From NCBI RefSeq assembly GCF_003261055.1, contig NZ_CP030073.1, positions 8,742,001 through 8,806,000 of the forward strand: a stretch of 64,000 nt of DNA, read 5' to 3'. Of this stretch, positions 1-64,000 are shown in pieces; the first letter of the stretch is position 1; each line of letters starts with the position of its first letter. Below the pieces are notes generated by a model, which was given only the letters and a program-made list of their open reading frames with translations, had not been told where the DNA came from and searched no databases. A program made the position numbers and the translations under genes. Source of the DNA: Streptomyces cadmiisoli. Its GTDB lineage: Bacteria > Actinomycetota > Actinomycetes > Streptomycetales > Streptomycetaceae.

Positions 1-286
1 TGCTGCTGGTGCATCACGTTGAGCGACCCAGCTACAGACGATCACACTTGCTGCACGCGAACCCGGTAGCAGGACTCCGTGAGGTTGTTCTCGCTGTGGG
101 GTCCGGCTGGTGGTGGATGTCCAGCCAGACCGGCCGGCACGGTTGTATCGACCGAGGGACCGGTTCCGCACGGGCGGAGAACACGGGAACTACAAGGTCG
201 CCCGCCCTACCAGGATCCGGACCCCAGATCGCGGGACTCCCGCCGCACACTGGGACCAAGACGTATTTCTGCAGGAGGACAGTTTC

Positions 287-1120
287 ATGACCGACCGGCC
301 CTTGACGCTCATGGCCGTACACGCCCACCCCGACGACGAGGCCACCGGCACCGGGGGGATCCTCGCGCGGTACGCGGCGGAGGGCATTCGCACGGTTCTC
401 GTGACGTGTACCGACGGCCGTTGCGGTGACGGACCGGGGGGTGTCAAGCCGGGCGATCCCGGACACGATCCGGCGGCGGTCGCCTTGATGCGCCGACAAG
501 AGCTTGAGGCGAGCTGCGACGTCCTGAAGGTCAGCGATCTGGAGATGCTGGACTACGCCGACTCCGGGATGACGGGCTGGCCGAGCAATGACGCCCCTGG
601 ATCCTTCTGGCAGACCCCCGTGCAGGAAGGCGCGACCCGACTCGCGGAACTCATGCGGCACTACCGACCTGATGTGATCGTCACTTACGACGAGAACGGC
701 TTCTACGGCCACCCCGACCACATCCAGGCCCACCGCATCACGATGGCGGCGCTGCAGATGACCGCGCTGACACCGAAGGTGTACTGGACCACGATGCCCC
801 GCTCGATCGTGCAGCGGTTCGGTGAGATCATGCGCGAGTTTCATGAGGGCATGCCGGAGCCGGATCCTGCCGAGGCTGCCGCTATGGCCGAGATCGGCCT
901 CCCCGACGACGAGGTCACCACGTGGGTGGACGCCACCGCATTCAGCGGTCAGAAGTTCGACGCGTTGGCCGCGCACGCCAGCCAGGGCGAGAACATCTTC
1001 TTCCTCAAGATGGGCAAGGAGAGGTTCGGCGAGTTGATGGGCATGGAGACCTTCGTACGTGTCCAGGACGCCACGGGCGCGGCAATACCCGAAAACGATC
1101 TCTTCGCCGGACTGCGCTGA
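287..1120 (+). CDS. PIG-L/LmbE-family zinc deacetylase
   Basis: A 277-residue cytosolic protein of the PIG-L superfamily, zinc hydrolases that deacetylate N-acetylglucosamine-type groups and include the mycothiol enzymes MshB and Mca. HPDDE at residues 14-18 and HPDH at 142-145 provide the expected zinc ligands and catalytic aspartate. There is no signal peptide or membrane segment. The start is fixed by AGGAGG at 273-278, eight bases before the ATG; an in-frame extension to about 110 has no such site. It stands alone between degenerate regions, so context gives no substrate. The sequence near the first motif resembles both Mca and MshB, and neither can be assigned. Family is seen clearly; substrate is unknown. 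Confidence 0.9.
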   Translation: MTDRPLTLMAVHAHPDDEATGTGGILARYAAEGIRTVLVTCTDGRCGDGPGGVKPGDPGHDPAAVALMRRQELEASCDVLKVSDLEMLDYADSGMTGWPSNDAPGSFWQTPVQEGATRLAELMRHYRPDVIVTYDENGFYGHPDHIQAHRITMAALQMTALTPKVYWTTMPRSIVQRFGEIMREFHEGMPEPDPAEAAAMAEIGLPDDEVTTWVDATAFSGQKFDALAAHASQGENIFFLKMGKERFGELMGMETFVRVQDATGAAIPENDLFAGLR

Positions 1121-1649
1121 TCCGTCCGACCGGCCGGGAAAGGGCATCGGCCGCACGGCGCGACCGAGGGGGTCACACACCCGAAGGCCTGTCCACGCGA
1201 GTTCTGTCCCGGCATCCCGCGTCCAGACCCTCGCGGGCGGTGTCGACGCGTACCCGCACTTCCGACCCGGCATCGCGCTCGTTCCCAACCCACCGGGCAA
1301 GCGCACAGGTGGGAGACCTTCAGGCTGCTGACTCGGAAGGTACGCAACAGCCCGCAGGGGCGACACGGTGCCTGAGCCGGTACGTGAAAGCGGGCCGTCC
1401 TGTCCTGGACGGCCCGGCGGATCCGCATCCCAGAACGCAGGAGTGCCCGCCCGGGTGCGGGTGGACCGGGGCAAGGACTTCTTGTTCCGCGCCGTGCTCC
1501 AGGCGTTGGGGGCGTTCGTGGCCGTGGTGGAGGGGGCTGCTTCTTTGAACCCACGTGTGATGTCGCAGGCAGCGTCCGTTTGAACTGCGACGATCGTCGG
1601 CTACGGCGCTACATCGGGCGAGATCGTCAGCCGTGGGGATGGCCGGTGT
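1121..1649. other. Gene-poor interval with transposase fragment
   Basis: No complete gene is seen between the deacetylase and the degenerate dehydrogenase. The only recognisable coding trace is the integrase-core fragment at 1443-1541. Open frames here lack ribosome-binding sites and recognisable domains. Confidence 0.5.
1443..1541 (+). pseudogene. Fragment of DDE transposase integrase core
   Basis: About 33 codons read VRVDRGKDFL followed by ALGAF, the conserved stretch around the second catalytic region of Mu/IS481-like integrase-core transposases common in Streptomyces. The frame is not preceded or followed by the rest of the domain, and no inverted repeats are visible. It is best read as a relic of an insertion sequence. 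The similarity is recalled from family knowledge and is short, so the family assignment is tentative. Confidence 0.45.
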
Positions 1650-2455
1650 TCAGGGTACGGTCCAGGAAGCCTCGGACTCGGTCAGGTAGAGCCGTGCGTA
1701 CTCGAGGTCGAAGCCCTTGGACGGTCGGATGGGAACGCCGCGATAGCCGAACAGGTCGCCGCTGCGCCCTTCGAGGCCGGAAGCGAACAGCACTGGCAGC
1801 ACGCGGCGGGCGTACGCCTCCGCCGACTGCGCGAGATGACCGAGGGCGGCCTCGGTCAATCGGTGCGCAGCGCTCCCACCGAGCAGGTCGGCGCGGATTC
1901 CGGTCTTGATGATCCCGGGCGCCATACCGAAGTAGGCGGCCCCGGGATAGCGTTCCTGTCCCGCGATGACGAGCGCCTCATTACCGGCGAGAGTGTTGCC
2001 GTGCGCCTTCATGACCTTGTATCGCGCTCGGAGTTGAGGTCTGAAACCGTGCCCAGCTCTCCCCATCCCGGCAAGCCCATGACGAACACGCGTGCCTGAG
2101 AGGACCGGTCGGGCCGCGCTGAGCCGATTTTCCTGGCGACCTCACGGATGATGGCCAGACGGCTGAGAAAGCTGATGGCCATGTCGCCCTCGATGCCTTC
2201 CGAGGTCTCCTTGCGGACCTTGCCGGCGAAGACGCCTGTGGTCAGCGGCAGGACGTCGCACTCCTCGACCGGAAGTTCCCGCCCTACGCGGACCGCCGCG
2301 CGCATCGAGGACCGGTCGGCGGAGACGAACTCCAGGCTTGTGGAGGCGCTGTCCCGGAAGGTGCGGCCGACCGCGGTCACCTGAGCGCCCCGCTGAACGG
2401 CCTCGGCGGCGATGGCACGCCCCGGTCCCGCAGCGGCAGCGGCGCGGGGATCCGG
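1650..2455 (-). pseudogene. Frameshifted short-chain dehydrogenase
   Basis: Two adjacent reverse frames together make one SDR-like protein. The upstream frame (about 2455 to 2010) carries a Rossmann start with GPGRAIAAEAV and then AQVTAVGRTF. The downstream frame (about 2066 to 1650) begins in YKVMKAHGNT and continues to a natural-looking C-terminus. The frames change near 2010-2060, so a frameshift has broken the gene. The extreme N-terminus is also degraded: an alanine-rich run replaces the usual hydrophobic beta strand and no start codon with an RBS is seen. A sequencing error could explain the frameshift, but not the poor N-terminus. Confidence 0.6.
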
Positions 2456-3089
2456 CGCCGCCTGCGCGCGGAGCCGGATGCACGCACCCGCGGCGACGGG
2501 CGGATCTCCGCGTCCACCGCCCGCAGGCGCATTACCGCGGTGCCGTAGAACAGCCGGGATGCCCGGGTGCCACCCGCTGTTGCTCCTACAGCCCGTGAAG
2601 CGTCACCTGCGCCTGCCTGCGCGGCGGGCGAGCCCAACGCCGTCGCCTCCTACGTGTCCGACCTCGGCGACCGGGGACATCCCCGCACGACCCGCGAAGC
2701 CTGCTGGAACCCGCCCTCCTTGCGCTTGCCCTTCTTGCCGTCCGCGGACGCATCAAGCGCTGACCACCCCCACCAACTTTCCAGAGAGGGGGTCGAGGAA
2801 TGTCGGAACGAAAACCGGCACTAGCCCTCGCGGGCGCCGGAGAGGCGTTGACCTGCGCTGCTGGTTCGGCGGAGCCTTCGGTAATTGCGAAGCGCCAGGC
2901 GGAGGGCCGCCCCCGTACTGCGTAAGCTCATCAATGCGTACTGAGACCGCACAGGGAATGCATCCTCTGGTACTCAACCGTAGATCACGCGTCCGCCCGC
3001 TACTTTATGGACAAAGGACGCAGCGCCATCAGCCGAGGGGCACGACAAGCAGTACGACAGCACGTTGTCCCGCACCTAGAAGGAAAAGA
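2456..3089. other. Non-coding or decayed interval
   Basis: No gene is supported here. Open frames in several phases are typical GC-bias artefacts, without RBS or domain. The last 60 bases before 3090 probably contain the promoter and ribosome-binding site of the downstream START-like gene. Confidence 0.5.
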
Positions 3090-3593
3090 ATGATGCGCCC
3101 CATGAAATACACCGTCTCCATCGAGATCGCCGTGCCGCGGGAGAAGGCGGTCCAGCTGCTCGCCGACCCGGTACACCTGCAGAAATGGCTGCGGGGCCTG
3201 GTGCTGCACGAGCCGCTGAGCGGGGAGCACGGGCAGCTCGGCACCAAGTCGCGGGTCGTGTTGCAGATGGGTCAGCGGAAGTTCGAGTGCACCGAGACCA
3301 TCACACGTCGGGAACCGGCAGACCTGCGCGAGATCCCGAAAACGAGCGTCGTTCACTTCGACCGCGAGATCGTCGGCGAGGGAATGTGGAGCGCCGTGCG
3401 CGACCGGCTGACCGAAGCCAGCCCGGAAACGACGCTCTGGGAGAGCGAGAACGAATACCGGTTCAGCGGCTTTGCGATGAAGCTGGTGGGACTTCTGATG
3501 CCCGGCGCCTTCCGTAAGCAGTCGCTACAGCACATGCAGGACTTCAAGGCGTTCGCTGAGCAGGGAAAGGACGTCCGCGAAGCGACGGACTGA
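3090..3593 (+). CDS. SRPBCC (START-like) family protein
   Basis: A 167-residue protein with the pattern of the SRPBCC/START-like fold, a helix-grip cavity that binds hydrophobic ligands. It has an initial beta strand and amphipathic helix (KYTVSIEIAVPREKAVQLLADP), a WLRGL segment, alternating strands and a long C-terminal helix ending in MQDFKAFAEQ. There is no signal peptide. The start at 3090, or the adjacent ATG at 3093, follows AGAAGGAAAAG; upstream sequence in the same frame is not protein-like. Members include polyketide cyclases, coenzyme Q-binding proteins and stress proteins; the ligand cannot be inferred. It appears monocistronic. Confidence 0.8.
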   Translation: MMRPMKYTVSIEIAVPREKAVQLLADPVHLQKWLRGLVLHEPLSGEHGQLGTKSRVVLQMGQRKFECTETITRREPADLREIPKTSVVHFDREIVGEGMWSAVRDRLTEASPETTLWESENEYRFSGFAMKLVGLLMPGAFRKQSLQHMQDFKAFAEQGKDVREATD

Positions 3594-4311
3594 TCTGTCC
3601 TAACGGGTCAGGCGTCTGACGGCGTGGCGTGTTGATCTTCCCTTCGTTCGTAGATGACCGCTGGGGCAAGCTCGACCGGCGCTGTCTGGAGATGACCGTT
3701 ACCGAAGGCGGCGAGGCCGGTGCTGCGGCGCGCGAAACGCTCCGCAGCCACTCCAGGCGTCCGTCCGGAGCCCGCCGCGCGGACCCTCTCCAAGGGCCAG
3801 GGTGGTCAGCAGCGGGCTCAAGCCGCGTAGTCGAGGAAGTCGGCGTCGACCTGCTGCCAGGCCGACAACGGCTCGCCCGCCTTGGAGTGGGCTCGGGCAG
3901 CACGGGGTGGAGCATCGCCAGGACGAGGGGCGAGGTGAATGTGCGGCGGTCGGCGAGGGCGCCGTCGAGCAGGTGGAGGGCGCCGCAGGGGTCGCCCGCG
4001 CTGTAGCGGAGGTTGGCCCGGAAAGCGAGGGTGACCGCGCCCAGGTGGGATCCTGGGCGGAGCCGCATCATCGAACGGCACATTGGTGCAGCGTTCTGAT
4101 GCCTCGCCCGGGGCCCTCCGTCACCCGAATATTGACAGGGCCTTGACAAATTGGCTCGGCGGGGCCAGTGTGCAAATATCTCGCAGAGCTGCACAATCTT
4201 TCGGTCGAACCGCGCAATATCTCTGCAGGAGAGCACCGCTGATCCATGCGGCAAGCGCGGCCGGCGCGCGCCTGCCTGACTTCCCCCACCGTCAGGAAGG
4301 AAAGCTCTCTC
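3594..4311. other. Interval with decayed regulator and upstream region of the sugar dehydrogenase
   Basis: No intact gene is seen. A TPR-like remnant lies on the reverse strand at 3818-4078. The last roughly 150 bases before 4312 are locally AT-richer (TTGACAAATTGG and CAATATCTC stretches near 4142-4215) and probably hold the promoter of the secreted sugar dehydrogenase gene. Confidence 0.4.
3818..4078 (-). pseudogene. TPR-type C-terminal remnant of a transcriptional regulator
   Basis: One reverse frame reads LGAVTLAFRANLRYSAGDP then ALHLLDGALADRRTFTSP, and a second frame continues with RAHSKAGEPLSAWQQVDADF. This pattern of paired helices matches the TPR-like tails of Streptomyces XRE-family regulators. 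The frames change near 3880-3900, and no DNA-binding domain is present upstream. It is therefore a broken fragment. Identification rests on pattern recall only. Confidence 0.35.
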
Positions 4312-7152
4312 ATGTCTCAGCGCCCTCGCGCAGGGCTTCTATGGCTCACCATACTGGCCCTGGTCCTGGCCGGAGCCGCGGTCACCGCACCCCAACGTGC
4401 GGTAGCGGCCCCGGCAGACCTCCCCGCCTCCGACTACCAGCAGGTACAACTCGCCACGGGAGCCGCCGAGCTGGGTGAACCCATGTCGCTGGCCGTACTG
4501 CCCGACCGCTCCGTGCTGCACACGGCGCGCGACGGCACGATCCGCCTCACCGACGCCGCGGGCAACACGAAGCAGGCCGGGAAGCTGGACGTCTACACAC
4601 ACGACGAGGAGGGCCTCCAGGGCGTAGCCGTCGACCCCGCCTTCGCCGTGAACCGCTATGTCTACCTCTACTACTCCCCGAAGTTGAACACTCCGGCGGG
4701 CGATGCCCCGACCACGGGCAGCGCCGCCGACTTCGAGGTCTGGAAGGGCCACCTCAACCTGTCGCGGTTCACACTGCGCAGCGACGGCACCCTGGACCTG
4801 GCCGGCGAGAAGGTCATCCTCGAAGTGCCCAACGACCGCGGCCAGTGCTGCCATGTCGGCGGCGACATCGACTTCGACGCGGCCGGGAACCTCTACCTGA
4901 GCACGGGCGACGACACGAACCCGTTCGACTCATCCGGGTACGCGCCGATCGACGAACGCACCAGCCGCAACCCGCAGTTCGACGCCCAGCGCAGCTCTGG
5001 CAACACCAATGACCTGCGCGGCAAGGTGCTGCGGATCAAGCCGACCGCCGACGGCGGCTACACCGTTCCCTCGGGGAACCTCTTTGCCCCCGGCACCGCG
5101 AACACCCGGCCCGAGATCTACGCGATGGGCTTCCGCAACCCGTTCCGGCTGTCCGTCGACAGGCCCACCGGCACGGTGTACCTCGGTGACTACGGTCCTG
5201 ACGCCGGTGCCACCGACCCCAACCGGGGACCGGGCGGCCAGGTCGAGTTCAACCGCATCACCTCGCCCGGCAACTACGGCTGGCCGTACTGCACCGGCAC
5301 CAACACCTCGAACGAGGTCTACAACGAGTACACGTTCCCGAGCGGTCCGTCCGCCGCGAAGTACAACTGCGCGGGCGGCCCCACGAACAACTCGTTCCGC
5401 AACACCGGGCGGGCCCAGCTGCCGGCCGCCAAGCCGAGCTGGATCAAGTACGGCTTGGAGGGCTCACCGCCCGAGTTCGGTGGTGGCTCGGAGTCCCCGA
5501 TGGGCGGGGAGGTCTACCGCTACGACCCGAACTCGACCTCCACGGTGAAGTTCCCTCAGTCCCTCGACGGCCGCTTCTTCGCCGCCGAGTACGGCCGCCA
5601 GTGGATCAAGGCGATCGAGGTCAGAAGTGACGGCACGTACGGCACCATCGAGGACGTCCCCTGGAACGGCACCCAGGTGATGGACACCGACTTCGGCTCC
5701 GACGGCGCGCTGTACGTCCTGGACTACGGCACCGGCAGCAACAACGCGGGCCTGTACCGCATCGAGTATGTCGGCGGCAGCAACCGCAACCCGATAGCCC
5801 AGGCTTCCGCGGACCGCACCTCCGGTGCCCTGCCGCTGACTGTGCGGTTCTCCTCGCAGGGCAGCTCCGATCCCGAGGGCGGGGCGCTGAGCTACTCATG
5901 GAACTTCGGTGACGGCACGACGTCCACGCAGGCCAACCCCAGCCACACGTACACCACCGCAGGCACCTATCGCCCCACCCTCACGGTGCGTGATCCGCAG
6001 GGCCTGACCGGAACGGCCAGCCTGGTGGTCACCGCGGGCAACACCGCACCGACGGTGACCCTGCAACAGCCGCTGGACGGGCAGTTGTTCTCCTTCGGGG
6101 ACACCGTGCCCTTCAGGGTGCAGGTCAGCGACCCCGAGGACGGAACGATCGACTGCTCGAAGGTGAAGGTCACCTATCTCATCGGCCATGACAGCCACAC
6201 CCACGCCATCACCTCCACCAACGGCTGCCAGGGCAACCTCACCGTTCCTGCTGACGGCGAACATGACAGCGCCGCGAACCTTTACGGCGTCTTCGACGCC
6301 GAATACACCGACGAGGACGGCCTGACCACGCACTCGGTGCGCACCCTGCAGCCGCGCCATCGCCAGGGCGAGCACTTCGGCGCCCAGTCCGGCATCCAGA
6401 CCGCCGACCACACCAACGCCGAGGGCGGCAAGACGGTCGGCTTCACCGACGACGGCGACTGGATCTCCTTCAAGCCGTATGTCCTCGCGGGCGCCACGAA
6501 GTTCACCGCCCGGGTGTCCTCCGGCGGAGCGGGCGGCAGGATCGAGGTACGCGCGGGGTCCGCCACCGGGAGCCTGCTCGGTACCGCGACCGTGCCGGTG
6601 ACCGGCGGCTGGGAAACCTTCACCGATGTCTCCGCCAACCTCTCCGGCGCGCCCTCCGGCACCACCGAACTGTTCCTGGTGTTCCGCGGACCGACCGGCC
6701 AGGGCAATCTGTTCGACGTCGACGCCTTCACCCTGGGCACCGGCTCCACCACGACCACGCCGTGGGAGGCGGAGTCGTACAGCTCCGCCTCGGGCGTCCA
6801 GTCCGCCGCGCACGGCACGGCCAGCGGGGGGCTGACCTTGGGCTACATCGACAACGGCGACTGGGCCGGCTACGCCTCGGTCTCCACCGCGGGCGCCACC
6901 TCAGCCTCCGCGCGGGTCTCCTCCGCGGGCGCGGGCGGCACCCTCCAGTTCCGGTCCGGCTCACAGACCGGGCCGCTGCTGGGCTCGGTGGCGGTGCCGG
7001 TGACCGGCAGCTGGGACACGTTCACCACCGTCAACGCCACGCTCAACGGCACTGGAACGGGCCCGCTGTTCCTCACCTTCACCGGAGGTTCCGGCAGTCT
7101 CTTCGACGTCGACACCTTCACGCTCTCCTCCTCGACGACACGGAAGGGGTGA
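4312..7152 (+). CDS. Secreted glucose/sorbosone-dehydrogenase-like protein with PKD and two CBM6 domains
   Basis: A 946-residue exported protein. A signal peptide (hydrophobic LLWLTILALVLAGAAVTA, cleavage near AVA-AP, residues 33-35) is followed by a six-bladed propeller of the soluble glucose/sorbosone dehydrogenase family at about 40-485, with HDEEGLQGVAVDP and MGGEVYRYDP motifs. A PKD domain (WNFGDG, about 490-590), an immunoglobulin-like stretch and two CBM6 modules (about 690-815 and 820-940, with DNGDWAGY signatures) follow. Known relatives use PQQ to oxidise sugars outside the cell; cofactor use here is inferred. GGAAGG lies 12 bases before the ATG. The next gene begins four bases after the stop, so the two are co-transcribed and probably act on the same polysaccharide. 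Confidence 0.9.
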   Translation: MSQRPRAGLLWLTILALVLAGAAVTAPQRAVAAPADLPASDYQQVQLATGAAELGEPMSLAVLPDRSVLHTARDGTIRLTDAAGNTKQAGKLDVYTHDEEGLQGVAVDPAFAVNRYVYLYYSPKLNTPAGDAPTTGSAADFEVWKGHLNLSRFTLRSDGTLDLAGEKVILEVPNDRGQCCHVGGDIDFDAAGNLYLSTGDDTNPFDSSGYAPIDERTSRNPQFDAQRSSGNTNDLRGKVLRIKPTADGGYTVPSGNLFAPGTANTRPEIYAMGFRNPFRLSVDRPTGTVYLGDYGPDAGATDPNRGPGGQVEFNRITSPGNYGWPYCTGTNTSNEVYNEYTFPSGPSAAKYNCAGGPTNNSFRNTGRAQLPAAKPSWIKYGLEGSPPEFGGGSESPMGGEVYRYDPNSTSTVKFPQSLDGRFFAAEYGRQWIKAIEVRSDGTYGTIEDVPWNGTQVMDTDFGSDGALYVLDYGTGSNNAGLYRIEYVGGSNRNPIAQASADRTSGALPLTVRFSSQGSSDPEGGALSYSWNFGDGTTSTQANPSHTYTTAGTYRPTLTVRDPQGLTGTASLVVTAGNTAPTVTLQQPLDGQLFSFGDTVPFRVQVSDPEDGTIDCSKVKVTYLIGHDSHTHAITSTNGCQGNLTVPADGEHDSAANLYGVFDAEYTDEDGLTTHSVRTLQPRHRQGEHFGAQSGIQTADHTNAEGGKTVGFTDDGDWISFKPYVLAGATKFTARVSSGGAGGRIEVRAGSATGSLLGTATVPVTGGWETFTDVSANLSGAPSGTTELFLVFRGPTGQGNLFDVDAFTLGTGSTTTTPWEAESYSSASGVQSAAHGTASGGLTLGYIDNGDWAGYASVSTAGATSASARVSSAGAGGTLQFRSGSQTGPLLGSVAVPVTGSWDTFTTVNATLNGTGTGPLFLTFTGGSGSLFDVDTFTLSSSTTRKG

Positions 7153-7156
7153 TGAG

Positions 7157-9301
7157 ATGACCACCCTCATACGGCGCCTGCGCCGTGCCGGCGCGGCCCT
7201 GATCCTGGCCCTGCTGGGCACCCTGATCGTCCCGGCGGGGACGGCACACGCGGCCGCGTTCGAGATCCTGGTGTTCTCCAAGACCGCGGGATTCCGGCAC
7301 GACGCGATTCCGGCCGGCATCGACACCCTGCGCACCCTCGGCCAGCAGAACGACTTCACGGTCACGGCCACCGAGGACGGCGGCGCCTTCACGGCCGGCA
7401 ATCTTGCGAACTACGAGGCCGTGGTGTTCCTCAACACCACCGGCGATGTCCTCAACTCCAGCCAGCAGACTGCCTTGCAGTCCTACGTCGACTCCGGCGG
7501 CGGTTACCTCGGCGTGCACGCGGCGGCCGACACCGAATACGACTGGCCGTACTACGGGCAGCTCGTCGGTGCCTGGTTCCAGAGCCACCCCGCCATCCAG
7601 CGGGCCGTGATCAGGAACGAGGACCGGACCCACCCCGCCACCACGCACCTGGGTGCGACCTGGACCCGTACCGACGAGTGGTACAACTACCGCGCCAACC
7701 CGCGTCCCAACGTGCACGTCCTGCAGACCCTGGACGAAAGCACCTACAGCGGCGGCTCGATGGGCGCCGACCACCCGATCACCTGGTGCCACAGCCAGGG
7801 CCAGGGCCGTTCCTTCTACACCGGGCTCGGGCACACCATCGAGTCCTACGCCGACCCCGCCTTCCGTTCCCTGCTGCTGGGCGGGGTGCGGTACGCGGCC
7901 GGGCAGGTCGCAGCGAACTGCTCGGTTCCGGCGGGCACGGTACAGGTGGAGGCCGAGTCGTACACGGCCGGCTCCGGCGTCCAGACGGCCGCGCATGCTC
8001 CCGCCAGCGGCGGCCAGACCCTCGGCTACATCGACAACGGCGACTGGGCAGGCTACTCCTCCGTCTCCACGGCCGGGGCGAAGACCTTCACGGCGAAGGT
8101 GTCGTCCGCAGGCGCGGGCGGCACCATCGAGATCCGGTCCGGATCGGCCGCCGGTACCCTGCTCGGCTCGGTGTCCGTGCCGGTGACCGGCGGCTGGGAG
8201 ACCTTCACCACTGTCACGACGACCCTGACGGGATCCGCCTCCGGACCGCTCTTCCTGAGATTCACCGGCGGTGGCGGAGCCCTGTTCGACATCGACACCT
8301 TCAGCCTCGGAGCCGGGCCCGTCTCCGCCGCCCTGGCCGACGACGTCCACCTCTTCTACTACCCGTGGTACGGCAGCCCGGCGGTCAACGGCGGCTGGCG
8401 GCACTGGCAGCAGGGCGGACGCACCCCGCCCGACGACGTCGGCGCCGACTTCTACCCGGCGCTCGGCCCGTACGACTCGGGTGATTACCAGAGCACCGTC
8501 GCCCAGCACATGGAATGGGTCGCCCGGTCGGGCGCCGGCGTGATCGTCTACAGCTGGTGGGGCCGGGACAGCTATGAGGACCGGCTCGTGCAGGGCATGC
8601 TCGACGCGGCGCATGAGCAGGGCATCGAGGTGGCCTGGCACCTGGAGCCGTACGCGGGCCGCACCGCGGCCTCGACGGTCGCCGACATCGAGTACATCAA
8701 CCGGACCTACGGAAGCCACCCGGCCTTCCACCGCTCGTCGGAGCACGGCGGCAGGAGCGCCTTCTACGTGTTCCAGAGCCTGGACATCACCGACTGGGCG
8801 GCGCTGGACCAGGTCACGGACACCAGCATCGTCCTGGCCCAGACCACCGACACCAGCAAGATCGCGCACTTCTCCGGCATGTACACCTACGACGGCATCG
8901 CGGGGGCGACCGCCCCCGGCTGGAAGCAGGCCGGCGACTACGCTCGCGCGCAGGGCCTGATCTGGGCCCCGTCCGTCGCGCCCGGCTACATCGACGACCG
9001 GGCGGTGCCGGGCAACTCCACGCCCACCGTGCAGCGTGCGAACGGCGCGGCCTACGACCGGCAGTGGACCAACGCCCTCGACCCGGCGATCGGCGGGTCA
9101 CCGTCGTGGGTTTCGGTGACCTCGTTCAATGAATGGCATGAGGGCAGTTCCATCGAGCCCGCCGACTCGGCACCCCCGGGCGGTCGTGGCTACCTGACGT
9201 ACGACGGTGCCTACGGCCTGAACGGCCAGGCAGCGGAGACGGCCTACCTGGACCGAACCGCGTACTGGGTGAGTCGCTTCCGGGCGGTGGCCCGGGGCTG
9301 A
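7157..9301 (+). CDS. Secreted ThuA-CBM6-GH99-like fusion
   Basis: A 714-residue exported protein with three domains. A signal peptide ends near AHA-AA (residue 33). A ThuA-like domain (class I glutamine amidotransferase fold, about 35-230) has the GVHAAADTEYDW and GLGHTIESY segments. A CBM6 carbohydrate-binding module lies at about 255-385, and a GH99-type catalytic domain at about 390-705 starts with LFYYPWYGSP and includes VIVYSWWG and SFNEWHEGSSIEP. GH99 enzymes act on alpha-mannan or N-glycan mannosides; the true target here is unknown. The CBM6 is closely similar to those of the preceding gene, which lies four bases upstream. Both are followed by the terminator at 9326. Confidence 0.87.
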   Translation: MTTLIRRLRRAGAALILALLGTLIVPAGTAHAAAFEILVFSKTAGFRHDAIPAGIDTLRTLGQQNDFTVTATEDGGAFTAGNLANYEAVVFLNTTGDVLNSSQQTALQSYVDSGGGYLGVHAAADTEYDWPYYGQLVGAWFQSHPAIQRAVIRNEDRTHPATTHLGATWTRTDEWYNYRANPRPNVHVLQTLDESTYSGGSMGADHPITWCHSQGQGRSFYTGLGHTIESYADPAFRSLLLGGVRYAAGQVAANCSVPAGTVQVEAESYTAGSGVQTAAHAPASGGQTLGYIDNGDWAGYSSVSTAGAKTFTAKVSSAGAGGTIEIRSGSAAGTLLGSVSVPVTGGWETFTTVTTTLTGSASGPLFLRFTGGGGALFDIDTFSLGAGPVSAALADDVHLFYYPWYGSPAVNGGWRHWQQGGRTPPDDVGADFYPALGPYDSGDYQSTVAQHMEWVARSGAGVIVYSWWGRDSYEDRLVQGMLDAAHEQGIEVAWHLEPYAGRTAASTVADIEYINRTYGSHPAFHRSSEHGGRSAFYVFQSLDITDWAALDQVTDTSIVLAQTTDTSKIAHFSGMYTYDGIAGATAPGWKQAGDYARAQGLIWAPSVAPGYIDDRAVPGNSTPTVQRANGAAYDRQWTNALDPAIGGSPSWVSVTSFNEWHEGSSIEPADSAPPGGRGYLTYDGAYGLNGQAAETAYLDRTAYWVSRFRAVARG

Positions 9302-9325
9302 TGGGGCCGGTCCTGATGCACCCAT

Positions 9326-9363
9326 GAGGGCGTCCGGCCGGTGCAGGCCGGCCGGACGCCCTC
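9326..9363 (+). terminator. Strong intrinsic terminator
   Basis: A perfect 16-bp arm GAGGGCGTCCGGCCGG, a four-base loop (TGCA... at its centre) and the matching inverse form a long GC hairpin 24 bases after the ThuA-CBM6-GH99 stop. No U-tract follows, as is usual in Streptomyces. It lies between convergent genes and may serve both. Confidence 0.85.
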
Positions 9364-9455
9364 GCCGGGTGCGCGGGCGTCGCGGTGGACTCACCGGGCG
9401 CGGACACTGGCGCCGTCCGCGCCCGCCGATGTGCGCCGGATCGCCGGGATCCCGG

Positions 9456-10262
9456 CTACCAGATCGCTTCGACCCATTCCGGATGGTCGATGAACGGGTT
9501 GCGGTTGCCCTGGTACGAGTTGTAGATCACGTCGTTGCGGCGCTCCTCGGACGCGCTCGGCGGGTCCTGCTCGTGCCACTGCTTCAGCACCGACAGGCGG
9601 CCGTGGTAGGGGACGCTGCCGTTGGTGGTGGAGTCGTTGGGCTCCAGGTCGGGCCAGCTGTCGCCGCCCTCGTAGCGGACGGCCATGTAAAGGAGCATGC
9701 GTGCCACGTCGCCCTTGACGGCGTCGCGGGGCTCGAAGGAGTTGGCGTCCGTGAGGCTGCCGCCGCCGCCCGCGACCGCGCTGCCGCCGTTGTCGAAGTC
9801 CTTGTTGCCGCGGATGGAGTTGACCTGGACATCCTCCGGGCGCAGATGGTGCAGGTCGGTGCCGGGGCCGGCGGACGTCCCGAAGTCGCCGTGCGACTGG
9901 GCCCAGACGTGCTCCCGGTTCCAGTTGCCCGTGTTGCCGCCGTTGAGGGACTTGCTGCGGGAGACACCCGAGTACAGCAGGATCACGTTGTTGCTGTTGT
10001 TCGGGTCCTGGTCGGTGACCTTCAGGGCGTCCCAGACGGCGGAGTAGGAGAGCTTCGTCTGGCTGCTCACGATGGTGTGCAGCGAGGACTTGAGGCCGGC
10101 TCCCGTCTTGCCGATCGCGTTCTTGTAGTACGTCGAGTCGTACGCGGTCGTCGTGGCCGCTGCCGGGGGCGCGGTCAGCGCGGGTGTGATGAGGCCGGCC
10201 AGCAGGGTGGGGGTGGCGAGTGCCACAGCCTTCCAGCGGCGGGGACTCTGCGTCGCGGGCAT
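9456..10262 (-). CDS. Secreted endonuclease I family nuclease
   Basis: A 268-residue exported nuclease. Residues 1-36 form a signal peptide (VALATPTLLAGLITPALTA, cleavage near AAA-TT). The body matches the endonuclease I/NucM family, metal-dependent beta-beta-alpha nucleases that cut DNA and often RNA outside the cell. The catalytic motif NREHVWAQSHG is intact, and the conserved DLHHLRP and FEPRDAVKGDVARMLLYM segments are present. It reads toward the terminator at 9326-9363 and is transcribed alone. Its likely role is extracellular nucleic acid scavenging. The start is the ATG at 10262; no better internal start precedes the hydrophobic core. Confidence 0.92.
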   Translation of the reverse strand: MPATQSPRRWKAVALATPTLLAGLITPALTAPPAAATTTAYDSTYYKNAIGKTGAGLKSSLHTIVSSQTKLSYSAVWDALKVTDQDPNNSNNVILLYSGVSRSKSLNGGNTGNWNREHVWAQSHGDFGTSAGPGTDLHHLRPEDVQVNSIRGNKDFDNGGSAVAGGGGSLTDANSFEPRDAVKGDVARMLLYMAVRYEGGDSWPDLEPNDSTTNGSVPYHGRLSVLKQWHEQDPPSASEERRNDVIYNSYQGNRNPFIDHPEWVEAIW

Positions 10263-10523
10263 GGCGTGTCCGTTCTACGCGGATTGAACGAGCGGGACAT
10301 CCGGGAGGGTGACATGGACATGCACTCATTGGGGTGAACGGGGTGTGTCGGTTAGGTGTCGGTACCTGGCGGCGCGGCCTCCAACCGTGACGGCCGGGGG
10401 CCGAGTTCGAGTCCTGCCGGCTGGGGCGCGGGGCGGCCGTGTGAGTCACGCCACACCCGCGGGTTGTTATGGCCGGGGGGCGGCTGGTGTCTTCATGCCG
10501 AGTCCACAAAACCAGGAGGCATG

Positions 10524-11675
10524 ATGAGCGTGAACGTTGAGGTAGTCGTCGTGGGTGGCGGCTACGGGGGCGTCACGGCGGCCAACAGCCTGGCGCGCCA
10601 CGGCGGTGTGTCGGTGACGGTGGTCAATCCGCGTTCCGAGTTCGTCGAGCGGATCCGCCTGCACCAGCTCGTGACCGGCTCCGATGACGCGGTCCAGGGC
10701 TTCGGGAAGGTCATGGGCGGCAACGTGCGGCTGGTGGTGGACACCGTGACCCGGATCGATGCCGGTGGGCGCCAGGTGGAGCTGGCGAGCGGTGGCGCGC
10801 TCTCCTACGACTACCTTGTCTACGCGGTGGGCAGCGGCGCCGCCGACCCGGGTGTACCCGGCGCCACGGAGTTCGCTCACTGGGTGTCGGACCTGGAAGG
10901 TGCGCAGCGGCTGCGGGAGGCGCTGGCCGCGACGGATGTGTCGGCTCCGGTGACCGTGGTCGGGTCGGGTCCGACGGGACTGGAGACGGCTGCCGAGCTG
11001 GCGGAGGCGGGCCGCAAGGTCACCCTGGTCTGCGGCAAGGTGCTCGGCCCGTCCTTGCACGCGCGGGTCCGCCGTCCGGTCGCACGCCGACTCGCGAAGG
11101 TCGGTGTCACCGTCCTCCAGGGGTCGGGTGCGCAGGTGAAGAAGGTGACGCAGGACGCCGTGCTCCTCGACGACGGCCGTGAGTTGCCCAGCGCGGTGAC
11201 GATCTGGACTGCTGGATTCCACGTTCCGGACCTGGCCGCCCACAGCGGGCTGCGCACCGACGCGGAGGGCCGTCTGATCACCGACACGACGCTGACCTAC
11301 GTGGGCGACGAGCGGATCGTCGCCGCCGGGGACGCGGGGGTGATGCCGGACCACCCGTTCCGGATGAGCTGCCAGGCCGCCGTGCAGCTGGGCCCGGCCG
11401 CCGCTCAGACGATCCTGCGGCGGATCGCGGGCAAGAAGGCCGGCGACGTGCGGATGTTCTTCGCCGGGCAGTGCCTGAGCCTGGGCCGGGACGAGGGCGT
11501 CACCCAGTTCTCCTACCCCAACGACAAGGTGAACGCGCTCAGCATCAGTGGGCGGCCCGGTGCCGGCGTCAAGGAGATCGCCTGCCGATTCACCCTCAAC
11601 AAGCTGGTCTCCGGAGCACGCAAGGCAGGCTCCCGCTCATCCCGCACCCACAGCACCAATCTGACGGGCGCCTGA
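10524..11675 (+). CDS. NDH-2-like FAD-dependent NAD(P)H oxidoreductase
   Basis: A 383-residue two-dinucleotide-binding flavoprotein of the NDH-2/pyridine nucleotide-disulfide reductase family. An FAD Rossmann motif VVGGGYGG lies at about residue 9, the NAD(P) motif VVGSGPTGLETAAE at about 150, and the second FAD contact AAGDAG at about 270. No redox-active CxxC pair is visible, which argues for an NADH:quinone-reductase or ferredoxin-reductase-like role rather than a disulfide reductase. AGGAGG at 10513-10518 places the start at 10524; the overlapping ATG at 10521 is too close. The downstream SnoaL-like gene resembles a SigJ tail, and sigJ-flavoprotein neighbours are common in Streptomyces (from memory). 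Confidence 0.85.
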   Translation: MSVNVEVVVVGGGYGGVTAANSLARHGGVSVTVVNPRSEFVERIRLHQLVTGSDDAVQGFGKVMGGNVRLVVDTVTRIDAGGRQVELASGGALSYDYLVYAVGSGAADPGVPGATEFAHWVSDLEGAQRLREALAATDVSAPVTVVGSGPTGLETAAELAEAGRKVTLVCGKVLGPSLHARVRRPVARRLAKVGVTVLQGSGAQVKKVTQDAVLLDDGRELPSAVTIWTAGFHVPDLAAHSGLRTDAEGRLITDTTLTYVGDERIVAAGDAGVMPDHPFRMSCQAAVQLGPAAAQTILRRIAGKKAGDVRMFFAGQCLSLGRDEGVTQFSYPNDKVNALSISGRPGAGVKEIACRFTLNKLVSGARKAGSRSSRTHSTNLTGA

Positions 11676-11938
11676 GTCGCAGCCGTCCAACCCCCGACGC
11701 GCCGCTTGACCGTTTCCTTCGCGGGGCCGGCCCCATCGGCCGTCTCAACAAGGACCGAGCCACACATGAACAACGCCTCACATGCCGGGCGCTGGGGTGC
11801 CGTTCCCGCCGATTGGTACCCCCGCGCAGGCTGATCGGCGGCGAGGCTGCTGCCGACATCCCGTCATGGGATTCGGCGCCCGTTCCACGGCCTGCTTCCG
11901 CCGACCGGGCCGACTGCGAGAAAGGGAAGACGCGCGAC

Positions 11939-12427
11939 ATGGACGACCACGTGACCGAATCCGCTACCCGTGCAGACACCTGGCTGTCCGAGGACCCGCT
12001 CACCCCCCAGGCAATGGCCGAGGACATCGAACGGTTCGAGGACCTGTCAACAGCAGTGAACTCGCTCCGGTCCGTCCTTGCGACGCAAAATCTGCAAGGG
12101 CTGGTCGACGTACTGGCCCCGGACGTCGTTCTGGTCAGCGACGGCGGCGGCCTCCAGCAGACCGCACTGCTGCCCGTCGTCGGTGCCGACAACGTGATCC
12201 GTTACATCGCCGACCGTGTCGGCAGGGAAGGCAACACCTTCTCCTGCGAGCCCACCACGGTCGGCGGAAACCCCGGACTCGTCCTGCGTGTTGAGGGGGT
12301 GATCGACGGTGTACTGGCCGTCCGCGCGAACAACGCCCGGGTCACCGGCCTCTACTACGTCCGCAACCCCAAAGTCTCACCACGCGGAGACTCCACCCGC
12401 TCACATCCTGATGCCGTCCCGCCGTAA
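11939..12427 (+). CDS. SnoaL-like protein resembling the C-terminal domain of sigma factor SigJ
   Basis: A 162-residue protein whose second half (VLAPDVVLVSDGGG, then VRANNARVTGLYYVRNP) matches the NTF2/SnoaL-like C-terminal domain of ECF41-type SigJ sigma factors. The sigma-2 and sigma-4 DNA-binding regions are absent. The N-terminal 50 residues (rich in Asp/Glu with AEDIERFEDL) are not recognisable. In ECF41 sigma factors this domain tunes promoter activity; a free copy might act in trans, or be the relic of a deleted sigma gene. The ATG at 11939 follows AAAGGGAAGA by ten bases, so translation is plausible. Confidence 0.65.
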   Translation: MDDHVTESATRADTWLSEDPLTPQAMAEDIERFEDLSTAVNSLRSVLATQNLQGLVDVLAPDVVLVSDGGGLQQTALLPVVGADNVIRYIADRVGREGNTFSCEPTTVGGNPGLVLRVEGVIDGVLAVRANNARVTGLYYVRNPKVSPRGDSTRSHPDAVPP

Positions 12428-12651
12428 CACTGCCGACCCCCCTGCGGTCTTCACCGGGACGACCACACAGCGATGATGAAGGGAAACGGCCCTGACCGCG
12501 TTGCCGGTCGAAACGTCACCCCGCCCACCTGTTCCGATACCGCACTTCAACCCGGTGGGCCCGGGCACTTCGAACCGACTACAGACGGTGGATCTCCACG
12601 ATGGAGCCCCGCCCCGACGATCCTGCCGTCAATCCTTGAGAAGAACCTGAC

Positions 12652-12885
12652 ATGACCGATGTGCTGACCCAATTCCTGACGTCACTGAGCCCGAGAAACC
12701 GGTCCTTCGCGAAAAACCTGCCAATAGGGCAGCAGGAAGATCTGGCCCATGCATGGAATTTGCACAAGTCCATCAAAGGGCAAGGTATTCCGCCTCTGAG
12801 TGGTCGCATCAAGGTTGGCGACCCTGCGACAGAGGCCAACGCCCTTATCGGCGGAATGCGCGGAACCCGCGCTGTGCCGCGCTGA
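12652..12885 (+). CDS. Small hypothetical protein
   Basis: A 77-residue protein of unknown function, without signal peptide or membrane segment. It contains RNRSFAKNLPIGQQED then HAWNLHKSIKGQGIPPL, which looks like ordinary folded-protein composition rather than GC-bias noise. Local GC is lower than in neighbours. GAGAAG lies nine bases before the ATG. It sits between the SigJ-tail gene and the second flavoprotein. I do not recognise a family. Confidence 0.5.
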   Translation: MTDVLTQFLTSLSPRNRSFAKNLPIGQQEDLAHAWNLHKSIKGQGIPPLSGRIKVGDPATEANALIGGMRGTRAVPR

Positions 12886-13132
12886 TCGGGCTGACGGCAT
12901 GACCCTGTTGGGGGCCTTTCCGGGATCTGGCCCTAAATGCCCGGCCTGCGACAGTCGAACCGCCGACGTCCGCATCTTTAGTCGGGGTCTCCTGAATGAG
13001 ATCTCGGCGTGTGATACCCGTGATAAATAGAATCCACGATCATTAACCCGGACGGGCCTGAAAGATGCACTGAAGGTTTTCGTCGACACAATGATCATGG
13101 CCTCGGTGCAGTTTTCTATGAGGGAGAATCTG

Positions 13133-14344
13133 ATGAAGAATATTCTGGTCATCGGTGGCGGGTTCGCCGGCGTGTGGAGCGCGGCGGGAGCCGTACGCGC
13201 TGCCCGTGCCGCGGGTGACGCGGGGGAGGGGCTGCGGGTGACGTTGGTCAGTGGCGGTGACGACCTGGTGATCCGTCCGCGGATGTACGAGGAGGACCCC
13301 GAGGGGATGCGGCTCGCGCTGGACCGCATCCTCGGCCCGATCGGCGTGCGTCGCGTGACCGCGACCGTGACCGGGATCGACACCGAAGCCCACACCGTCC
13401 GTGCCGTCAGCCGCACCGGCGAGGACCTCGAACTGTCCTACGACAAGCTCGTGCTGGCCACCGGCAGCCAGGCGGTCAGTCCGAAGCTGCCCGGCGCCGA
13501 GTACATCTTCAATGTCGACACGATGCCCGCTGCGGCCGCCCTCAACAACCATCTGAAGCTGCTGCCCGAGCAGGCGGCTGCCCAGGGCCGCTACACCGCA
13601 GTCGTGGTCGGAGCCAGCTTCACCGGCCTGGAGATCGGCACCGCCATCGGGGAGCGTCTCACCGCGATCGCCGCACGGGACGGCGCGGCCGAGGACGTGC
13701 GGGTCGTCCTGGTGGACCGGGCCGACGTGGTCGGCCCCGAACTCGGCGAGAACCCCCGGCCGCTCATCGACAGCGCTCTGGACGAGCTGAAGATCGAACG
13801 GCGTCTGGGACGCACTGTGGCGTCGGCGACCGACAAGACCGTCACCCTGTCCGACGGCGAGGTGATCCCGGCCGCCACCGTGGTGTGGACGGCCGGCATG
13901 GCCGCCAGCCCGCTCACCGCGCAGATCCCCGGCGAGCGCGACCGGCTCGGCCGGCTGGCGGTGGACGAGAACCTCCGCGTCATCGGCGTCGCCGACGTCT
14001 ACGCGGCCGGCGACACGGCCGCGGCTCCCGCGGAGGTCGGCCAGGTCACCACGCTGAGCTGCCAGCACGCCCAGCCGATGGGGAAGTTCGCCGGTCACAA
14101 CGTGGCCGCCGAGTTGTTCGGCCAGGACCTCCTGACCTTCACCCCCGACCCGTACGGTGTCTGCCTGGACCTCGGGCCGGCCGGAGCTGTCGTCATGATG
14201 GGCTGGGGCCAGGACCGTCAGGTCGTCGTGACCGGTGAAGAGGCCAAGACGCTCAAGCAGAACATCAACACTCTGTGGGTCTACCCGCCGGTCGACGACG
14301 CGGAGCAGATCCTCGCCCAGGCCGGCCGCTTCTCCAACGGCTGA
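13133..14344 (+). CDS. Second NDH-2-like FAD-dependent oxidoreductase
   Basis: A 403-residue flavoprotein of the same broad family as the gene at 10524 but clearly diverged. The FAD motif VIGGGFAG is at residues 6-13, YDKLVLATGSQ near 105, the NAD(P) motif VVGASFTGLEIG near 162, and the second FAD motif YAAGDTAAAP near 290. No CxxC redox pair is seen. It probably transfers electrons from NAD(P)H to a quinone or another acceptor. AGGGAGA six bases before the ATG sets the start; an earlier in-frame ATG at 13091 has no RBS. A hairpin at 14370 probably ends the transcript. Confidence 0.85.
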   Translation: MKNILVIGGGFAGVWSAAGAVRAARAAGDAGEGLRVTLVSGGDDLVIRPRMYEEDPEGMRLALDRILGPIGVRRVTATVTGIDTEAHTVRAVSRTGEDLELSYDKLVLATGSQAVSPKLPGAEYIFNVDTMPAAAALNNHLKLLPEQAAAQGRYTAVVVGASFTGLEIGTAIGERLTAIAARDGAAEDVRVVLVDRADVVGPELGENPRPLIDSALDELKIERRLGRTVASATDKTVTLSDGEVIPAATVVWTAGMAASPLTAQIPGERDRLGRLAVDENLRVIGVADVYAAGDTAAAPAEVGQVTTLSCQHAQPMGKFAGHNVAAELFGQDLLTFTPDPYGVCLDLGPAGAVVMMGWGQDRQVVVTGEEAKTLKQNINTLWVYPPVDDAEQILAQAGRFSNG

Positions 14345-14369
14345 CGGTACGGCCCGCCGCCCCGATGTA

Positions 14370-14400
14370 GGCCGGTGGTCCTGTAACGGGACCGCCGGCC
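14370..14400 (+). terminator. Probable intrinsic terminator
   Basis: GGCCGGTGGTCC and GGACCGCCGGCC form a 12-bp stem with one mismatch around a short loop, 26 bases after the flavoprotein stop. Confidence 0.7.
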
Positions 14401-14730
14401 TTCGGGCTCGGCATGTCCGATTGCCCCGGTCGAAGGCATGCCCCTGCCGTTGCCTCACGGACTTCACCTCGTCAAGGTGCAACTTCGCGGAGCCCCTGAT
14501 GTGTCAGAAGGTGGCTGAATGCTGAATGCTGAATGCTGGATGTGAGATGTGCGGATGGCGACGGGCTGACCGCGACGGGACGACAGCGCCGGTATCTGTA
14601 CGGCTGCTGGCGGCTGCACTGATCGCCTGAAGGCTCAGCCCGCTGCACATGGCACGGCATCTAAAGCTGCCCGGTGGGGCAGGCCGGGACGGCGACCAGC
14701 CCCACCGTGACGACGGCCGGCGATGTCACA
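14401..14730. other. Interval without a gene
   Basis: Nothing coding is seen between the terminator and the end of the convergent epimerase-like gene. The interval contains a short tandem repeat (14515-14542). Confidence 0.5.
14515..14542. repeat. Heptamer tandem repeat
   Basis: Three perfect copies of CTGAATG are followed by a fourth with one change (CTGGATG). It is a simple-sequence repeat in an intergenic region and might vary between strains. No function is evident. Confidence 0.8.
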
Positions 14731-15798
14731 TCAGCGCAGTTTTCCTACCCGGAACGTCGTGGTGTACAGGCGCACCTCGTCCGGGGCCAGAAACGTCATG
14801 GAGCCGTCCTCCCGGGCCGCGGCCTCGCCCTGCACCCGATGCGTGGACGGTTCGAACCCCACCGCGTAGGCGCCCTCACGCAGGTGCAGCCACTGGAAGA
14901 AGGACGGGAACTGGGTCGTGTCGAACTCCAACTCGAAGTAGACACCGAGGCGTTCGTTGACCAGCCGGGGACGGACCAGACCGTTCGCGTCCGGTTCCAG
15001 TTCGTGTTCGTAGACCTGCTCGATGAATCCCGGGAGCGGGGCGGGCATGTCGACGTTCGAGACTCCTTGCTCGGCCACGCTGTCGGTCTGCCACAGCGTC
15101 CGGCTCACCGGGATTTCGTAGCGCGTGCCCTCGTCGAGGAAGGGCCAGCCGATGTTGACGTGGTACAGGTACATGTGCGGAGTGGGATCGAAGCCCGCGT
15201 TGCGCACCCGGTCGGTCAGCCGGATCTCCGTACCGCCGAGATCGGCCTCGATGCGGCGAGTGAGCCGCAGATGTTCTCCGAAGATCGCGGCCTGCCGTAC
15301 CTCGCCCTCGGCCCACAGCACACAGCGGCCGTCGTCCTGCCACTGCTCGCCGTATCCGGTCAGCCGGGCGGGCAGGTTGGCGACCCGGCCGTGCAGCCCG
15401 TGCGACGCCGTGCGCCTGGGCGGATAGCGGTATTGGGAGGCGTCCACCTCGGCGCCGAAGAGGGTGTGGTCGAGGCCCGCGGTGAGCAGCAGCCCCGAGA
15501 AGCTGCGCATCATCGACAGGCCGTCGTCGTCGCGGTACTCGTGCAGCGCGGGGTGCCGGAAGCCGGTCGCGGAGCGCCAGCCGAAGCCACGGCCCTCGAA
15601 CTCGGCCCCGCCCAGGTCCATCGCCCGGTCCACGAGCACGTCGAAGGAGAGTCCCGCGCCGGTGCGGAACTCCAGTGTACGGATGCCGCGTTCGGTGCCG
15701 TCGTCCAGGACGACGGACCGCACTCCGCCCGCGGCGCTCAGATCGCCGGCGAGGCGGGCCAGGGAATGGCGGTCGTGGGAGCGCCCGTGCAGCTTCAC
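14731..15798 (-). CDS. DUF4432 family aldose-epimerase-like protein
   Basis: A 355-residue protein of the DUF4432 group, which shares the galactose-mutarotase beta-sandwich fold. Conserved features include VLVDRAMDLGGAEFEG near residue 50, SASHG-like TASHGLHGRVANLPA near 130, the HMYLYHVNIGWP block near 210 with its histidines, and a Glu in FELEFD. It probably binds or epimerises a sugar or sugar acid in the cytosol. The GTG start at 15798 overlaps the stop of the upstream SDR by four bases (GTGA), so the two are translationally coupled. It is part of the leftward arm of the LacI-controlled unit. Confidence 0.85.
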   Translation of the reverse strand: MKLHGRSHDRHSLARLAGDLSAAGGVRSVVLDDGTERGIRTLEFRTGAGLSFDVLVDRAMDLGGAEFEGRGFGWRSATGFRHPALHEYRDDDGLSMMRSFSGLLLTAGLDHTLFGAEVDASQYRYPPRRTASHGLHGRVANLPARLTGYGEQWQDDGRCVLWAEGEVRQAAIFGEHLRLTRRIEADLGGTEIRLTDRVRNAGFDPTPHMYLYHVNIGWPFLDEGTRYEIPVSRTLWQTDSVAEQGVSNVDMPAPLPGFIEQVYEHELEPDANGLVRPRLVNERLGVYFELEFDTTQFPSFFQWLHLREGAYAVGFEPSTHRVQGEAAAREDGSMTFLAPDEVRLYTTTFRVGKLR

Positions 15799-16541
15799 GC
15801 CATCACCCACCCTCCGTTGACCTCGATGCACTGACCGGTGACGAACGAGGCGTCGTCGCCGGCGAGGAACGACACCACCGACGCCAGCTCGTCGGGTCGC
15901 CCGCGTCGCTTCAGGGCCTGGTGGTCCAGTACATGGCGGCGGTAGGCTTCCGGATCTTCGTGGATCTCTTCGGCCGCGGTGGGGAAGGCGCCGGGCGAGA
16001 CGCAGTTGACGCGGATTTCCACGGGCCCCAGTTCGCGGGCGAGGGCACGGGTGAGTGCGACGGCGGCGCCCTTGGTGGAGACGTATGCCGCCAGTGAGTC
16101 CCAGCCGCCGTGCATCGTGATCGACGCGATGTTGACGATCGCCCCTCCGCCGGTGACGGTCATCCGCCGTGTCGCCGCCTGTGCGGCGATCCAGTAGGCG
16201 CGCTGGTTGACCGCCACCACCTCCTCGTACTCGGCGAGCGGCACCTCCAGGAACGGGCGGCTCGGATACACGGCCGCGTTGTTGACCAGGACACGCAAGG
16301 TGCCCAGCTCGGTCGCCGTCCGTTCCACGGCCTCCTCGATCGTCGCGGCGTCGCGCAGATCGCCGGTGAGGGCCAGTGCTCGGGCGCCGGCGTTCTTCAC
16401 GAGTTCTGCGGTCAGTTCCAGTGATTCGCTGTCGCGGTCGAGGAGGGCGACGTCATGGCCGTCGGCGGCCAGTCGGGCTGCGACCGCCCGGCCCAGGGCG
16501 CCGCCCGCACCGGTCACGAGTGCGGCTCGGGGTTGCTTCAT
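15795..16541 (-). CDS. SDR-family NAD(P)-dependent oxidoreductase
   Basis: A 248-residue classical short-chain dehydrogenase. The cofactor motif TGAGGALG lies near residue 11, NNAAVY near 87, the catalytic Ser in ASITMHGG near 140, YVSTK (Tyr/Lys) near 153, and the C-terminal QCIEVNGGW segment closes the fold. It probably oxidises a sugar or sugar acid hydroxyl in the pathway served by the surrounding unit. GGGA six bases before the ATG at 16541 favours this start over the ATG at 16553. Its upstream region contains the 24-bp palindrome shared with the divergent CoA-transferase operon. Confidence 0.88.
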   Translation of the reverse strand: MKQPRAALVTGAGGALGRAVAARLAADGHDVALLDRDSESLELTAELVKNAGARALALTGDLRDAATIEEAVERTATELGTLRVLVNNAAVYPSRPFLEVPLAEYEEVVAVNQRAYWIAAQAATRRMTVTGGGAIVNIASITMHGGWDSLAAYVSTKGAAVALTRALARELGPVEIRVNCVSPGAFPTAAEEIHEDPEAYRRHVLDHQALKRRGRPDELASVVSFLAGDDASFVTGQCIEVNGGWVMA

Positions 16542-16630
16542 CGGTGATCCCATCTTGCCGGTGCCGTACGGGCGCTGAGGGGGAAGATGCGTGGCGTTGA
16601 CACCGCGAGCGGTGCCCGCCTAGCGTGGAT

Positions 16631-16654
16631 GTTAGCGCTATCGATAGCGCTAAC
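16631..16654. promoter_or_regulatory. Perfect palindrome, likely LacI-family operator
   Basis: GTTAGCGCTATC is followed directly by its exact inverse, a 24-bp perfect palindrome with the central CG typical of LacI/GalR operators. It lies in the short region between the divergent SDR and CoA-transferase genes, and a LacI-family gene ends the rightward operon. Autoregulated control of both arms is inferred. Confidence 0.85.
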
Positions 16655-16753
16655 AACAGGGTGCGGGAGATGAACGCGGCAGCGAGCACACACAAGCCCG
16701 GCCCCCTGGTTCCACTCGTGTCGGTGCCACCCGCCGTCCCCTCAAGGAGCCAC

Positions 16754-17962
16754 ATGACCTCGCGCGACCAGCCCGGCATACTCGCCGGGTACCGGGTCCT
16801 CGACTGTTCCATCGCCATGGCCGGACCCTTCGCCGCCCAGCGCCTCGGTGACCTGGGCGCCGATGTCGTCAAAATCGAACCGGTCACGGGTGAGTGGCAG
16901 CGCCACGCCGCAGCGGGCGGCGCCGGCGGCAACCGGATCAATGTGTCTTTCCTGTCGCTGAACCGCAACAAGAGGTCCCTCGCCGTCGACCTCAAGGACC
17001 CTGCGGGAAAGGAGGTGCTGCGGCGCCTTGTCGCCGAGGCCGACGTCTTCCTCCAGAACTACCGTCCCGGCGTGGCCGACCGGCTGGGCGTCGACTACGC
17101 CTCTCTCGCCGCGCTCAACCCGTCACTCGTCTACGTGTCCATCTCCGGCTACGGCGAGGACGGGCCGTACGCCGGCCGGCCCGGCCAGGACCTGCTTCTG
17201 CAGGCGATGTCGGGGGCCATGCTCTCCGGCGGCCGGGACGGTGAGGCGCCGCGGGCCGCAGGCCAGTACCTCGTGGACGCCGTCACCGCTTCCACAGCCT
17301 TCGAGGGGGTCCTCGCCGCATTGCTGCACCGGGAACGCACCGGCGAGGGCCAGCTCGTGACGGTGAACATGCTCGACGCCATCACCACTCTGCAGATGCA
17401 GGAGCTGTCGGTCCACACGGTCGGCGGGCTGCCGCAGACCCGATCGGCGGAACCTCACGCCCACGTCTACATCCGGTCACCCTACGGGGCCTTCCGCACC
17501 GCGGACGTTCACATCGTCCTGGCTCTTCCTCCCCTGAAGCGGCTCGGTGAGATCATCGGCGAGGACAGCTTCCTGTCCATGGAGGACGAGGAGCACGGCT
17601 GGACCCACCGTGACGAGATCTTCGCCCGCACCGCGTCCCGCCTGCTCACCCGCCCCGCACGCCACTGGCTCGACGCCTTCGCGTCCGCCGGCATCTGGGC
17701 GGGTCCGGTCTACGGATACGCGGATCTGGTGGATGACCCACAGATCCGACACAACGGCACCTTCGTCACCTACGACCATCCCACCGAAGGCCGTGTGACG
17801 GTGCCCGGCTTCCCCTACAGGTTCTCGGCCACCCCGCCTCGCATCGACCGCGGAGCCCCCCTCACCGGCGAACACACCCGGGACATCCTGGCCGAAGCGG
17901 GCCTCGGAGAAGAGGAGATCGAGGCACTGTTCGCCTCCGGCACCGTGGCGGAGACATCGTGA
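16754..17962 (+). CDS. CaiB/BaiF class III CoA-transferase
   Basis: A 402-residue family III CoA-transferase, which moves CoA between carboxylic acids. The opening LAGYRVLDCSIAMAGPFAAQ, then LGADVVKIEP, NRNKRSLAVDLK and the GQDLLLQAMSG block carry the expected pattern; Asp146 is in the place of the catalytic aspartate. AAGGAG eight bases before the ATG sets the start. It is the first gene of the rightward arm, directly behind the palindrome, and its stop overlaps the next start. Together with the enoyl-CoA hydratase it suggests that a sugar-derived or other hydroxy acid is activated as a CoA thioester. The substrate is unknown. Confidence 0.9.
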   Translation: MTSRDQPGILAGYRVLDCSIAMAGPFAAQRLGDLGADVVKIEPVTGEWQRHAAAGGAGGNRINVSFLSLNRNKRSLAVDLKDPAGKEVLRRLVAEADVFLQNYRPGVADRLGVDYASLAALNPSLVYVSISGYGEDGPYAGRPGQDLLLQAMSGAMLSGGRDGEAPRAAGQYLVDAVTASTAFEGVLAALLHRERTGEGQLVTVNMLDAITTLQMQELSVHTVGGLPQTRSAEPHAHVYIRSPYGAFRTADVHIVLALPPLKRLGEIIGEDSFLSMEDEEHGWTHRDEIFARTASRLLTRPARHWLDAFASAGIWAGPVYGYADLVDDPQIRHNGTFVTYDHPTEGRVTVPGFPYRFSATPPRIDRGAPLTGEHTRDILAEAGLGEEEIEALFASGTVAETS

Positions 17963-19047
17963 CCTATGCCGGACTGACCTGGGACCACCCCCGTGGGTAC
18001 GACGCCCTCGCCGCATCCGCGGGGGAACTCGTCCGCTGGGACGTCCAGCCCCTCGAGGGCTTCGAGTCCCGCCCTGTCGACCAACTCTGCGCCCACTACG
18101 ACCTCGTCGTGCTCGACCACCCTCACCTCGGCGAAGCCGTCGCCACCGGATGCCTGCAGCCACTCGACGACCTGTTCGCCGAGGAGGAACTGGCCCGATG
18201 GGGTGCGGACTCCATCGGCCCCACCATGCGGTCCTATGCCATGGACGGCCGGCAGTGGGCGCTCCCGCTGGACGCGGCCACCCAGGTCGCCGCCACCCGG
18301 ACCGACCTCGCCGGCGAGGCCCCCACCACCTGGGACGAGGTCCACCGACTCGCCCGCCGGGCCCCGGTCGCGCTTTCGCTCGCCGGACCACACGCCTTCC
18401 TCACCTTCGCGTCCATCGCGGTCGCCCTGGGGGAGGAACCGGCCGCCGACCCGGACGAACTGATCAGCACCGCCATCGGACTCGCGGTCCTCGACCTCAT
18501 GTCCGCCGTCGACGGCCTGGCACCGCCGGCGGCCCGCACCCTCAACCCGATCGGACTGCTGGAACTGATGGCCGGCACCGACCGGCTCGCGCACTGCCCA
18601 CTGGTATACGGATACGTCACCTACGCCGACCGCCTCGCGTTCACCGACGCGCCGACCGCGGAAGTGGACGGCCGCCCCGGTTCCACCCTCGGGGGCACCG
18701 GACTGGCTCTCAGCGTCCGCTGCGCTCCGTCCGACGAACTGCTGGATCACGTCCGCTGGCTGATGTCCGCAACCGCACAGCGGGACTTCCTCCCCCGCCA
18801 CAGCGGTCAGCCCAGCGCGCGCGCAGCCTGGGCCGATCCGGCGATCGTCGCGGCCGACTTCTACCGCCGGACCACCACGACGTGTGAGAGGGCCTGGGTT
18901 CGGCCCCGGTACGCCGGCTACATCGGCTTCCAGACCGCCGCATCGGCCGCCGTCCGGGAGGCACTCGCCGGGGCCGACCACCACCAGGTCCTCGACCGGA
19001 TGCGCAGGCAGTACCGGACGAGCCGCACTCCGAAGGGACGAACATGA
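17959..19047 (+). CDS. Solute-binding-like protein without signal peptide
   Basis: A 362-residue protein resembling periplasmic binding proteins of the MalE type: YDLVVLDHPHLGEAV near residue 48, PLDAATQVAATRTDL near 103, TTWDEVHRLA near 118. The chain begins straight in a domain-like segment (AGLTWDHPRGYDAL) with no signal peptide and no lipobox, so it should stay in the cytosol. The GTG start overlaps the CoA-transferase stop by four bases, and its own stop overlaps the hydratase start (ATGA), implying fixed stoichiometry with these enzymes. It may be a small-molecule sensor or ligand-sequestering protein. No permeases are nearby. Confidence 0.75.
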   Translation: MTYAGLTWDHPRGYDALAASAGELVRWDVQPLEGFESRPVDQLCAHYDLVVLDHPHLGEAVATGCLQPLDDLFAEEELARWGADSIGPTMRSYAMDGRQWALPLDAATQVAATRTDLAGEAPTTWDEVHRLARRAPVALSLAGPHAFLTFASIAVALGEEPAADPDELISTAIGLAVLDLMSAVDGLAPPAARTLNPIGLLELMAGTDRLAHCPLVYGYVTYADRLAFTDAPTAEVDGRPGSTLGGTGLALSVRCAPSDELLDHVRWLMSATAQRDFLPRHSGQPSARAAWADPAIVAADFYRRTTTTCERAWVRPRYAGYIGFQTAASAAVREALAGADHHQVLDRMRRQYRTSRTPKGRT

Positions 19048-19847
19048 CCCACCCCCGCCCGGCCCTTCCCGGCCTGGGAACCGAGCACGTGCTCCTCGAC
19101 GTCGCGGACCGCGTGGCCACCCTGACCCTCAATCGGCCCGCGAAGCTCAACGCGGTCACCCCCGAGATGTCCGGTGCCCTGGTGCGCGCGATCCAGTGGT
19201 GCGACACCACCGACGACGTCCGTGCGATCGTGGTCACCGGCGCCGGCGAGCGCTCCTTCAGCGTCGGCTCGGACATCGGCGAACTCGACCGGTACGCCAC
19301 CCCGTGGGACTACCGCAACCGCGTCGACTACTGCGACGCCATCCGTTCGGCCCGCACCCCTACGATCGCCGCGGTCCGTGGCTACGCCCTCGGCGGCGGC
19401 CTGGAGACTGCTCTCTCCTGCGACATCCGCCTCGCCTCTTCCGACGCCTCCTTCGGCGCACCGGAGATCACGCTCGGCTGGATCGGCGGCGGCGGGATGG
19501 CCGCCTTCCTGAACCGCGCCGCCGGCCCCAGCAACGCCGCCCTGATGCTGCTCGCCGGTGAACGCATCGACGCCGCACGCGCGTTGCAGTGGCACCTGGT
19601 CAGCGAGGTCGTGGAGGGAGCCGAACTGCTCGGCCGGGCCCGAACGCTGGCAGCCGTGATCGCCTCCCGGGCACCCGTGGCGGCCGAGACCGCGAAGATC
19701 AACCTGCGGGCCGCCGGCAATCTGCCGGAGGACCAGGCCCTTGCCTACGAACGCGACCTGCAGACCATCTGCTTCGCGACCGAGGATGCCGCCGAAGGCA
19801 GACGCGCTTTCGCCGAGAGGCGCGCACCCGTCTTCCGCAAGCGCTGA
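19044..19847 (+). CDS. Enoyl-CoA hydratase/isomerase family protein
   Basis: A 267-residue crotonase-fold protein. The oxyanion-hole segments FSVGSDIGEL (residues ~72) and GYALGGGLETALSCDIRLA (~113) are intact, and the region after GAPEITLGWIGGGG fits the active-site loop. Family members hydrate, isomerise or cleave acyl-CoA thioesters. In this operon it would act on the CoA ester made by the upstream transferase. The ATG overlaps the previous stop by four bases. The next gene starts ten bases after its stop behind AAAGGAA. Confidence 0.9.
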   Translation: MTHPRPALPGLGTEHVLLDVADRVATLTLNRPAKLNAVTPEMSGALVRAIQWCDTTDDVRAIVVTGAGERSFSVGSDIGELDRYATPWDYRNRVDYCDAIRSARTPTIAAVRGYALGGGLETALSCDIRLASSDASFGAPEITLGWIGGGGMAAFLNRAAGPSNAALMLLAGERIDAARALQWHLVSEVVEGAELLGRARTLAAVIASRAPVAAETAKINLRAAGNLPEDQALAYERDLQTICFATEDAAEGRRAFAERRAPVFRKR

Positions 19848-19857
19848 AAGGAACGGC

Positions 19858-21030
19858 ATGAACCAGTGGCCCGACGCGGAGACCACTCTTCCCGACGACG
19901 GAACAGAGGGCGCGCTCGTCGGCCGGGTCTGGCGGCCCGGCCTCGGTCCCTCCGTCGTCGCCGTCCGACAGGACGGCGTGTACGACGTGACCGCAGCCTT
20001 CGCGACGGTGCGCGATCTGTGTGAAACGTCCGACCCCGCCGCGCAGGTGCGTGCGACCCTCGGGGAGCGCTTCGCCGGGCTCGATGAGCTGCTCGCCAAC
20101 ACACCGGTCGACACGCGGGATCCCGAGCGGCCTTGGCTGCTCACCCCGGTGGACCTGCAGGCGGTGAAGGCCGCCGGGGTGACCTTCGTGGTGTCGATGC
20201 TGGAACGGGTGATCGAGGAGCGCGTTCGCGGGGATGCTTCGGAGGCCGCCGTGACACGCGAGCGGATCCGCGAGCTCATCGGCGACGACGTGGCGTCGTT
20301 GCGACCGGGTTCCGATGAGGCCGCCGAACTCAAGAGGATCCTGGTCGCCCAGGGGGTGTGGAGCCAGTACCTGGAGGTCGGCATCGGCCCCGACGCCGAG
20401 ATCTTCACGAAGGCACCGGTGCTGGCCACCGTCGGCACCGCAACCGACGCGGGCATCCACTCGGCCTCACGCTGGAACAACCCCGAACCCGAAGTGGTGC
20501 TCGCGGTCTCGTCGCGGGGCGAGGCGGTGGGCGCGATGCTCGGCAACGACGTCAACCTGCGTGACATCGAAGGCCGTTCGGCGCTGCTGCTGCCCCTCGC
20601 AAAGGACAACAACGCCTCAGCGGCCGTCGGCCCCTTCCTGCGGCTGTTCGAGCCGGGCTTCGGGATCGACGACGTACGGCGGGCGGTGGTCACCCTGACC
20701 GTCGAGGGCGCCGACGGATACCGGCTGGACGCGGTGTCCTCCATGTCCGCCATCAGCCGGGACCCCTTGGAACTCGTGGCGCAGTTGACCGGGCCGCACC
20801 ACCAGTACCCCGACGGTGCGGTGCTCTACCTCGGCACGATGTTCGCCCCTGTGGAGGACCGCGACGCTCCGGGCCAGGGTTTCACCCATCACGACGGCGA
20901 CCTGGTCAGCATCGCGACACCCCGGCTCGGCACCCTGGTCAACCGGATCAGGCCGAGCGACACCTGCGACCCGTGGACCTTCGGTCTTGCCGACCTGATG
21001 CGTTCGCTGGCAGCGCGAGGAGCGCTGTGA
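19858..21030 (+). CDS. Fumarylacetoacetate-hydrolase family enzyme (AraD1/GguC-like)
   Basis: A 390-residue cytosolic enzyme of the FAH superfamily. The long version with GVTFVVSMLERVIEER near residue 105, LFTKAP-like EIFTKAPVLATVG near 180, and EPEVVLAVSSRG and LGNDVNLRDIEGRS, which supply acidic metal ligands, resembles 2-keto-3-deoxy-sugar-acid dehydratases such as AraD1 more than true fumarylacetoacetases. It probably dehydrates or cleaves a keto-deoxy acid. The ATG at 19858 has AAAGGAA upstream. The stop overlaps the LacI start (GTGA), so enzyme and regulator are co-expressed. Confidence 0.85.
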   Translation: MNQWPDAETTLPDDGTEGALVGRVWRPGLGPSVVAVRQDGVYDVTAAFATVRDLCETSDPAAQVRATLGERFAGLDELLANTPVDTRDPERPWLLTPVDLQAVKAAGVTFVVSMLERVIEERVRGDASEAAVTRERIRELIGDDVASLRPGSDEAAELKRILVAQGVWSQYLEVGIGPDAEIFTKAPVLATVGTATDAGIHSASRWNNPEPEVVLAVSSRGEAVGAMLGNDVNLRDIEGRSALLLPLAKDNNASAAVGPFLRLFEPGFGIDDVRRAVVTLTVEGADGYRLDAVSSMSAISRDPLELVAQLTGPHHQYPDGAVLYLGTMFAPVEDRDAPGQGFTHHDGDLVSIATPRLGTLVNRIRPSDTCDPWTFGLADLMRSLAARGAL

Positions 21031-22091
21031 CCTCCGATAACGTTTCCGGCATGACCCAGCCGCCCCGCCGCCCGCGCAAGCGCTCCGCGACCCGTTCCGT
21101 GACCCTCGCGGACGTGGCGGCGGCCGCGGGCGTGTCGGCACAGACTGTGTCCCGCGTCGTGCGCGACCCCTCGTCGGTGCCGGACGAGACACGTCTCAGG
21201 GTCGAAGCGGCCGTCGCGGCCACCGGCTACGTGCCCAACCTCGCCGCCAGCAACCTGGCGTCGAACCGCAGTCGTACGGTCGCCGTGCTGGTCCCGCAGA
21301 TCAACGCGTCGGTCTTCGCCGACACCGTTCACGCCTTTTCGACCGCTCTGGCCTCCCATGGTTACCAGATCTTCGTGGGGACGACCGAGTACCGGCCGGA
21401 GCAGGAGGAGGCGGTCCTGCGCAGCTTTCTGGGCCGGCGGCCGGACGGTGTGCTCATGGTGGGCACCAGCCACACCCGGGGCACGCTGTCTCTGCTGGAG
21501 GCAGGGCAGGTGCCCGTGGTGGAGACGTGGGGATGGTCGGAGGAGCCGGTCGACCTGCTCGTCGGCTTCTCGAACGCGGCGGCGGCGTCCGCGATGGTCG
21601 CGCACCTGGTTGAGCGCGGCCGGCAAAGGATCACGTTCGCCGGCCGGCACACCGCTGGTGACCCCCGGGCCGGGGAACGCCTCGACGGCTACGCGACGGC
21701 CGTCCGCGAGCTGCTGGGCGGCGCCCCGCGCACGGTGGACGCCGGCCCTGAACCGGTCACCATGGACACCGGCGTCACCCTGCTGGACCTGGCGCTGGAA
21801 CGGTATCCGGACTCCGACGCCGTGATGTTCTCCAGCGACGTCTTCGCCGCCGGTGCGCTCCAGGCATGCGTGCGCAGGGGGATCGATGTGCCCGGCACCC
21901 TGGCCCTGGCCGGCTTCGGTGACTTCGAGCTGGCACGCCATCTCGTACCCGCGCTGACCACCGTCGCGGCGCCCGGTGCCCGCATCGGCGAGCTTGCCGC
22001 CGAACTGCTGCTGACCCGCATGCGTGGCGCGCCGGTCGACAGGCCCCATCGCGACGTCGGCTACCAGGTGGTCGCCCGCGGGAGCTCCTGA
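21027..22091 (+). CDS. LacI-family transcriptional regulator
   Basis: A 354-residue LacI/GalR regulator. The helix-turn-helix VTLADVAAAAGVSAQTVSRV is at about residues 25-44, followed by a hinge (YVPNLAASNLASNRS) and a periplasmic-binding-protein-like effector domain ending in TTVAAPGARIGE. The GTG at 21027, with GAGGAG about five bases upstream and a four-base overlap with the FAH stop, is preferred; an ATG at 21051 is the alternative. It most likely binds the palindrome at 16631-16654 and controls both arms of this unit. The effector is probably a pathway sugar or acid. Confidence 0.9.
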   Translation: MTSDNVSGMTQPPRRPRKRSATRSVTLADVAAAAGVSAQTVSRVVRDPSSVPDETRLRVEAAVAATGYVPNLAASNLASNRSRTVAVLVPQINASVFADTVHAFSTALASHGYQIFVGTTEYRPEQEEAVLRSFLGRRPDGVLMVGTSHTRGTLSLLEAGQVPVVETWGWSEEPVDLLVGFSNAAAASAMVAHLVERGRQRITFAGRHTAGDPRAGERLDGYATAVRELLGGAPRTVDAGPEPVTMDTGVTLLDLALERYPDSDAVMFSSDVFAAGALQACVRRGIDVPGTLALAGFGDFELARHLVPALTTVAAPGARIGELAAELLLTRMRGAPVDRPHRDVGYQVVARGSS

Positions 22092-22217
22092 GGCCCGGTG
22101 GCGCGCGTTGTTGCTCAGTGTGCCACCGCCAACTCGAAGTATCAGGTCAAAGGGCTGGTGTGACCGGTCCTCGGGGTACTCGTGCTGGTCGTGGGCGGGA
22201 GTCCAAGGAGAAGAGCA

Positions 22218-22448
22218 TCAGCCGGCGCGTGACTGCCGGTTGGCCTCCTTCTCCACCCCGGGTTCGCGCTGCGGGATCAATATCACCGTCCGGCCGCCGA
22301 CCTGCCCGGGTGTCATCCCGGCGGAGGCGCGATTTGCGGCGAGCAGCCCGGTCATCCGTTCAAGGACGTGTTCGGCGACGGCGATTTCGCCCTGCTCGGC
22401 CCGTACATCCACCGGCTGTTCTTCGAGTTCGTCCAGTCTGCTCGCCAC
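22218..22448 (-). CDS. Small hypothetical protein, possibly truncated
   Basis: A 76-residue reverse frame starting at GTG (VASRLDELEEQPVD) with a helical, acidic first half, including AVAEHVLERMTGLLAA, and then TPGQVGGRTVILIPQ. It resembles small coiled-coil proteins often found in Streptomyces beside transposases, by recall only. The upstream reading frame is not protein-like, so the N-terminus may be lost. No other gene is seen in 22092-22539. Confidence 0.4.
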   Translation of the reverse strand: MASRLDELEEQPVDVRAEQGEIAVAEHVLERMTGLLAANRASAGMTPGQVGGRTVILIPQREPGVEKEANRQSRAG

Positions 22449-22539
22449 GTGATGATCCGTTCCAGCAGTCGGGGACGCAGTGAACAGGATCGTAGAAGGC
22501 TGGCCGCCGCAGCGAGCGAACTGGAAAGCCTTCCGTAGG

Positions 22540-23616
22540 TCAGCCGTGGTCCTTCCACTCCGCACTGCAGAACCGCGCCTCGCTGACGGCGGTGTCGCCG
22601 GCCCTGGTAGCTCGTACGTACATGTTGAGACCGTCAGGTCCCAGGTCTCCGCCGCAGCCGATGACCAGGCCCACTTCCCTGTCTTCGATGTACCGGGTCA
22701 AGGCCGCGTCGACAGCGGAGACCGGCCAGCCGATCAGCCGAATGCCGTCGAACTCGACCTGCGGGCCGGTGCGACCGTGAACAGTGACGGCGCCCAGAAC
22801 AGGAGGGTGGCCACGTCCGCAGGAGTAGTGCGCGGTCACACCGGCCGTATCGAAGCGGTCGTCGTGCAGGATCCACTCGCCGGGGCCTTCCCACGGCTCT
22901 CCATAGGGGTACCGGCCATGTCGGGCGGCGGGCTCCTCGTTCAGCGCGGCCGCGACCTGAGACGGGCTCATGCCGAACCTGAGCGGCCCGATGCTCTCCA
23001 GCGGTGTCCAATCCCAGCGCTGCCGTTCCTGCTCGGCCTTCACCGGCCACGTTCCCGCATTCGGCTGCCGGTCGCGAACATCCCACCACCGGATGACCGG
23101 TTCGGCCCCATAAGGATCCGCGGCCAGCTCGGGGCCGACGAACAGGGCACCAGTGATCATTGTGTCCTGCCGCTGCATGTACCCTTCGGGCGACGACCCC
23201 AGCTCCAGAGCGGTACCCATAGACACCCCCCATGCCTCGACTTCGGGATCACCACTCCAGTTCACCCGCACCAAGGCCCCCTCCCGGCGTGCGAGGTCAT
23301 GGATGTCCGAGCGCACCTCGGACGGCACACGAGCGATCAGCTCAACGTCCCGCAGCCGCACCAGAGGCCCATCCATCGCGTCGATCGCCACCGCGACCAG
23401 ACCGGAATCCTCTCCAAATACCGCAGTCACACCCCAATCGCTGTAGCAGCCCCAACCGATCCCGCCGCCCAGACCCTGCGAGACGTAGGCGACCGCCCCG
23501 TCCAGAGCCGTCGCCACCTGGTCGGAGTTCATCCCGAACCGCAACGGCCCCAGACCGACCAACGGCTCGAGTACCCAGTTGGCCCGCGTTCCGGGCCCCC
23601 TGTTCCACCAAGGCAT
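22540..23616 (-). CDS. Hypothetical protein with two internal repeats
   Basis: A 358-residue protein of unknown function made of two related halves. LVGLGPLRFGMNSDQVATAL near residue 18 is echoed by LESIGPLRFGMSPSQVAAAL near residue 213, and each half continues with strands ending in a short hydrophobic segment. There is no signal peptide. Such GPLRFGM repeats occur in uncharacterised actinobacterial proteins thought to have a SUKH/Imm-like fold, but I cannot confirm this. The ATG at 23616 (MPWWN) with GGGG seven bases upstream is preferred to the one at 23652. It may be an immunity-type protein without its toxin; no partner is visible. Confidence 0.65.
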   Translation of the reverse strand: MPWWNRGPGTRANWVLEPLVGLGPLRFGMNSDQVATALDGAVAYVSQGLGGGIGWGCYSDWGVTAVFGEDSGLVAVAIDAMDGPLVRLRDVELIARVPSEVRSDIHDLARREGALVRVNWSGDPEVEAWGVSMGTALELGSSPEGYMQRQDTMITGALFVGPELAADPYGAEPVIRWWDVRDRQPNAGTWPVKAEQERQRWDWTPLESIGPLRFGMSPSQVAAALNEEPAARHGRYPYGEPWEGPGEWILHDDRFDTAGVTAHYSCGRGHPPVLGAVTVHGRTGPQVEFDGIRLIGWPVSAVDAALTRYIEDREVGLVIGCGGDLGPDGLNMYVRATRAGDTAVSEARFCSAEWKDHG

Positions 23617-23688
23617 GTCAACCCCAACAATCGCTCTCGAAACCTTCGGCACATCCTGCCGGTGATCTTGACCGCCACCCTAGGCGCA

Positions 23689-23808
23689 GCCTCTGACAAC
23701 GCGTTCGTCGACAACTTGCCCGGAACACCGGAGAAGTGCCGGGCAAGGCAGCCGCGGAACGCTTGGAGAGAACTGCCTGGCGCGGCTGCGAGGGCCGTTG
23801 TCAGAGGC
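23689..23808. repeat. Nested inverted-repeat element
   Basis: GCCTCTGACAACG at 23689-23701 is exactly inverted at 23796-23808. Inside it, CTTGCCCGG at 23715-23723 is exactly inverted at 23739-23747. The whole 120-bp unit could fold into a cruciform or structured RNA, or be a miniature inverted-repeat element. It occupies the gene-free interval 23617-24033; nothing else is seen there. Confidence 0.6.
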
Positions 23809-24033
23809 AGTTGGCAAGAACGGGGCACATGAATGTCACTCCTCTCACTCCGCCACGGCCATTTGATGTCACCGCAGTTCTTCCTCAACTGGTCCCGCTG
23901 GCCCGCACGGCGACCCGGTTGCATCCCCGGCCCGGGGCACCGACCTGGCACGACAGCTCGGTCGGCGGGCCACTCCTGTGGCCCGCCGACCGAGCCGTGG
24001 CCCCACTGCGAGGGCCCCCATGTGGTGGACGGG

Positions 24034-24864
24034 ATGAACCCGGCCCTGTCCCCGGCGGATGTGCGGCGGGAACGACGGATCCGTGCCGCCTCGCACGGCA
24101 GGAGCCTGACCCCGCAGGAACGAGAGACCCTTGAGGGGATCCGGCCCCCTCGCACGTATCCGGCGAGGGTGGCGGTCCAGCCGTACGAGGGTTCCATGGC
24201 GATGCTGCCCGTCGCGCAGCTGTACGCACGGGATGTGCCCGATCTGCGCCCGCCTGACGGAGCGGACCTGCTGCAGGTTCTGTGGTGCCCCTTCGACCGT
24301 CCGATCATGCCCAGGACGGTGCTGTTCTTTCGGTCGGCAGCCACCGTCACCGACATTCTCAGCACGCCCCCCGAACCGCCCGCGATGCAGTTCGACAGCT
24401 ACCTGCCCGAGGCGTGCCTGCTCACCCCGGAGCAGGTCACCGAATATCCCGACCACCTGGAACTCAGCACGGAACTCCAGGAGCAGCTCAAGAAGTGGAG
24501 TCCGCCGCAGGCAGCCGAGGAGGATATGGACCCGCAGATTTACTACGACTGTGTGCTGTCCAGTGCACCCGGCTGGACGGTCGGCGGCTGGCCGGCCTGG
24601 GGCCCCGCCGACCCCGTCCCGCGGCCCTGCCCCGCCTGCGGCAGTGAGATGGATGCCCTGCTGACCATCGCCACGTTCGAGGAAGGGGACGACGCAGGGC
24701 GCAGCTGGTCCCCGTACGAGGACCCAGCTGCCGAACCGTCCCCCGGTTTGGACCACTTCGACCCCGGGCAGCCCACGGCGGTCCAGATCGGCAGCGGCCG
24801 CAAGCAGCAGCTCTACATCTGCCCTGCGGCGCCCGAACATCCCCACACCGAATTCATGCAGTAG
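24034..24864 (+). CDS. DUF1963/YwqG-like hypothetical protein
   Basis: A 276-residue cytosolic protein. The central LQVLWCPFDRP, the WPAWGPADPVP segment and the zinc-ribbon-like CPACGSEMDALLTI (about residues 200-215), followed by an IGSGRKQQLYICP ending, resemble YwqG/DUF1963 proteins of unknown role. There is no signal peptide. The start is uncertain: ATG 24034 has only weak GGTGG upstream, and GTG codons at 24022 and 24025 are possible; sequence before about 24020 is not protein-like. Neighbours give no functional clue. Confidence 0.65.
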   Translation: MNPALSPADVRRERRIRAASHGRSLTPQERETLEGIRPPRTYPARVAVQPYEGSMAMLPVAQLYARDVPDLRPPDGADLLQVLWCPFDRPIMPRTVLFFRSAATVTDILSTPPEPPAMQFDSYLPEACLLTPEQVTEYPDHLELSTELQEQLKKWSPPQAAEEDMDPQIYYDCVLSSAPGWTVGGWPAWGPADPVPRPCPACGSEMDALLTIATFEEGDDAGRSWSPYEDPAAEPSPGLDHFDPGQPTAVQIGSGRKQQLYICPAAPEHPHTEFMQ

Positions 24865-25129
24865 CCCGTCGCCCCCTTGTGGGTGTGGAAGCCCGGCTTG
24901 TTGCTGGCCGGCGGGAGCGTGCGGGCACGCTGATACGCGGGGGAGCCGACGGGGGCGGCTTCACCGCACGAGGGTGAAGAGGGTCGGTGGCCGGGGCTGA
25001 CGGCTTGAACATGTGTCAGCCCAGATCGGACCAAGGCTTGAGCCGCCCCGTTCCCCGAGCGGCACGTGTGAGACAGAGCTCATGAGGCGCCCGGCCGAGC
25101 GCCGTCGCACCCGTTCGGGCTGCCGTCCC

Positions 25130-25792
25130 TCAGGTGCGCGCCGCCCATCGAAGTCCCCGGTCGACGATCGTCGCCGTCTGCGGCAGTTCCAGATCGGCGA
25201 CTCGGTGACCCAGGGTGCACACGAAGACCCTCCCCGCTCCCCAGCGGCGCGTCCACACCACAGGGAACTCCACCGGCTCGGCCCACGGCCCCCCTGTGGG
25301 TTCGAGGACGGAGGTGGCGAGAACCGTGTTGAGGGCATCGGTCATCACCCAGTAGTGCTCCGTGACGACGTCGTAGTCCCGGATGCCCTCCGTGATTTCC
25401 CCGTCCCGGCCGGGCGAGGAGGTGAGGCGCACCGTGAACTTCTGAAAGCCCTCCGGGTGCCAGAGGAAGCGGCCCCCGACCATGCGCAAGTAGGACGCGT
25501 TCTTGACGTTCGTGCCGATCACGCCCCCGTGCCAGCCGGCGAATCCCGTACCGGCCTCCACCGCGGCGACGAGGCCCGATTCCTGACGCGGACTCAGCTC
25601 GCCTCCCGACCAGGAGTGCACGATGAGATCCGTGGCCGCGAGCAACTCCGCGTCTTCGTAGACCGATAGGTCCTCACGCACGTGGACGTCGAACCCGTCC
25701 TGTTCCAGGCGAGGTGTGAACAGGTCCGTGCATCCGGCGGGATCGTGTCCTTGCCATCCGCCGCGGACCACCAGGGCCTTGCGTGTACGCAT
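25130..25792 (-). CDS. ThuA-like protein
   Basis: A 220-residue cytosolic ThuA-domain protein (class I glutamine amidotransferase-like fold, trehalose-utilisation family). The signatures KALVVRGGWQGHDP at the N-terminus, GFAGWHGGVIGT near residue 85 and VFVCTLGHRVAD near 190 are present. ThuA proteins have been linked to oxidised disaccharide metabolism, but their reaction is unclear. The start lies 19 bases after the stop of the enolase-superfamily gene, so the two form an operon controlled from the motif at 26971. It is unrelated in architecture to the secreted ThuA fusion at 7157. Confidence 0.9.
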   Translation of the reverse strand: MRTRKALVVRGGWQGHDPAGCTDLFTPRLEQDGFDVHVREDLSVYEDAELLAATDLIVHSWSGGELSPRQESGLVAAVEAGTGFAGWHGGVIGTNVKNASYLRMVGGRFLWHPEGFQKFTVRLTSSPGRDGEITEGIRDYDVVTEHYWVMTDALNTVLATSVLEPTGGPWAEPVEFPVVWTRRWGAGRVFVCTLGHRVADLELPQTATIVDRGLRWAART

Positions 25793-25811
25793 GGTGCGGT
25801 TTCCTCCGCTG

Positions 25812-26954
25812 TCACTGTGCCTGCGGGGTGAGCCGCAGGCCTGCGTCGACTGGTCTCACATGCGGGCCGGAGGTGACTGACCACCGACCGGCCGAGGTGT
25901 TCGCGGCGATCCGCGCCTCGTCGACCTCGATGCCCAGCCCCGGCGCGTCGCCGAGGACGATCCCGCCGTCGGCGATCTCCTGGTCGACGCGGAGTCCGAC
26001 CGGTACCGACAGGTCCTGGACCTCCGTCACGAGGTGGTTGGGCATCGCCGCGGCCGCGTGGGCGACCGGGTTGGCGTTGTAGCCGACGGGGCTCACCGGT
26101 AGTCCATGGGCGTAGGCCAGCGTGGACACGCGCAAGAAGTGGGTGATGCCCCACACGCTGCCGGTCTGTACGACCCCCACCGCGTCCGCGTCGAGCAGCG
26201 ACCGGAACTGTTCGAGGCCCGTCAGATTCTCTCCCGTGGCCACGGCGGCGCGGATGCCCGCGGCGACCGCGCGGTGTCCGGCCGCGTCCCAGCGCCTGAC
26301 CGGTTCCTCGATCCAGGTGAGGTCCACCTGCCCTTCGACCTGACGGGCCAGGCGTACTGCCAGATGCCGTCCCCAGGACTCGTTGACGTCGTACATCAAC
26401 GCCGGGCGGGTGGTGTTGGAGCGGAGTACGTCGCGGACAGCGGACAGCCGGTGCACGTCCCGGTCCACATCGAGTCCGCCCTTGACCTTGGCGCCGGTGA
26501 AACCGCGCCGGGCCCAACGGTCGTAGAACGCGACGAGTTCGTCGTCCGTCAGCGCGTACTCCAGGCCGGATGCGTATCCGGGGACGAAGCGGCCGGAGGC
26601 GCCGAGAGCACGCCACAGCGGCTCGCCCGCCATCTTCGCCTTCAGGTCCCAGAGCGCCATGTCCAGAGCGCCGATGGTGCCGAAAACCCGGCCGTTGTGC
26701 CCGGACTTGAAAACGTGGGCGAGCATTCGGTCGTAGAGGGATGTGACCGCGCGAGGGTCCTGGCCGTCGAGCGCGGGAAACACACGGTGCACTTCGGCGT
26801 GGCTCCCGAGCCCGATGCCGGTGAGACCCGCGTCGGTGTCCAGGAGTACGACCGGCACTTCGGTGACGCCGCCAGTGACGACACCGTTGACGTCCCCCAC
26901 CGGGCGTCCCCAGTCGTGCACCGTGGTGAGCGACCGGTAGCCGGTGATCCGCAT
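25812..26954 (-). CDS. Enolase-superfamily sugar-acid dehydratase (copy 1)
   Basis: A 380-residue mandelate racemase/muconate lactonising enzyme family member. The capping domain (residues 1-120) is followed by a barrel with the catalytic TGAKVKGG (KxK, about 154-158), metal ligands in DVNESW, WIEEPV and ATGENLTG. Known relatives dehydrate acid sugars such as L-fuconate or L-rhamnonate to 2-keto-3-deoxy acids. It is a close paralogue of the gene at 39302, but near the C-terminal catalytic region it has GYNANP where the paralogue has GYHANP. The first gene of an operon with ThuA, it lies next to the shared motif at 26971. Confidence 0.9.
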   Translation of the reverse strand: MRITGYRSLTTVHDWGRPVGDVNGVVTGGVTEVPVVLLDTDAGLTGIGLGSHAEVHRVFPALDGQDPRAVTSLYDRMLAHVFKSGHNGRVFGTIGALDMALWDLKAKMAGEPLWRALGASGRFVPGYASGLEYALTDDELVAFYDRWARRGFTGAKVKGGLDVDRDVHRLSAVRDVLRSNTTRPALMYDVNESWGRHLAVRLARQVEGQVDLTWIEEPVRRWDAAGHRAVAAGIRAAVATGENLTGLEQFRSLLDADAVGVVQTGSVWGITHFLRVSTLAYAHGLPVSPVGYNANPVAHAAAAMPNHLVTEVQDLSVPVGLRVDQEIADGGIVLGDAPGLGIEVDEARIAANTSAGRWSVTSGPHVRPVDAGLRLTPQAQ

Positions 26955-26970
26955 CGCGCCGCTCCGCGTA

Positions 26971-26997
26971 AGTCGTAACTTATAATACGAGTGATGA
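26971..26997. promoter_or_regulatory. Likely GntR operator/promoter of dehydratase copy 1
   Basis: On the reverse strand this reads TCATCACTCGTATTATAAG then TTACGACT. It contains the exact inverted arms TCGTA and TACGA spaced by eight bases. It is almost identical (23 of 27 positions) to the sequence at 40711-40737 in front of the paralogous dehydratase. It lies between the divergent dehydratase and GntR genes, in a locally AT-rich patch. Confidence 0.75.
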
Positions 26998-27077
26998 CCT
27001 TAGCATGTTCCGCTAACCTGGGTCGTCGAACAGCGTGGGCCGGAAAATCTGGATGAACATGGGGAGTCGTTGACCAA

Positions 27078-27827
27078 ATGAGCAAGCCATCCGCGGATTC
27101 CACTGCCGTGGCCCGACCTCAGCGGCGCCGGCCGCCCCTCGCCGAAGCCGTGGTCCAAAGCCTCACGACGGCCATCGTGTTGGGGGAGTACCCTCCGGGC
27201 ACGGCGCTCCCGTCGGCGGGTGAGCTGTGCGACCGGTACGAGGTGAGCCGGACCGTGATCCGCGAAGTGACGACGACCCTCGCCGAGAAGGGGCTCGTCG
27301 CAACTCGTCAGGGCTGGGGCACGGTTGTGCTCGACCAGGAGCAGTGGAGCCTGCTCGATCCGCTGATCCTCGACGCGCTGTTCCAGCGGAAGGACCGACT
27401 GGTTTTCCTGGACAACCTGATCGAGATCCGGACCACCCTGGAGTGCGCCATGGCGGCGAGGGCGGCCAAGCGCATCGACGGTGATCAGGCGGCGGCGCTC
27501 TCCGCCAAGCTCGACGAACTGGCGGCGTTGAGGGACGACGCGACGGCCTACTCGCGAGCGGACATCGAGTTCCACGAGATCATCCATCGCGCCTCGCAGG
27601 ACGCGTTCGGGCGGGCCATCGTCTCCAGCATCCAGGGCAAGGCGGTCCGATCGCCCCAGTACAGCGGGCATCCGACCCGCGAGGACATCGACGTGACGCA
27701 TCAGGCGCACGAGCGGATCGCGGCCGCGGTCATCGAGCGGGACGCGGAGGCGGCTGCCGACGCGATGCGGGAGCACATCACGTCGGCGTGGGCCCGGCGC
27801 CGTCCCGTCGACCCGCTCAAGCAGTAG
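27078..27827 (+). CDS. FadR-subfamily GntR regulator
   Basis: A 249-residue GntR-family regulator. A winged helix-turn-helix at about residues 22-85 (LGEYPPGTALPSAGELCDRY, VSRTVIREVTTTLAEKGLV) is followed by an all-helical FCD ligand domain (about 105-235) with conserved Asp/His positions, e.g. DIEFHEIIHRAS and the late HQAHERIAAAV. FCD regulators commonly sense sugar acids. It diverges from the dehydratase-ThuA operon, and the inverted repeat at 26971 is in the shared intergenic region. It probably represses that operon and the ten-gene operon starting at 40576. Confidence 0.92.
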   Translation: MSKPSADSTAVARPQRRRPPLAEAVVQSLTTAIVLGEYPPGTALPSAGELCDRYEVSRTVIREVTTTLAEKGLVATRQGWGTVVLDQEQWSLLDPLILDALFQRKDRLVFLDNLIEIRTTLECAMAARAAKRIDGDQAAALSAKLDELAALRDDATAYSRADIEFHEIIHRASQDAFGRAIVSSIQGKAVRSPQYSGHPTREDIDVTHQAHERIAAAVIERDAEAAADAMREHITSAWARRRPVDPLKQ

Positions 27828-27908
27828 GTTCCGCTGCGAGAACGGCGGGACGCGCACCTGTCGGGCGACGGATGCACCGCCGGCCATGGCCGAGGGTGCA
27901 TACGCGCG

Positions 27909-30557
27909 TCACGGCCGTCCGATCCCCTTCGCGGAGACACGGCGGTTCCACTCTTCGATCCACCTGGATCCGTACGCCTCCGCCACCGCCCCGGAGTCCG
28001 AGAACTTCATGGTGGCGAGGTCCAGGCCCGTCTCGGCCACCGAGGAGGTGAGCACACTCCCGGTGTTGACCTTGTCGCTCCACCGCGACGGCTTGTACAC
28101 CGAAGCCGGCTCGGAGAACGCTGCTGTCGGCTCGACGAATCCGGTGTCGCCGACGACCACCGCATGGTCGATCTCGACCCGGGAAGGCACCCAGACCGAG
28201 TCCGGGTCGTCCCACACCGTGGCCCGACTGCATCCGTTCGTGCCCGACGTGGAGTAGTCGGCTGCCTTGCAGTCCTTCCCTGTGGTGGTCACCCGTGGCA
28301 CGTACCACTCGGTGATCTCCGGGTAGGAGATCGGTTTTCCGTCCGAGTACGCGTGCCTGCCCCTCGTGTAGTGCCGGTGCCAGGCCGCGACCGTCTCCGG
28401 TGTCGCGCTGTACTTCTCGCCGGCGCGCACGTCGAGGAAGGTGTTGAAGCGGCTCAGCAGTACCCAGCTGTTGTCCAGCGGGAGGGACTTCTCGCCCTTG
28501 CGGTGGTAGATGCCGCCATGACCCGCGTGCTTCACGCCGATGAAGACGTTGTCGTTCGCGGTGTTGCTGTGACCGGAGTTGAGGTTGACCCCGGAATGCG
28601 CGCCGTTCACCACGTTGTGGTGGAACCGCACGCCGGAGGCGCCGTCGTCCAGGTACAGGGCGTCGTTGGTCCCACCGATCTTCTCGAAGTGGTTGTAGGC
28701 GACCTCGTTGCCCAGGTAGGTGAAGTCCCGACCGGCGTAGACGACACCCTGGTCACCGGCGTTCTTCACCACGTCGTAGAAGTGATTGTGGTTGACCCGC
28801 ATGTCGTTGCCCATGATCTGCACCGCCATGTGCGGGGCGTCGTGGACGTAGTTGTACTCGAAGGAATTGCCCACCCCGTACAGGTAGCCCGCCGGAGTGT
28901 ACGTCGCCAGCTTCGAGAAGCGGGTGATCTCGTTGCGGCGGGCGATGTTGTTCCCTCTTTCGAGGGTGGCGCGGTCGCCGCCGCCCAACAGGACTCCGCC
29001 GCCGCCGAGGTCGTGCAGGTAGGAATTCTGCACGACGTTGTCGTGCCCGCCCTGCACGGTTTCGTAGTCGGGCATGGCCGTGATGGTGTCCGTCGTGCGC
29101 CCGATACGGATCGCGTCCATGCTCACGTTGGAGATGTCGACCCCGTCGACGAGCGTTCCGACGGCGTCGAGGAGTTGCACGCCGCTGATGAGCGACCCGG
29201 TCATGGTGAGTCCCCGCAGCGTCACGCCGCGGGTGCCGTCGAGCAGGAAGAAGTTCTTGTCGAATGTCTGGAGTGTGGTGACCTTGCCCTCGACGGTCCC
29301 GCCCTCGGGCTTGTAGTACAGCATGTGGTTGTCGTGGTAGCGGTCGATGTAGTACTCGCCGGCCGTGTCCATCTCCGACAGGACGTTGAGCACCTTGACC
29401 TTGGTCCACGCGTCCTGCGGAATGTACATCGAGGGGTACTTGGTGTAGAGCCTGTCGTCGCTCCAGGACAAGATGCGCACCATGTCGTTGGCGTAGTTGT
29501 TGCCGAAGTACCCCGACAGCCAGCCCTCGGTCTCGGCCTTCGTGTTGTCGACGTCCTCGATCCAGCGCGGATCCAGTTGCACGGGCACGTCCGTGTAAGC
29601 ACCGAAGCCGCGGGTTCCGAGATCGTCGACGACAGGCTCTGCCTCCGGCGCCCAGCGCTGGTAGCGGTCGTCGGCGAGTGCCCGGCCCCCGACCGTTAAG
29701 ATCGACGGCGTCATGCGCCGCATCTCCTGCGGAGACCAGGTGTCCCGCTGCCCGGGGTCGTCATGCAGCTGCTTCTTGTCCTCGAACTGGGCCCTCGGGG
29801 TGGTCCCGGAGAAGTTCCAGTCGTTCTGCGGGCCGAAGCGGGCGTCGAGGTCCACGTTGACGAGATCACGGGGAGTGTCGGCGTCCCACTTGTCGCCCGT
29901 ACCCCACAGGTGACAGTCCGTCTCCGTGGTCGAGCACGTGTTGCCGTTCGGGTACTCGGCCAGGACCTGGGCCCTGCCACTGACGACGAGTTCGGGCGCG
30001 AAGGGCTGCTGGACCCAGTTGAAGCCGTTCTTGTAGAGCGTGCCGGGATCGATGCCTGCCGCGCCCAGGTCGTAGACCCAGACTCCTTGGCGCAACTCGG
30101 TCGTGTCGAGACGGTTGTGTGAGGAGTACCGGGGCTGGGCGAGCGTCTCCGCGGGGAGGTCGGAGAGCCTCTTCCAGCCGTCGGCCGGCAGGTCGTGGGA
30201 CCCGGTGATCGTCACCTTCTCGTTCTGGTACGCGGTGTACGTGACCCACGAGTTCTCCGGTCCTGTGAGCCGGACCGTGTCGTCCAGGACGTAGGTGCCG
30301 CCGCGAATGAGGACCGTGCCCCGCGCATGGGCCGTGGTGCGGCCGGCCAGCGCGTCCCGGGCGGCGGCGATGGTCCGGAAGGGGTCTTTCCTGCCACCGC
30401 TGTTGTCGTCGTTGCCATCGGTGGCCGAGACGTAGACGGTCAGCTTTCCGCCCGCGCTGGTGGCCGACGACGCGACGGCCGGTCCGGCGAGTGTCGCCAT
30501 CAATGTCAAGGCAAGGCCGGTGGCGGCAATCCGTGCTGGTCTTGGCTCAGTTCTCAT
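27909..30557 (-). CDS. Secreted right-handed parallel beta-helix protein
   Basis: An 882-residue exported protein. A signal peptide (ATGLALTLMATLAGPAVASS) precedes a DUF1565-like start (TVYVSATDGNDDNSGG, FRTIAAARDAL) and a long run of beta-helix turns (residues ~330-720) with N-ladders such as HNHFYDVVKNAG and NEVAYNHFEKIGG. The fold is typical of polysaccharide lyases and glycoside hydrolases acting on pectin-like or fucose/rhamnose-containing polymers; the substrate is inferred only from its place beside a deoxysugar operon. The start pair ATG-ATG at 30560/30557 follows AAAGG; longer forms are not leader-like. It converges on the GntR gene. Confidence 0.85.
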   Translation of the reverse strand: MRTEPRPARIAATGLALTLMATLAGPAVASSATSAGGKLTVYVSATDGNDDNSGGRKDPFRTIAAARDALAGRTTAHARGTVLIRGGTYVLDDTVRLTGPENSWVTYTAYQNEKVTITGSHDLPADGWKRLSDLPAETLAQPRYSSHNRLDTTELRQGVWVYDLGAAGIDPGTLYKNGFNWVQQPFAPELVVSGRAQVLAEYPNGNTCSTTETDCHLWGTGDKWDADTPRDLVNVDLDARFGPQNDWNFSGTTPRAQFEDKKQLHDDPGQRDTWSPQEMRRMTPSILTVGGRALADDRYQRWAPEAEPVVDDLGTRGFGAYTDVPVQLDPRWIEDVDNTKAETEGWLSGYFGNNYANDMVRILSWSDDRLYTKYPSMYIPQDAWTKVKVLNVLSEMDTAGEYYIDRYHDNHMLYYKPEGGTVEGKVTTLQTFDKNFFLLDGTRGVTLRGLTMTGSLISGVQLLDAVGTLVDGVDISNVSMDAIRIGRTTDTITAMPDYETVQGGHDNVVQNSYLHDLGGGGVLLGGGDRATLERGNNIARRNEITRFSKLATYTPAGYLYGVGNSFEYNYVHDAPHMAVQIMGNDMRVNHNHFYDVVKNAGDQGVVYAGRDFTYLGNEVAYNHFEKIGGTNDALYLDDGASGVRFHHNVVNGAHSGVNLNSGHSNTANDNVFIGVKHAGHGGIYHRKGEKSLPLDNSWVLLSRFNTFLDVRAGEKYSATPETVAAWHRHYTRGRHAYSDGKPISYPEITEWYVPRVTTTGKDCKAADYSTSGTNGCSRATVWDDPDSVWVPSRVEIDHAVVVGDTGFVEPTAAFSEPASVYKPSRWSDKVNTGSVLTSSVAETGLDLATMKFSDSGAVAEAYGSRWIEEWNRRVSAKGIGRP

Positions 30558-30583
30558 CATTGAGGAACCTTTCGAGCACATAA

Positions 30584-30600
30584 CACATGTATGACATGTG
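30584..30600. promoter_or_regulatory. Palindrome upstream of the beta-helix gene
   Basis: CACATGT and its exact inverse ACATGTG are separated by ATG, 24 bases before the secreted beta-helix gene. The core GTATGACA resembles GTATGATA in the motif at 40711, so it may be another site of the same GntR regulator, or of a related one. This link is inferred. Confidence 0.55.
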
Positions 30601-30684
30601 CACAGTAGGGTGATCGACGACCGGGGACAAGCGGTCGGGCAGAAGAAGTCGGCGTCGGTCCATGTGCCCCGCCGCACCGTCAGG

Positions 30685-31476
30685 TCAGCTCTTCGCGGGC
30701 CGCAGTCGCAGGCCCTGCATTCCGCCGTCGACGGCGAGGGCGGTGCCGGTGACGGACGCTGCCGCGGGGGAGGCCAGATACCCGATCGCCGCCGCGACCT
30801 CCTCGGCGGACACCAGTCGCCCTGTCGGCTGCCGGGACTCGAGTGCCTTGCGCTCCACCGCGGGGTCCTCGGAGCCGGACAGCAGACGGTCTATCCAAGG
30901 GGTGTCGGCCGTACCGGGATTGACACAGTTCACGCGGATGCCCTCGCCTATGTGGTCGGCAGCCATGGCGAGCGTCAAGGACAGCACCGCTCCCTTGCTG
31001 GCGCTGTACAGCGCGCGCTGTGGCAGTCCCGCTGTTGCGGCGATCGAGCAGGTGTTGATCACCGCTGCGTGCCGGGAGGCGCGCAGATGAGGCAACGCGG
31101 CGCGCGTCGTGCGGACCATGCCCAGGACGTTGACGTCGAGGACCCGTGCCCACTCCGCGTCGTCGTTGTCCGCCACCGTGCCCTGGGCGCCGATGCCTGC
31201 GTTGTTGACCAGGATGTCCAGGCCGCCCAGGCGCTCCGCGGTGTACGTGACCGCGGCACGGACCGATACGTCGTCGGTGACATCGCACCGTACGGAGAGC
31301 AGCAGTTCCGCGTCGTCGGCCGGGAGGGACTCCGGGGCGCTGTCGAGTACGGCGACCCGGGCGCCGCCCCGCGCCAGGTACCGGGCGGTCGCGAGCCCAA
31401 TCCCCGATGCCCCTCCGGTCACCGCAGCGGCGAGACCATCGAACGCGAGAGGCGGGGGAGCGGGTATGTTCGGCAT
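30685..31476 (-). CDS. SDR dehydrogenase, likely 2-keto-3-deoxy-sugar-acid dehydrogenase
   Basis: A 263-residue classical SDR. The cofactor motif TGGASGIG (about residue 20), NNAGIG (about 95), the catalytic SIAATAG serine region, YSASK (about 160) and the PGTADTPW loop are intact. In the known diketo-hydrolase route this step oxidises 2-keto-3-deoxy-L-fuconate or -rhamnonate at C4 with NAD+. The start has AAAGGA eight bases upstream; the gene lies 26 bases after the mutarotase gene and ends the long leftward operon. The exact substrate is inferred from context. Confidence 0.88.
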   Translation of the reverse strand: MPNIPAPPPLAFDGLAAAVTGGASGIGLATARYLARGGARVAVLDSAPESLPADDAELLLSVRCDVTDDVSVRAAVTYTAERLGGLDILVNNAGIGAQGTVADNDDAEWARVLDVNVLGMVRTTRAALPHLRASRHAAVINTCSIAATAGLPQRALYSASKGAVLSLTLAMAADHIGEGIRVNCVNPGTADTPWIDRLLSGSEDPAVERKALESRQPTGRLVSAEEVAAAIGYLASPAAASVTGTALAVDGGMQGLRLRPAKS

Positions 31477-31502
31477 GTGGGTGTTCCTTTGGGTGCTGTT
31501 GA

Positions 31503-31844
31503 TCAGTCCAGATGGAAGAGTTCCTCGCTGTCCACCCACCGCTCCCGCGGCCCGGCCGAGTCGAGGGGCTGCTGGCAGGGGTCGGTGAGAGCCCACCAGC
31601 GCTGGGTGTCTGGGTCGCCGGCGATGGCGGCCATGTCGGCGGCGTAGTCGTTGCCGGTGTACTCGTAGTAGGCGAACAGGGTGTCGTCCCGCAGGAAGAT
31701 GGAGTAGTTCGTGATGTGGGCGCGAGAGAGTGCGTCCAGCACGGGCTGCGGAACGGAACGGTGCAGTTCGCGGTACTTGTCGGCGTGTTCCGGACGCAGC
31801 CGGATCACAGAGGCGACCCGACGGGGCGTAGGACGTTCGGACAT
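31503..31844 (-). CDS. L-rhamnose/L-fucose-type mutarotase
   Basis: A 113-residue protein of the RhaM/FucU-like mutarotase family, dimeric ferredoxin-like proteins that interconvert alpha and beta anomers of a 6-deoxysugar. Seen are VIRLRPEHADKYRELH with its catalytic His, HITNYSIFLRDDTLFAYYEY, and WWALTDPCQQPL near the C-terminus. It is usual length for the family (about 105-115). The ATG lies two bases after the permease stop, so it is coupled to the importer. It supplies the right anomer to the aldose dehydrogenase. Rhamnose versus fucose cannot be told from sequence here. Confidence 0.9.
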   Translation of the reverse strand: MSERPTPRRVASVIRLRPEHADKYRELHRSVPQPVLDALSRAHITNYSIFLRDDTLFAYYEYTGNDYAADMAAIAGDPDTQRWWALTDPCQQPLDSAGPRERWVDSEELFHLD

Positions 31845-31846
31845 GG

Positions 31847-32689
31847 CTATCCCTTGACGGCTCCTGCGGCCAAGCCGCTCATGATGTGCCGCTGCATCAC
31901 GATGAAGATCACCAAAATGGGGATCACCGCGAGCAGCAGAGTGGGGAAGACCTTGGTGTAGTCCGTGGAGTACTGGCCCACGGCCGCGTACACACCGGTG
32001 GTGACGGTGTAGATGCCGCTGCCCGGACCGAGGATCATCTGCGGGCTGGCGAAGTCGTTCCAGACGCTCAGCGAGTTGAGGATGAACACGGTGGCGATGA
32101 TCGGCCGCATCAGCGGCAGGATGATTCGCCACAGCGTGTGGTACTTGCCGGCGCCGTCGATGGCCGCAGCCTCGTCCAGCGACCTGGGCAGCACCCGGAT
32201 GTACCCGAAGAACACGAACAGCGTGAAGGGGATGGTGGTGGCCGTCATGAACAGGATCAGCCCGGGCAGGGTGCCCATCAGCCCGATTGCGCGCAGCACG
32301 AAAATGACCGGCACCAGGATCACCTGGGTGGGTATGAACATGCCCGCGATGAAGAAGAACAACAGCAGCCGGAAGACCGGCTTCGGTGTGCGGGCCAGCG
32401 CGTACGCTGCGGGGGCGCACACCGCCATGGCGATGGCGTTCACGCACAGCACCAACGCCAAAGTGATGCCGTAGCCCTTCAGAATGCTGAAGTCCGGATT
32501 GGTCCAGGCGTCGGCCAGGTACTGGAACGTGGCCGTGCCGGGATTCAGCGAGAAGGGGTTGGCGAGGATCTCCTGCTGACTCTTGAAGGTGTTGATGACC
32601 AGGATGTACATCGGCACGAGCATGCCGAGGGACACGAGACAGATGAATGCCACGCGGACCGTGGCTGCGGTGGAGGTTGTCTTGTTCAT
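31847..32689 (-). CDS. Sugar ABC transporter permease (MalG type)
   Basis: A 280-residue inner-membrane permease with six hydrophobic segments, starting with VRVAFICLVSLGMLVPMYI. The EAA loop (about residues 190-210) reads LDEAAAIDGAGKYHTLWRI, the contact site for the ATPase subunit. It belongs to the CUT1 carbohydrate uptake family. Its ATG overlaps the stop of the partner permease by four bases. No ATPase gene is present in the operon or the window; Streptomyces CUT1 importers generally share the MsiK ATPase encoded elsewhere. Confidence 0.93.
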   Translation of the reverse strand: MNKTTSTAATVRVAFICLVSLGMLVPMYILVINTFKSQQEILANPFSLNPGTATFQYLADAWTNPDFSILKGYGITLALVLCVNAIAMAVCAPAAYALARTPKPVFRLLLFFFIAGMFIPTQVILVPVIFVLRAIGLMGTLPGLILFMTATTIPFTLFVFFGYIRVLPRSLDEAAAIDGAGKYHTLWRIILPLMRPIIATVFILNSLSVWNDFASPQMILGPGSGIYTVTTGVYAAVGQYSTDYTKVFPTLLLAVIPILVIFIVMQRHIMSGLAAGAVKG

Positions 32690-33597
32690 CCGATGGACTC
32701 CGCGTCGTCCTCGGCACGCTTGCGCAGCACGAGAACGGTGATGGCCAGGACCGCAGCCGCGAGAATCAGCACAACGGCCTGGGCCGAGGCGACGCCGATG
32801 TTCCGTTGGGGGAAGGAGACTGCGAGGATCGAGTAGGCGAGGGTCTTGGTCGACCCGGCGGGCCCACCTCCTGTCAACGACACGACCACGTCGTACGTCT
32901 TCAGCAGGGAGATACCCGAGGTGATGACGGCCACCGTCACAGTGGAGGCCAGGGAGGGCCAGGTCACGGCACGGAATGTGCGCCACCGGCCGGCCCCGTC
33001 GATCCGCGCCGCCTCCAGGAGATCCGCCGGCACCGCCTGCAGGCCCGCCAGATAGAGGATCAGCTGGACGCCGAACAGCGACCAGACGATGACCAGGATC
33101 ATCGACCACAGGGCCCAGTCCGGGTCACTGAGGAACGGCAGGCTGTCGGTTCCGACCTTCTCCAGCATGGTGTTGACCACGCCTTGGGGCCCGAGGACGG
33201 CTTGCCACAGAAAGCCCACCACGAGCGCGCTCAGGACATGCGGGTAGAACATCACCACCCGACCGAAGGTGTTGAACCGGTTGGTGCGCTGCAGCAGCAG
33301 TGCCAGACCCAGCGCGGCCAGGTTGACCAGGACCGCACCCACCACCGCCACCACGGCGGTGATCACCATGGTGTCGGTCATGTCGGTGGAGCCGAAAATC
33401 GTCCGGTAGTTGTCCAGACCCACGAACTCCGGTACTCGGGTGGGGAATCCGTTGTACTCGGTGAAGCTGTAGTAGAAGGCGTAGATCACCGGTACGACCA
33501 GCAGCGCGACGTAGATGAGAACCGCGGGGATGAACATGCTCACGCCGACACCGGCGTTGCGCCACCCCCGCGGCTTCGCGGGAGATGTCCGTTCCAT
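32686..33597 (-). CDS. Sugar ABC transporter permease (MalF type)
   Basis: A 303-residue inner-membrane permease of the CUT1 family with six predicted membrane segments (first: VGVSMFIPAVLIYVALLVVP). The EAA motif LLEAARIDGAGRWRTFRAV is near residue 200. The long periplasmic loop after the first helix (YNGFPTRVPEFVGLDNYRTI) is typical of MalF/UgpA homologues. It forms a heterodimer with the next permease, whose start overlaps its stop. It follows the solute-binding lipoprotein gene by three bases. Confidence 0.93.
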   Translation of the reverse strand: MERTSPAKPRGWRNAGVGVSMFIPAVLIYVALLVVPVIYAFYYSFTEYNGFPTRVPEFVGLDNYRTIFGSTDMTDTMVITAVVAVVGAVLVNLAALGLALLLQRTNRFNTFGRVVMFYPHVLSALVVGFLWQAVLGPQGVVNTMLEKVGTDSLPFLSDPDWALWSMILVIVWSLFGVQLILYLAGLQAVPADLLEAARIDGAGRWRTFRAVTWPSLASTVTVAVITSGISLLKTYDVVVSLTGGGPAGSTKTLAYSILAVSFPQRNIGVASAQAVVLILAAAVLAITVLVLRKRAEDDAESIG

Positions 33598-33600
33598 GGA

Positions 33601-34875
33601 TCAGCGGTTCTCTTCGACCCACTGGTCGATGGCCTTGGCGGCGTCGGCCGGGCTGGCTCCGGTGTACAGGCTCTGGGCGACCTCGGTGAACTTCGGGTTG
33701 AAGCCCGTGACAGGCAGCCGGACGTTGCCCTGGCCCTCGCCGACGGCCACCAGCTCGGGGGCGGCATCGAGGACGCTCTGGATCTGCGCGTCGATGTCCG
33801 TCTGCTTCAGTCCGGAGTCCTTGCGGAACACCCCGTCGGAGCCCAGCTGGGCCTCGATCGCCTTCGCGTCGGTGACCAGGTACTCCACCAGCTGCTTGGC
33901 GCCGTCCTCGTCACCGATCCCCTTGCGGATCATGTACGGGTTGGCCATGGTGGCGCCCTGCGGACCGGGGTAGGCCTTGCCGTCCGCCGTCGGCGGGGAG
34001 ATGACGCCCACCTCGAAGGGCAGGTCCGTGGCCTTGTTGAGCGTGGCGGCGAACCAGCTGCCGTTGGTGTAGAGACCGACTTTGCCCGCGATGAAGTTGC
34101 CGTCAGCCTGCGACGGGTTGAGCCCGGCGTCACTCTTGGCTATGTAGCCGGCGTCGATCCAGTCCGAGTACATCTCGAATGCCGGCTTGTACGCCTCACC
34201 GACCGTGAGCTTCTCCTCGGAGACCGCGGTCTGCCACTTGGGGTGCAGCTGATTCAGTGTCGGGTGGTAGATCTGCTGGAGCTGAAGGCCGGTCTGGTAG
34301 TCCCCGGCGGTCTGCATCGGGGTGACACCGGCCTTCTTCAGGTCGGGAAGGTACCCGGCCAGCTCGTCCCAGGTGGTGGGTGGCTTGCTGATGCCGGCCT
34401 TCTTGAACGCGCTCTTGTTGTAGTAGATCAGCGACTGGGTCTGGGTGCCGACGCCGACTGCGTAGTGCTTGTCGCCCAGGGCGTACTCGTCGAACATCGG
34501 CGTGTTCTTCGCCCAGGCCTCGTTGCCCAGGTCGAGGAGTTCAGGCGCCGTATCATCGTCCGGGAAGATCGACTGGATGACGTCGGGCGCGGTGCCGGCG
34601 GCCAGCTGCTGGGGGAAGGACTCGGCCACGGACTTGCCGGTCGGGCCCTCGATCTTCACCTTCAGGCCGGTCTTGTCCTCGAACGGCTTGACCAGGCTCT
34701 CCCAGTACGCCTGATCGAGGTTGTCCGTGAGGTTGACCATCATCCGGATCTCGCCGTCCTCGCCCACGGACGAGCCGGTGCCCGACGAGCAGGCGGCCAC
34801 CAGGAGGAGCGGCACCACGCAGGCCATCGCGGCACCGTAGGTCCTGCGCGCTCTGCTGATTGACGTCATTGTCAT
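33601..34875 (-). CDS. Sugar-binding lipoprotein of ABC importer
   Basis: A 424-residue extracellular solute-binding protein. A lipoprotein signal peptide ends in LLVAAC with the lipid-modified Cys29. The mature part shows MalE-type features: EIRMMVNLTDNLDQAYWESL, the acidic VKPFEDKTGLKVK, GTAPDVIQSIFPDD, the hinge segment PPTTWDELAGYLPDLKKAG and PYMIRKGIGDEDGAKQLVEY. It captures the sugar for the two downstream permeases. GAGGAA seven bases before the ATG at 34875 fixes the start. The ligand, inferred from the enzymes in the operon, is a 6-deoxyhexose or an oligomer containing one. Confidence 0.93.
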   Translation of the reverse strand: MTMTSISRARRTYGAAMACVVPLLLVAACSSGTGSSVGEDGEIRMMVNLTDNLDQAYWESLVKPFEDKTGLKVKIEGPTGKSVAESFPQQLAAGTAPDVIQSIFPDDDTAPELLDLGNEAWAKNTPMFDEYALGDKHYAVGVGTQTQSLIYYNKSAFKKAGISKPPTTWDELAGYLPDLKKAGVTPMQTAGDYQTGLQLQQIYHPTLNQLHPKWQTAVSEEKLTVGEAYKPAFEMYSDWIDAGYIAKSDAGLNPSQADGNFIAGKVGLYTNGSWFAATLNKATDLPFEVGVISPPTADGKAYPGPQGATMANPYMIRKGIGDEDGAKQLVEYLVTDAKAIEAQLGSDGVFRKDSGLKQTDIDAQIQSVLDAAPELVAVGEGQGNVRLPVTGFNPKFTEVAQSLYTGASPADAAKAIDQWVEENR

Positions 34876-34919
34876 TTCTTTCTTCCTCGATGGTGAAAAG
34901 CCGGCAGTACGGTCGGTCG

Positions 34920-36365
34920 TCATAGCCGTCCTCGGTAGGGCAGGGGGCCGACGGCCGTGATGTCGGTGGGCGCTTCCCCGCCGTCGACGCGGTAGATGCC
35001 GTCGTTGGCGACGAAGAACTCGGGGACGTCCGGGTAGCGCAGTTCCTCGGGCAGAGGCTCCCGGCCGGTCCAGGCGAAGAACTCGCGTGTGAAGGTGTCC
35101 CTGTCCTTACGTCCGTAGAGGTGCAGATCGCCTGCGGTCAGCGGACTGCGCACGCTCCAGTGGAGACCTGACTCGGCCCAGTAGGAGCGGTCGCTGACCA
35201 GGACCGACTGGCGCTCCCGCGGGGCGAACACCCGGTCCCAGAACGCGTCGCCCGGACCGAGCCTGGCCATGAGGAACAGCAGGTCGTGGGCGTGCCAGGC
35301 GGTGCTGGGTGCGACATCGGCCTCGTTGTGCCAACCGCTCGCGGAGGCGAAGTATCCGGCCGGTGTCTGATAACCGGCGTAGGTGGCGAGGCAGGCTTCG
35401 GTGAACGCCTCCAACTCCGGGTCCGGGCCCTCTGCCAGGACCTCGTGGATGCCGTACAGGGTCAGTCCCATGCCCGCGATCAGCATCGGCGTGTCGGTCT
35501 TGAGGGCACGGTCGCCCTTGACGTGCCAGTAGCGGTGGTAGCGGGTGGCGCCCGTGTCGTCGGTCCACGCGGACCGTGCCACGTGCCGGCACAGCCGCCG
35601 CGCTTCGGCGAGCAGGTCTTGATCGCCCTGTGCGCGATACCCGAGCACCAGGGGGACGATCATGAGGCCGTAGTACTCGGCGGGTTCCAGGATGCCGCCT
35701 TCGGCCCGGTCCCGGGTCGTGCGGAAGGCGCCCGCGCTGTCCGCGTCCGGCACGCCCCGGTGATGGAAGAGCCGCACGAGCTCGGCCAGATCTTCCGGGA
35801 TCTGGTCCGCGTACGTCTTGTCGTCGCCGAGTTCGGTGTAGAGCTGCTTGACCCAGACCCGGGCGTACTCCTGGTTGCAGGTGCCGTCCACGCCGGGCCG
35901 CCCGTCGCCGTAGATCTTGCAGGCATCCAGGTTGCGCCGCACGGAATCCAGGGCGGCGGCCACCTCGTCGGCGGGCAGCAGATGACCGGCGTGTCGCAGG
36001 GCGAGCAGCATGCCCAGGCCTCCGACGGCGTTGTGAATGAGGCCGTTGGTCGCCGACTCACCCACCTGGAAGCCGATGTGCCGGTACTGGCCGTCGGGTT
36101 GCATCTCGGTGGACTGGTAGCGCAGCAGTCGGCGCAGCAGGGCGATGCCCCGTTCGTCGGGCTGCTGAGCCAGGGCCTGGCCGTAGGCGCCGACGGCCGG
36201 GCCCGCGAAGGTGGTGTGGCCGCTGGTGAAGTCAAGGAAGGTGAAGGGATTGGTCCCCCACACGCTGTGGTTGTGGAAGCCGTTGATCGCGCCTTGCCGC
36301 GTCACCCAGCTGTGCAGCCAGCCGGCGAGTGCGGCCGTGTCCGGCGCGGTGGTGCGGTGTTCCAT
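34920..36365 (-). CDS. Uncharacterised helical protein of the deoxysugar operon
   Basis: A 481-residue cytosolic protein without signal peptide, rich in paired helices and aromatic residues: FHNHSVWGTNPFTFLDF near residue 30, CNQEYARVWVKQLYTELG near 165, YHRYWHVKGDRALKTDTPML near 275 and GWHNEADVAPSTAWHAHDLL near 345. The spacing suggests an alpha/alpha toroid, as in several glycoside hydrolase families, but I cannot name a family. GGAAGG seven bases before the ATG sets the start. It lies between the lactonase and the binding-protein gene, so it probably releases or processes the imported saccharide. Confidence 0.75.
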   Translation of the reverse strand: MEHRTTAPDTAALAGWLHSWVTRQGAINGFHNHSVWGTNPFTFLDFTSGHTTFAGPAVGAYGQALAQQPDERGIALLRRLLRYQSTEMQPDGQYRHIGFQVGESATNGLIHNAVGGLGMLLALRHAGHLLPADEVAAALDSVRRNLDACKIYGDGRPGVDGTCNQEYARVWVKQLYTELGDDKTYADQIPEDLAELVRLFHHRGVPDADSAGAFRTTRDRAEGGILEPAEYYGLMIVPLVLGYRAQGDQDLLAEARRLCRHVARSAWTDDTGATRYHRYWHVKGDRALKTDTPMLIAGMGLTLYGIHEVLAEGPDPELEAFTEACLATYAGYQTPAGYFASASGWHNEADVAPSTAWHAHDLLFLMARLGPGDAFWDRVFAPRERQSVLVSDRSYWAESGLHWSVRSPLTAGDLHLYGRKDRDTFTREFFAWTGREPLPEELRYPDVPEFFVANDGIYRVDGGEAPTDITAVGPLPYRGRL

Positions 36366-36385
36366 GGCGTTCCTTCCGGAGCGGT

Positions 36386-37270
36386 TCACACGGTGGCGTC
36401 ACGTGCTGCGTTCAGCAGGGTCGGGTCGATGCGGTAGAAGCGGGCGGCCGTGCCGCCGAGCACAGCCGCGCGGTCGTCGGGTCCGAGACCTGCCAGCAGT
36501 TCCGCGCAGGTTTCCCAGGTGCGTCGGTGCCCCCCGGCCAGCAGGGAGATCGGCCAGTCTCCGCCGTACATGAGACGGTGCGGGCCGAACAGTTCGAGCG
36601 CGTCCTCGAAGAACGGCCGGACCGTGTCGGTGGTCCACGAGTCCAGGGGACCGCGGGCGGAGTAGAGCCCGGAGACCTTGGCGTGGACCTGGGGGTGGTG
36701 CGCGGCGGCGGTGAGTAGCTTGCGCCATCGGGCGTGCTCCTCGCGGTCGCCGCCGATGGGGGGTTTGCCGAGGTGGTCGATCACCAGCCGCAGTTCGGGG
36801 TGCCGTGCCGCCAGTTCCGGTACCTGCCTCAAGGCGCCCGGTGACGCGGTGACGTAGTCGAAAGTGAGGTCGCGCGCGGCCAGCAGGGCGAGCCCTTTGC
36901 CGACGTGGGGGCGGACGATCCACTCCGGGTCGGGCTTCTCGTGGATGAGCGCGCGTACGCCCACCATGTGCGGGTCGCACCGCAGCTGTGCGAGGCGGGA
37001 TCGGGCGCGCCCTGGGTCGTCCAGTGGGACCCAGGCGACGACGGCGACGACTTCCGGGTGGGTTGCCGCGGTGGCCAGCATGTGGTCGGTGTCCGCGTCG
37101 TTGTCGGCGGCCTGTACGAGGACGCTCGCGGTGACTTCGGTGGCTTTCAGCGCCGGTCGGGCGTCCGTGAACCGCATGGCGCGGTTGATCGGTGCCATCG
37201 CGGGCCCCAGCCAGTCGTAGTCGGCGCGGGCGGGGTCCCATACGTGCAGGTGGGCGTCGATGACGATCAT
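36386..37270 (-). CDS. Amidohydrolase-family sugar lactonase
   Basis: A 294-residue TIM-barrel hydrolase of the COG3618 amidohydrolase group, which contains L-fuconolactonase and L-rhamnonolactonase. Metal and active-site markers are DAHLHVWDP (residues 5-13), VGVRALIHE near 108, LVIDHLGKPP near 165 and LMYGGDWPISLL near 245. It opens the sugar-1,5- or 1,4-lactone formed by the aldose dehydrogenase. The ATG overlaps the stop of the upstream aldo/keto reductase by four bases (ATGA), which supports consecutive steps. The following gene starts 20 bases later. Confidence 0.9.
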   Translation of the reverse strand: MIVIDAHLHVWDPARADYDWLGPAMAPINRAMRFTDARPALKATEVTASVLVQAADNDADTDHMLATAATHPEVVAVVAWVPLDDPGRARSRLAQLRCDPHMVGVRALIHEKPDPEWIVRPHVGKGLALLAARDLTFDYVTASPGALRQVPELAARHPELRLVIDHLGKPPIGGDREEHARWRKLLTAAAHHPQVHAKVSGLYSARGPLDSWTTDTVRPFFEDALELFGPHRLMYGGDWPISLLAGGHRRTWETCAELLAGLGPDDRAAVLGGTAARFYRIDPTLLNAARDATV

Positions 37271-38289
37271 CGTCGTCCCCTGCCGGTGTGTGAGGGGGCG
37301 GTCGTGGAGGCGTCGTCGGGGACGAGGCCGAGAGCCGCGAGTTCGTTCCAGAGCGCATCCGGTATCGCTGCCGACAGCCGGTCCGCGTTCGTGCGGGACT
37401 GGGCGGCGTCGCGGGCCCCCACCACCACGGAGACGACCGCTGGGTGCCGCATCGGATGGGCGATTGCGGCTTGCGGCAAGGTGACCTGGTGGCGTTCGCA
37501 GACGTCCGCTATGGCCGCAGCGCGGTCGGTCAGCTCACGTGGGGCGGGCAGGTAGTCGTAGGTGGCGCCGGCCGGGGGACGGGGTGCGGCGAGGAGGCCC
37601 GAGTTGTAGACGGCCGCCGCGACGACCCCCACGCCGTGCTCCAGGGCGAAGGGCAGCAACTCCTCACGAGCGGAGTGGTCGAGCAAGGTGTGCCGGCCCG
37701 CCACCATGACGATGTCGACGTCGCAGTGTCGGATGAACCGGGTGAGCATCTCCGCCTGGTTCATGCCGACGCCGACGGCCTTCACCAGCCCTCGTTCACG
37801 CAGTTCGATCAGGGTGCTGATGCCGGTGGTGGACGCCTCGGGCCAGTGGTCGTCGGGGTCGTGGAGGTAGACGATGTCGACGTGGTCGAGGCCGAGACGT
37901 TCCAGGCTGCCCTCGAGCGAGCGCAGGATGCCGTCCCTGCTGAAGTCCCATGTGCGGCGGAACGCCGCGGGCACCGCGAACCCGCCGTCATCCTCCCGGT
38001 GCGCCGTCTCCGGGCTGGGCACCAGCAGCCGGCCCACCTTGGTGGAGACGACGAACTCGTCCCGCGGGTGGTGTGCGAGAGCGGCACCGAGCCGCTGTTC
38101 CGACAGCCCCAGTCCGTAGTGCGGAGCCGTGTCGAAGTAGCGGACGCCGCTGTCCCAGGCCGCGTGGACGGCTTCGTGGGCGTCGGCATCACCGACCCGG
38201 CGGGCGAGGTTGCCCAACTGGGCCGCGCCCAGGCCGAGTTTTGTGAGTTCGGGGAGACGTGCGGAAGTGCGGGAACGCATCGGCCTCAC
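37267..38289 (-). CDS. Aldo/keto reductase, likely aldose 1-dehydrogenase
   Basis: A 340-residue aldo/keto reductase related to the D-threo-aldose/L-fucose 1-dehydrogenase group. GVRYFDTAPHYGLGLSE carries the catalytic Asp and Tyr (about 50-58), STKVGRL the Lys (about 83), and HVDIVYLHDPDDHW the His (about 142). It probably oxidises C1 of the imported sugar to the lactone that the next gene product hydrolyses. The start is GTG at 38289, overlapping the upstream stop by four bases, or the ATG at 38280. It is the third gene of the ten-gene operon. Confidence 0.9.
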   Translation of the reverse strand: MRPMRSRTSARLPELTKLGLGAAQLGNLARRVGDADAHEAVHAAWDSGVRYFDTAPHYGLGLSEQRLGAALAHHPRDEFVVSTKVGRLLVPSPETAHREDDGGFAVPAAFRRTWDFSRDGILRSLEGSLERLGLDHVDIVYLHDPDDHWPEASTTGISTLIELRERGLVKAVGVGMNQAEMLTRFIRHCDVDIVMVAGRHTLLDHSAREELLPFALEHGVGVVAAAVYNSGLLAAPRPPAGATYDYLPAPRELTDRAAAIADVCERHQVTLPQAAIAHPMRHPAVVSVVVGARDAAQSRTNADRLSAAIPDALWNELAALGLVPDDASTTAPSHTGRGRR

Positions 38290-39305
38290 CGCACCCTCTT
38301 ACGTGCGGAAGCCGCCAGGTCCTCAGGGTGGGCGAACGGCTTTCCGGCCGTGAAGCGCTCCACCTCATCGGTGACGGTTTCCCCGATGCGGTGCAGCTCA
38401 CCGCCCATGGAGCCGGCCAGATGCGGGGTGAGCACGACGTTGTCCAGGGTCCACAACTCACTGTCCGCCGCCGGTGGTTCCGGGTCCGTGACGTCGAGCA
38501 CCGCGTCGATACGGCCGGTGCGCAGCTCCCTGATCAGGGCGTCCTGGTCGACGACGGCGCCTCGAGCGGTGTTGATGAGCGTGGCTCCGTTGGGCATCAG
38601 TGCCAGTTGCCGCGCGCCGATCTGACGGCGTGTCTGTGGCGTGAGGGGCTGGTGCAGGGAGACAACCCTGCTGCGTGCCATGAGGGTGTCGAGCGGCACC
38701 AGGCGGGTGCCGAGTCGGCCGGCCTGCTCATGGCTGAGCGTCGGGTCGTACAGGAGGACATCCAGGTCGAAAGGGCGGAGCAGGGAGAGGACCGCGCGGC
38801 CCACGGTGGAGGCGCCGACGACGCCCACGGTCTGCCGGTAGTTGCCGAGGTCTGTCGGCGCGGCGAAGTGGTCGGGCCGCTTCCTGGATGTGCGGTAGGC
38901 GTGTTGGGCGAACAGGATCCGCTTGTTGGCCAGCAGAATCATTGCCAGCGTGTACTCCGCGACAGGGGTGGAGTTGGCTGCGCGGGCGTTGGCTGCGACC
39001 ACTCCGCTGGTGGCGAGGGCCGCTGGGTCCTCCAGGCATGTTGCGGCCACGCCGCCCGCGTAGATCACGGCCCGCAGCCGGGAGGGCGCGGCCAGGTGAG
39101 CGGTCCGGACGACGGGTGCGTCCCAGCCCGCGATCAGGATTTCCGCGTCGGCCAGTGCCTTGCGGGCCGGCGCCGAGTCCAGTTCGTCGAGGACCAGTTC
39201 GGTGTCGATGTCGGTGGCACGGCGCAGCCGGGCCAGGGTTTCCGCGTGGAAGAGGGCGCGGGGCAGCCGTGGGTTCATGGCGAAGACGGCACGTGGTCGC
39301 GTCAT
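38286..39305 (-). CDS. D-isomer-specific 2-hydroxyacid dehydrogenase
   Basis: A 339-residue NAD-dependent 2-hydroxyacid dehydrogenase. The NAD motif is VGVVGASTVGRAVL (about 160-173), the catalytic Arg is in INTARGAVVDQD (about 245), a Glu is in TDPEPP (about 272), and the catalytic His is in LTPHLAGS (about 292). It may reduce a 2-keto acid of the pathway or oxidise a hydroxy acid product; it is not a required step of the textbook diketo-hydrolase route. The start overlaps the dehydratase stop by four bases (ATGA), and its own stop overlaps the aldo/keto reductase start. Confidence 0.9.
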   Translation of the reverse strand: MTRPRAVFAMNPRLPRALFHAETLARLRRATDIDTELVLDELDSAPARKALADAEILIAGWDAPVVRTAHLAAPSRLRAVIYAGGVAATCLEDPAALATSGVVAANARAANSTPVAEYTLAMILLANKRILFAQHAYRTSRKRPDHFAAPTDLGNYRQTVGVVGASTVGRAVLSLLRPFDLDVLLYDPTLSHEQAGRLGTRLVPLDTLMARSRVVSLHQPLTPQTRRQIGARQLALMPNGATLINTARGAVVDQDALIRELRTGRIDAVLDVTDPEPPAADSELWTLDNVVLTPHLAGSMGGELHRIGETVTDEVERFTAGKPFAHPEDLAASARKRVR

Positions 39306-40576
39306 GGGGTGCCCTCCCTCTCTGCGTCATCGGTGAGGGCAGCACGGCCCGTGAGGCCTCGGGGTACGGCGGGCGCTCCCGGGAAGGGGTAGGTGTCCAC
39401 CGGGTTCGGGACCACGGTGCCCTGGTTCGTCGCCGCAGGTTCCGGTACGAGCCGCAGGCCGGCGGTTCGCGGCCGCACGTGGGGACCGTCGGGATGAGAC
39501 CAGCCGACGACGGAGAGGTCGAGTCCGGCCAGGGCGGCTTCGTCGACCGTAATGCCCAGGCCGGGGGTGTCACCGAGCACGATCCCGCCGTCCGCGATCA
39601 CCTGGTCCACGGTGACACCCACCGGTGACCCCGTGTCCTGTACTTCGCTGACGAGATGGTTGGGGATCGCAGCTGCGGCATGGGCCAGCGGATTGGCGTG
39701 GTAACCGACGGGACTGACGGGCAGGTCGTGGCTGTGGGCGAGTGTGGCGACGCGCAGGAAGTGGGTGATGCCCCAGACTCCGGCAGTCTGCACGACTTGC
39801 AGGGCGTCGGCGGCCAACAGGGGACGGAACTGCTCGAGCCCGGTCAGGTTCTCGCCGGAGGCGACAGGGGTGCGCCCGGCTCGGGCGACCGCCCGATGGC
39901 CCGGCACGTCCCAACGCCGGACCGGTTCCTCGATCCATGCCAGTTCGACATGGTCCTCGATACGGGCGAGCAGCCGGACAGCCTGGTGTCTGCCCCAGGT
40001 CTCGTTGACGTCGAGCATCAGGGCGGGGGAGCGGCGGTTGCGGCGCAGTATCTCCGCGACCGCGTGCAGCCGGGCGATGTCGCGGTCCGGGTCGAGACCA
40101 CCTTTGATCTTGGCGCCGGTGAAGCCGCGGTCGGCCCAGCTCGAGTAGAGGGTGGCCAACTCCTCGTCGCCGAGGGCGATGTCGAGCCCCGATGCGTAGC
40201 CGGGCACGAAGCGGTCTCCTGCGCCCAGCGTCCGCCACAGCGGCTCGTCGGCCATCTTCGCCTTGAGGTCCCAAAGGGCCATGTCGAAGGCGCCGATGGC
40301 GCCGAAAGCGGCGCCGCTGTGACCGCTCTTGAAGGTGTGCGCCAGCATCCGGTCGTACAAGGCGGTGACAGCACGCGGATCCTGCCCTTCGAGGGCGGGA
40401 AAGACCCGCTCGGCGTCGGCGTGCGCACCGAGACCGACGCCGGTGAGGCCGCCGTCGGTCTCGACGAGCACCACCGGGACCTCCGTGATACCCCCGGCGA
40501 CAACGCCGTTGGCGTCTCCGACGGGGCGGCCCCAGTGGTGCACCGTCCGGAGGGTCCGGAATCCCGTGATCTTCAA
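39302..40576 (-). CDS. Enolase-superfamily sugar-acid dehydratase (copy 2)
   Basis: A 424-residue mandelate racemase/muconate lactonising enzyme relative, paralogous to the gene at 25812 over the first 375 residues and with an extra C-terminal tail of about 45 residues. The catalytic TGAKIKGG (KxK) lies near 155 and the metal ligands are in DVNETW, WIEEPV and ASGENLTG. It also has GYHANP, with a His absent from copy 1. It probably dehydrates L-fuconate- or L-rhamnonate-type acids to 2-keto-3-deoxy acids. It is the first gene of the ten-gene leftward operon, behind the motif at 40711. Confidence 0.9.
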   Translation of the reverse strand: MKITGFRTLRTVHHWGRPVGDANGVVAGGITEVPVVLVETDGGLTGVGLGAHADAERVFPALEGQDPRAVTALYDRMLAHTFKSGHSGAAFGAIGAFDMALWDLKAKMADEPLWRTLGAGDRFVPGYASGLDIALGDEELATLYSSWADRGFTGAKIKGGLDPDRDIARLHAVAEILRRNRRSPALMLDVNETWGRHQAVRLLARIEDHVELAWIEEPVRRWDVPGHRAVARAGRTPVASGENLTGLEQFRPLLAADALQVVQTAGVWGITHFLRVATLAHSHDLPVSPVGYHANPLAHAAAAIPNHLVSEVQDTGSPVGVTVDQVIADGGIVLGDTPGLGITVDEAALAGLDLSVVGWSHPDGPHVRPRTAGLRLVPEPAATNQGTVVPNPVDTYPFPGAPAVPRGLTGRAALTDDAEREGTP

Positions 40577-40710
40577 GTGCTCCCCCTCTGTGTGCGCGCT
40601 CGCGCCCCGTGCCTGTGGCAGTGGTGGGGGAGCGCGCCGGTACCTGCGTAGTGACGGGAGAATCGCGTGGTGAGGACGTCAGGGAGGGGCATGTAACGGC
40701 CCCTCAACGC

Positions 40711-40737
40711 AGTCGTAACGTATCATACAAGTGATGA
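40711..40737. promoter_or_regulatory. Likely GntR operator/promoter of the ten-gene operon
   Basis: On the reverse strand it reads TCATCACTTGTATGATACG then TTACGACT, nearly identical to 26971-26997. It contains a TATGAT-like -10 sequence and an imperfect TCGTA/TACAA inverted pair. It lies 135 bases before the first gene of the deoxysugar operon. Confidence 0.75.
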
Positions 40738-40775
40738 GTTGAGGTCCGTCGGCAGTGAACTTCCGGGGCTGTGGA

Positions 40776-41627
40776 CTAGGCGGCTGCAAGGGCCTGGCGC
40801 TGCCGCCCCAGCCCTTCGACTTCGATTTCCATCACGTCGTCAGGTCGTAGATACGGAAAGCGCCCTGACAGCGCCACGCCTTCCGGGGTACCTGTGTTGA
40901 TGACGTCGCCGGGTTCCAGGACGAGGTACTGGCTCAGGTCGTGCACGAGCTGTGCGACGGAGAAGATCATGTCCGAAGTGCTCGAATCCTGGCGCGGTTC
41001 ACCGTTCACGAACGAGCGCAGCCGGAGATTCTGCACGTCGGGCACGTCGCCGGCCGGGACAAGGTACGGGCCCAGCGGGTTGAACGTCGCCGCGGACTTG
41101 CCCTTCGACCACTGCCCGCCGGAGTGCTCCAACTGGAAGGCGCGCTCGGACACGTCGTTCGAGACCGTGTAGCCGGCCACATGGTCGATCGCCTGCTCGG
41201 GGGAGTCCAGGTACTGCGCCCGCCGCCCGATGACGACGGCGAGCTCGACCTCCCAGTCGGTCTTCGTCGAACCGCGAGGTATCCGCACCTCGTCGTAGGG
41301 GCCGACGACCGTGTTCGAGGGCTTGAAGAAGATCACCGGACGGGTGGGCGGCTCGCTGCCGGACTCGGCGGCGTGGGCCGCATAGTTCTGCCCGATGCAG
41401 ATGACCGCGCCGGGTCGTGCGACCGGCGGTCCGAACCTCAGCCCTTTGCCGTCGAGTACGGGAAGACTGCCGTCCGTCAGCGCGCGCCGCGTCCGCGCGA
41501 TGCCGTCTCCTTCGAGGAACGCGCCGTCGATGTCGGGCGCAAGGGCGGACAGGTCGCGTGTGAGGCCGTGGTCGTCGATGACGGCGGGACGTTCCCGCCC
41601 GGGCTCTCCGAGTCGTACGAATCGCAT
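40776..41627 (-). CDS. FAH-family hydrolase, likely diketo-deoxy-sugar-acid hydrolase
   Basis: A 283-residue fumarylacetoacetate hydrolase family enzyme. CIGQNYAAHAAESG near residue 75, IFFKPSNTVVGPYD near 97, the metal-binding DWEVELAVVIGR near 122 and NTGTPEGVALSG near 240 are the standard FAH motifs. In the non-phosphorylative pathway this type cleaves 2,4-diketo-3-deoxy-L-fuconate or -rhamnonate to pyruvate and lactate, the one step missing from the downstream operon. AAGG eight bases before the ATG fixes the start. It diverges from the IclR gene, with a palindrome between them. Confidence 0.9.
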   Translation of the reverse strand: MRFVRLGEPGRERPAVIDDHGLTRDLSALAPDIDGAFLEGDGIARTRRALTDGSLPVLDGKGLRFGPPVARPGAVICIGQNYAAHAAESGSEPPTRPVIFFKPSNTVVGPYDEVRIPRGSTKTDWEVELAVVIGRRAQYLDSPEQAIDHVAGYTVSNDVSERAFQLEHSGGQWSKGKSAATFNPLGPYLVPAGDVPDVQNLRLRSFVNGEPRQDSSTSDMIFSVAQLVHDLSQYLVLEPGDVINTGTPEGVALSGRFPYLRPDDVMEIEVEGLGRQRQALAAA

Positions 41628-41779
41628 GGTGCGCACCTTTCGGTGGAGGCCGGTCTCGGCTGAATCGGACAAGGGCAAGCGGGCTGGACGGCGCACCGAT
41701 CCGAACACCTGTTCGGCTTGGTGGATTCCGCGGACAGTATCGGTGTACAGGGCCGTCAGGTGTCAATATGCTGCCGATC

Positions 41780-41795
41780 TGTCAACTGGCTGACA
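41780..41795. promoter_or_regulatory. Likely IclR operator
   Basis: TGTCA and its inverse TGACA are separated by six bases, 16 bases before the IclR start codon. A further TGTCA lies at 41761. It is placed to control both the regulator and the divergent FAH-family gene. Confidence 0.6.
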
Positions 41796-41811
41796 CTCAA
41801 AGGGCGAGAGC

Positions 41812-42621
41812 ATGGCTGATCGAGCAGGATCTGTGTGGGCCAGCGCCACACCGGCACCGGCCGTCCTCAGAGCGGGCGCAGTACTCGACGCGCTGGCACG
41901 GGTCCGCGGCCGCGCTGTCACACCGGCCCAACTGGCCGCCGCCGCAGGCGGAATACCACGCGCGTCCGTCGTCAACATCTGCGCGGCACTCCAGGAGTGC
42001 GAGCTGGTCAGGGCCGTGGAGGGCGGCTTCGTACTCGGGCCGGGCCTGCTGCGGCTGTCCCAGGCCTACCTCGACGCACTGGATCCCGTGCGCGCCTTCA
42101 GGGAGGAGGTGGGCCGGCTCGGCGACCGGGAGGAAACCCTCCAACTGGCGACCCTGGAAGGCGCGGACGTGGTCTATCTCGCCGTGCACGAGGGCAGCGT
42201 CCTGATACGCCCGACCAGCAAGGCCGGGGCCCGGCTGCCGGCCACCTGCACGGCCCTGGGCAAAGCGATGCTGGCGGGCATACCCGAGGACGAGGTGCGC
42301 GCGCTGCTGGCGGGCCGTGAGCCTTTCGAGGCACGCACGTCCTGGTCGCTCACCACCCTCGACGCGGTGCTCACCGAACTGCGCCGCGCTCGTACGGTCG
42401 GCTACGCGATCGACGATCAGGAAACCGCCGAGGGTATCGTCTGTGTGGCGGTGGCCGTACCCGGACCGGCGACGGGTGGCCGTCCCTTCGCCGTCAGTTC
42501 GTCACTGCTCAAGTCCCAGGCGACGCCTGACCGGATGGCCGCCGTCGCCGCCCTGATCCGGGCCGTCGTGTGGCGGATGGCCGGCAAGGGCGAACGGCTC
42601 ACCGGCGACGTGGACGCGTGA
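41812..42621 (+). CDS. IclR-family transcriptional regulator
   Basis: A 269-residue IclR regulator. A winged helix-turn-helix at about residues 16-75 (VLDALARVRGRAVTPAQLAA, IPRASVVNICAALQE) is followed by the effector domain (about 95-250) with LATLEGADVVYLAVHEG, the family hallmark LPATCTALGKAMLAG and IDDQETAEGIVCVAVAV. IclR proteins often sense pathway acids such as keto-deoxy sugar acids. The ATG is preceded by AGGGCGAGAG. It diverges from the FAH-family hydrolase, which it probably regulates. Confidence 0.92.
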   Translation: MADRAGSVWASATPAPAVLRAGAVLDALARVRGRAVTPAQLAAAAGGIPRASVVNICAALQECELVRAVEGGFVLGPGLLRLSQAYLDALDPVRAFREEVGRLGDREETLQLATLEGADVVYLAVHEGSVLIRPTSKAGARLPATCTALGKAMLAGIPEDEVRALLAGREPFEARTSWSLTTLDAVLTELRRARTVGYAIDDQETAEGIVCVAVAVPGPATGGRPFAVSSSLLKSQATPDRMAAVAALIRAVVWRMAGKGERLTGDVDA

Positions 42622-42637
42622 AAGGCGAGAGCCTGCC

Positions 42638-43825
42638 TCACGCCTCTCCGGTGAGGCGGCCCCCATCAGCGCTGGGGGGCGAAGACCCGGGGCCCGCCGA
42701 AAGGTAGCGGAACACCTCGCCCGCGGCATGGTCGGCGAACATCGGCCCGGCGATGTCGGGTGTGCCGGACCGCAGGACGTCCAACAGTTCGGCATGGTGC
42801 TCCGCCACCTCGGTCCAGCCGCCGACGAAGCGCGGGTCGCCCAGTACGTGCAGCTCCCACAGGCTGGACTCGATCAAGCGCCACAGCCGGATCAGGGCCG
42901 CGTTCCCGGTGGCCTCGCACACGTGCCGGTGGAAGGACATGTCGGCGTCCCGGAGCGCCCCGATGTCGCCCTGGGCCGCCGCACGGCGCAGCCGATTCAC
43001 GTCGTCGGCCAGCAGACGCGCATGCTCAGCCTTCAGGGACCCGGCCACCCGGCCCGCCGCGTACTGCTCGAACATCACCCGGATGTCCCGCACATCCTGC
43101 GCCTGCCGTTCGGGGATCCGGGCCACGTAGGTGCCACGATGCGGCTGGGAGACCACCAGGCCCTCATGCGCCAGGCGCTTGAGGGCTTCACGTGGCGGGG
43201 CCTGGCTCGTGCCGAACCGGCGGGCGATCTCCGACTCCACGAGACGTCGGCCAGGTTCGAGCCGACCGTTCATGATCCATCCGCGCAGCTGCGCGTAGAC
43301 GTGGTCGGAGAGCAGCTGACGTGGCATGCGAGCCGTTCCAGGTACGGGCTTGCCCTCCTGCTGCCCCGACTTCGGACCGCTCCGGCGCTTATGCGCCAAC
43401 GGTGGGCCCGGACGCCTCGCCTGCTGCTCGCGCCAGATCCGGGCAACCGTGGACTGCGACATGTCCAGCGTGCCCGCCAGAGCGCGTGTGGACGGCACCG
43501 GCCCGCCGTCGCCGACCCGTTCGAGCAGCGCGGCGATATGCGCCTCCGCTCGCTGCCGGTGGCCGCTGCGCGGCCGCCCTGAACGAGGAGCGTCCCTGAG
43601 CCCGGGCACGCCCCGGCTCAGAAACCGTTCACGCCACTTCGCCACTGTGGCGGGGCGCACCCGGAGCTGCTGCGCGATCTCCGCGTCGTCCAGCCCTTCG
43701 GCACATGCCAGGACGATACGGCTGCGCAACCGCATGGCTCCGGGGGGTTGCTCGGCGAAGCCTGTGAGTGCCGCCCGGTCCGCTTCGCTCAGCTGCGGAA
43801 ACGCCGGTGGATCCGGAACGGCCAT
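42638..43825 (-). CDS. Transposase-type HTH fused to a GntR/FCD regulator
   Basis: A continuous 395-residue frame with two unrelated parts. Residues 11-135 match the bipartite DNA-binding region of IS630-type transposases (LRSRIVLACAEGLDDAEIAQ, VAKWRERFLSRGVPGLRD, then a second HTH at STRALAGTLDMSQSTVARIW). A basic linker (140-165) leads to a GntR winged helix (172-235, LVESEIARRFGTSQAPPREA) and an FCD domain (243-370) with DADMSFHRHVCEATGN and HHAELLDVLRSG. No DDE catalytic domain is present. An alternative is that the regulator starts at Met167 (43327) and the upstream part is a relic that happens to be open. It converges closely on the IclR gene (16 bases). Confidence 0.8.
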   Translation of the reverse strand: MAVPDPPAFPQLSEADRAALTGFAEQPPGAMRLRSRIVLACAEGLDDAEIAQQLRVRPATVAKWRERFLSRGVPGLRDAPRSGRPRSGHRQRAEAHIAALLERVGDGGPVPSTRALAGTLDMSQSTVARIWREQQARRPGPPLAHKRRSGPKSGQQEGKPVPGTARMPRQLLSDHVYAQLRGWIMNGRLEPGRRLVESEIARRFGTSQAPPREALKRLAHEGLVVSQPHRGTYVARIPERQAQDVRDIRVMFEQYAAGRVAGSLKAEHARLLADDVNRLRRAAAQGDIGALRDADMSFHRHVCEATGNAALIRLWRLIESSLWELHVLGDPRFVGGWTEVAEHHAELLDVLRSGTPDIAGPMFADHAAGEVFRYLSAGPGSSPPSADGGRLTGEA

Positions 43826-44177
43826 GATCCCGCCTCCATTGAATTCATGGACTTATGACTCGTGAAGACCTCGATGGTGCTCGCGAGCCCATCAACTTAT
43901 CGCTCCAACCAGTGTGTTGACGGCGCCCCGGCGCAAGGCCATTAATTGGCGTTGCTCGATCAGTGACCCACTAGAGCGCGGTCGACGGCATGGATGGCGA
44001 GCTCGGGCTCCCTCCGGCGCGAGACCAGTGGCCCGGCCGCCGCAGGCGACGACCGGCCGGCCGCAGCGGACCCGCACCACCGAGGCGGTCGTGTCACACC
44101 AGCCCGGACGTGTGCACCCCGTCCAGCCGTCCCATCCCGAAGACGCGATATCACCTTTCACGTGACGAGGAGGCCTC
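43826..44177. other. Intergenic region between regulator and second beta-helix gene
   Basis: No gene is supported. The first 90 bases are AT-rich for this genome and probably hold the promoter of the leftward fusion regulator. The rest leads to the GAGGAGG ribosome-binding site (44167-44173) of the beta-helix gene. Confidence 0.5.
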
Positions 44178-46055
44178 GTGCCATTTCTCCCTGCACGACG
44201 AAAGCCCAAACTGCCACTGCTGCTGGCAGTCGGCACCCTGCTGGTCACCGGCGCGGTGCTGGAGGTCCCGGACGCGAAAGCAAGTGCGGCCGGCTGCAAG
44301 GCCACCGAACTCTTCGTCGCACCCGGCGGAAACGACAGAGGCAAGGGGAGCAAGAGCAGCCCCTTCAAAACCATCGAACGAGCCCGTGACCACATACGTG
44401 ACAAAGGTCTGAACCAGTCCGGCCGCATGCGCTGCGACATCCACGTCAACCTGCGCGCCGGCGACTACCCGGTCAAGCGCACCGTCGACCTCGACGACCG
44501 CGACTCCGGAACCCAGGGACACCGAGTCGTCTACCGCTCGTACGACGGCCCGGGCAAGGCCCGGGTGACAGGCGCCGAAGCCGTCACCGGCTGGAAGGAG
44601 TACAAGGACGGCATCTACCGGGCCGACGTCGGCACCGACCAGCCCTTCTACACCCTCTTCGAGGACGGCAAACGGGCCACCACCGCCCGCTACCCCAACC
44701 GCGCCGCCGACGACAAATGGTCCCCCTACATGACATCCGTGCTCAAAGAGCCCGAGAAGGAAGCCGTACGCCAATGGCTGTACTCCAACCCCGGTGAGTG
44801 GGACCTCGACTGGGACCTCAGCAACGCACAGGTGATGATCTGGTCGGGCGGCAGCTGGAGCTGGTTCACCGACACAGTCCCGATCCGGGACTGGAACCAG
44901 CCGAAGAACCAGATGACGCTCAAGTACTGGACCCGCTACGCCCTGATCAACTCCCGCGGCGGCTCCCGCTACTTCCTGCAGAACTCCCTGGACTTCCTGG
45001 ACCAGGCAGGCGAGTACTACATGGACTTCAAGGCGGGCCAGCTCTACTACAAGCCACGCGGTGACATCGACGACGTCACGGTGCTGCGCCCCACGGTCAA
45101 AACACTCTTCAACCTCGCCGGGGCCGACCCGAGCCGACGGGTGGAGGGCATCACCCTTGACGGACTCACCCTGCAGTACACCGACTTCGTCGACTGGTAC
45201 CGATCCGGGTGGATCAGCGACGGTGACTCGGGCTACCCGCACAAGTACCCCGAGTACGATCGCCAGATAGAGCTGCCGCGCAACCGCTTCGGCGCCGTCA
45301 CCGTGACCAACAGCGAGGACATCACCCTGTCCCGGCTGCGCATGTCCGACACCGGCTACCACGCCGTCTACGCCCTGTTCGCCAACGACGGACTGACGGT
45401 CCGTGACAGTCTCCTGGAGAACATCGGCGGCGACGGAATCAAGGTCGAGGGTCCCTATCCCGGAGAGGGCAACACCTCGAACGGCCACCTGCTGACGAAC
45501 AACTACATCACCCATTACGGCGAGCTGGTCCCCGGCGACGCCTCCGGCATCGAGTTGATGAACACGGGGCACAACACCGTCAGCCACAGCCACATCAAGC
45601 ACAGCGCCCGCTACGGCGTCAGTCTCGAGGTGCGCCCCGAGGTGGCACCCAAGGACAACTACGCCCGAGGCAACACCTTCGAGTACTTGCGCATCGAGGA
45701 AGCCGGTCTGGACAGCGGTGACATGGGCGCCTTCTACACGTACGGCGTCAGCAACGTCGAACCGCACACCGTCGACAACCATGTGCGCCAGGTCGTCATC
45801 GGCGACGTGATCCCGGACGCCTCGATGCCGGACAGCGGAACACGGGGTGTGCACATGGACGCCGGCGGCTGCGGCTTCAGCTTCGAGGACATCGAGGTCG
45901 GGAAGACAACCGACCAGTCCTACCAGAGCTACCAGTGCAACACCGTTGAGAACGGCAACTGGGAAGCCGACTTCGACCCGTCGCGCATGGAGTACGACAA
46001 GATCGGCGTCACCGACGACTTCCCCTACCCCCTGCCGGACGGCGACACCCAGTGA
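44178..46055 (+). CDS. Second secreted right-handed parallel beta-helix protein
   Basis: A 625-residue exported protein starting at GTG with GAGGAGG four bases upstream. A signal peptide (PLLLAVGTLLVTGAVLEV) ends near ASA-AG. The mature start (TELFVAPGGNDRGKGSKSSP, FKTIERARDHI) is a DUF1565-like entry to a parallel beta helix with turns such as GAVTVTNSEDITLSRLRMSD and NTGHNTVSHSHIKHSARYG between about 370 and 520. It shares architecture with the 882-residue protein at 27909 and may be another lyase or hydrolase on the same polymer. Substrate unknown. The transcript ends at the hairpin at 46082. Confidence 0.85.
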   Translation: MPFLPARRKPKLPLLLAVGTLLVTGAVLEVPDAKASAAGCKATELFVAPGGNDRGKGSKSSPFKTIERARDHIRDKGLNQSGRMRCDIHVNLRAGDYPVKRTVDLDDRDSGTQGHRVVYRSYDGPGKARVTGAEAVTGWKEYKDGIYRADVGTDQPFYTLFEDGKRATTARYPNRAADDKWSPYMTSVLKEPEKEAVRQWLYSNPGEWDLDWDLSNAQVMIWSGGSWSWFTDTVPIRDWNQPKNQMTLKYWTRYALINSRGGSRYFLQNSLDFLDQAGEYYMDFKAGQLYYKPRGDIDDVTVLRPTVKTLFNLAGADPSRRVEGITLDGLTLQYTDFVDWYRSGWISDGDSGYPHKYPEYDRQIELPRNRFGAVTVTNSEDITLSRLRMSDTGYHAVYALFANDGLTVRDSLLENIGGDGIKVEGPYPGEGNTSNGHLLTNNYITHYGELVPGDASGIELMNTGHNTVSHSHIKHSARYGVSLEVRPEVAPKDNYARGNTFEYLRIEEAGLDSGDMGAFYTYGVSNVEPHTVDNHVRQVVIGDVIPDASMPDSGTRGVHMDAGGCGFSFEDIEVGKTTDQSYQSYQCNTVENGNWEADFDPSRMEYDKIGVTDDFPYPLPDGDTQ

Positions 46056-46081
46056 GGAGCGACTGACAAGGCCGTGGCCTT

Positions 46082-46113
46082 GCCGGCGCAGCGCCACTCG
46101 GCGCTGCGCCGGC
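46082..46113 (+). terminator. Intrinsic terminator
   Basis: GCCGGCGCAGCGCC, the loop ACTC and the exact inverse form a perfect 14-bp stem 27 bases after the beta-helix stop. Confidence 0.85.
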
Positions 46114-46419
46114 CGGCAGCGGATGCTGTCGGCGCGGTCATCACCTCGGCCGTGCCCACAACCTGCTCCCGGTGAACGACGGCACGGCTTCGGACCACCG
46201 CCGGTGAAGGACGCCACCGCAGCACGGCGACTCCGGGACGGGCCTCGCAGGCCTGTCCTCCGGTCCGGTGCGTTCCAGCCTGCCTCCACCAGGGTCGGCT
46301 CGATCTGGGAGGTCCCTCATGAGTGGTGCCTCCAGATTCTTGATCGCCTTATCCCTGGCCTTGTTGCGGACTGGTCTGCCGAGGGCAGCCGGCAGCCAGG
46401 CCACTCCTGTGACCGTCAC
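46114..46419. other. Convergent intergenic region
   Basis: Nothing coding is recognised between the terminator and the end of the convergent EEP-family gene. Reverse frames here lack RBS and domains. Confidence 0.5.
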
Positions 46420-47268
46420 TCAGGGCGCGACGAGGACCTTGCTGAGCAGCGGAAGGTGGTCGGAGGCCGTCGGGTTGCTCGTGATGACGCGGGTGACAAG
46501 CGGCGTCACCTTACGGGTCGCATAGATGAGGTCGATTCGCTCGGTGGGGGCCTCGGCCGGGTACGTCGCACCATCGCCGCGACCGTGCACCGACTTGGCC
46601 CACGCGTCGGTGTACGCCTCCTGCAACGGCTGCGACTCAGGGGCGGCGGGCAGCGCGTTGAAGTCACCCACGAGGATCCCGGGCTTCTTCTCGCCGATCA
46701 GGTCCACGATCTGCGCAGTCTGCTGAAGGCGGTCGGTCTGCGAGCTGGCGGCCAGGTGGGTGTTGTAGACCTCCACATTCTTGCCGTGGACGTCGAGCGT
46801 GGCGTGCAGCAGACCGCGCTGCTCCTGGCCCGGCGACTTGTACAGCCAGGTGTTGTCGGAGGCGGTGATCGGGTACCGCGACAGGATCGCGGTGCCGTAC
46901 TGAACGCGGTGACCGCCGGGCGTCGGCGGGACGTTGTCGATGTTGGCGCCGAAGACCACGTGGTAGCCGAGCAGAGCCGCCAACTCGGCGGGCTGGTCCG
47001 CCCAGTCGCTGCGCGCGGAGTAGTGCTTGTCGACCTCCTGGAGGCCGACCACGTCGGCGCCGCTGCGGCGGATGACATCCGCGACGCGCCGCAGGTCCAG
47101 GACGTCGTCGGTGCCCTGAGCGTGGTGGATGTTGAACGTCATGACGTCCAGCACGCGGGGGCCGGGGACCCCGTTGGCGGAGATCTCCTCTGCCGAGGCA
47201 GGACTGGCGGATCCGGCGGCGGCGAGGGCGACGACAGCGGCGAGTACGGACAGGGTCCGGCGGAACAT
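46420..47268 (-). CDS. Secreted endonuclease/exonuclease/phosphatase-family protein
   Basis: A 282-residue exported enzyme of the EEP superfamily (DNase I, sphingomyelinase, inositol phosphatase fold). A signal peptide (LSVLAAVVALAAAGSASPASA) occupies residues 5-26. Catalytic markers are intact: MTFNIHHAQ, GLQEVDKHY with the metal-binding Glu, THLAAS, GDFNALP, and the terminal SDHLPL with its His. It probably acts on extracellular nucleic acid or a phosphodiester or phospholipid; the exact substrate cannot be told. GGAGG seven bases before the ATG sets the start. It is transcribed alone. Confidence 0.9.
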   Translation of the reverse strand: MFRRTLSVLAAVVALAAAGSASPASAEEISANGVPGPRVLDVMTFNIHHAQGTDDVLDLRRVADVIRRSGADVVGLQEVDKHYSARSDWADQPAELAALLGYHVVFGANIDNVPPTPGGHRVQYGTAILSRYPITASDNTWLYKSPGQEQRGLLHATLDVHGKNVEVYNTHLAASSQTDRLQQTAQIVDLIGEKKPGILVGDFNALPAAPESQPLQEAYTDAWAKSVHGRGDGATYPAEAPTERIDLIYATRKVTPLVTRVITSNPTASDHLPLLSKVLVAP

Positions 47269-47818
47269 GAAGGGCCTCCTGGTACAAGTTCACCAACAAT
47301 CCCGATCATGACCCGGTCCGCTGACGTGCCGTCGACTGCAATGTGAAGACACGTAGCCCCGCCGGCAACGGCGGGGAGTCGGCAGGCCGATCCCGACCCT
47401 CGGGGCTCGCATACGCCTGGCCGAGACCAGTCGTTCGGTGACTGTTCCCTTGGCCCGCTGGGTCGATACCGCGGTCCGGTTCGATGGCTCGCTCCACCCG
47501 CCCGAGCGACGGGTATCCCGTACGCGTTCACCGGGCTGTCGGTGATTCGCGGGCGCGGCAGACATCAGGCTCAAGAGACACGGGCCTGAACGCGGCTTCG
47601 TCGTCGCGCGGGCTTGGGCAGGCGTCGGTGTGGCCAATGGTGTTGGCGTGGGGAGCTGCTCCCTCTCCGGGATACTCTGCCATTTGGCGTCTTGGCGCTG
47701 CCCTAGTAGGAGGCGGGCCTGCCGCCCCTACTTGCCGCACAGCAGCTGGGTGTCGAGCACGACAGCTGGGTGTCGAGCACGACTGAATCCAGGGTGAGTC
47801 GGCGGGTGCCCTTTTGGC
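47269..47818. other. Intergenic region with short tandem duplication
   Basis: No gene is supported. The interval holds the upstream region of the EEP gene and the tandem repeat at 47744-47783. Confidence 0.5.
47744..47783. repeat. Two perfect 20-bp tandem copies
   Basis: AGCTGGGTGTCGAGCACGAC is present twice in direct succession. On the reverse strand a single copy encodes part of a LDTQLL-like peptide, so this may be a small duplication inside decayed coding sequence. Confidence 0.9.
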
Positions 47819-48640
47819 TCACCGGCAGCCACCGGGCGGGCATGGGTTGTAGCAGCCGCCGGGAGGACATCCGCCCTTTTCGCCTGGGGAGGAGTCGGAT
47901 TCTTCGCCGGTGTTTCCCTCGTTGCTGCTTCGGTCATCGTCGGACGATCCGATGTCGGAGTCAGGGGCAGGATCTAGATACTCGGGATTCTTGGTGGGAT
48001 CCTTGTACAATCCCTTGGTCGGTGGGCAGACTTGGCCCTTTTCGACTGCGTGGAGTGTGATCTCGGGTCGGTACTTAAGTGCTTGTCCAGCTTCGATGCT
48101 CTGGAAGCAGACCTTCCAGTCGGCGAAGTCACCAAACTTGTTGTCTCGGTCGTAGCCGTACTCGTCCTGATAGGCCGCCTCAAGGACAACGGGACCGCCA
48201 TCGGTCCCCAACATCTCCACAGCCTTGCCGTAGGTGATGCCTTCCACGGTGGGCATCTCAGGCCACGGGATGGGCTTGCCGTCCTTCTTCGGGCACGGGG
48301 CTCCAGGCGTCACGGCCGCGAACTCAACTTTGCTCAGGGTCACTCTCTCGAAGCACACTCGCCAGTCGGCACTTGGGGTCTCGTCCAGCTCGCTGGCATC
48401 GTGGGCTGCCCCGCTCAGGCCTGTCTGCTTCACTCGTGTGAGGGCCGTGTCCACGAGTTCGCCGACCTGGCTCCCGATGGGGCTCGGCGTGGCCGTGACT
48501 GTAACGGTGGCTGCCATCTCCGGGATTGCTGACTCCTTGTCCTCGCAATCCTCACCACACGATCTCACCAGAAGGAGCAGTAACACGATGGCGAGGACAG
48601 ACACGCCAGCAAACCATTTGCCACTCTTGCCTGTTGCCAT
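47819..48640 (-). CDS. Membrane-anchored protein with two PASTA-like domains and a Cys-Pro-Gly tail
   Basis: A 273-residue protein. An N-terminal hydrophobic anchor (WFAGVSVLAIVLLLLLVRSC, about residues 9-28) is followed by an extracellular part with two similar units: ADWRVCFERVTLSKVEF then GAPCPKKDG, and ADWKVCFQSIEAGQALKY then KGQVCPPTKG. Each unit has paired cysteines and resembles the PASTA-like domains of secreted Streptomyces proteins. A low-complexity acidic linker leads to the tail KGGCPPGGCYNPCPPGGCR. The ATG has GGAGGG upstream; longer forms are less likely. PASTA domains bind peptidoglycan or beta-lactams; binding here is not established. Confidence 0.75.
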   Translation of the reverse strand: MATGKSGKWFAGVSVLAIVLLLLLVRSCGEDCEDKESAIPEMAATVTVTATPSPIGSQVGELVDTALTRVKQTGLSGAAHDASELDETPSADWRVCFERVTLSKVEFAAVTPGAPCPKKDGKPIPWPEMPTVEGITYGKAVEMLGTDGGPVVLEAAYQDEYGYDRDNKFGDFADWKVCFQSIEAGQALKYRPEITLHAVEKGQVCPPTKGLYKDPTKNPEYLDPAPDSDIGSSDDDRSSNEGNTGEESDSSPGEKGGCPPGGCYNPCPPGGCR

Positions 48641-49426
48641 TTTCTCTGGCACCCCCTCCGGGCCACCCCGGTGTGCACGCGTTCGCAACCATTGAGCGGG
48701 GTAGCCTTATGGCACACCGCCCTTACCGCCACTGAGCATGTCACTGTCGCCGGTGATGAACAGGAAAGTGAAATGCGTGCTCTGTGTTTTATCGGAGCGG
48801 GCGGCGTAGCGGCAACCGGTTCATTGATCCTTGGTGCGAAAGTGGTACTGATTGCGCACACGTGGGCCGGAGAGTGCCATACTTCCCCCCCCCGGTACTC
48901 AGGCACAGGGGTGCCAGCAGGGGATCTTCGGAGGATGCGGCCGGCTTGTGTCCTGAGATTGGGAAGCCTGGTTTTCGGCGGCGGATACTGCTGGCCTGCC
49001 ACTGAACTATGCACGTGCTTCCCCCAGTCCACAGCCAAGCCCCCGTAGCATCTGGCACGTCAGTGGCTCAACACCCTCTCCGGCGCCCCATCGCGGCCTG
49101 CACTGTCGCGGAAACTTGGAGGTCTATGGGTTGACATTTGTTCGTTGGCAAGCGGAACTCCGCCACAGTGGCGGATGCGCCGACCGATCAGGGCGCGGTG
49201 TGCCGGCGAAACCCATCAGCGGGTCTCTGTCGCGCTGTCTGGCAACGTCCGTCTGATTGAACCGCGCTGGCGGAAGCGGTGAAGTGGCTCTGGGTTATGG
49301 CCTCTTCGTCCCGAAGCAATTTGGAGTGAGACGGATCCTTGGGATGCTGTGGTTCCCATCTATGTTGATGGTCCGCAGACGTACGCGCTTGTTCGCCGTT
49401 GTTCGTCTGCGTTCTGACGCCGTTAG
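48641..49426. other. Long interval without a recognised gene
   Basis: Several short frames exist on both strands but none combines RBS, codon bias and a recognisable sequence. A run of nine C residues lies at 48885-48893. The interval ends at an IS701-type terminal repeat. Confidence 0.45.
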
Positions 49427-49449
49427 TACTCCAGCCGTAGATCGTGATC
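49427..49449 (+). repeat. IS701-type terminal inverted repeat (left, outer)
   Basis: TACTCCAGCCGTAGATCG and five further bases match the repeat at 54706-54728 (inverted) at 22 of 23 positions. It is immediately preceded by TTAG (49423-49426), the YTAG-type target of IS701-family elements. Confidence 0.75.
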
Positions 49450-49485
49450 ACGGGTGTGAAGGTCGCCCGTCGGTAGCCTGCGTGT

Positions 49486-49938
49486 GTGGCTGAGACTTGG
49501 GACGAAGCGCAGCTGATCGCGGACGGCTTCGAGTGCGTGTACGCCGAGTTGGAGTGGTACGACGGACCGCGAGTCGGCCTTGCTGACATCGGCGGGAAAC
49601 CCCACTGCTTCGACGGCTATGGCCAATACCTCGGCGACGAGGCTGACGAGTACCGTGTCTGGCCCGCCAGCGAGGCCGCGGTGCAGTGGGTGCGCGAACA
49701 GTGGGCGATCTTCGCCCGGTGGAACCAGCGCCGTGAGGCCGGGACGGTCACGCTTGAGAGTCATCCGAGCCACGGGGGAATCGATGCTCGGTACGACGAA
49801 TTGACACTGCTACTGACCCCGCACCGCCAGCCACCGGACGACTCGCGTCGGCTAGTGGGCGAGCGGCGGTTCACCGCCGGTGCCCGCTACCAGGTTGAGG
49901 GGCTCGACTATTGGTTTCGGTGGCGTCCAACCAGGTGA
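49486..49938 (+). CDS. Hypothetical protein, possible insertion-sequence passenger
   Basis: A 150-residue cytosolic protein of unknown function starting at GTG. It has an acidic N-terminus (ETWDEAQLIADGFECVYAEL), EWYDGPRVGLADI, and a tryptophan-rich middle (EAAVQWVREQWAIFARWNQR). Proteins with this EWYDGPR pattern are widespread but uncharacterised in Streptomyces, from memory. It lies just inside an IS701-type terminal repeat and upstream of a truncated IS701 transposase on the same strand. It could be a passenger gene or a host gene caught by rearrangement. Confidence 0.7.
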   Translation: MAETWDEAQLIADGFECVYAELEWYDGPRVGLADIGGKPHCFDGYGQYLGDEADEYRVWPASEAAVQWVREQWAIFARWNQRREAGTVTLESHPSHGGIDARYDELTLLLTPHRQPPDDSRRLVGERRFTAGARYQVEGLDYWFRWRPTR

Positions 49939-49947
49939 GGTTGCCGG

Positions 49948-49982
49948 TGATCATTGGGTGTTGCGTGGACATCCAATGATCA
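49948..49982. repeat. Ten-bp inverted repeat, possible terminator
   Basis: TGATCATTGG and its exact inverse CCAATGATCA are spaced by 15 bases, ten bases after the hypothetical gene stop. A related TGATCAT sequence precedes the second IS701 transposase near 52530, so it may belong to the element. Confidence 0.6.
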
Positions 49983-49997
49983 CCCGGCGGCCTCGGA

Positions 49998-50257
49998 GGC
50001 CAGCGCAGTACAGGCCCGATGGCAAGAAGCGTTCGAGGGTCTGATGAGCCGGATAACAGGCCGGTTCACCAGGGTCGAACCGCGGCGACGAGTACGGCGG
50101 TTGGTACTTGGGTTGCTGTCGGACCTGCCGCGCAAGAACTGCTGGACCCTGGCCGAACGCGCAGGCGACGCCAGCCCGGACGGCATGGAGCACATGCTGC
50201 ACCGCGCGAAGTGGGACACCGATGCGGTCCGTGACGACCTGTTCGATCTTGCTATTG
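49998..50257 (+). pseudogene. N-terminal fragment of IS701-family transposase
   Basis: About 85 codons (RWQEAFEGLMSRITGRFTRV, then RLVLGLLSDLPRKNCWTLAE and AKWDTDAVRDDLFD) match the start of the IS701-type transposase read on the other strand at 52523. The similarity stops after VRDDL, so the DDE catalytic domain is lost. The frame stays open into the next small gene, producing a misleading long reading frame. Confidence 0.8.
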
Positions 50258-50337
50258 ACGCCTTGTGCGGTACATGCCAGCATTCCAACGCACGTGACCT
50301 GAATCACAGCGACTTGAACATTCACGAGGGGATCACC

Positions 50338-50706
50338 TTGAGAAAAGCCATCCCAGTCTTGGGCGTCGCCAGTGCCACGATCGCCGGCATGCTGACTTTC
50401 GCGACGCCCGCAGCGGCCCATCAAGCCAGTGCCTATGTCTACACGTGGGGCGGTTTGGTGACGGCCGCGCAGGTCACGGTCTACAACGGCCACCAGCATG
50501 GGCATGTCTGCGACAAGGATGACGACGGTATGGGCGTCTACGGGCGCTTCAAGGTCACCGGGGGCGACATCTACGACGTTGCCGATTCCGATGGCGAGGG
50601 GGGCATCTGCCCCGGGTTCACCGCGCCGAGCGGTAAGTACATCACCGCGTTCGAAGCAGTCTTGCGGAGCGATCCACCGCGCAGTTCCGGCTGGAAGACG
50701 CCCTGA
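50338..50706 (+). CDS. Small secreted protein, copy A
   Basis: A 122-residue exported protein starting at TTG behind GAGGGGATCACC. A signal peptide (VLGVASATIAGMLTFATPAAA) is followed by a beta-rich domain with AYVYTWGG, VCDKDDDGMGVYGRFKVTGG and DIYDVADSDG and one later Cys. It is about half identical to the next gene, 27 bases downstream, and both have a conserved Cys pair. Function unknown; such small secreted proteins may act in development, competition or surface binding. An IS701 fragment sits directly upstream, so its original promoter may be displaced. Confidence 0.75.
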   Translation: MRKAIPVLGVASATIAGMLTFATPAAAHQASAYVYTWGGLVTAAQVTVYNGHQHGHVCDKDDDGMGVYGRFKVTGGDIYDVADSDGEGGICPGFTAPSGKYITAFEAVLRSDPPRSSGWKTP

Positions 50707-50733
50707 AGACGACCCGTCACGAGGGAGATCACG

Positions 50734-51093
50734 TTGAGAAGAACCACCTCATTCCTTACCGTTGCTGCTGCCTCGGCAGCCGGCGTGCTCGCCGTTGCGA
50801 CGCCCGCGGCGGCCCACTACGGCTCCGCCTTCGTCAAGGACGCGGACGGAGAGCTGCTCGGGTCGATCTGGTCGTCGTACGACCACAAGACGGGGGTGGT
50901 ATGCGACGAGAAAGCGGACGGTGTGGGGGTCTACGGCCGCTTCAAGGTCACCGGCGGCAAGATCTACGACGTTGCCGACAATGATGGGGCCGGCAACAGC
51001 TGTTATGAGTTCGTCGCGCCGACCGGCACTGTACTCACTCAGATCGAAGTTGTCTGGCGGGGCGGGCGTACTTCCGGCTGGCAAAGCGCCTGA
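50734..51093 (+). CDS. Small secreted protein, copy B
   Basis: A 119-residue exported paralogue of the preceding gene, also starting at TTG behind GAGGGAGATCAC. A signal peptide (FLTVAAASAAGVLAVATPAAA) precedes HYGSAFVKDADGELLGSI, VCDEKADGVGVYGRFKVTGG and IYDVADNDG, ending in RTSGWQSA. The shared ygrFKVTGG core and the two cysteines (in VCDE and SCYEF) suggest one disulfide-bonded domain. It probably arose by tandem duplication. The strong hairpin at 51104 ends the transcript. Confidence 0.78.
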   Translation: MRRTTSFLTVAAASAAGVLAVATPAAAHYGSAFVKDADGELLGSIWSSYDHKTGVVCDEKADGVGVYGRFKVTGGKIYDVADNDGAGNSCYEFVAPTGTVLTQIEVVWRGGRTSGWQSA

Positions 51094-51103
51094 CGGCGGC
51101 TGT

Positions 51104-51137
51104 CGAACGGCCAGGTGCGCAGGCGCCTGGCCGTTCG
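51104..51137 (+). terminator. Intrinsic terminator
   Basis: CGAACGGCCAGG and its exact inverse flank a ten-base loop, 11 bases after the second small secreted gene. Confidence 0.82.
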
Positions 51138-51202
51138 CGCGTGACTACAGACCTTGACGGTTCGAGTTGTCAATTAGTATTCCAGCTGTAGTTCGCGATC
51201 TT

Positions 51203-52523
51203 TCATGCCTGGGTGGCTTGTCGCTGGTGGTGGCTGTCCTGGGATCGGGCCTGGTGGCGGCGTCGCCAGTGGGACCAGTCGAGCCGGTGGGCCGTATCGT
51301 GGACGTGTTGGACGACGAGCGCAATGAACAGGCGCTGGATCTCGTTGCAGGTGAGCGATATCAGTCCGTCGGGCCTGGGGTCGCGGGCGTGTTCGTCGGC
51401 ACGGACGATCGTGAGGAAGGCATGGGCGAGCATCGCGAGGGTGACCCAGCGGTGCCGGGATGTCCAGCGTCTGACCCGGTGTTCGTCCGGTCGGGCCAGG
51501 CCTTTGCCGGACGGGAAGATCTCCTCGATCGTCCATCTGCGTCCGGCAACCCGCACCAGGGTGGACAGCGGAACCCGGATTGCTGAGTAACAGCGGAAGA
51601 AGGCGAGTTCGCCGGTGCGCCGGCCCTGCGGCGGACGAGCAGGTGGTGGTGACCGGGCCGGTCGTCGGCGAAGTTGGCCAAAGCCCAGTCGTAGAAGCGG
51701 TGGCCCTTGGCTCCGGCGCCGGCGGAGAGCTTTTACCAGGCTCGCTTCGGCAGCTTTTTGACCAGGGTGTCAGCCCGGAGCTTGCCCGCACGGGTGGTGA
51801 TCTGGTGGTCGCGGGCGACGGCGAGGACGTAGCCGATCGCGTCTCTCCAGCTCGGTTCGCAGGTGCGGATTGCCCCGCAGACCTCATCGCCGGCGACCCA
51901 GGAAGCGGGAACACCGGCGTCCAGGGCGCAGCCGATCATACGTGTGGCGAGTGCAGGTTTCATCGTGAAGCCGACAGTGTCGGGCATCCCGGCATCCCGG
52001 CATCCCGGCAGCGGGCCGGGTCCTCGGTCCAGGAGCGCGGAACGTACAGTTCCCGGTCGATCGCCGCATGGCCCCGCCGGGTGGAGTAGGCGAGATAAAC
52101 AGCAAACCTGGCTGTTCTCGATGCGTCCGGCGGTGCCCGCGTACTGACGCTGCACGCCCACCGTGGCGGGCCCTTCTTGAGATCACCGGTCTCGTCGACG
52201 ACCAGGACTGCTGTGGCGTCGTGCAGTTCCTCGACGACGAAGCCACGGATGTCGTCGCGTACGGCGTCGGCGTCCCATTTGGCCCTCGACAGCAGATGCT
52301 GCAGTCCGTCCGGGGTCGCGTTCCCGGCATGTTCGGCGAGCGGCCAGCAGTTCTTGCGCGGCAGGTCCGACAACAAGCCGAGCACGAACGCCCCTGCCCG
52401 CCGCCGTGGTTCCACCCGGGCGAACCGTCCCGCGATACGGCCCATCAGGACCTGGAACGTCTCCTGCCACCGGGCAGGATCTATGCTGTGACCTGCGGCG
52501 ACCGTCTGATCTTCTGTCTTCAC
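51203..52523 (-). pseudogene. Frameshifted IS701-family transposase
   Basis: Starting at GTG 52523, the first frame reads DPARWQETFQVLMGRIAGRF through VLVVDETGDLKKG with the first catalytic Asp. The reading then passes through at least three other frames: VGVQRQYAGTAGRIENSQV, KPALATRMIGCALDAGVPAS, ANFADDRPGHHHLLVRRR and finally WTIEEIFPSGKGLARPDEH to a stop at 51203. All parts of an IS701 transposase are present but the repeated frame changes make it inactive. A run of near-repeats GGCATCCC (51983-52010) is one lesion. Confidence 0.85.
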
Positions 52524-52569
52524 GCACCGATGATCACCGGTGGCTGCACCCGTTCCCAGACCGGCCCTG

Positions 52570-52827
52570 ATGAGCAGGATCACGGTCGGGGTCGAAGTGC
52601 CAGCTCTGGAGTTGAGTCGGCCGGTGCACATGTCCTCCCGAGAGATCCGCATACCCCTGAATGCGGTCGTTGCAGTCCTGCAGGACCTGAACGAGTTCGT
52701 GGTTTCCCTCGACCAGCTCGGATCCCGCATCGCATTCGGAACTGCCCACGAGCCTGCGCGTTTCATCTGGGGTTGCGTCCGGATCATGATCGGAAAAGCG
52801 AAAGTGCCTTCTGAGCTGCAACGATGA
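52570..52827 (+). CDS. Possible truncated passenger protein
   Basis: An 85-residue frame (SRITVGVEVPALELSRPVHM, then LNAVVAVLQDLNEFVVSLDQ) with protein-like hydrophobic and acidic patterning, between the IS701 transposase and the IS1380 element. Its last residues run into the hairpin at 52800, so the natural C-terminus seems to be lost. No family is recognised and no clear RBS is seen; it may be spurious. Confidence 0.3.
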   Translation: MSRITVGVEVPALELSRPVHMSSREIRIPLNAVVAVLQDLNEFVVSLDQLGSRIAFGTAHEPARFIWGCVRIMIGKAKVPSELQR

Positions 52828-52870
52828 GGCTTGTCTAGGGTCTCGATCGTTCCAGCGGGAAGGCACTTTC
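52800..52870. repeat. Inverted repeat upstream of the IS1380 transposase
   Basis: GAAAGTGCCTTC at 52800-52811 is exactly inverted at 52859-52870. The outer arms continue imperfectly to AACGAT and ATCGTT, with CTAG in the loop. This is a strong cruciform or hairpin just before the transposase GTG. It could be the element end or a translation-control hairpin that limits transposase synthesis. Confidence 0.7.
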
Positions 52871-52873
52871 TGC

Positions 52874-54280
52874 GTGCACACTACCCGGTCACGCCCCAAG
52901 CTCGTCGTCAGCGCCGACGGGCACGGGGTGGTCAGCCATGCCGGCTCGCGTCTACTCGCGGATCTGGCCGACGCCACCGCACTGACCAGCGCTTTCTCCG
53001 ACGCTCTGTGCCGACTGCGGCCTCGTGGCACCGGGCACGACCCCGGCCGCGTCGCGGTGGACCTCGCGGTGATGCTCGCCGACGGCGGCGAGGCGATCGC
53101 CGACCTGGCCGTGCTGCGCGACCAGCGCGACGTGTTCGGCCCCGTCGCCTCCACTCCGACCGCCTGGCGGGTACTGGCAGGCATCGACACCGCGACTCTG
53201 AACGCCCTGCGGGCAGCTCGGGCCAGGGCCCGCGAGGTCGCCTGGCTGCAAGCAGACGAGACTGGACACGCCATACCCGCCTCGCAGGCCGGAGGCCGTG
53301 AACTGCCCGGCCTGGTCCTGGACATCGACGCCACCCTGGTCACCTGCCACTCCGAGAAGGAACAGGCCGCCGCCACCTACAAACGCGGCTTCGGCTACCA
53401 CCCACTGCTCTGCTTCCTGGACAACACCGGCGAGGCCCTGGCAGGTCTCCTGCGACCGGGCAACGCCGGAGCGAACACCGCAGCCGACCACGTCGCCCTC
53501 CTCGACCAGGCCCTCGCACAGATCCCCGACGCTCACCGCCACGGCACCCCAGTCCTCATCCGCGCCGACAGCGCGGGCAGCGCCAAAGCCTTCCTCGCTC
53601 ACATCCGGGCCCTGCGGGAACGCGGGATCCACACCTTCTTCTCCGTCGGGTATCCCGTCACCGAGCCAGTCCGTCGCGCGATCCGGGCCCTGCCCGAGCA
53701 CGTCTGGCACCCCGCGCTGGAACAAGACGGTGCCTTGCGCGCCAGTGCCGAGGTCGCCGAGCTGACCGGCCTGGTCGACCTCACCGGATACCCGGACGGC
53801 ACCCGCATCATCGTCCGCCGCGAGCGTCCCCACCCCGGCGCCCAGCTGTCCCTCTTCGACCAGGACGAAGGCATGCGCCACCAGGTCTTCCTCACCGACT
53901 CGCCCGTCGCAGGCAGCGGCTCGATCCAGCACCTGGAGGTCCGCCACCGTGCCCACGCCCGGGTCGAGGACCACATCCGCTGCGGCAAGACCACCGGCTT
54001 CGGTCGCTTCCCCTCCCGCCACTTCGCGATCAACCAGGTCTGGCTGGAGCTGTCCCTGACCGCGGTCGACCTGCTGGCCTGGACGCGAACCCTGCTACTG
54101 GACGGCGAGTTGGCCACCGCCGAGCCCAAGAAGCTCCGCTACCGGCTCCTGCACGCCGCAGCCCGGATCACGGGCGGAGCCCGTCGCCTACGGCTACGGA
54201 TCACCACTACCTGGCCCTGGCGCCACGAGCTGACCGCCGCGTTCAGCCGCCTCGTCGCACTGCCCCGACCGGCCACGTGA
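52874..54280 (+). CDS. IS1380-family transposase
   Basis: A 468-residue DDE transposase, full length for the IS1380 family, starting at GTG. Catalytic regions are LPGLVLDIDATLVTCHSEKE (first Asp), VLIRADSAGSAKAFLAHI (second Asp) and a late Glu region near RAHARVEDHIRCGKTTGFGR. The N-terminal part (PKLVVSADGHGVVSHAGSRLL) is typical. No frameshift or internal stop is seen, so it may be active. The right-hand element end is not identified. It is oriented opposite to the interrupted IS701 transposase. Confidence 0.92.
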   Translation: MHTTRSRPKLVVSADGHGVVSHAGSRLLADLADATALTSAFSDALCRLRPRGTGHDPGRVAVDLAVMLADGGEAIADLAVLRDQRDVFGPVASTPTAWRVLAGIDTATLNALRAARARAREVAWLQADETGHAIPASQAGGRELPGLVLDIDATLVTCHSEKEQAAATYKRGFGYHPLLCFLDNTGEALAGLLRPGNAGANTAADHVALLDQALAQIPDAHRHGTPVLIRADSAGSAKAFLAHIRALRERGIHTFFSVGYPVTEPVRRAIRALPEHVWHPALEQDGALRASAEVAELTGLVDLTGYPDGTRIIVRRERPHPGAQLSLFDQDEGMRHQVFLTDSPVAGSGSIQHLEVRHRAHARVEDHIRCGKTTGFGRFPSRHFAINQVWLELSLTAVDLLAWTRTLLLDGELATAEPKKLRYRLLHAAARITGGARRLRLRITTTWPWRHELTAAFSRLVALPRPAT

Positions 54281-54445
54281 CAGACAAGACCGCCACTGAC
54301 CACCCACGACCCGAGGACCCAGGAGCACCCGGCCATCGCGCCGGGCCTGCGGCATGCCCACCATCCAACAGCAGCCCCACGACCTCCGGCACGGGCGTTC
54401 ACCCAGCTCAGCCGACCCGAACCGAAACACGGAGGCGAGCACACC

Positions 54446-54631
54446 ATCGGTAAGTTCATCGTCGACTGGGATGTCGCCCGGCGCCTGTCCCGAGCACGAC
54501 ACGTCATCAGTGTCGCGCTGGACGAGCAACTGAGCGAAGAAGACAACGCCGAGATCGATGCCCCGTGTGATCAGGGCCGCTTCTACGGCATGGACAGCAC
54601 CATCAGCCCCTCCACTGACCACTTCAGCTGA
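54446..54631 (+). pseudogene. C-terminal coding remnant
   Basis: A 61-codon frame without a start codon reads IGKFIVDWDVARRLSRARHV then SVALDEQLSEEDNAEIDAP and ends at a stop. Composition and codon bias look like real coding sequence. It lies between the IS1380 transposase and the right IS701 repeat and may be the tail of a passenger or host gene cut by the insertion. No family is recognised. Confidence 0.35.
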
Positions 54632-54705
54632 GGCACCAAGCGCATCGGGCCGGACCAATCGAGACGGGGATCAGTTCGGCCCGAGGCCTGGTACCGGGCT
54701 AGCAA

Positions 54706-54728
54706 GATCACGATCTACAGCTGGAGTA
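54706..54728 (-). repeat. IS701-type terminal inverted repeat (right)
   Basis: Read on the reverse strand it is TACTCCAGCTGTAGATCG plus five bases. It is followed by TTAG at 54729-54732. It pairs with the repeat at 51178 (20 of 23) and even better with the one at 49427 (22 of 23). Confidence 0.8.
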
Positions 54729-54769
54729 TTAGACACTCAAGAGTCCCGGGGCGCGATACAGTGCGCGCC

Positions 54770-55066
54770 GTGGACATACCTGGCTGGTTGGTCTGGATCG
54801 TTCTCGGTCTGGCCGTCTTGCAGGCCCTCGGCCTCGTTCCCGTAATCCGGCGACTGCGCGGATCCGATCCGTCGGTGCGCTTGAACGCGCGCCTTGATCT
54901 GCTGGACGTCGTCGGCTCTCTGCTGCTCCTCGGCGGGCTGCTGCTGAGTTTCGCAGTGGCGGAATCTTGGTTCTGGCTCACCGTCGCCGGCTTCGCGCTC
55001 ATGGCTGCCGTCTACGCTGCGAAGGGTGTCCACTGGCTCGGCGCTCGCCGCCGTCCCACGACCTGA
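54770..55066 (+). CDS. Small membrane protein
   Basis: A 98-residue protein starting at GTG with three hydrophobic segments: GWLVWIVLGLAVLQALGLVP, DVVGSLLLLGGLLLSFAVAE and WFWLTVAGFALMAAVYAA, and a basic C-terminus (RRRPTT). It belongs to a type of short Streptomyces membrane proteins without known role. A GTG nine bases upstream (54761) is an alternative start; neither has a strong RBS. It begins about 40 bases outside the IS701 right end, so its promoter may have been altered by the insertion. Confidence 0.65.
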   Translation: MDIPGWLVWIVLGLAVLQALGLVPVIRRLRGSDPSVRLNARLDLLDVVGSLLLLGGLLLSFAVAESWFWLTVAGFALMAAVYAAKGVHWLGARRRPTT

Positions 55067-55110
55067 TCCAGATGACAGGCTCTAACCGCTAGATGATCTA
55101 GTCCAAGGGA

Positions 55111-55665
55111 TCAGTGATCGTAGGCGATGCGGCCTCGGTGCCTTTCGAGGTGAAGCTGTTCCTTGAGGGTCTCGTTGATCGATTCGATGACCTGTCGCAG
55201 CGGCTTGAACAGGCCTGCGCCAGGCCGTTCCCGTTGAAGGGCAGCCTGCAGCAACTGGACTCCATGCTTGGCTAGTTCGCATTCGAAACCACGGCCGAAG
55301 TGGTTCTTGTCGCCGATGAGAGTCTGTCGGGGGCGCCCCTCGCGGAAGCTCGTTGTGGCTCCACACCGAAGGGGTGGTGGCCAGGATCCGGTTGACGCTT
55401 CGTATCAGATCGGCGGCCTTGCGCGGCCGCTTGTTGTAGCCGGGCTGCTGGGGCAGGTAGGGGAAGAGGTGGTGCAGGTGGGCACGGGCATGGCGGAGCC
55501 ACTTCGCCTCGGAGGCGTAGCCGAGTATGGCCTGATTGTGGCGAGGGTGACCAGTGCGGCATCGCTCAGGCGGGGCGTAATGCCGACCGGCGGGCACCAC
55601 GGCGCCGGGGGGATGCTCCTTCAGCATGTCGTTCGGGTCGTCGCATAGGGTGCTGTCGCGAGGGT
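55111..55665 (-). pseudogene. Degenerate IS982-family transposase
   Basis: The reverse strand carries QAILGYASEAKWLRHARAHL, then HHLFPYLPQQPGYNKRPRKA and ADLIRSVNRILAT, typical of IS982 transposases. In another frame the C-terminal QVIESINETLKEQLHLERHR follows. The central catalytic part between them is missing and the frames differ, so it is an internally deleted relic. No inverted repeats are assigned. Confidence 0.8.
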
Positions 55666-55753
55666 GTCCACGTCGTTCGTCACAAAACGATCTTGGACAC
55701 CCTCGTTCTCGTCTCCGCAGACACCCCTTGGACGACACCACCAGGAGGAACCA

Positions 55754-56143
55754 GTGTCATACCCGCCGCTGCTCACCCCCGACGAGAAGCTCGCCGACGC
55801 GAAGAAGCTGTTGAGCCTCCCGCCTATCGTCGTGATCTGCGGCTCCACCCGCTTCATGACCGAGATGAACGAGGCCGATCTGCGGGAGACCAAAGCCGGA
55901 AAGGTTGTCGTCAAACCGGGCTGTGACATGAAGTCGCAGCACGAACTTTGGGCCGATCCAGTCGAGGCCGAGGCACTGAAGGTTGGACTCGACGATCTGC
56001 ACCGGGCGAAGATCCGGCTCGCTGACGAGGTGCTCGTAGTCGGCGACTACATCGGAGACAGCACCCGAGCCGAGATCGCCTACGCCCGGTCGCTGGGCAA
56101 GCCCGTGCGGTTCACGCACCCCGAAGTCGACGCTGACGCCTGA
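55754..56143 (+). CDS. Nucleoside deoxyribosyltransferase-like (DUF4406-type) protein
   Basis: A 129-residue cytosolic protein starting at GTG behind AGGAGG (55743-55748). IVVICGSTRFMTEMNEADLR near residue 29 and VLVVGDYIGDSTRAEIAYAR near 95 match the small nucleoside 2-deoxyribosyltransferase-like fold, in which the late acidic residue acts as nucleophile. Such proteins act on nucleotides or nucleoside sugars and are frequent in phages and mobile DNA. It sits alone between an IS982 relic and an IS1182 element. Activity is inferred from fold only. Confidence 0.78.
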   Translation: MSYPPLLTPDEKLADAKKLLSLPPIVVICGSTRFMTEMNEADLRETKAGKVVVKPGCDMKSQHELWADPVEAEALKVGLDDLHRAKIRLADEVLVVGDYIGDSTRAEIAYARSLGKPVRFTHPEVDADA

Positions 56144-56257
56144 CCACCCGCTGCCGCCTCGACAACCAGGGCCGGCAGCCCGCCGCCTGACCGTCTCGCG
56201 GTGGCTTCGGCCCCGCCCACCCCGCACCCTCCGCAGTCATCCCTTGGAATTGATCAT

Positions 56258-57968
56258 CTAGAAGGCTGCTGAAAATCTCGGGTTCTGGCCCCGGCTCGGT
56301 GGAGTTGGGGCCAGTCTTGTGAGCATGCAGGGGGAATGGGCTGGGGAGTTGGTCGGGCCGGATGTGTGGGAGACCTGCCGGGAGTTGATCCCGGCCGGGA
56401 GTGTGTTCGCGTTCCTGGCCGAACATCGCGAGGCGCTGTTCCCGCCGTCGATGTTCGCGGACATGTATCCCTCGTCCAACGGGCGGCCGAGTCTGCCGCC
56501 GCAGGTGCTGGCCGCGACGGTGGTGTTGCAGAGCCTGCAGGGGCTGTCGGATTTCGAGACGGTCCAGGAACTGCGGTGTGACCTGCGGTGGAAGGCCGCT
56601 TGCGGGCTCGGGCTGTACGACATGGCGTTCGATCCGTCGCTGCTGACGTACTTCCGGCGTCGGCTGCGTCATTCGGCCGATCCGATGCGGATCTTCACCA
56701 AGGTCAAAGAGGTCGTGGCCGCGACCGGTGTGCTCAAGGGCAGGCAGCGGCGGGCGCTGGACTCCACCGTGCTCGATGACGCGGTGGCCACCCAGGACAC
56801 CGTCACCCAGATCATCTCCGCGATCCGCCGGGTGATCCGCGAGGTTCCCGGCGCGGAGGAGGTGGCCGCGGGGCACTGCCGGGCGCACGACTACACCGAC
56901 CCGGGCAAGCCGAGGATCGCCTGGGACGACGAGTCGGCCCGCGCCGCGCTGGCCGACGCGCTGGTCACCGACGCCCTCAACCTGCTCGGGCGCCTGCCCG
57001 AGCAGAACCTGGGCGAGAAGGCGGCGAACGCGGTCGGCCTGCTGGCCCTGGTCGCCGGCCAGGACGTGGAACCCGCCGAGGACTCCGACGGGCGCGATGG
57101 CCGCTGGCGTATCGCGAAGCGCACGGTGGCGGACCGGGCGGTGTCCACCGTCGACCCCGACACACGGCACATCCACAAGAACCGCACCCGTCACCAGGAC
57201 GGCTTTAAAGGGCATGCGTCTTTCGAGCCGGAGACCGGCCTGTTCACGGCCGTCGCCCTGACCAGCGGCTACGGTCCCGACAATCACGAGGCCGCCGTCG
57301 CCTGCGAACTTCTGGAGGGGGAGGACGGCGAGTTAACCGTGCTCGGCGACTCTGCCTACGGCACCGGGGACCTGCGCGCACAACTGCAGGCCGACGGCCA
57401 CACCCTGGTGATCAAGCCGCCACCGCTGCGGCAGGCCGTCCCCGGTGGCTACACCATCGATGATTTCCGTATCGACCAGGCCGCCGGCACCGCAACCTGC
57501 CCGGCCGGACACACCGCCAACCTCGGCCAGATCAAGGCAGGCAGCGCCCGCACCGCCCAGTTCAAGCGCGCATGCACCGGCTGTCCCCTGCGAGAGCGCT
57601 GCACCACCTCCAAGACCGGACGCACCCTCAACGTCCACCCCCACTACGAGCTGCTGGCCGCCGCCCGGTCACAGGCCGCCACCGACGTCGGCTGGCAGGA
57701 CGAATACCGCCGATGGCGGCCACCTGTCGAACGCGCCATCGCCTGGCTCGTCGCCAAGGGCAACCGCCGGGTTCCCTACCGAGGCGTCATCGCCAACAAC
57801 ATCTGGCTCCACCACCGCGCCGCCGCTCTCAACCTCCGCCGACTGATCACCCTCGGACTCACCCGCACCAACACCACCTGGCACCTCGCCCCTGCCACCG
57901 CATAGCGAAAAGGGCCGCCCGGCCTACGGCCGGACAGCCCCACAACAAGATTTTCAGCAGCCTTCTAG
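56258..57968. mobile_element. IS1182-family insertion sequence
   Basis: CTAGAAGGCTGCTGAAAATC at the left end is exactly inverted at the right end (to 57968). The outermost CTAG may be a palindromic target duplication, giving an element of about 1.7 kb. It encloses one intact transposase gene. A short hairpin (GGCCTACGGCC region near 57922) lies after the transposase. Confidence 0.9.
56325..57905 (+). CDS. IS1182-family transposase
   Basis: A 526-residue transposase, full length for the family. The N-terminal region (SVFAFLAEHREALFPPSMFA, NGRPSLPPQVLAATVVLQSL) contains the DNA-binding part. DDE regions include RRALDSTVLDDAVAT (first Asp), LTVLGDSAYGTGDLRAQL (second Asp) and a late Glu near RPPVERAIAWLVAKGNRRV. 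Four cysteines (CTGCPLRERC) form a possible zinc site. No frameshift is seen. The ATG at 56325 is preferred over GTG at 56319 because family members commonly begin MQGEW-like; this is not certain. Confidence 0.93.
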   Translation: MQGEWAGELVGPDVWETCRELIPAGSVFAFLAEHREALFPPSMFADMYPSSNGRPSLPPQVLAATVVLQSLQGLSDFETVQELRCDLRWKAACGLGLYDMAFDPSLLTYFRRRLRHSADPMRIFTKVKEVVAATGVLKGRQRRALDSTVLDDAVATQDTVTQIISAIRRVIREVPGAEEVAAGHCRAHDYTDPGKPRIAWDDESARAALADALVTDALNLLGRLPEQNLGEKAANAVGLLALVAGQDVEPAEDSDGRDGRWRIAKRTVADRAVSTVDPDTRHIHKNRTRHQDGFKGHASFEPETGLFTAVALTSGYGPDNHEAAVACELLEGEDGELTVLGDSAYGTGDLRAQLQADGHTLVIKPPPLRQAVPGGYTIDDFRIDQAAGTATCPAGHTANLGQIKAGSARTAQFKRACTGCPLRERCTTSKTGRTLNVHPHYELLAAARSQAATDVGWQDEYRRWRPPVERAIAWLVAKGNRRVPYRGVIANNIWLHHRAAALNLRRLITLGLTRTNTTWHLAPATA

Positions 57969-58259
57969 GCGCACTACTTCTTCTTGGCCTGGGTCTTGCT
58001 GGGGACGCCGACCTGCCACCCGCAGCAGGACGCGCGTCACGGTGCCAACACGCAGTGGTCCGAGAAGGAGCGCGGGGCGCGGTGGCGAACATCAACTTGG
58101 GCAGCGGCGGTCATTCGTGGCCGCTTCGAGCGCTGAACTGGGCGAACGTATGGCACGCGTTCCTTCTGGGCTCGACTGCCTTCACGGTGGTTCGCTGCTG
58201 CTCCCCGCTCGATCTTGTGCGGTAGTGATGCCGAGCAGCGGCTTCCAGGAGGAGATCAG

Positions 58260-59132
58260 TTGGCCACGCCCCATTCCTCGATCCCCTCCTTCAGCCCGGA
58301 TGCCCGACTGCTAGCGTCCCGCACCATGTGGGCTCGAGAGATTGTGGCCGGCCGACCAGCTTGGCGGCACACCCCCTCCGGTGTGATCTTCCGGGCTGTT
58401 CCCGGTGGGACGTTCCGGATGGGCTTGTCCGACGCGGAACTGGACGCAGTTCGTGCCATCGAGCGGGCCGACGGCGCTGATGACGACCTCGAAGCGTTCT
58501 TTGCCGGGGCTGTTCGGGCCCGGCCGGTGCGAGAAGTACGGGTCGAGCCGTTCCTGATCGCCCGGCATCCGCTGACGGTGACGCAAGTACGGCACTGGCT
58601 GCCCGAGTACGAGGATGGTTTCGCCGACTCGGCTTCGAGCACGGCCCGGTTCGAGACTGACTTGGATGGCCTGCTTGGGACGTTGCCGTTCCGGCTGCCC
58701 AGCGAGGCGGAGTGGGAGTATGCGGCCCGGGCAGGTACGACAACCCTGACCTTCCACGGGGATGAGAGGCCGGACGAGGACCAGGTGCTGGACGACTTTG
58801 CCGACGAGGAGCGCACTGCCGCGGCTGAGAACGCCTTCGGGCTGGCGGCGATGGGGTCGGCAAACGAAATCTGTGCTGACGAGTGGATCCCGCATTTCAT
58901 GGACGCGCCGGTGGACGCACGCCCGCGCACCGGGGACGGACCGCGGGTGGTGCGCGGAGGGGCCGGCGACCTGTATCCGTGGCAGGGCTGCGACGAGTGG
59001 CTGCTGTTGCTCTCCGCCACCCGCTACGAGTTCCAGGACTTCACCGCCGTCCGCCCGGTTGCACCTGTGCCAACCGGGCAGGGGCATGCAGAGCACACGG
59101 CCAATGGACCGGACCAGGCCAGTACGTTGTGA
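58260..59132 (+). CDS. SUMF1/formylglycine-generating-enzyme-fold protein
   Basis: A 290-residue protein starting at TTG with AGGAGGAG seven bases upstream. GVIFRAVPGGTFRMGLSDAE near residue 43, FLIARHPLTVTQVRHWLPEY near 100, PFRLPSEAEWEYAARAGT near 145, ANEICADEWIP near 205 and RVVRGGAGDLYP near 235 define the FGE-sulfatase/SUMF1 fold. The C-terminal catalytic cysteine pair of true formylglycine enzymes is absent (one Cys remains, in WQGCDEW), so sulfatase activation is unlikely. Relatives include EgtB-like and regulatory lectin-like proteins. No sulfatase gene is nearby. Confidence 0.85.
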   Translation: MATPHSSIPSFSPDARLLASRTMWAREIVAGRPAWRHTPSGVIFRAVPGGTFRMGLSDAELDAVRAIERADGADDDLEAFFAGAVRARPVREVRVEPFLIARHPLTVTQVRHWLPEYEDGFADSASSTARFETDLDGLLGTLPFRLPSEAEWEYAARAGTTTLTFHGDERPDEDQVLDDFADEERTAAAENAFGLAAMGSANEICADEWIPHFMDAPVDARPRTGDGPRVVRGGAGDLYPWQGCDEWLLLLSATRYEFQDFTAVRPVAPVPTGQGHAEHTANGPDQASTL

Positions 59133-59455
59133 CGAACGAAAGTATGGAATGCGCCGCGCTGAGTGAGGGGCGCTGGCCGCCGGGGGACGGGGCCGGCACA
59201 AGGTGCTCAATGCGGGAAAACTTCCGCGACTGCTACCGCATGAGCCTGCTGAACCCTGACGCCCCCGGCACTCTCCTGGAGGATCAGGATGCAGGGTGTG
59301 CCGGTACGGCGCGGGCGATCACATTCGTAGCGAAGAATCGCGCGTCCTCCCTGCCAGGCGGGTAAGGGTTCTGATGCCTGATCGAGCGTGCGTGCGCTGC
59401 CGACCACCCTGCCCGTCCCGCTTCCCGGGGAACCGGCAGGGTGGTTCGTTCCTGG
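59133..59455. other. Intergenic region
   Basis: No gene, repeat or clear terminator is recognised between the convergent SUMF1-fold and GyrB-like genes. Confidence 0.45.
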
Positions 59456-60622
59456 TCAGTCCCGGCGGGCATCCTGGACGACCTGGTTGATGACGGCTGC
59501 GGCCTGCTCCGGGTGTTTCTTCAGCCACCCGCCAAGGTATTGCGGGACGGCCTGGCCGACGCAGTCGCGTACTTCGGAGTTGCCCAGCACACCGCTCGTG
59601 GAGCCCTGGAACTCGGGACGGTCCAGTTTCACCGAGACGACCGCTGTGAGGCCCTGGCCGATCCGATCGGCGCCAAGGTCGGGGTCTGATGCTGTCAGCA
59701 GCCCGTGCTCCCGAGCGTAAGCCGTGACTGCGGCCGCCACCCCGTCTCGGAAGCCCGCCGTGTGCGTCCCCTCGTCGGTAGGCCGGCTGTTGGCGAAGCT
59801 CCGGACCCGCTCCTCGCGGGAGCCACACCAACGGAAGGCGACCTCCATCACCCCAGCCATCCGCGGGTCCTCGCGCTCGACGGCGACGGTGTCCATCAGG
59901 GTGGGCGTCACCCTGTCGCCGTCGAGATGGACGACGAAGTCCCGCACCCCGCCCGGGAATCGGAACCGCGCCGAACGGGACTCACCCGGGCGGCGCCGGT
60001 CGGTCAGCGAAACGTCCAAGCCCTGGTTCAGGAAGGCCAATTCTCTGAAGCGCTCCGCCAGTCCCTCGAACGAGCACTCCGCGGTTCCGAAGATGTCGGC
60101 GTCGGGCCAGAAGGCAATGGTTGTACCGCTCCCGGTCGCTGGCCCCGCCTCACTGAGAGGGATGACGGCCTCGCCGCGCTCGTACTCCTGGACCCAGCGG
60201 ACTCCCTCGCGCCGCACCTCTGCCGTCATCCGCCGCGACAGAGCATTGACGACGACAGGCCCCACACCACAGAAGCTGAGCGGCACTTCGTGGCGTCTGT
60301 GGAGTGCCGACCAGGGGCGCATATGGGTCAGCAAGGCTTCGAGCCCGGGACCGCCGGCGCCCTCCGCCTCGTCGATGGGCAGGCCCAGCCCGTCATTGGT
60401 GACACACACCCCGCCGTCGGATGTGAGGGTGATGTCAACAGAAGTGGCATGGCCGGCCAGGAGCTCGTTCACCGCCAGGTCCGCGACCTCGAACACCATC
60501 TGGCGCAAGCCGCGTTCACTGGTCGAGCCGATGCACATCCCGGGCCGCTTTCGAAAGGCATCCAGCCCCTCCAGTACTTGGATGTGGCTGGCGTCGTACC
60601 CGGTGAATCCCTCGCTCACCAT
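59456..60622 (-). CDS. GyrB/ParE-like protein with only ATPase and transducer domains
   Basis: A 388-residue protein. Residues 9-200 match the GHKL ATPase domain of GyrB (YDASHIQVLEGLDAFRKRPG, then FEVADLAVNELLAGH) and about 200-388 the transducer domain. The TOPRIM and C-terminal domains of gyrase are absent. Several key ATPase residues differ: the Mg-binding Asn of the usual VDN motif is Leu49, the Arg in DGRGIP is Leu79, and the QTK loop that supplies the catalytic Lys reads STS near 341-343. The ATPase is probably defective. GGAGGGG precedes the ATG at 60622. It may be a regulator or decoy of gyrase. Confidence 0.85.
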   Translation of the reverse strand: MVSEGFTGYDASHIQVLEGLDAFRKRPGMCIGSTSERGLRQMVFEVADLAVNELLAGHATSVDITLTSDGGVCVTNDGLGLPIDEAEGAGGPGLEALLTHMRPWSALHRRHEVPLSFCGVGPVVVNALSRRMTAEVRREGVRWVQEYERGEAVIPLSEAGPATGSGTTIAFWPDADIFGTAECSFEGLAERFRELAFLNQGLDVSLTDRRRPGESRSARFRFPGGVRDFVVHLDGDRVTPTLMDTVAVEREDPRMAGVMEVAFRWCGSREERVRSFANSRPTDEGTHTAGFRDGVAAAVTAYAREHGLLTASDPDLGADRIGQGLTAVVSVKLDRPEFQGSTSGVLGNSEVRDCVGQAVPQYLGGWLKKHPEQAAAVINQVVQDARRD

Positions 60623-61349
60623 GTCCCCTCCGATGGTGTTCAGCAGAGAGTTCCAGGCTAGGCGAATCCCTGGAAAACACCAGTTCAGAGCCATCTTGGG
60701 ATGGTGTGGGCGGGTGTGTGAGCGACTGCCCGAGGGCGTTCGACCCAGGCGTCGCGAATGGTCGCCGGAGTGCGGTCGCGGGCCCATGGAGCGCGTGTAC
60801 ACCATGGTTTCCAACGGCCCTGAGGGCATGAATTTCGGCTTCGGTCGGGCCCGCCCCTGTGCGGCGCCACTCCCCGGCTGGCAGTTCAGCTCGCGGGGAG
60901 ACTCCAAGGCTCCGTCTCGTCCTCGTCCTCCTCGCGTCCGGTCACATCCTGTTCGCGCAGCGGCTGCTGGCCGCCGCCGGCCAGGGCGGAGGCCGGAAAG
61001 CTAGAGCGGCGGCCGAGTACGTCCCTGCGTCACAAGGCCGTGCGGCCGGTTCGCGACCGCCTCTGGCCGATTGCCGGTGCCCGCACCCCGGAGAACTTCC
61101 GGATTCCGACTGGCACCCATGGTCGGAACTCACGTGGTGGATCGAGGCTGACACCCGCGAGTTATCGAACTCCTACGCGATTGTGGCTATGATGATCCGC
61201 AGCAAGGCCGTAGCGCAGAGGTCGTCGCGCCCACGCATCGAGCTGGAGGACGTCGGTTCGAATCCGACCGGTCTTGCGCCTACTTGATGTGGACGACGTG
61301 AAGGTCGACGCGGAACGCCGGTCCCCGGCGACAGACCGGTGGAGTGGTG
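60623..61349. other. Long interval with tRNA-like sequence
   Basis: No protein gene is supported; a rightward open frame ending at 61287 lacks an RBS and its end is the tRNA-like sequence at 61204 read as protein. The first 100 bases hold the upstream region of the leftward GyrB-like gene. Confidence 0.5.
61204..61276 (+). other. tRNA-like sequence, probably degenerate
   Basis: AAGGCCG pairs with CGGTCTT as a seven-bp acceptor stem (one G-U). TA and a GCGC/GCGC D-stem follow at the right positions, then a T-arm GTCGG-TTCGAAT-CCGAC with canonical loop and a discriminator G. The anticodon arm is wrong: only CCA/TGG can pair around a ten-base loop, two bases shorter than normal. It is probably a tRNA pseudogene or an attachment-site fragment, and no anticodon can be assigned. 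It is not followed by CCA. Confidence 0.5.
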
Positions 61350-62504
61350 ATGGCCCAGTTGACAACGCCCGTACGCTGCCCGGCGATCGAGCACCCCGAT
61401 CTGCCCTTGGCTGATCCCGCGCGACTCGTGCCCTTGCTGGACCGCCTCGCGGACGAACGCTCGGTCACCGGTGACGAGACCTTCCCGCTCGGCACCCTGC
61501 GCGCCGACGGCCGCGTCGACCTGTGCAAGCAGGGACTCGGCTTTGACGGCGCTGCCCGCCTCGTACCCGCGGCTCTTGCTTCCCCGCACTCCACGCATCT
61601 GCTGCTCGGCACCAACTCCCTCGGAGACGAGGGCGTGCGCTCCCTTGCCGAGGCTTTCGCCGAGGCGGGCCGCGCCGGTTCCGGTCACGGGGTGCGCACC
61701 CTGTATCTCGGCTGCAATCGCATCGGCCCGGCCGGTGTGACCGCCCTCGCCGAGGCACTCGCCGATGACAACACCGTCCGGGCTCTGTGGCTCAAGCGGA
61801 ACCCCGTCGGCGAAACCGGTGCCCGCACCCTCGCCGGACTACTGCGGCGCAACACCACGCTGCGCACCCTCGACCTGGTCAACTCCGGTATCGGAGCCGA
61901 GGGAGTGCGTGTCCTGCTCGAGACGCTCCTGGACCGCGAGGCCCCGCTCGAACGCCTCTTCCTCGGCGGCAACGGCCTCACCGCAGCCGAAGCGCCGCTG
62001 CTCGCCGCGCTCGTCCGCGACGCCGGAGTGCGTGAGCTCTACGTCCCGGCCAACCACCTCGGCGACGCGGGCATCGCGGTCCTGGCGGCCGCGCTCGATG
62101 CCGACCGCCCCGTCCGGTTGGGCCTCGGCGGCAATGGAGTCGGCCCTTCCGGCGCACGAGCCCTCGCGGACGCACTCGACGGCATCGACACCCTTGATCT
62201 CGGACGTCCCATGTCCGAACGCAGCCTCGGCGCCCCGGGCAACACCACCGGCGACGGCGGCGCCCACGCGCTCGCTACAGCCCTCCCCGGCAGCCCCCTG
62301 CGGCGCCTCGAACTGCGCCACACCGGCATTACCGGCCGCGGCGCGAAGACGTTGTTGTCCGCCCTGGACGGCGGACATCGCCTCGAATACGTGGGCCTCG
62401 GTCCAGGGCTGCCGCGACGGATCAAGCGGTCGTTCTTCGAACAGCTTCACCCGGCCCGCCTTACACACCCCGACCTGCGCGCGATCGGCAGCCTCTACCG
62501 ATGA
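61350..62504 (+). CDS. Leucine-rich-repeat protein (ribonuclease-inhibitor type)
   Basis: A 384-residue cytosolic protein built of about nine RI-type leucine-rich repeats of roughly 28 residues between residues 70 and 345, e.g. VRTLYLGCNRIGPAGVTALA, LRTLDLVNSGIGAEGVRVLL, VRELYVPANHLGDAGIAVLA and LRRLELRHTGITGRGAKTLL. These curved solenoids bind other proteins. The ATG at 61350 has GGAG six bases upstream. Its stop overlaps the start of the ankyrin-repeat gene by four bases (ATGA), so the two are translationally coupled. The binding partner is unknown. Confidence 0.9.
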   Translation: MAQLTTPVRCPAIEHPDLPLADPARLVPLLDRLADERSVTGDETFPLGTLRADGRVDLCKQGLGFDGAARLVPAALASPHSTHLLLGTNSLGDEGVRSLAEAFAEAGRAGSGHGVRTLYLGCNRIGPAGVTALAEALADDNTVRALWLKRNPVGETGARTLAGLLRRNTTLRTLDLVNSGIGAEGVRVLLETLLDREAPLERLFLGGNGLTAAEAPLLAALVRDAGVRELYVPANHLGDAGIAVLAAALDADRPVRLGLGGNGVGPSGARALADALDGIDTLDLGRPMSERSLGAPGNTTGDGGAHALATALPGSPLRRLELRHTGITGRGAKTLLSALDGGHRLEYVGLGPGLPRRIKRSFFEQLHPARLTHPDLRAIGSLYR

Positions 62505-64000
62505 GCCGGCACACGACACCGCTGCCCGCAGCACTCTCGCCCGTCGACGCCTCCTCCTGGGCTCGTGTCCGCCGCTTCGCCGTGCCAGGCTGGATGATCG
62601 AGTCTGCCACCGAGGCCAGGCTGGCTGGCGACTGGCGGGCAGCCTGTGCCGCGGCCGCCGTCGACGTCCCGGACGATCTCGACCCCGAGCGCGTGGCCGA
62701 CCGCCACGGCCCCGAAGTGGCCGCCCAACTGACCGACGACTTGCGCTACTTCGCACCCGATCTGCTGCGCTGGCATCTGCCGCGCACCCTCGGCGGCCAC
62801 ACCACCCACGCCGCCTGCCGTCGCATCGTCCTCGCTCTCTACGGCACCGCCGGACCCGTCCTGTCCGTGACGAACCTGCCGATGCTCAAGGGGCCGCAGC
62901 GACTGCGCCTGCACCTCGGTCCCGCCCGCCCGGCCGGCACGACCGACAAGCTCCACGGCGTGTCGTACGGCACGGAGGACTGGACGTGCGCCCGCCGCTT
63001 CTGGGACGCTCGGCGCGCAGGCGAATTGCGCCTCAGCGCCGGTCCCGCCGCCACCGGCCGCCTGCCGTTCGTGCGTCCGGACGGCACCCCGCTCACCCCG
63101 GACGAACTGCCCGACACGGACCCGGGGAGCGCCGACCCGGCCGCTCGCGCCGAATGGATCGCCGTGCTGCAGGCCCGCGGTGCGCACGTCGAGGCGTATG
63201 CCGCTGCCGGACTCGAACTCGACCTCACGCCCCCGCCCCGGGAGCGACACTCCTTCCGGGACCTCGACGTCGCCGAGCTCGTCACGTACGGCGCCGTGGA
63301 CCTCGCCCGTCTCGCGCCCGAACTCCGCCTGCTGTGGAACGCCGGACGCGGTACGACCTTCCGCGTACCCGTGCACTGGCGTGCCCACCTCTGGGCCACC
63401 CTGGACGTCACGAACGCCGACGAGCCGGCCGTACGGATCGTGGGCCGCGAGCGTCGCCGGGAAGAGGGCACCACGATCCTGCCGTCGTACGCCTGGCAGC
63501 GCCTCCCCGACATCGGCCTGTTGCGCGCGGGACGGATCAGGCCCGAGGACCTGCACCCGCTGGTGACCGCCGCGCTTTTCCCTGAGGCGGCTCCCGCCAC
63601 CGGCCCGGCCGGCCCGCAGGCGGCCGACCCGGTGCGGGTCCGCTGCGGCGGCGTCTGGCACGAGGTCGTCTCCAGGAACGGAATCCTCGACATCCCGCAC
63701 ACGCGGGAGGAGCAGCAGCGTGAACGGGCCCTGCACACCTTCGGCGGTACGATCTCCGGCTGCTTCGCCACCCAGCTCGCGTGGACGACGGGCGAGGGGC
63801 GGCTGCCACGGGCGCTGCAGGCCCAGCGGCGCGAGCTGTTCATGTACGTCCAGCACGGCGACGTGCCGGCGGTCATGGGCCTCCTCGACGCCGGCTGGGA
63901 CCCGCATGTCAGAGACGGCAACGGGCGCAGCCTCCTGCACCTCCTGCACCTGCTCGACCACCGGGAGCTCCTGCCGCGGCTGCTCGCCGCCGGGGTCGAC
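62501..64000 (+). CDS. Ankyrin-repeat protein, 3' end outside window
   Basis: The first 500 codons of a gene that continues past the window. The N-terminal 440 residues have no recognised domain (WARVRRFAVPGWMIESATEA, DDLRYFAPDLLRWHLPRTLG, WHEVVSRNGILDIPHTREEQ). From about residue 455 ankyrin-type repeats begin: ELFMYVQHGDVPAVMGLLDA, GWDPHVRDGNGRSLLHLLHL, then LLPRLLAAGVD. No signal peptide is present. The ATG overlaps the LRR gene stop by four bases. The coupled LRR and ankyrin proteins probably act together in protein binding; the function is not known. Confidence 0.85.
   Translation, partial: MSRHTTPLPAALSPVDASSWARVRRFAVPGWMIESATEARLAGDWRAACAAAAVDVPDDLDPERVADRHGPEVAAQLTDDLRYFAPDLLRWHLPRTLGGHTTHAACRRIVLALYGTAGPVLSVTNLPMLKGPQRLRLHLGPARPAGTTDKLHGVSYGTEDWTCARRFWDARRAGELRLSAGPAATGRLPFVRPDGTPLTPDELPDTDPGSADPAARAEWIAVLQARGAHVEAYAAAGLELDLTPPPRERHSFRDLDVAELVTYGAVDLARLAPELRLLWNAGRGTTFRVPVHWRAHLWATLDVTNADEPAVRIVGRERRREEGTTILPSYAWQRLPDIGLLRAGRIRPEDLHPLVTAALFPEAAPATGPAGPQAADPVRVRCGGVWHEVVSRNGILDIPHTREEQQRERALHTFGGTISGCFATQLAWTTGEGRLPRALQAQRRELFMYVQHGDVPAVMGLLDAGWDPHVRDGNGRSLLHLLHLLDHRELLPRLLAAGVD

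Follow-up and report, generated by a model that had tools for sequence, protein, structure and literature searches.

The Weimberg, or oxidative non-phosphorylative pentose, pathway employs a dehydrogenase, a lactonase, an IlvD/EDD dehydratase, an FAH-type D-2-keto-3-deoxypentonate dehydratase and a semialdehyde dehydrogenase. Some enzymes of the MR_MLE family are also sugar-acid dehydratases. In carnitine chemistry, a class III CoA-transferase (CaiB) and a crotonase (CaiD) act on a hydroxy acid; other class III CoA-transferases include the succinate-hydroxymethylglutarate and formyl/oxalate enzymes. CUT1-type sugar solute-binding proteins (SBPs) are represented by LpqY and the trehalose/maltose-binding proteins.

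Here, we analyze a locus in a 64,000-nucleotide stretch of the Streptomyces cadmiisoli genome (hereafter the window) that resembles the Weimberg gene set in its SDR, in an FAH protein of the same superfamily with the same context in relatives and, across 80 fetched relatives (L001–L080), in ALDH genes (20/80), sugar ABC transporters (in many loci) and LacI control. It differs in that three genes, encoding a CaiB-type CoA-transferase, an SBP-fold protein and a crotonase (ECH), stand in place of IlvD/EDD, which three IlvD queries detected in 0/80 of these loci. We propose, with a probability of roughly one half, a non-phosphorylative sugar-acid route in which an aldonate is dehydrated via a CoA thioester. 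The locus comprises seven genes (window positions 14731–22091) in two divergent arms around a palindrome:

14731..15798, minus strand: DUF4432 protein, aldose 1-epimerase (mutarotase)-like (PF14486, 293 bits)
15795..16541, minus strand: SDR oxidoreductase, probable sugar dehydrogenase (PF13561/PF00106)
16631..16654, no strand: perfect palindrome of 24 bp, probable LacI operator (GTTAGCGCTATCGATAGCGCTAAC)
16754..17962, plus strand: CaiB/BaiF class III CoA-transferase (PF02515, 351 bits)
17959..19047, plus strand: leaderless SBP-fold protein, presumably cytosolic (sequence and model)
19044..19847, plus strand: crotonase / enoyl-CoA hydratase, ECH (PF00378, 183 bits)
19858..21030, plus strand: FAH-superfamily protein resembling the D-2-keto-3-deoxypentonate dehydratase type (9kkt, E 1.5e-119)
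21051..22091, plus strand: LacI-family regulator (PF00356 and PF13377)

A sequence-only reading of the locus had placed overlapping SDR and DUF4432 genes leftward of a perfect palindrome and a CoA-transferase, an SBP-like protein, an enoyl-CoA hydratase, an FAH enzyme and LacI rightward, mostly coupled by four-base overlaps. The divergent arms and the 4-base SDR/DUF4432 overlap were borne out, and the rightward families were confirmed. The coupling holds for CaiB/SBP and SBP/ECH, which overlap by four bases, but ECH and FAH are separated by a 10-bp gap and an FAH/LacI overlap requires a LacI GTG start at 21027; the annotated Streptomyces LacI orthologue has a later start (1041 bp), leaving a 20-bp gap after FAH. 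An alternative start for the SDR ORF is possible at 16553. DUF4432 matches 3ty1, a hypothetical aldose 1-epimerase, at 62 bits, and an orthologue of equal length is annotated in the aldose 1-epimerase family. The top NCBIfam subfamily for the SDR is glucose 1-dehydrogenase, at 213.1 bits, below the cut-off of 215. The operon (14731–22091) contains no ABC permease gene and no ALDH, and the closest ALDH homologue in the genome is 2.1 Mb distant.

The palindrome proved to be real and recurrent. The window contains a single copy of its inner 22 bases, 100 shuffles yielded no match with up to 3 mismatches allowed, and the palindrome recurs at ≤3 mismatches in 12/12 of the closest loci (L001–L012). 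It lies directly 5’ of CaiB in ten of these and, in L011 and L012, 5’ of a transporter gene which itself precedes CaiB. LacI of the window type, found in 40/80 loci, would repress from this site.

Comparison of the relatives revealed that the conserved core is the CaiB-SBP-ECH trio, smaller than the seven-gene set. The trio is contiguous on one strand in 77/80 fetched relatives, as well as in the window, and its loci span Actinomycetota and Pseudomonadota. In one exception (L047) a diverged CaiB adjoins SBP, and in the other two (L048 and L065) a 74% CaiB lies at another site in the same genome. Co-occurrence of all seven families, offered in the sequence-only reading as a check, is found for the trio but not for its companions DUF4432, SDR, FAH and LacI, which vary (DUF4432 in 54, FAH in 42 and LacI in 40 of the 80 fetched loci, the window itself left out); consistent separation of the genes in homologous neighbourhoods, named there as counter-evidence, does not occur for the trio. 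Among 343 Streptomyces genomes, nine carry the SBP orthologue and ten the CaiB orthologue, and all nine are common, including two (G303 and G473) in which SBP and CaiB are both present though non-adjacent. Pairwise distances also correlate among the operon genes, which we did not use as evidence because this mostly reflects shared ancestry.

A diverged CaiB-SBP pair is accompanied by MaoC, another hydratase fold, in 7/11 loci of at least 17 kb, a count that leaves out L142 and the 4-kb L126; L127 and L143 denote a single site. L142 contains a diverged SBP, with its CoA-transferase and crotonase on the opposite strand.

The SBP-like protein has a sugar-SBP fold, and in its structural model the mature fold begins at residue 1. 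We saw no export signal in this protein, and a hydrophobic N-terminus was present in 5/81 trio SBPs versus 41/45 secreted SBPs of the same loci. It further departs from CUT1-type sugar SBPs in that its operon lacks a permease and it is translated directly behind CaiB; relatives often carry a full set of transporter genes that includes a separate, secreted SBP. As pointers to the substrate, the RbsB-type SBP of L064 matches generic sugar SBPs only, and the Azospirillum CUT1 SBP had no match at E 1e-15, so neither names a substrate. From sequence and model, the protein is presumably cytosolic, and most likely serves as an intracellular sugar-acid-binding partner of CaiB. The near-obligate pairing of SBP with CaiB is a point absent from the sequence-only reading. 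The modules upstream and downstream of the trio differ from locus to locus, as they might if the genes were co-regulated without a single pathway and SBP were a relic. We regard this as very improbable given the contiguity of the trio, the 52 residues invariant across the 81 trio SBPs and the genome-level co-occurrence.

CaiB is a class III family member (351 bits against PF02515, gathering score 23.3) and shares with succinate-hydroxymethylglutarate and formyl/oxalate CoA-transferases the family fold and catalytic Asp region. Asp175, which we take to be the single Asp nucleophile of class III enzymes, is invariant in 78/78 sequences of at least 55% identity (two rows below this identity dropped). 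All seven NCBIfam matches of CaiB fall well under their cut-offs, including carnitine CoA-transferase (123.9 bits, cut-off 413), and the sugar genes and SBP-fold partner likewise set the locus apart from CaiB-CaiD. In the crotonase, Glu121 and Glu141 align with the glutamates of EchA8, presumably the catalytic pair, and are invariant in 80/80 sequences of at least 55% identity (one row dropped), as expected of a hydratase or dehydratase.

The closest solved structure to CaiB is a succinate-hydroxymethylglutarate CoA-transferase and its closest NCBIfam family is succinate-glutarate CoA-transferase, although at 228 bits it is far below the cut-off of 750. These matches fit a reading in which the trio degrades a non-sugar acyl group released from the same glycoside (hydroxymethylglutaryl, for instance, or another dicarboxylate) and leaves the sugar to SDR, DUF4432 and FAH. 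We consider this unlikely: thiolase, lyase and carboxylase are absent from the recurrent neighbour families identified by HMM or sequence reading (a part of all families), the fold of the partner protein is that of a sugar SBP, and six Azospirillum operons link the trio directly to FAH and ALDH.

The FAH protein, labelled AraD1-like in the sequence-only reading, did not match the AraD1/GguC family NF040903 at E 0.01, while true AraD1 of L103 scored 467 bits (cut-off 340); we therefore rejected the AraD1 assignment, and the label was wrong by this measure. The protein instead resembles D-2-keto-3-deoxypentonate dehydratases, a comparison drawn with PMC7374468. It matches 2q18 at E 5e-12 and the FAH-family protein 9kkt at E 1.5e-119; the deposited name of 9kkt states no reaction, and our literature search found no paper tied to 9kkt or 9kkv.

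FAH homologues adjoin IlvD/EDD sugar-acid dehydratases, once with ALDH as well. Eleven FAH loci from a plasmid search include five with IlvD, which adjoins FAH in L097 and L099 and lies 4.3–4.4 kb away in two S. meliloti pSymA loci, L093 and L100, as well as in L103; the stretches read in L096, L098, L101, L102 and L105 contain neither IlvD nor the trio. L097, ordered FAH-ALDH-IlvD, is 70% (FAH) and 69% (ALDH) identical to the counterparts that follow the trio in L060, and its FAH nests among the trio FAHs (support 98/78, inside a 100/98 set), although a long branch makes its exact position unsure. FAH was present at E 1e-50 in only 3/296 genomes of a phylum sample, the window's own among them, which made this sample unusable as a test of context.

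In the six Azospirillum operons (L015–L019 and L021), a divergent LacI is followed by SDR, CaiB, SBP, ECH, FAH, ALDH and an ABC transporter, with no other dehydratase. Across all relatives, MR_MLE genes, called by likeness to four reference sequences, match in 25/80 loci. In L020, L034, L056, L061, L066 and L078 they precede the trio, share its strand and are separated from CaiB by two genes; in other loci they stand elsewhere. The window itself contains two MR_MLE genes about 4–18 kb downstream of the operon; the top match of the first is L-talarate/galactarate dehydratase, with cycloisomerases and racemases near, all weak. Such neighbours could point to a CoA-dependent epimerisation, modelled on carnitine racemisation by CaiB/CaiD, in which CaiB and crotonase would invert C2 or C3 of a sugar acid by reversible dehydration and MR_MLE or IlvD would dehydrate. 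This appears quite unlikely, as 14 of the 20 loci with FAH and ALDH lack MR_MLE (six contain it) and IlvD is absent from all 80, so that epimerisation would leave many loci without a neighbouring net dehydratase.

In sphingomonad and some actinobacterial loci, the trio occurs near beta-helix proteins (GH141-/GH28-type domains) and L-rhamnose-mutarotase-like and fucose-type genes, and four loci (L040, L043, L070 and L079) contain a rhamnosidase-like gene, read from sequence rather than by HMM, with split transketolase genes, a combination that recalls the apiose pathway gene set. Neighbour families such as GlyK, RhaM, rhamnosidase, permeases and GH141-like, and the DHDPS- and GH43-like names in L116, come from one-representative Pfam matches, NCBI labels or sequence reading. 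Apionate, aceric acid, O-methyl sugar acids or other branched or unusual sugar acids from pectic material might need CoA activation because ordinary dehydratases could not handle them. We find such a substrate improbable: the Azospirillum operons lack these genes and end in FAH and ALDH as a linear pentonate would need, and the rhizobial loci lack them too. The best 20 of 77 matches listed for aceric acid and apiose literature yielded nothing useful.

Returning to aldonate dehydration through a CoA thioester, the evidence in its favor is the trio contiguity, the Streptomyces co-occurrence and the invariant catalytic residues, together with IlvD adjacent to or within 4.4 kb of FAH in five plasmid loci but in none of the 80 fetched relatives, the likeness of L097 to L060 and the placement of its FAH, the Azospirillum operons, and MaoC beside the diverged pair. 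Against it stand the 38/80 fetched stretches (up to 10 kb on each side) without FAH, so that a nearby FAH does not process the trio product in every case, as well as MR_MLE in six of the 20 FAH and ALDH loci, the window operon without ALDH, the five plasmid FAH loci without IlvD or trio, and the sphingomonad loci, in which a 2-hydroxyacid dehydrogenase and a kinase-like gene replace ALDH. The earlier suggestion that a sugar-derived acid is processed as a CoA ester agrees with these gene contexts, with the trio rather than seven families as its core and an FAH that is not AraD1. It had recognised no described pathway, and the literature searched contains no description of such a route among the matches listed; a search with six aldonyl-CoA names found no paper.

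In the proposed route, DUF4432 would mutarotate an aldose, which SDR would oxidise to the lactone or aldonate. The trio would then take the place of an aldonate dehydratase. CaiB may transfer CoA from a donor to the aldonate, yielding aldonyl-CoA; the CoA could be supplied by succinyl-CoA. The crotonase would remove water across C2-C3 to give a 2-hydroxy-enoyl-CoA that ketonises to 2-keto-3-deoxy-acyl-CoA, and CaiB would recycle the CoA to the next aldonate. FAH, judging from homology and context, would dehydrate 2-keto-3-deoxypentonate to 2-oxoglutarate semialdehyde, and ALDH, encoded in the operon of some relatives and by a homologue elsewhere in this genome, could form 2-oxoglutarate. More tentatively, at slightly below even odds, we suggest a CoA-dependent sugar-acid dehydratase system, in which a transport-type sugar-binding protein, recruited by CaiB, acts as its cytosolic, near-obligate partner and two unrelated hydratase folds, crotonase (beside FAH, in one clade) and MaoC (in the diverged clade), are interchangeable, as an alternative to IlvD/EDD and enolase-superfamily aldonate dehydratases.

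If true, this would represent a third strategy for sugar-acid dehydration, through a thioester, beside the Fe-S and Mg-enolate enzymes, and its Fe-S-free enzymes could help to produce 2-keto-3-deoxy acids. Recruitment of an SBP fold into a cytosolic enzyme system would be unusual in itself. The route would also provide a function, in soil and plant-associated bacteria, for a trio now annotated as a transporter part and fatty-acid-type enzymes.

Relatives were fetched with the gene for SBP (a leaderless, presumably cytosolic protein of solute-binding fold) as query, and because the best 80 of 393 SBP-encoding stretches in the genome collection were kept, the sample tilts to close relatives; it also includes near-duplicates (e.g. 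Azospirillum loci). After gene calling, 77 of the 80 loci, like the window, carry the CoA-transferase CaiB, SBP and the crotonase ECH side by side on a single strand; the intergenic distance is exactly -4 bases at 34/77 CaiB-SBP and 32/79 SBP-ECH junctions. Record names place the loci in Actinomycetota and Alpha-, Beta- and Gammaproteobacteria. Identity to the window's proteins is mostly 69–93% for CaiB (outliers L047 and L048; no match within fetched locus L065) and 61–90% for ECH (outlier L047). Co-occurrence of all seven families, the check put forward by the sequence-only reading, thus holds for the trio but not for DUF4432 (54/80), the FAH-superfamily protein (42/80) or the window-type LacI (40/80). 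GFO/IDH and xylose-isomerase-like proteins each occur in 27/80 loci, and an aldehyde dehydrogenase (ALDH) in 20/80.

The exceptions to trio contiguity support a CaiB-SBP partnership. L048 and L065 read DUF4432-SDR-SBP-ECH-FAH and lack CaiB, and each genome carries a 74% identical CaiB at another place; in L047 the set is diverged, with CaiB adjoining SBP. Among 343 sampled Streptomyces genomes, SBP (E ≤1e-60) occurs in nine and CaiB (E ≤1e-120) in ten, including all nine with SBP. Two of these nine (G303, G473) have both genes, but apart from each other. Co-occurrence of linked genes is trivial, and the weight rests on unlinked cases. In G524, the tenth genome with CaiB, the SBP next to it is 38% identical.

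A further plasmid search revealed CaiB-SBP pairs whose SBP is 31–39% identical to the window's. This diverged clade (L137, L138, L140, L143, L145–L148) mostly comes with a MaoC hydratase; one member, L145 (S. meliloti 1021 pSymB near 732 kb), has one pair and no MaoC in its stretch. Six loci (L137, L138, L140, L146–L148) are of sugar type, with L-rhamnose mutarotase and GFO/IDH, and five of the six also carry an enolase-superfamily (MR_MLE) enzyme and a CUT1 transporter; L137 has a DHDPS-ALDH pair beside CaiB-SBP. MaoC occurs in 7 of 11 diverged-pair loci of at least 17 kb, and is absent within the stretch from L137 and from the S. meliloti pSymB copies, which number three. These loci are partly non-independent: three belong to one species, and L140 and L148 are almost identical for the genes concerned. 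A hydratase fold that is swapped while CaiB-SBP is kept suggests that what the loci share is a hydratase reaction on a thioester. In Persicobacter (Bacteroidota; L139), two CoA-transferases lie between two SBP-annotated genes, adjacent to a RhaT-type transporter, GFO/IDH and MaoC.

Judged by their residues, both CoA enzymes look catalytically intact: CaiB Asp175 is invariant in 78/78 sequences (two rows below 55% identity dropped), as are ECH Glu121 and Glu141 in 80/80 (one such row dropped), and the EchA8 glutamates align with the latter pair. CaiB is nearest to dicarboxylate-type CoA-transferases (SUGCT, succinate-glutarate) and falls under every NCBIfam cut-off; its family therefore does not predict its acid. 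One rival reading has the trio act on a parallel acyl acid.

All seven genes lie where the sequence-only reading had put them and belong to the families it named, except that the NCBIfam test rules out AraD1/GguC for FAH. Its four-base overlaps are present at CaiB/SBP, SBP/ECH and SDR/DUF4432, but ECH and FAH are separated by 10 bp. For LacI the most likely start codon is ATG 21051, matching the annotated Streptomyces orthologue. The palindrome between the arms is indeed a perfect 24-mer (16631–16654), and shuffling the window 100 times never gave a chance match to its inner 22 bases. With up to three mismatches it recurs in 12/12 nearest loci, immediately 5' of CaiB in ten; in L002–L005 and L009 it is still 5' of CaiB although other genes switched arm, and in L011 and L012 it precedes a transporter gene that comes before CaiB. 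Staying with CaiB in this way makes it a candidate operator for the CoA-transferase promoter.

The contexts of FAH agree in part with a D-2-keto-3-deoxypentonate dehydratase type. The D-specific enzymes of this kind studied in PMC7374468 carry an FAH-family annotation, and the Sulfolobus enzyme belongs to that family as well (PMC9795676). Eleven FAH loci (L093, L096–L105) were picked from the best 60 of 280 matching plasmid records; one (L104) is a trio locus, and five contain the sugar-acid dehydratase IlvD. FAH-ALDH-IlvD follow directly in Marinovum algicola (L097), IlvD-FAH are paired in Burkholderia pyrrocinia (L099), and IlvD lies 4.3–4.4 kb from FAH in S. meliloti pSymA (L093, L100) and Thioclava (L103). 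Trio locus L060 shares 70% identity in FAH and 69% in ALDH with Marinovum, and in the FAH tree the Marinovum protein clusters on a long branch with trio-linked L060 and L073 (98/78, within a 100/98 set); well-supported branches require at least two changes of IlvD label. By these identities and this tree, a single predicted FAH-ALDH cassette is found behind either IlvD or the trio.

IlvD itself is in 0/80 loci (three queries, E ≤1e-20, more than half length), and 14 of 20 loci with FAH and ALDH have no MR_MLE resembling four references. Six Azospirillum loci (L015–L019, L021) read SDR-CaiB-SBP-ECH-FAH-ALDH with an ABC transporter and divergent LacI; if FAH and ALDH act there as their context says, only CaiB, SBP and ECH remain to make the 2-keto-3-deoxy acid. 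A CoA thioester renders the alpha proton acidic, crotonases take off alpha-H and beta-OH, and pentonates and hexonates have a beta-OH. From this elimination and chemistry we propose, at roughly even odds, that the trio dehydrates a sugar acid as its CoA thioester, yielding the 2-keto-3-deoxy acid. The window's genome has a separate IlvD/EDD cluster (C1:6636574–6650619) with DHDPS-, ABC- and GH43-like genes by sequence reading; its nearest trio-type ALDH homologue lies close by and could complete the window operon's route.

Counting against this route, FAH is absent from 38/80 loci, MR_MLE lies upstream on the same strand in six FAH and ALDH loci, sphingomonad loci carry a 2-hydroxyacid dehydrogenase and glycerate-kinase-like gene instead, and 5/11 plasmid-search FAH loci (L096, L098, L101, L102, L105) have neither IlvD nor the trio within the stretch read. 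The trio might instead epimerise a sugar acid, or act on a branched pectic sugar acid.

The window holds a second sugar cluster (25130–41636; NCBIfam scores under cut-offs), and genes like these lie around the trio in sphingomonad and other actinobacterial loci. Two further genes (last two lines) were read from sequence.

25812–26954, MR_MLE enzyme
39302–40576, MR_MLE enzyme
within 25130–41636, ThuA; GntR-like; SDR; L-rhamnose-mutarotase-like gene
within 25130–41636, CUT1 ABC transporter; aldo-keto reductase; 2-hydroxyacid dehydrogenase
within 25130–41636, fuconolactonase-like amidohydrolase
within 25130–41636, beta-helix protein, secreted by appearance
within 25130–41636, second FAH that closely resembles 2,4-didehydro-3-deoxy-L-rhamnonate hydrolase
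42638–43825, IS630-type transposase-like gene
44178–46055, secreted beta-helix-like protein gene

Homologues of the last two lie a few kb from each other in Streptomyces locus L118. There and in L120 a further SBP variant sits beside two genes of unassigned family and the 44178–46055 homologue; a 38% identical CaiB precedes it in L118, and L120 has none within its 8-kb contig.

Among the matches listed from the open-licence literature, none describes a role for CaiB/SBP/ECH in sugar metabolism, and none mentions an aldonyl-CoA; we know of no precedent for an SBP as partner in such a pathway. With the mechanism at even odds, the operon would be a variant form of the non-phosphorylative sugar-acid pathways.
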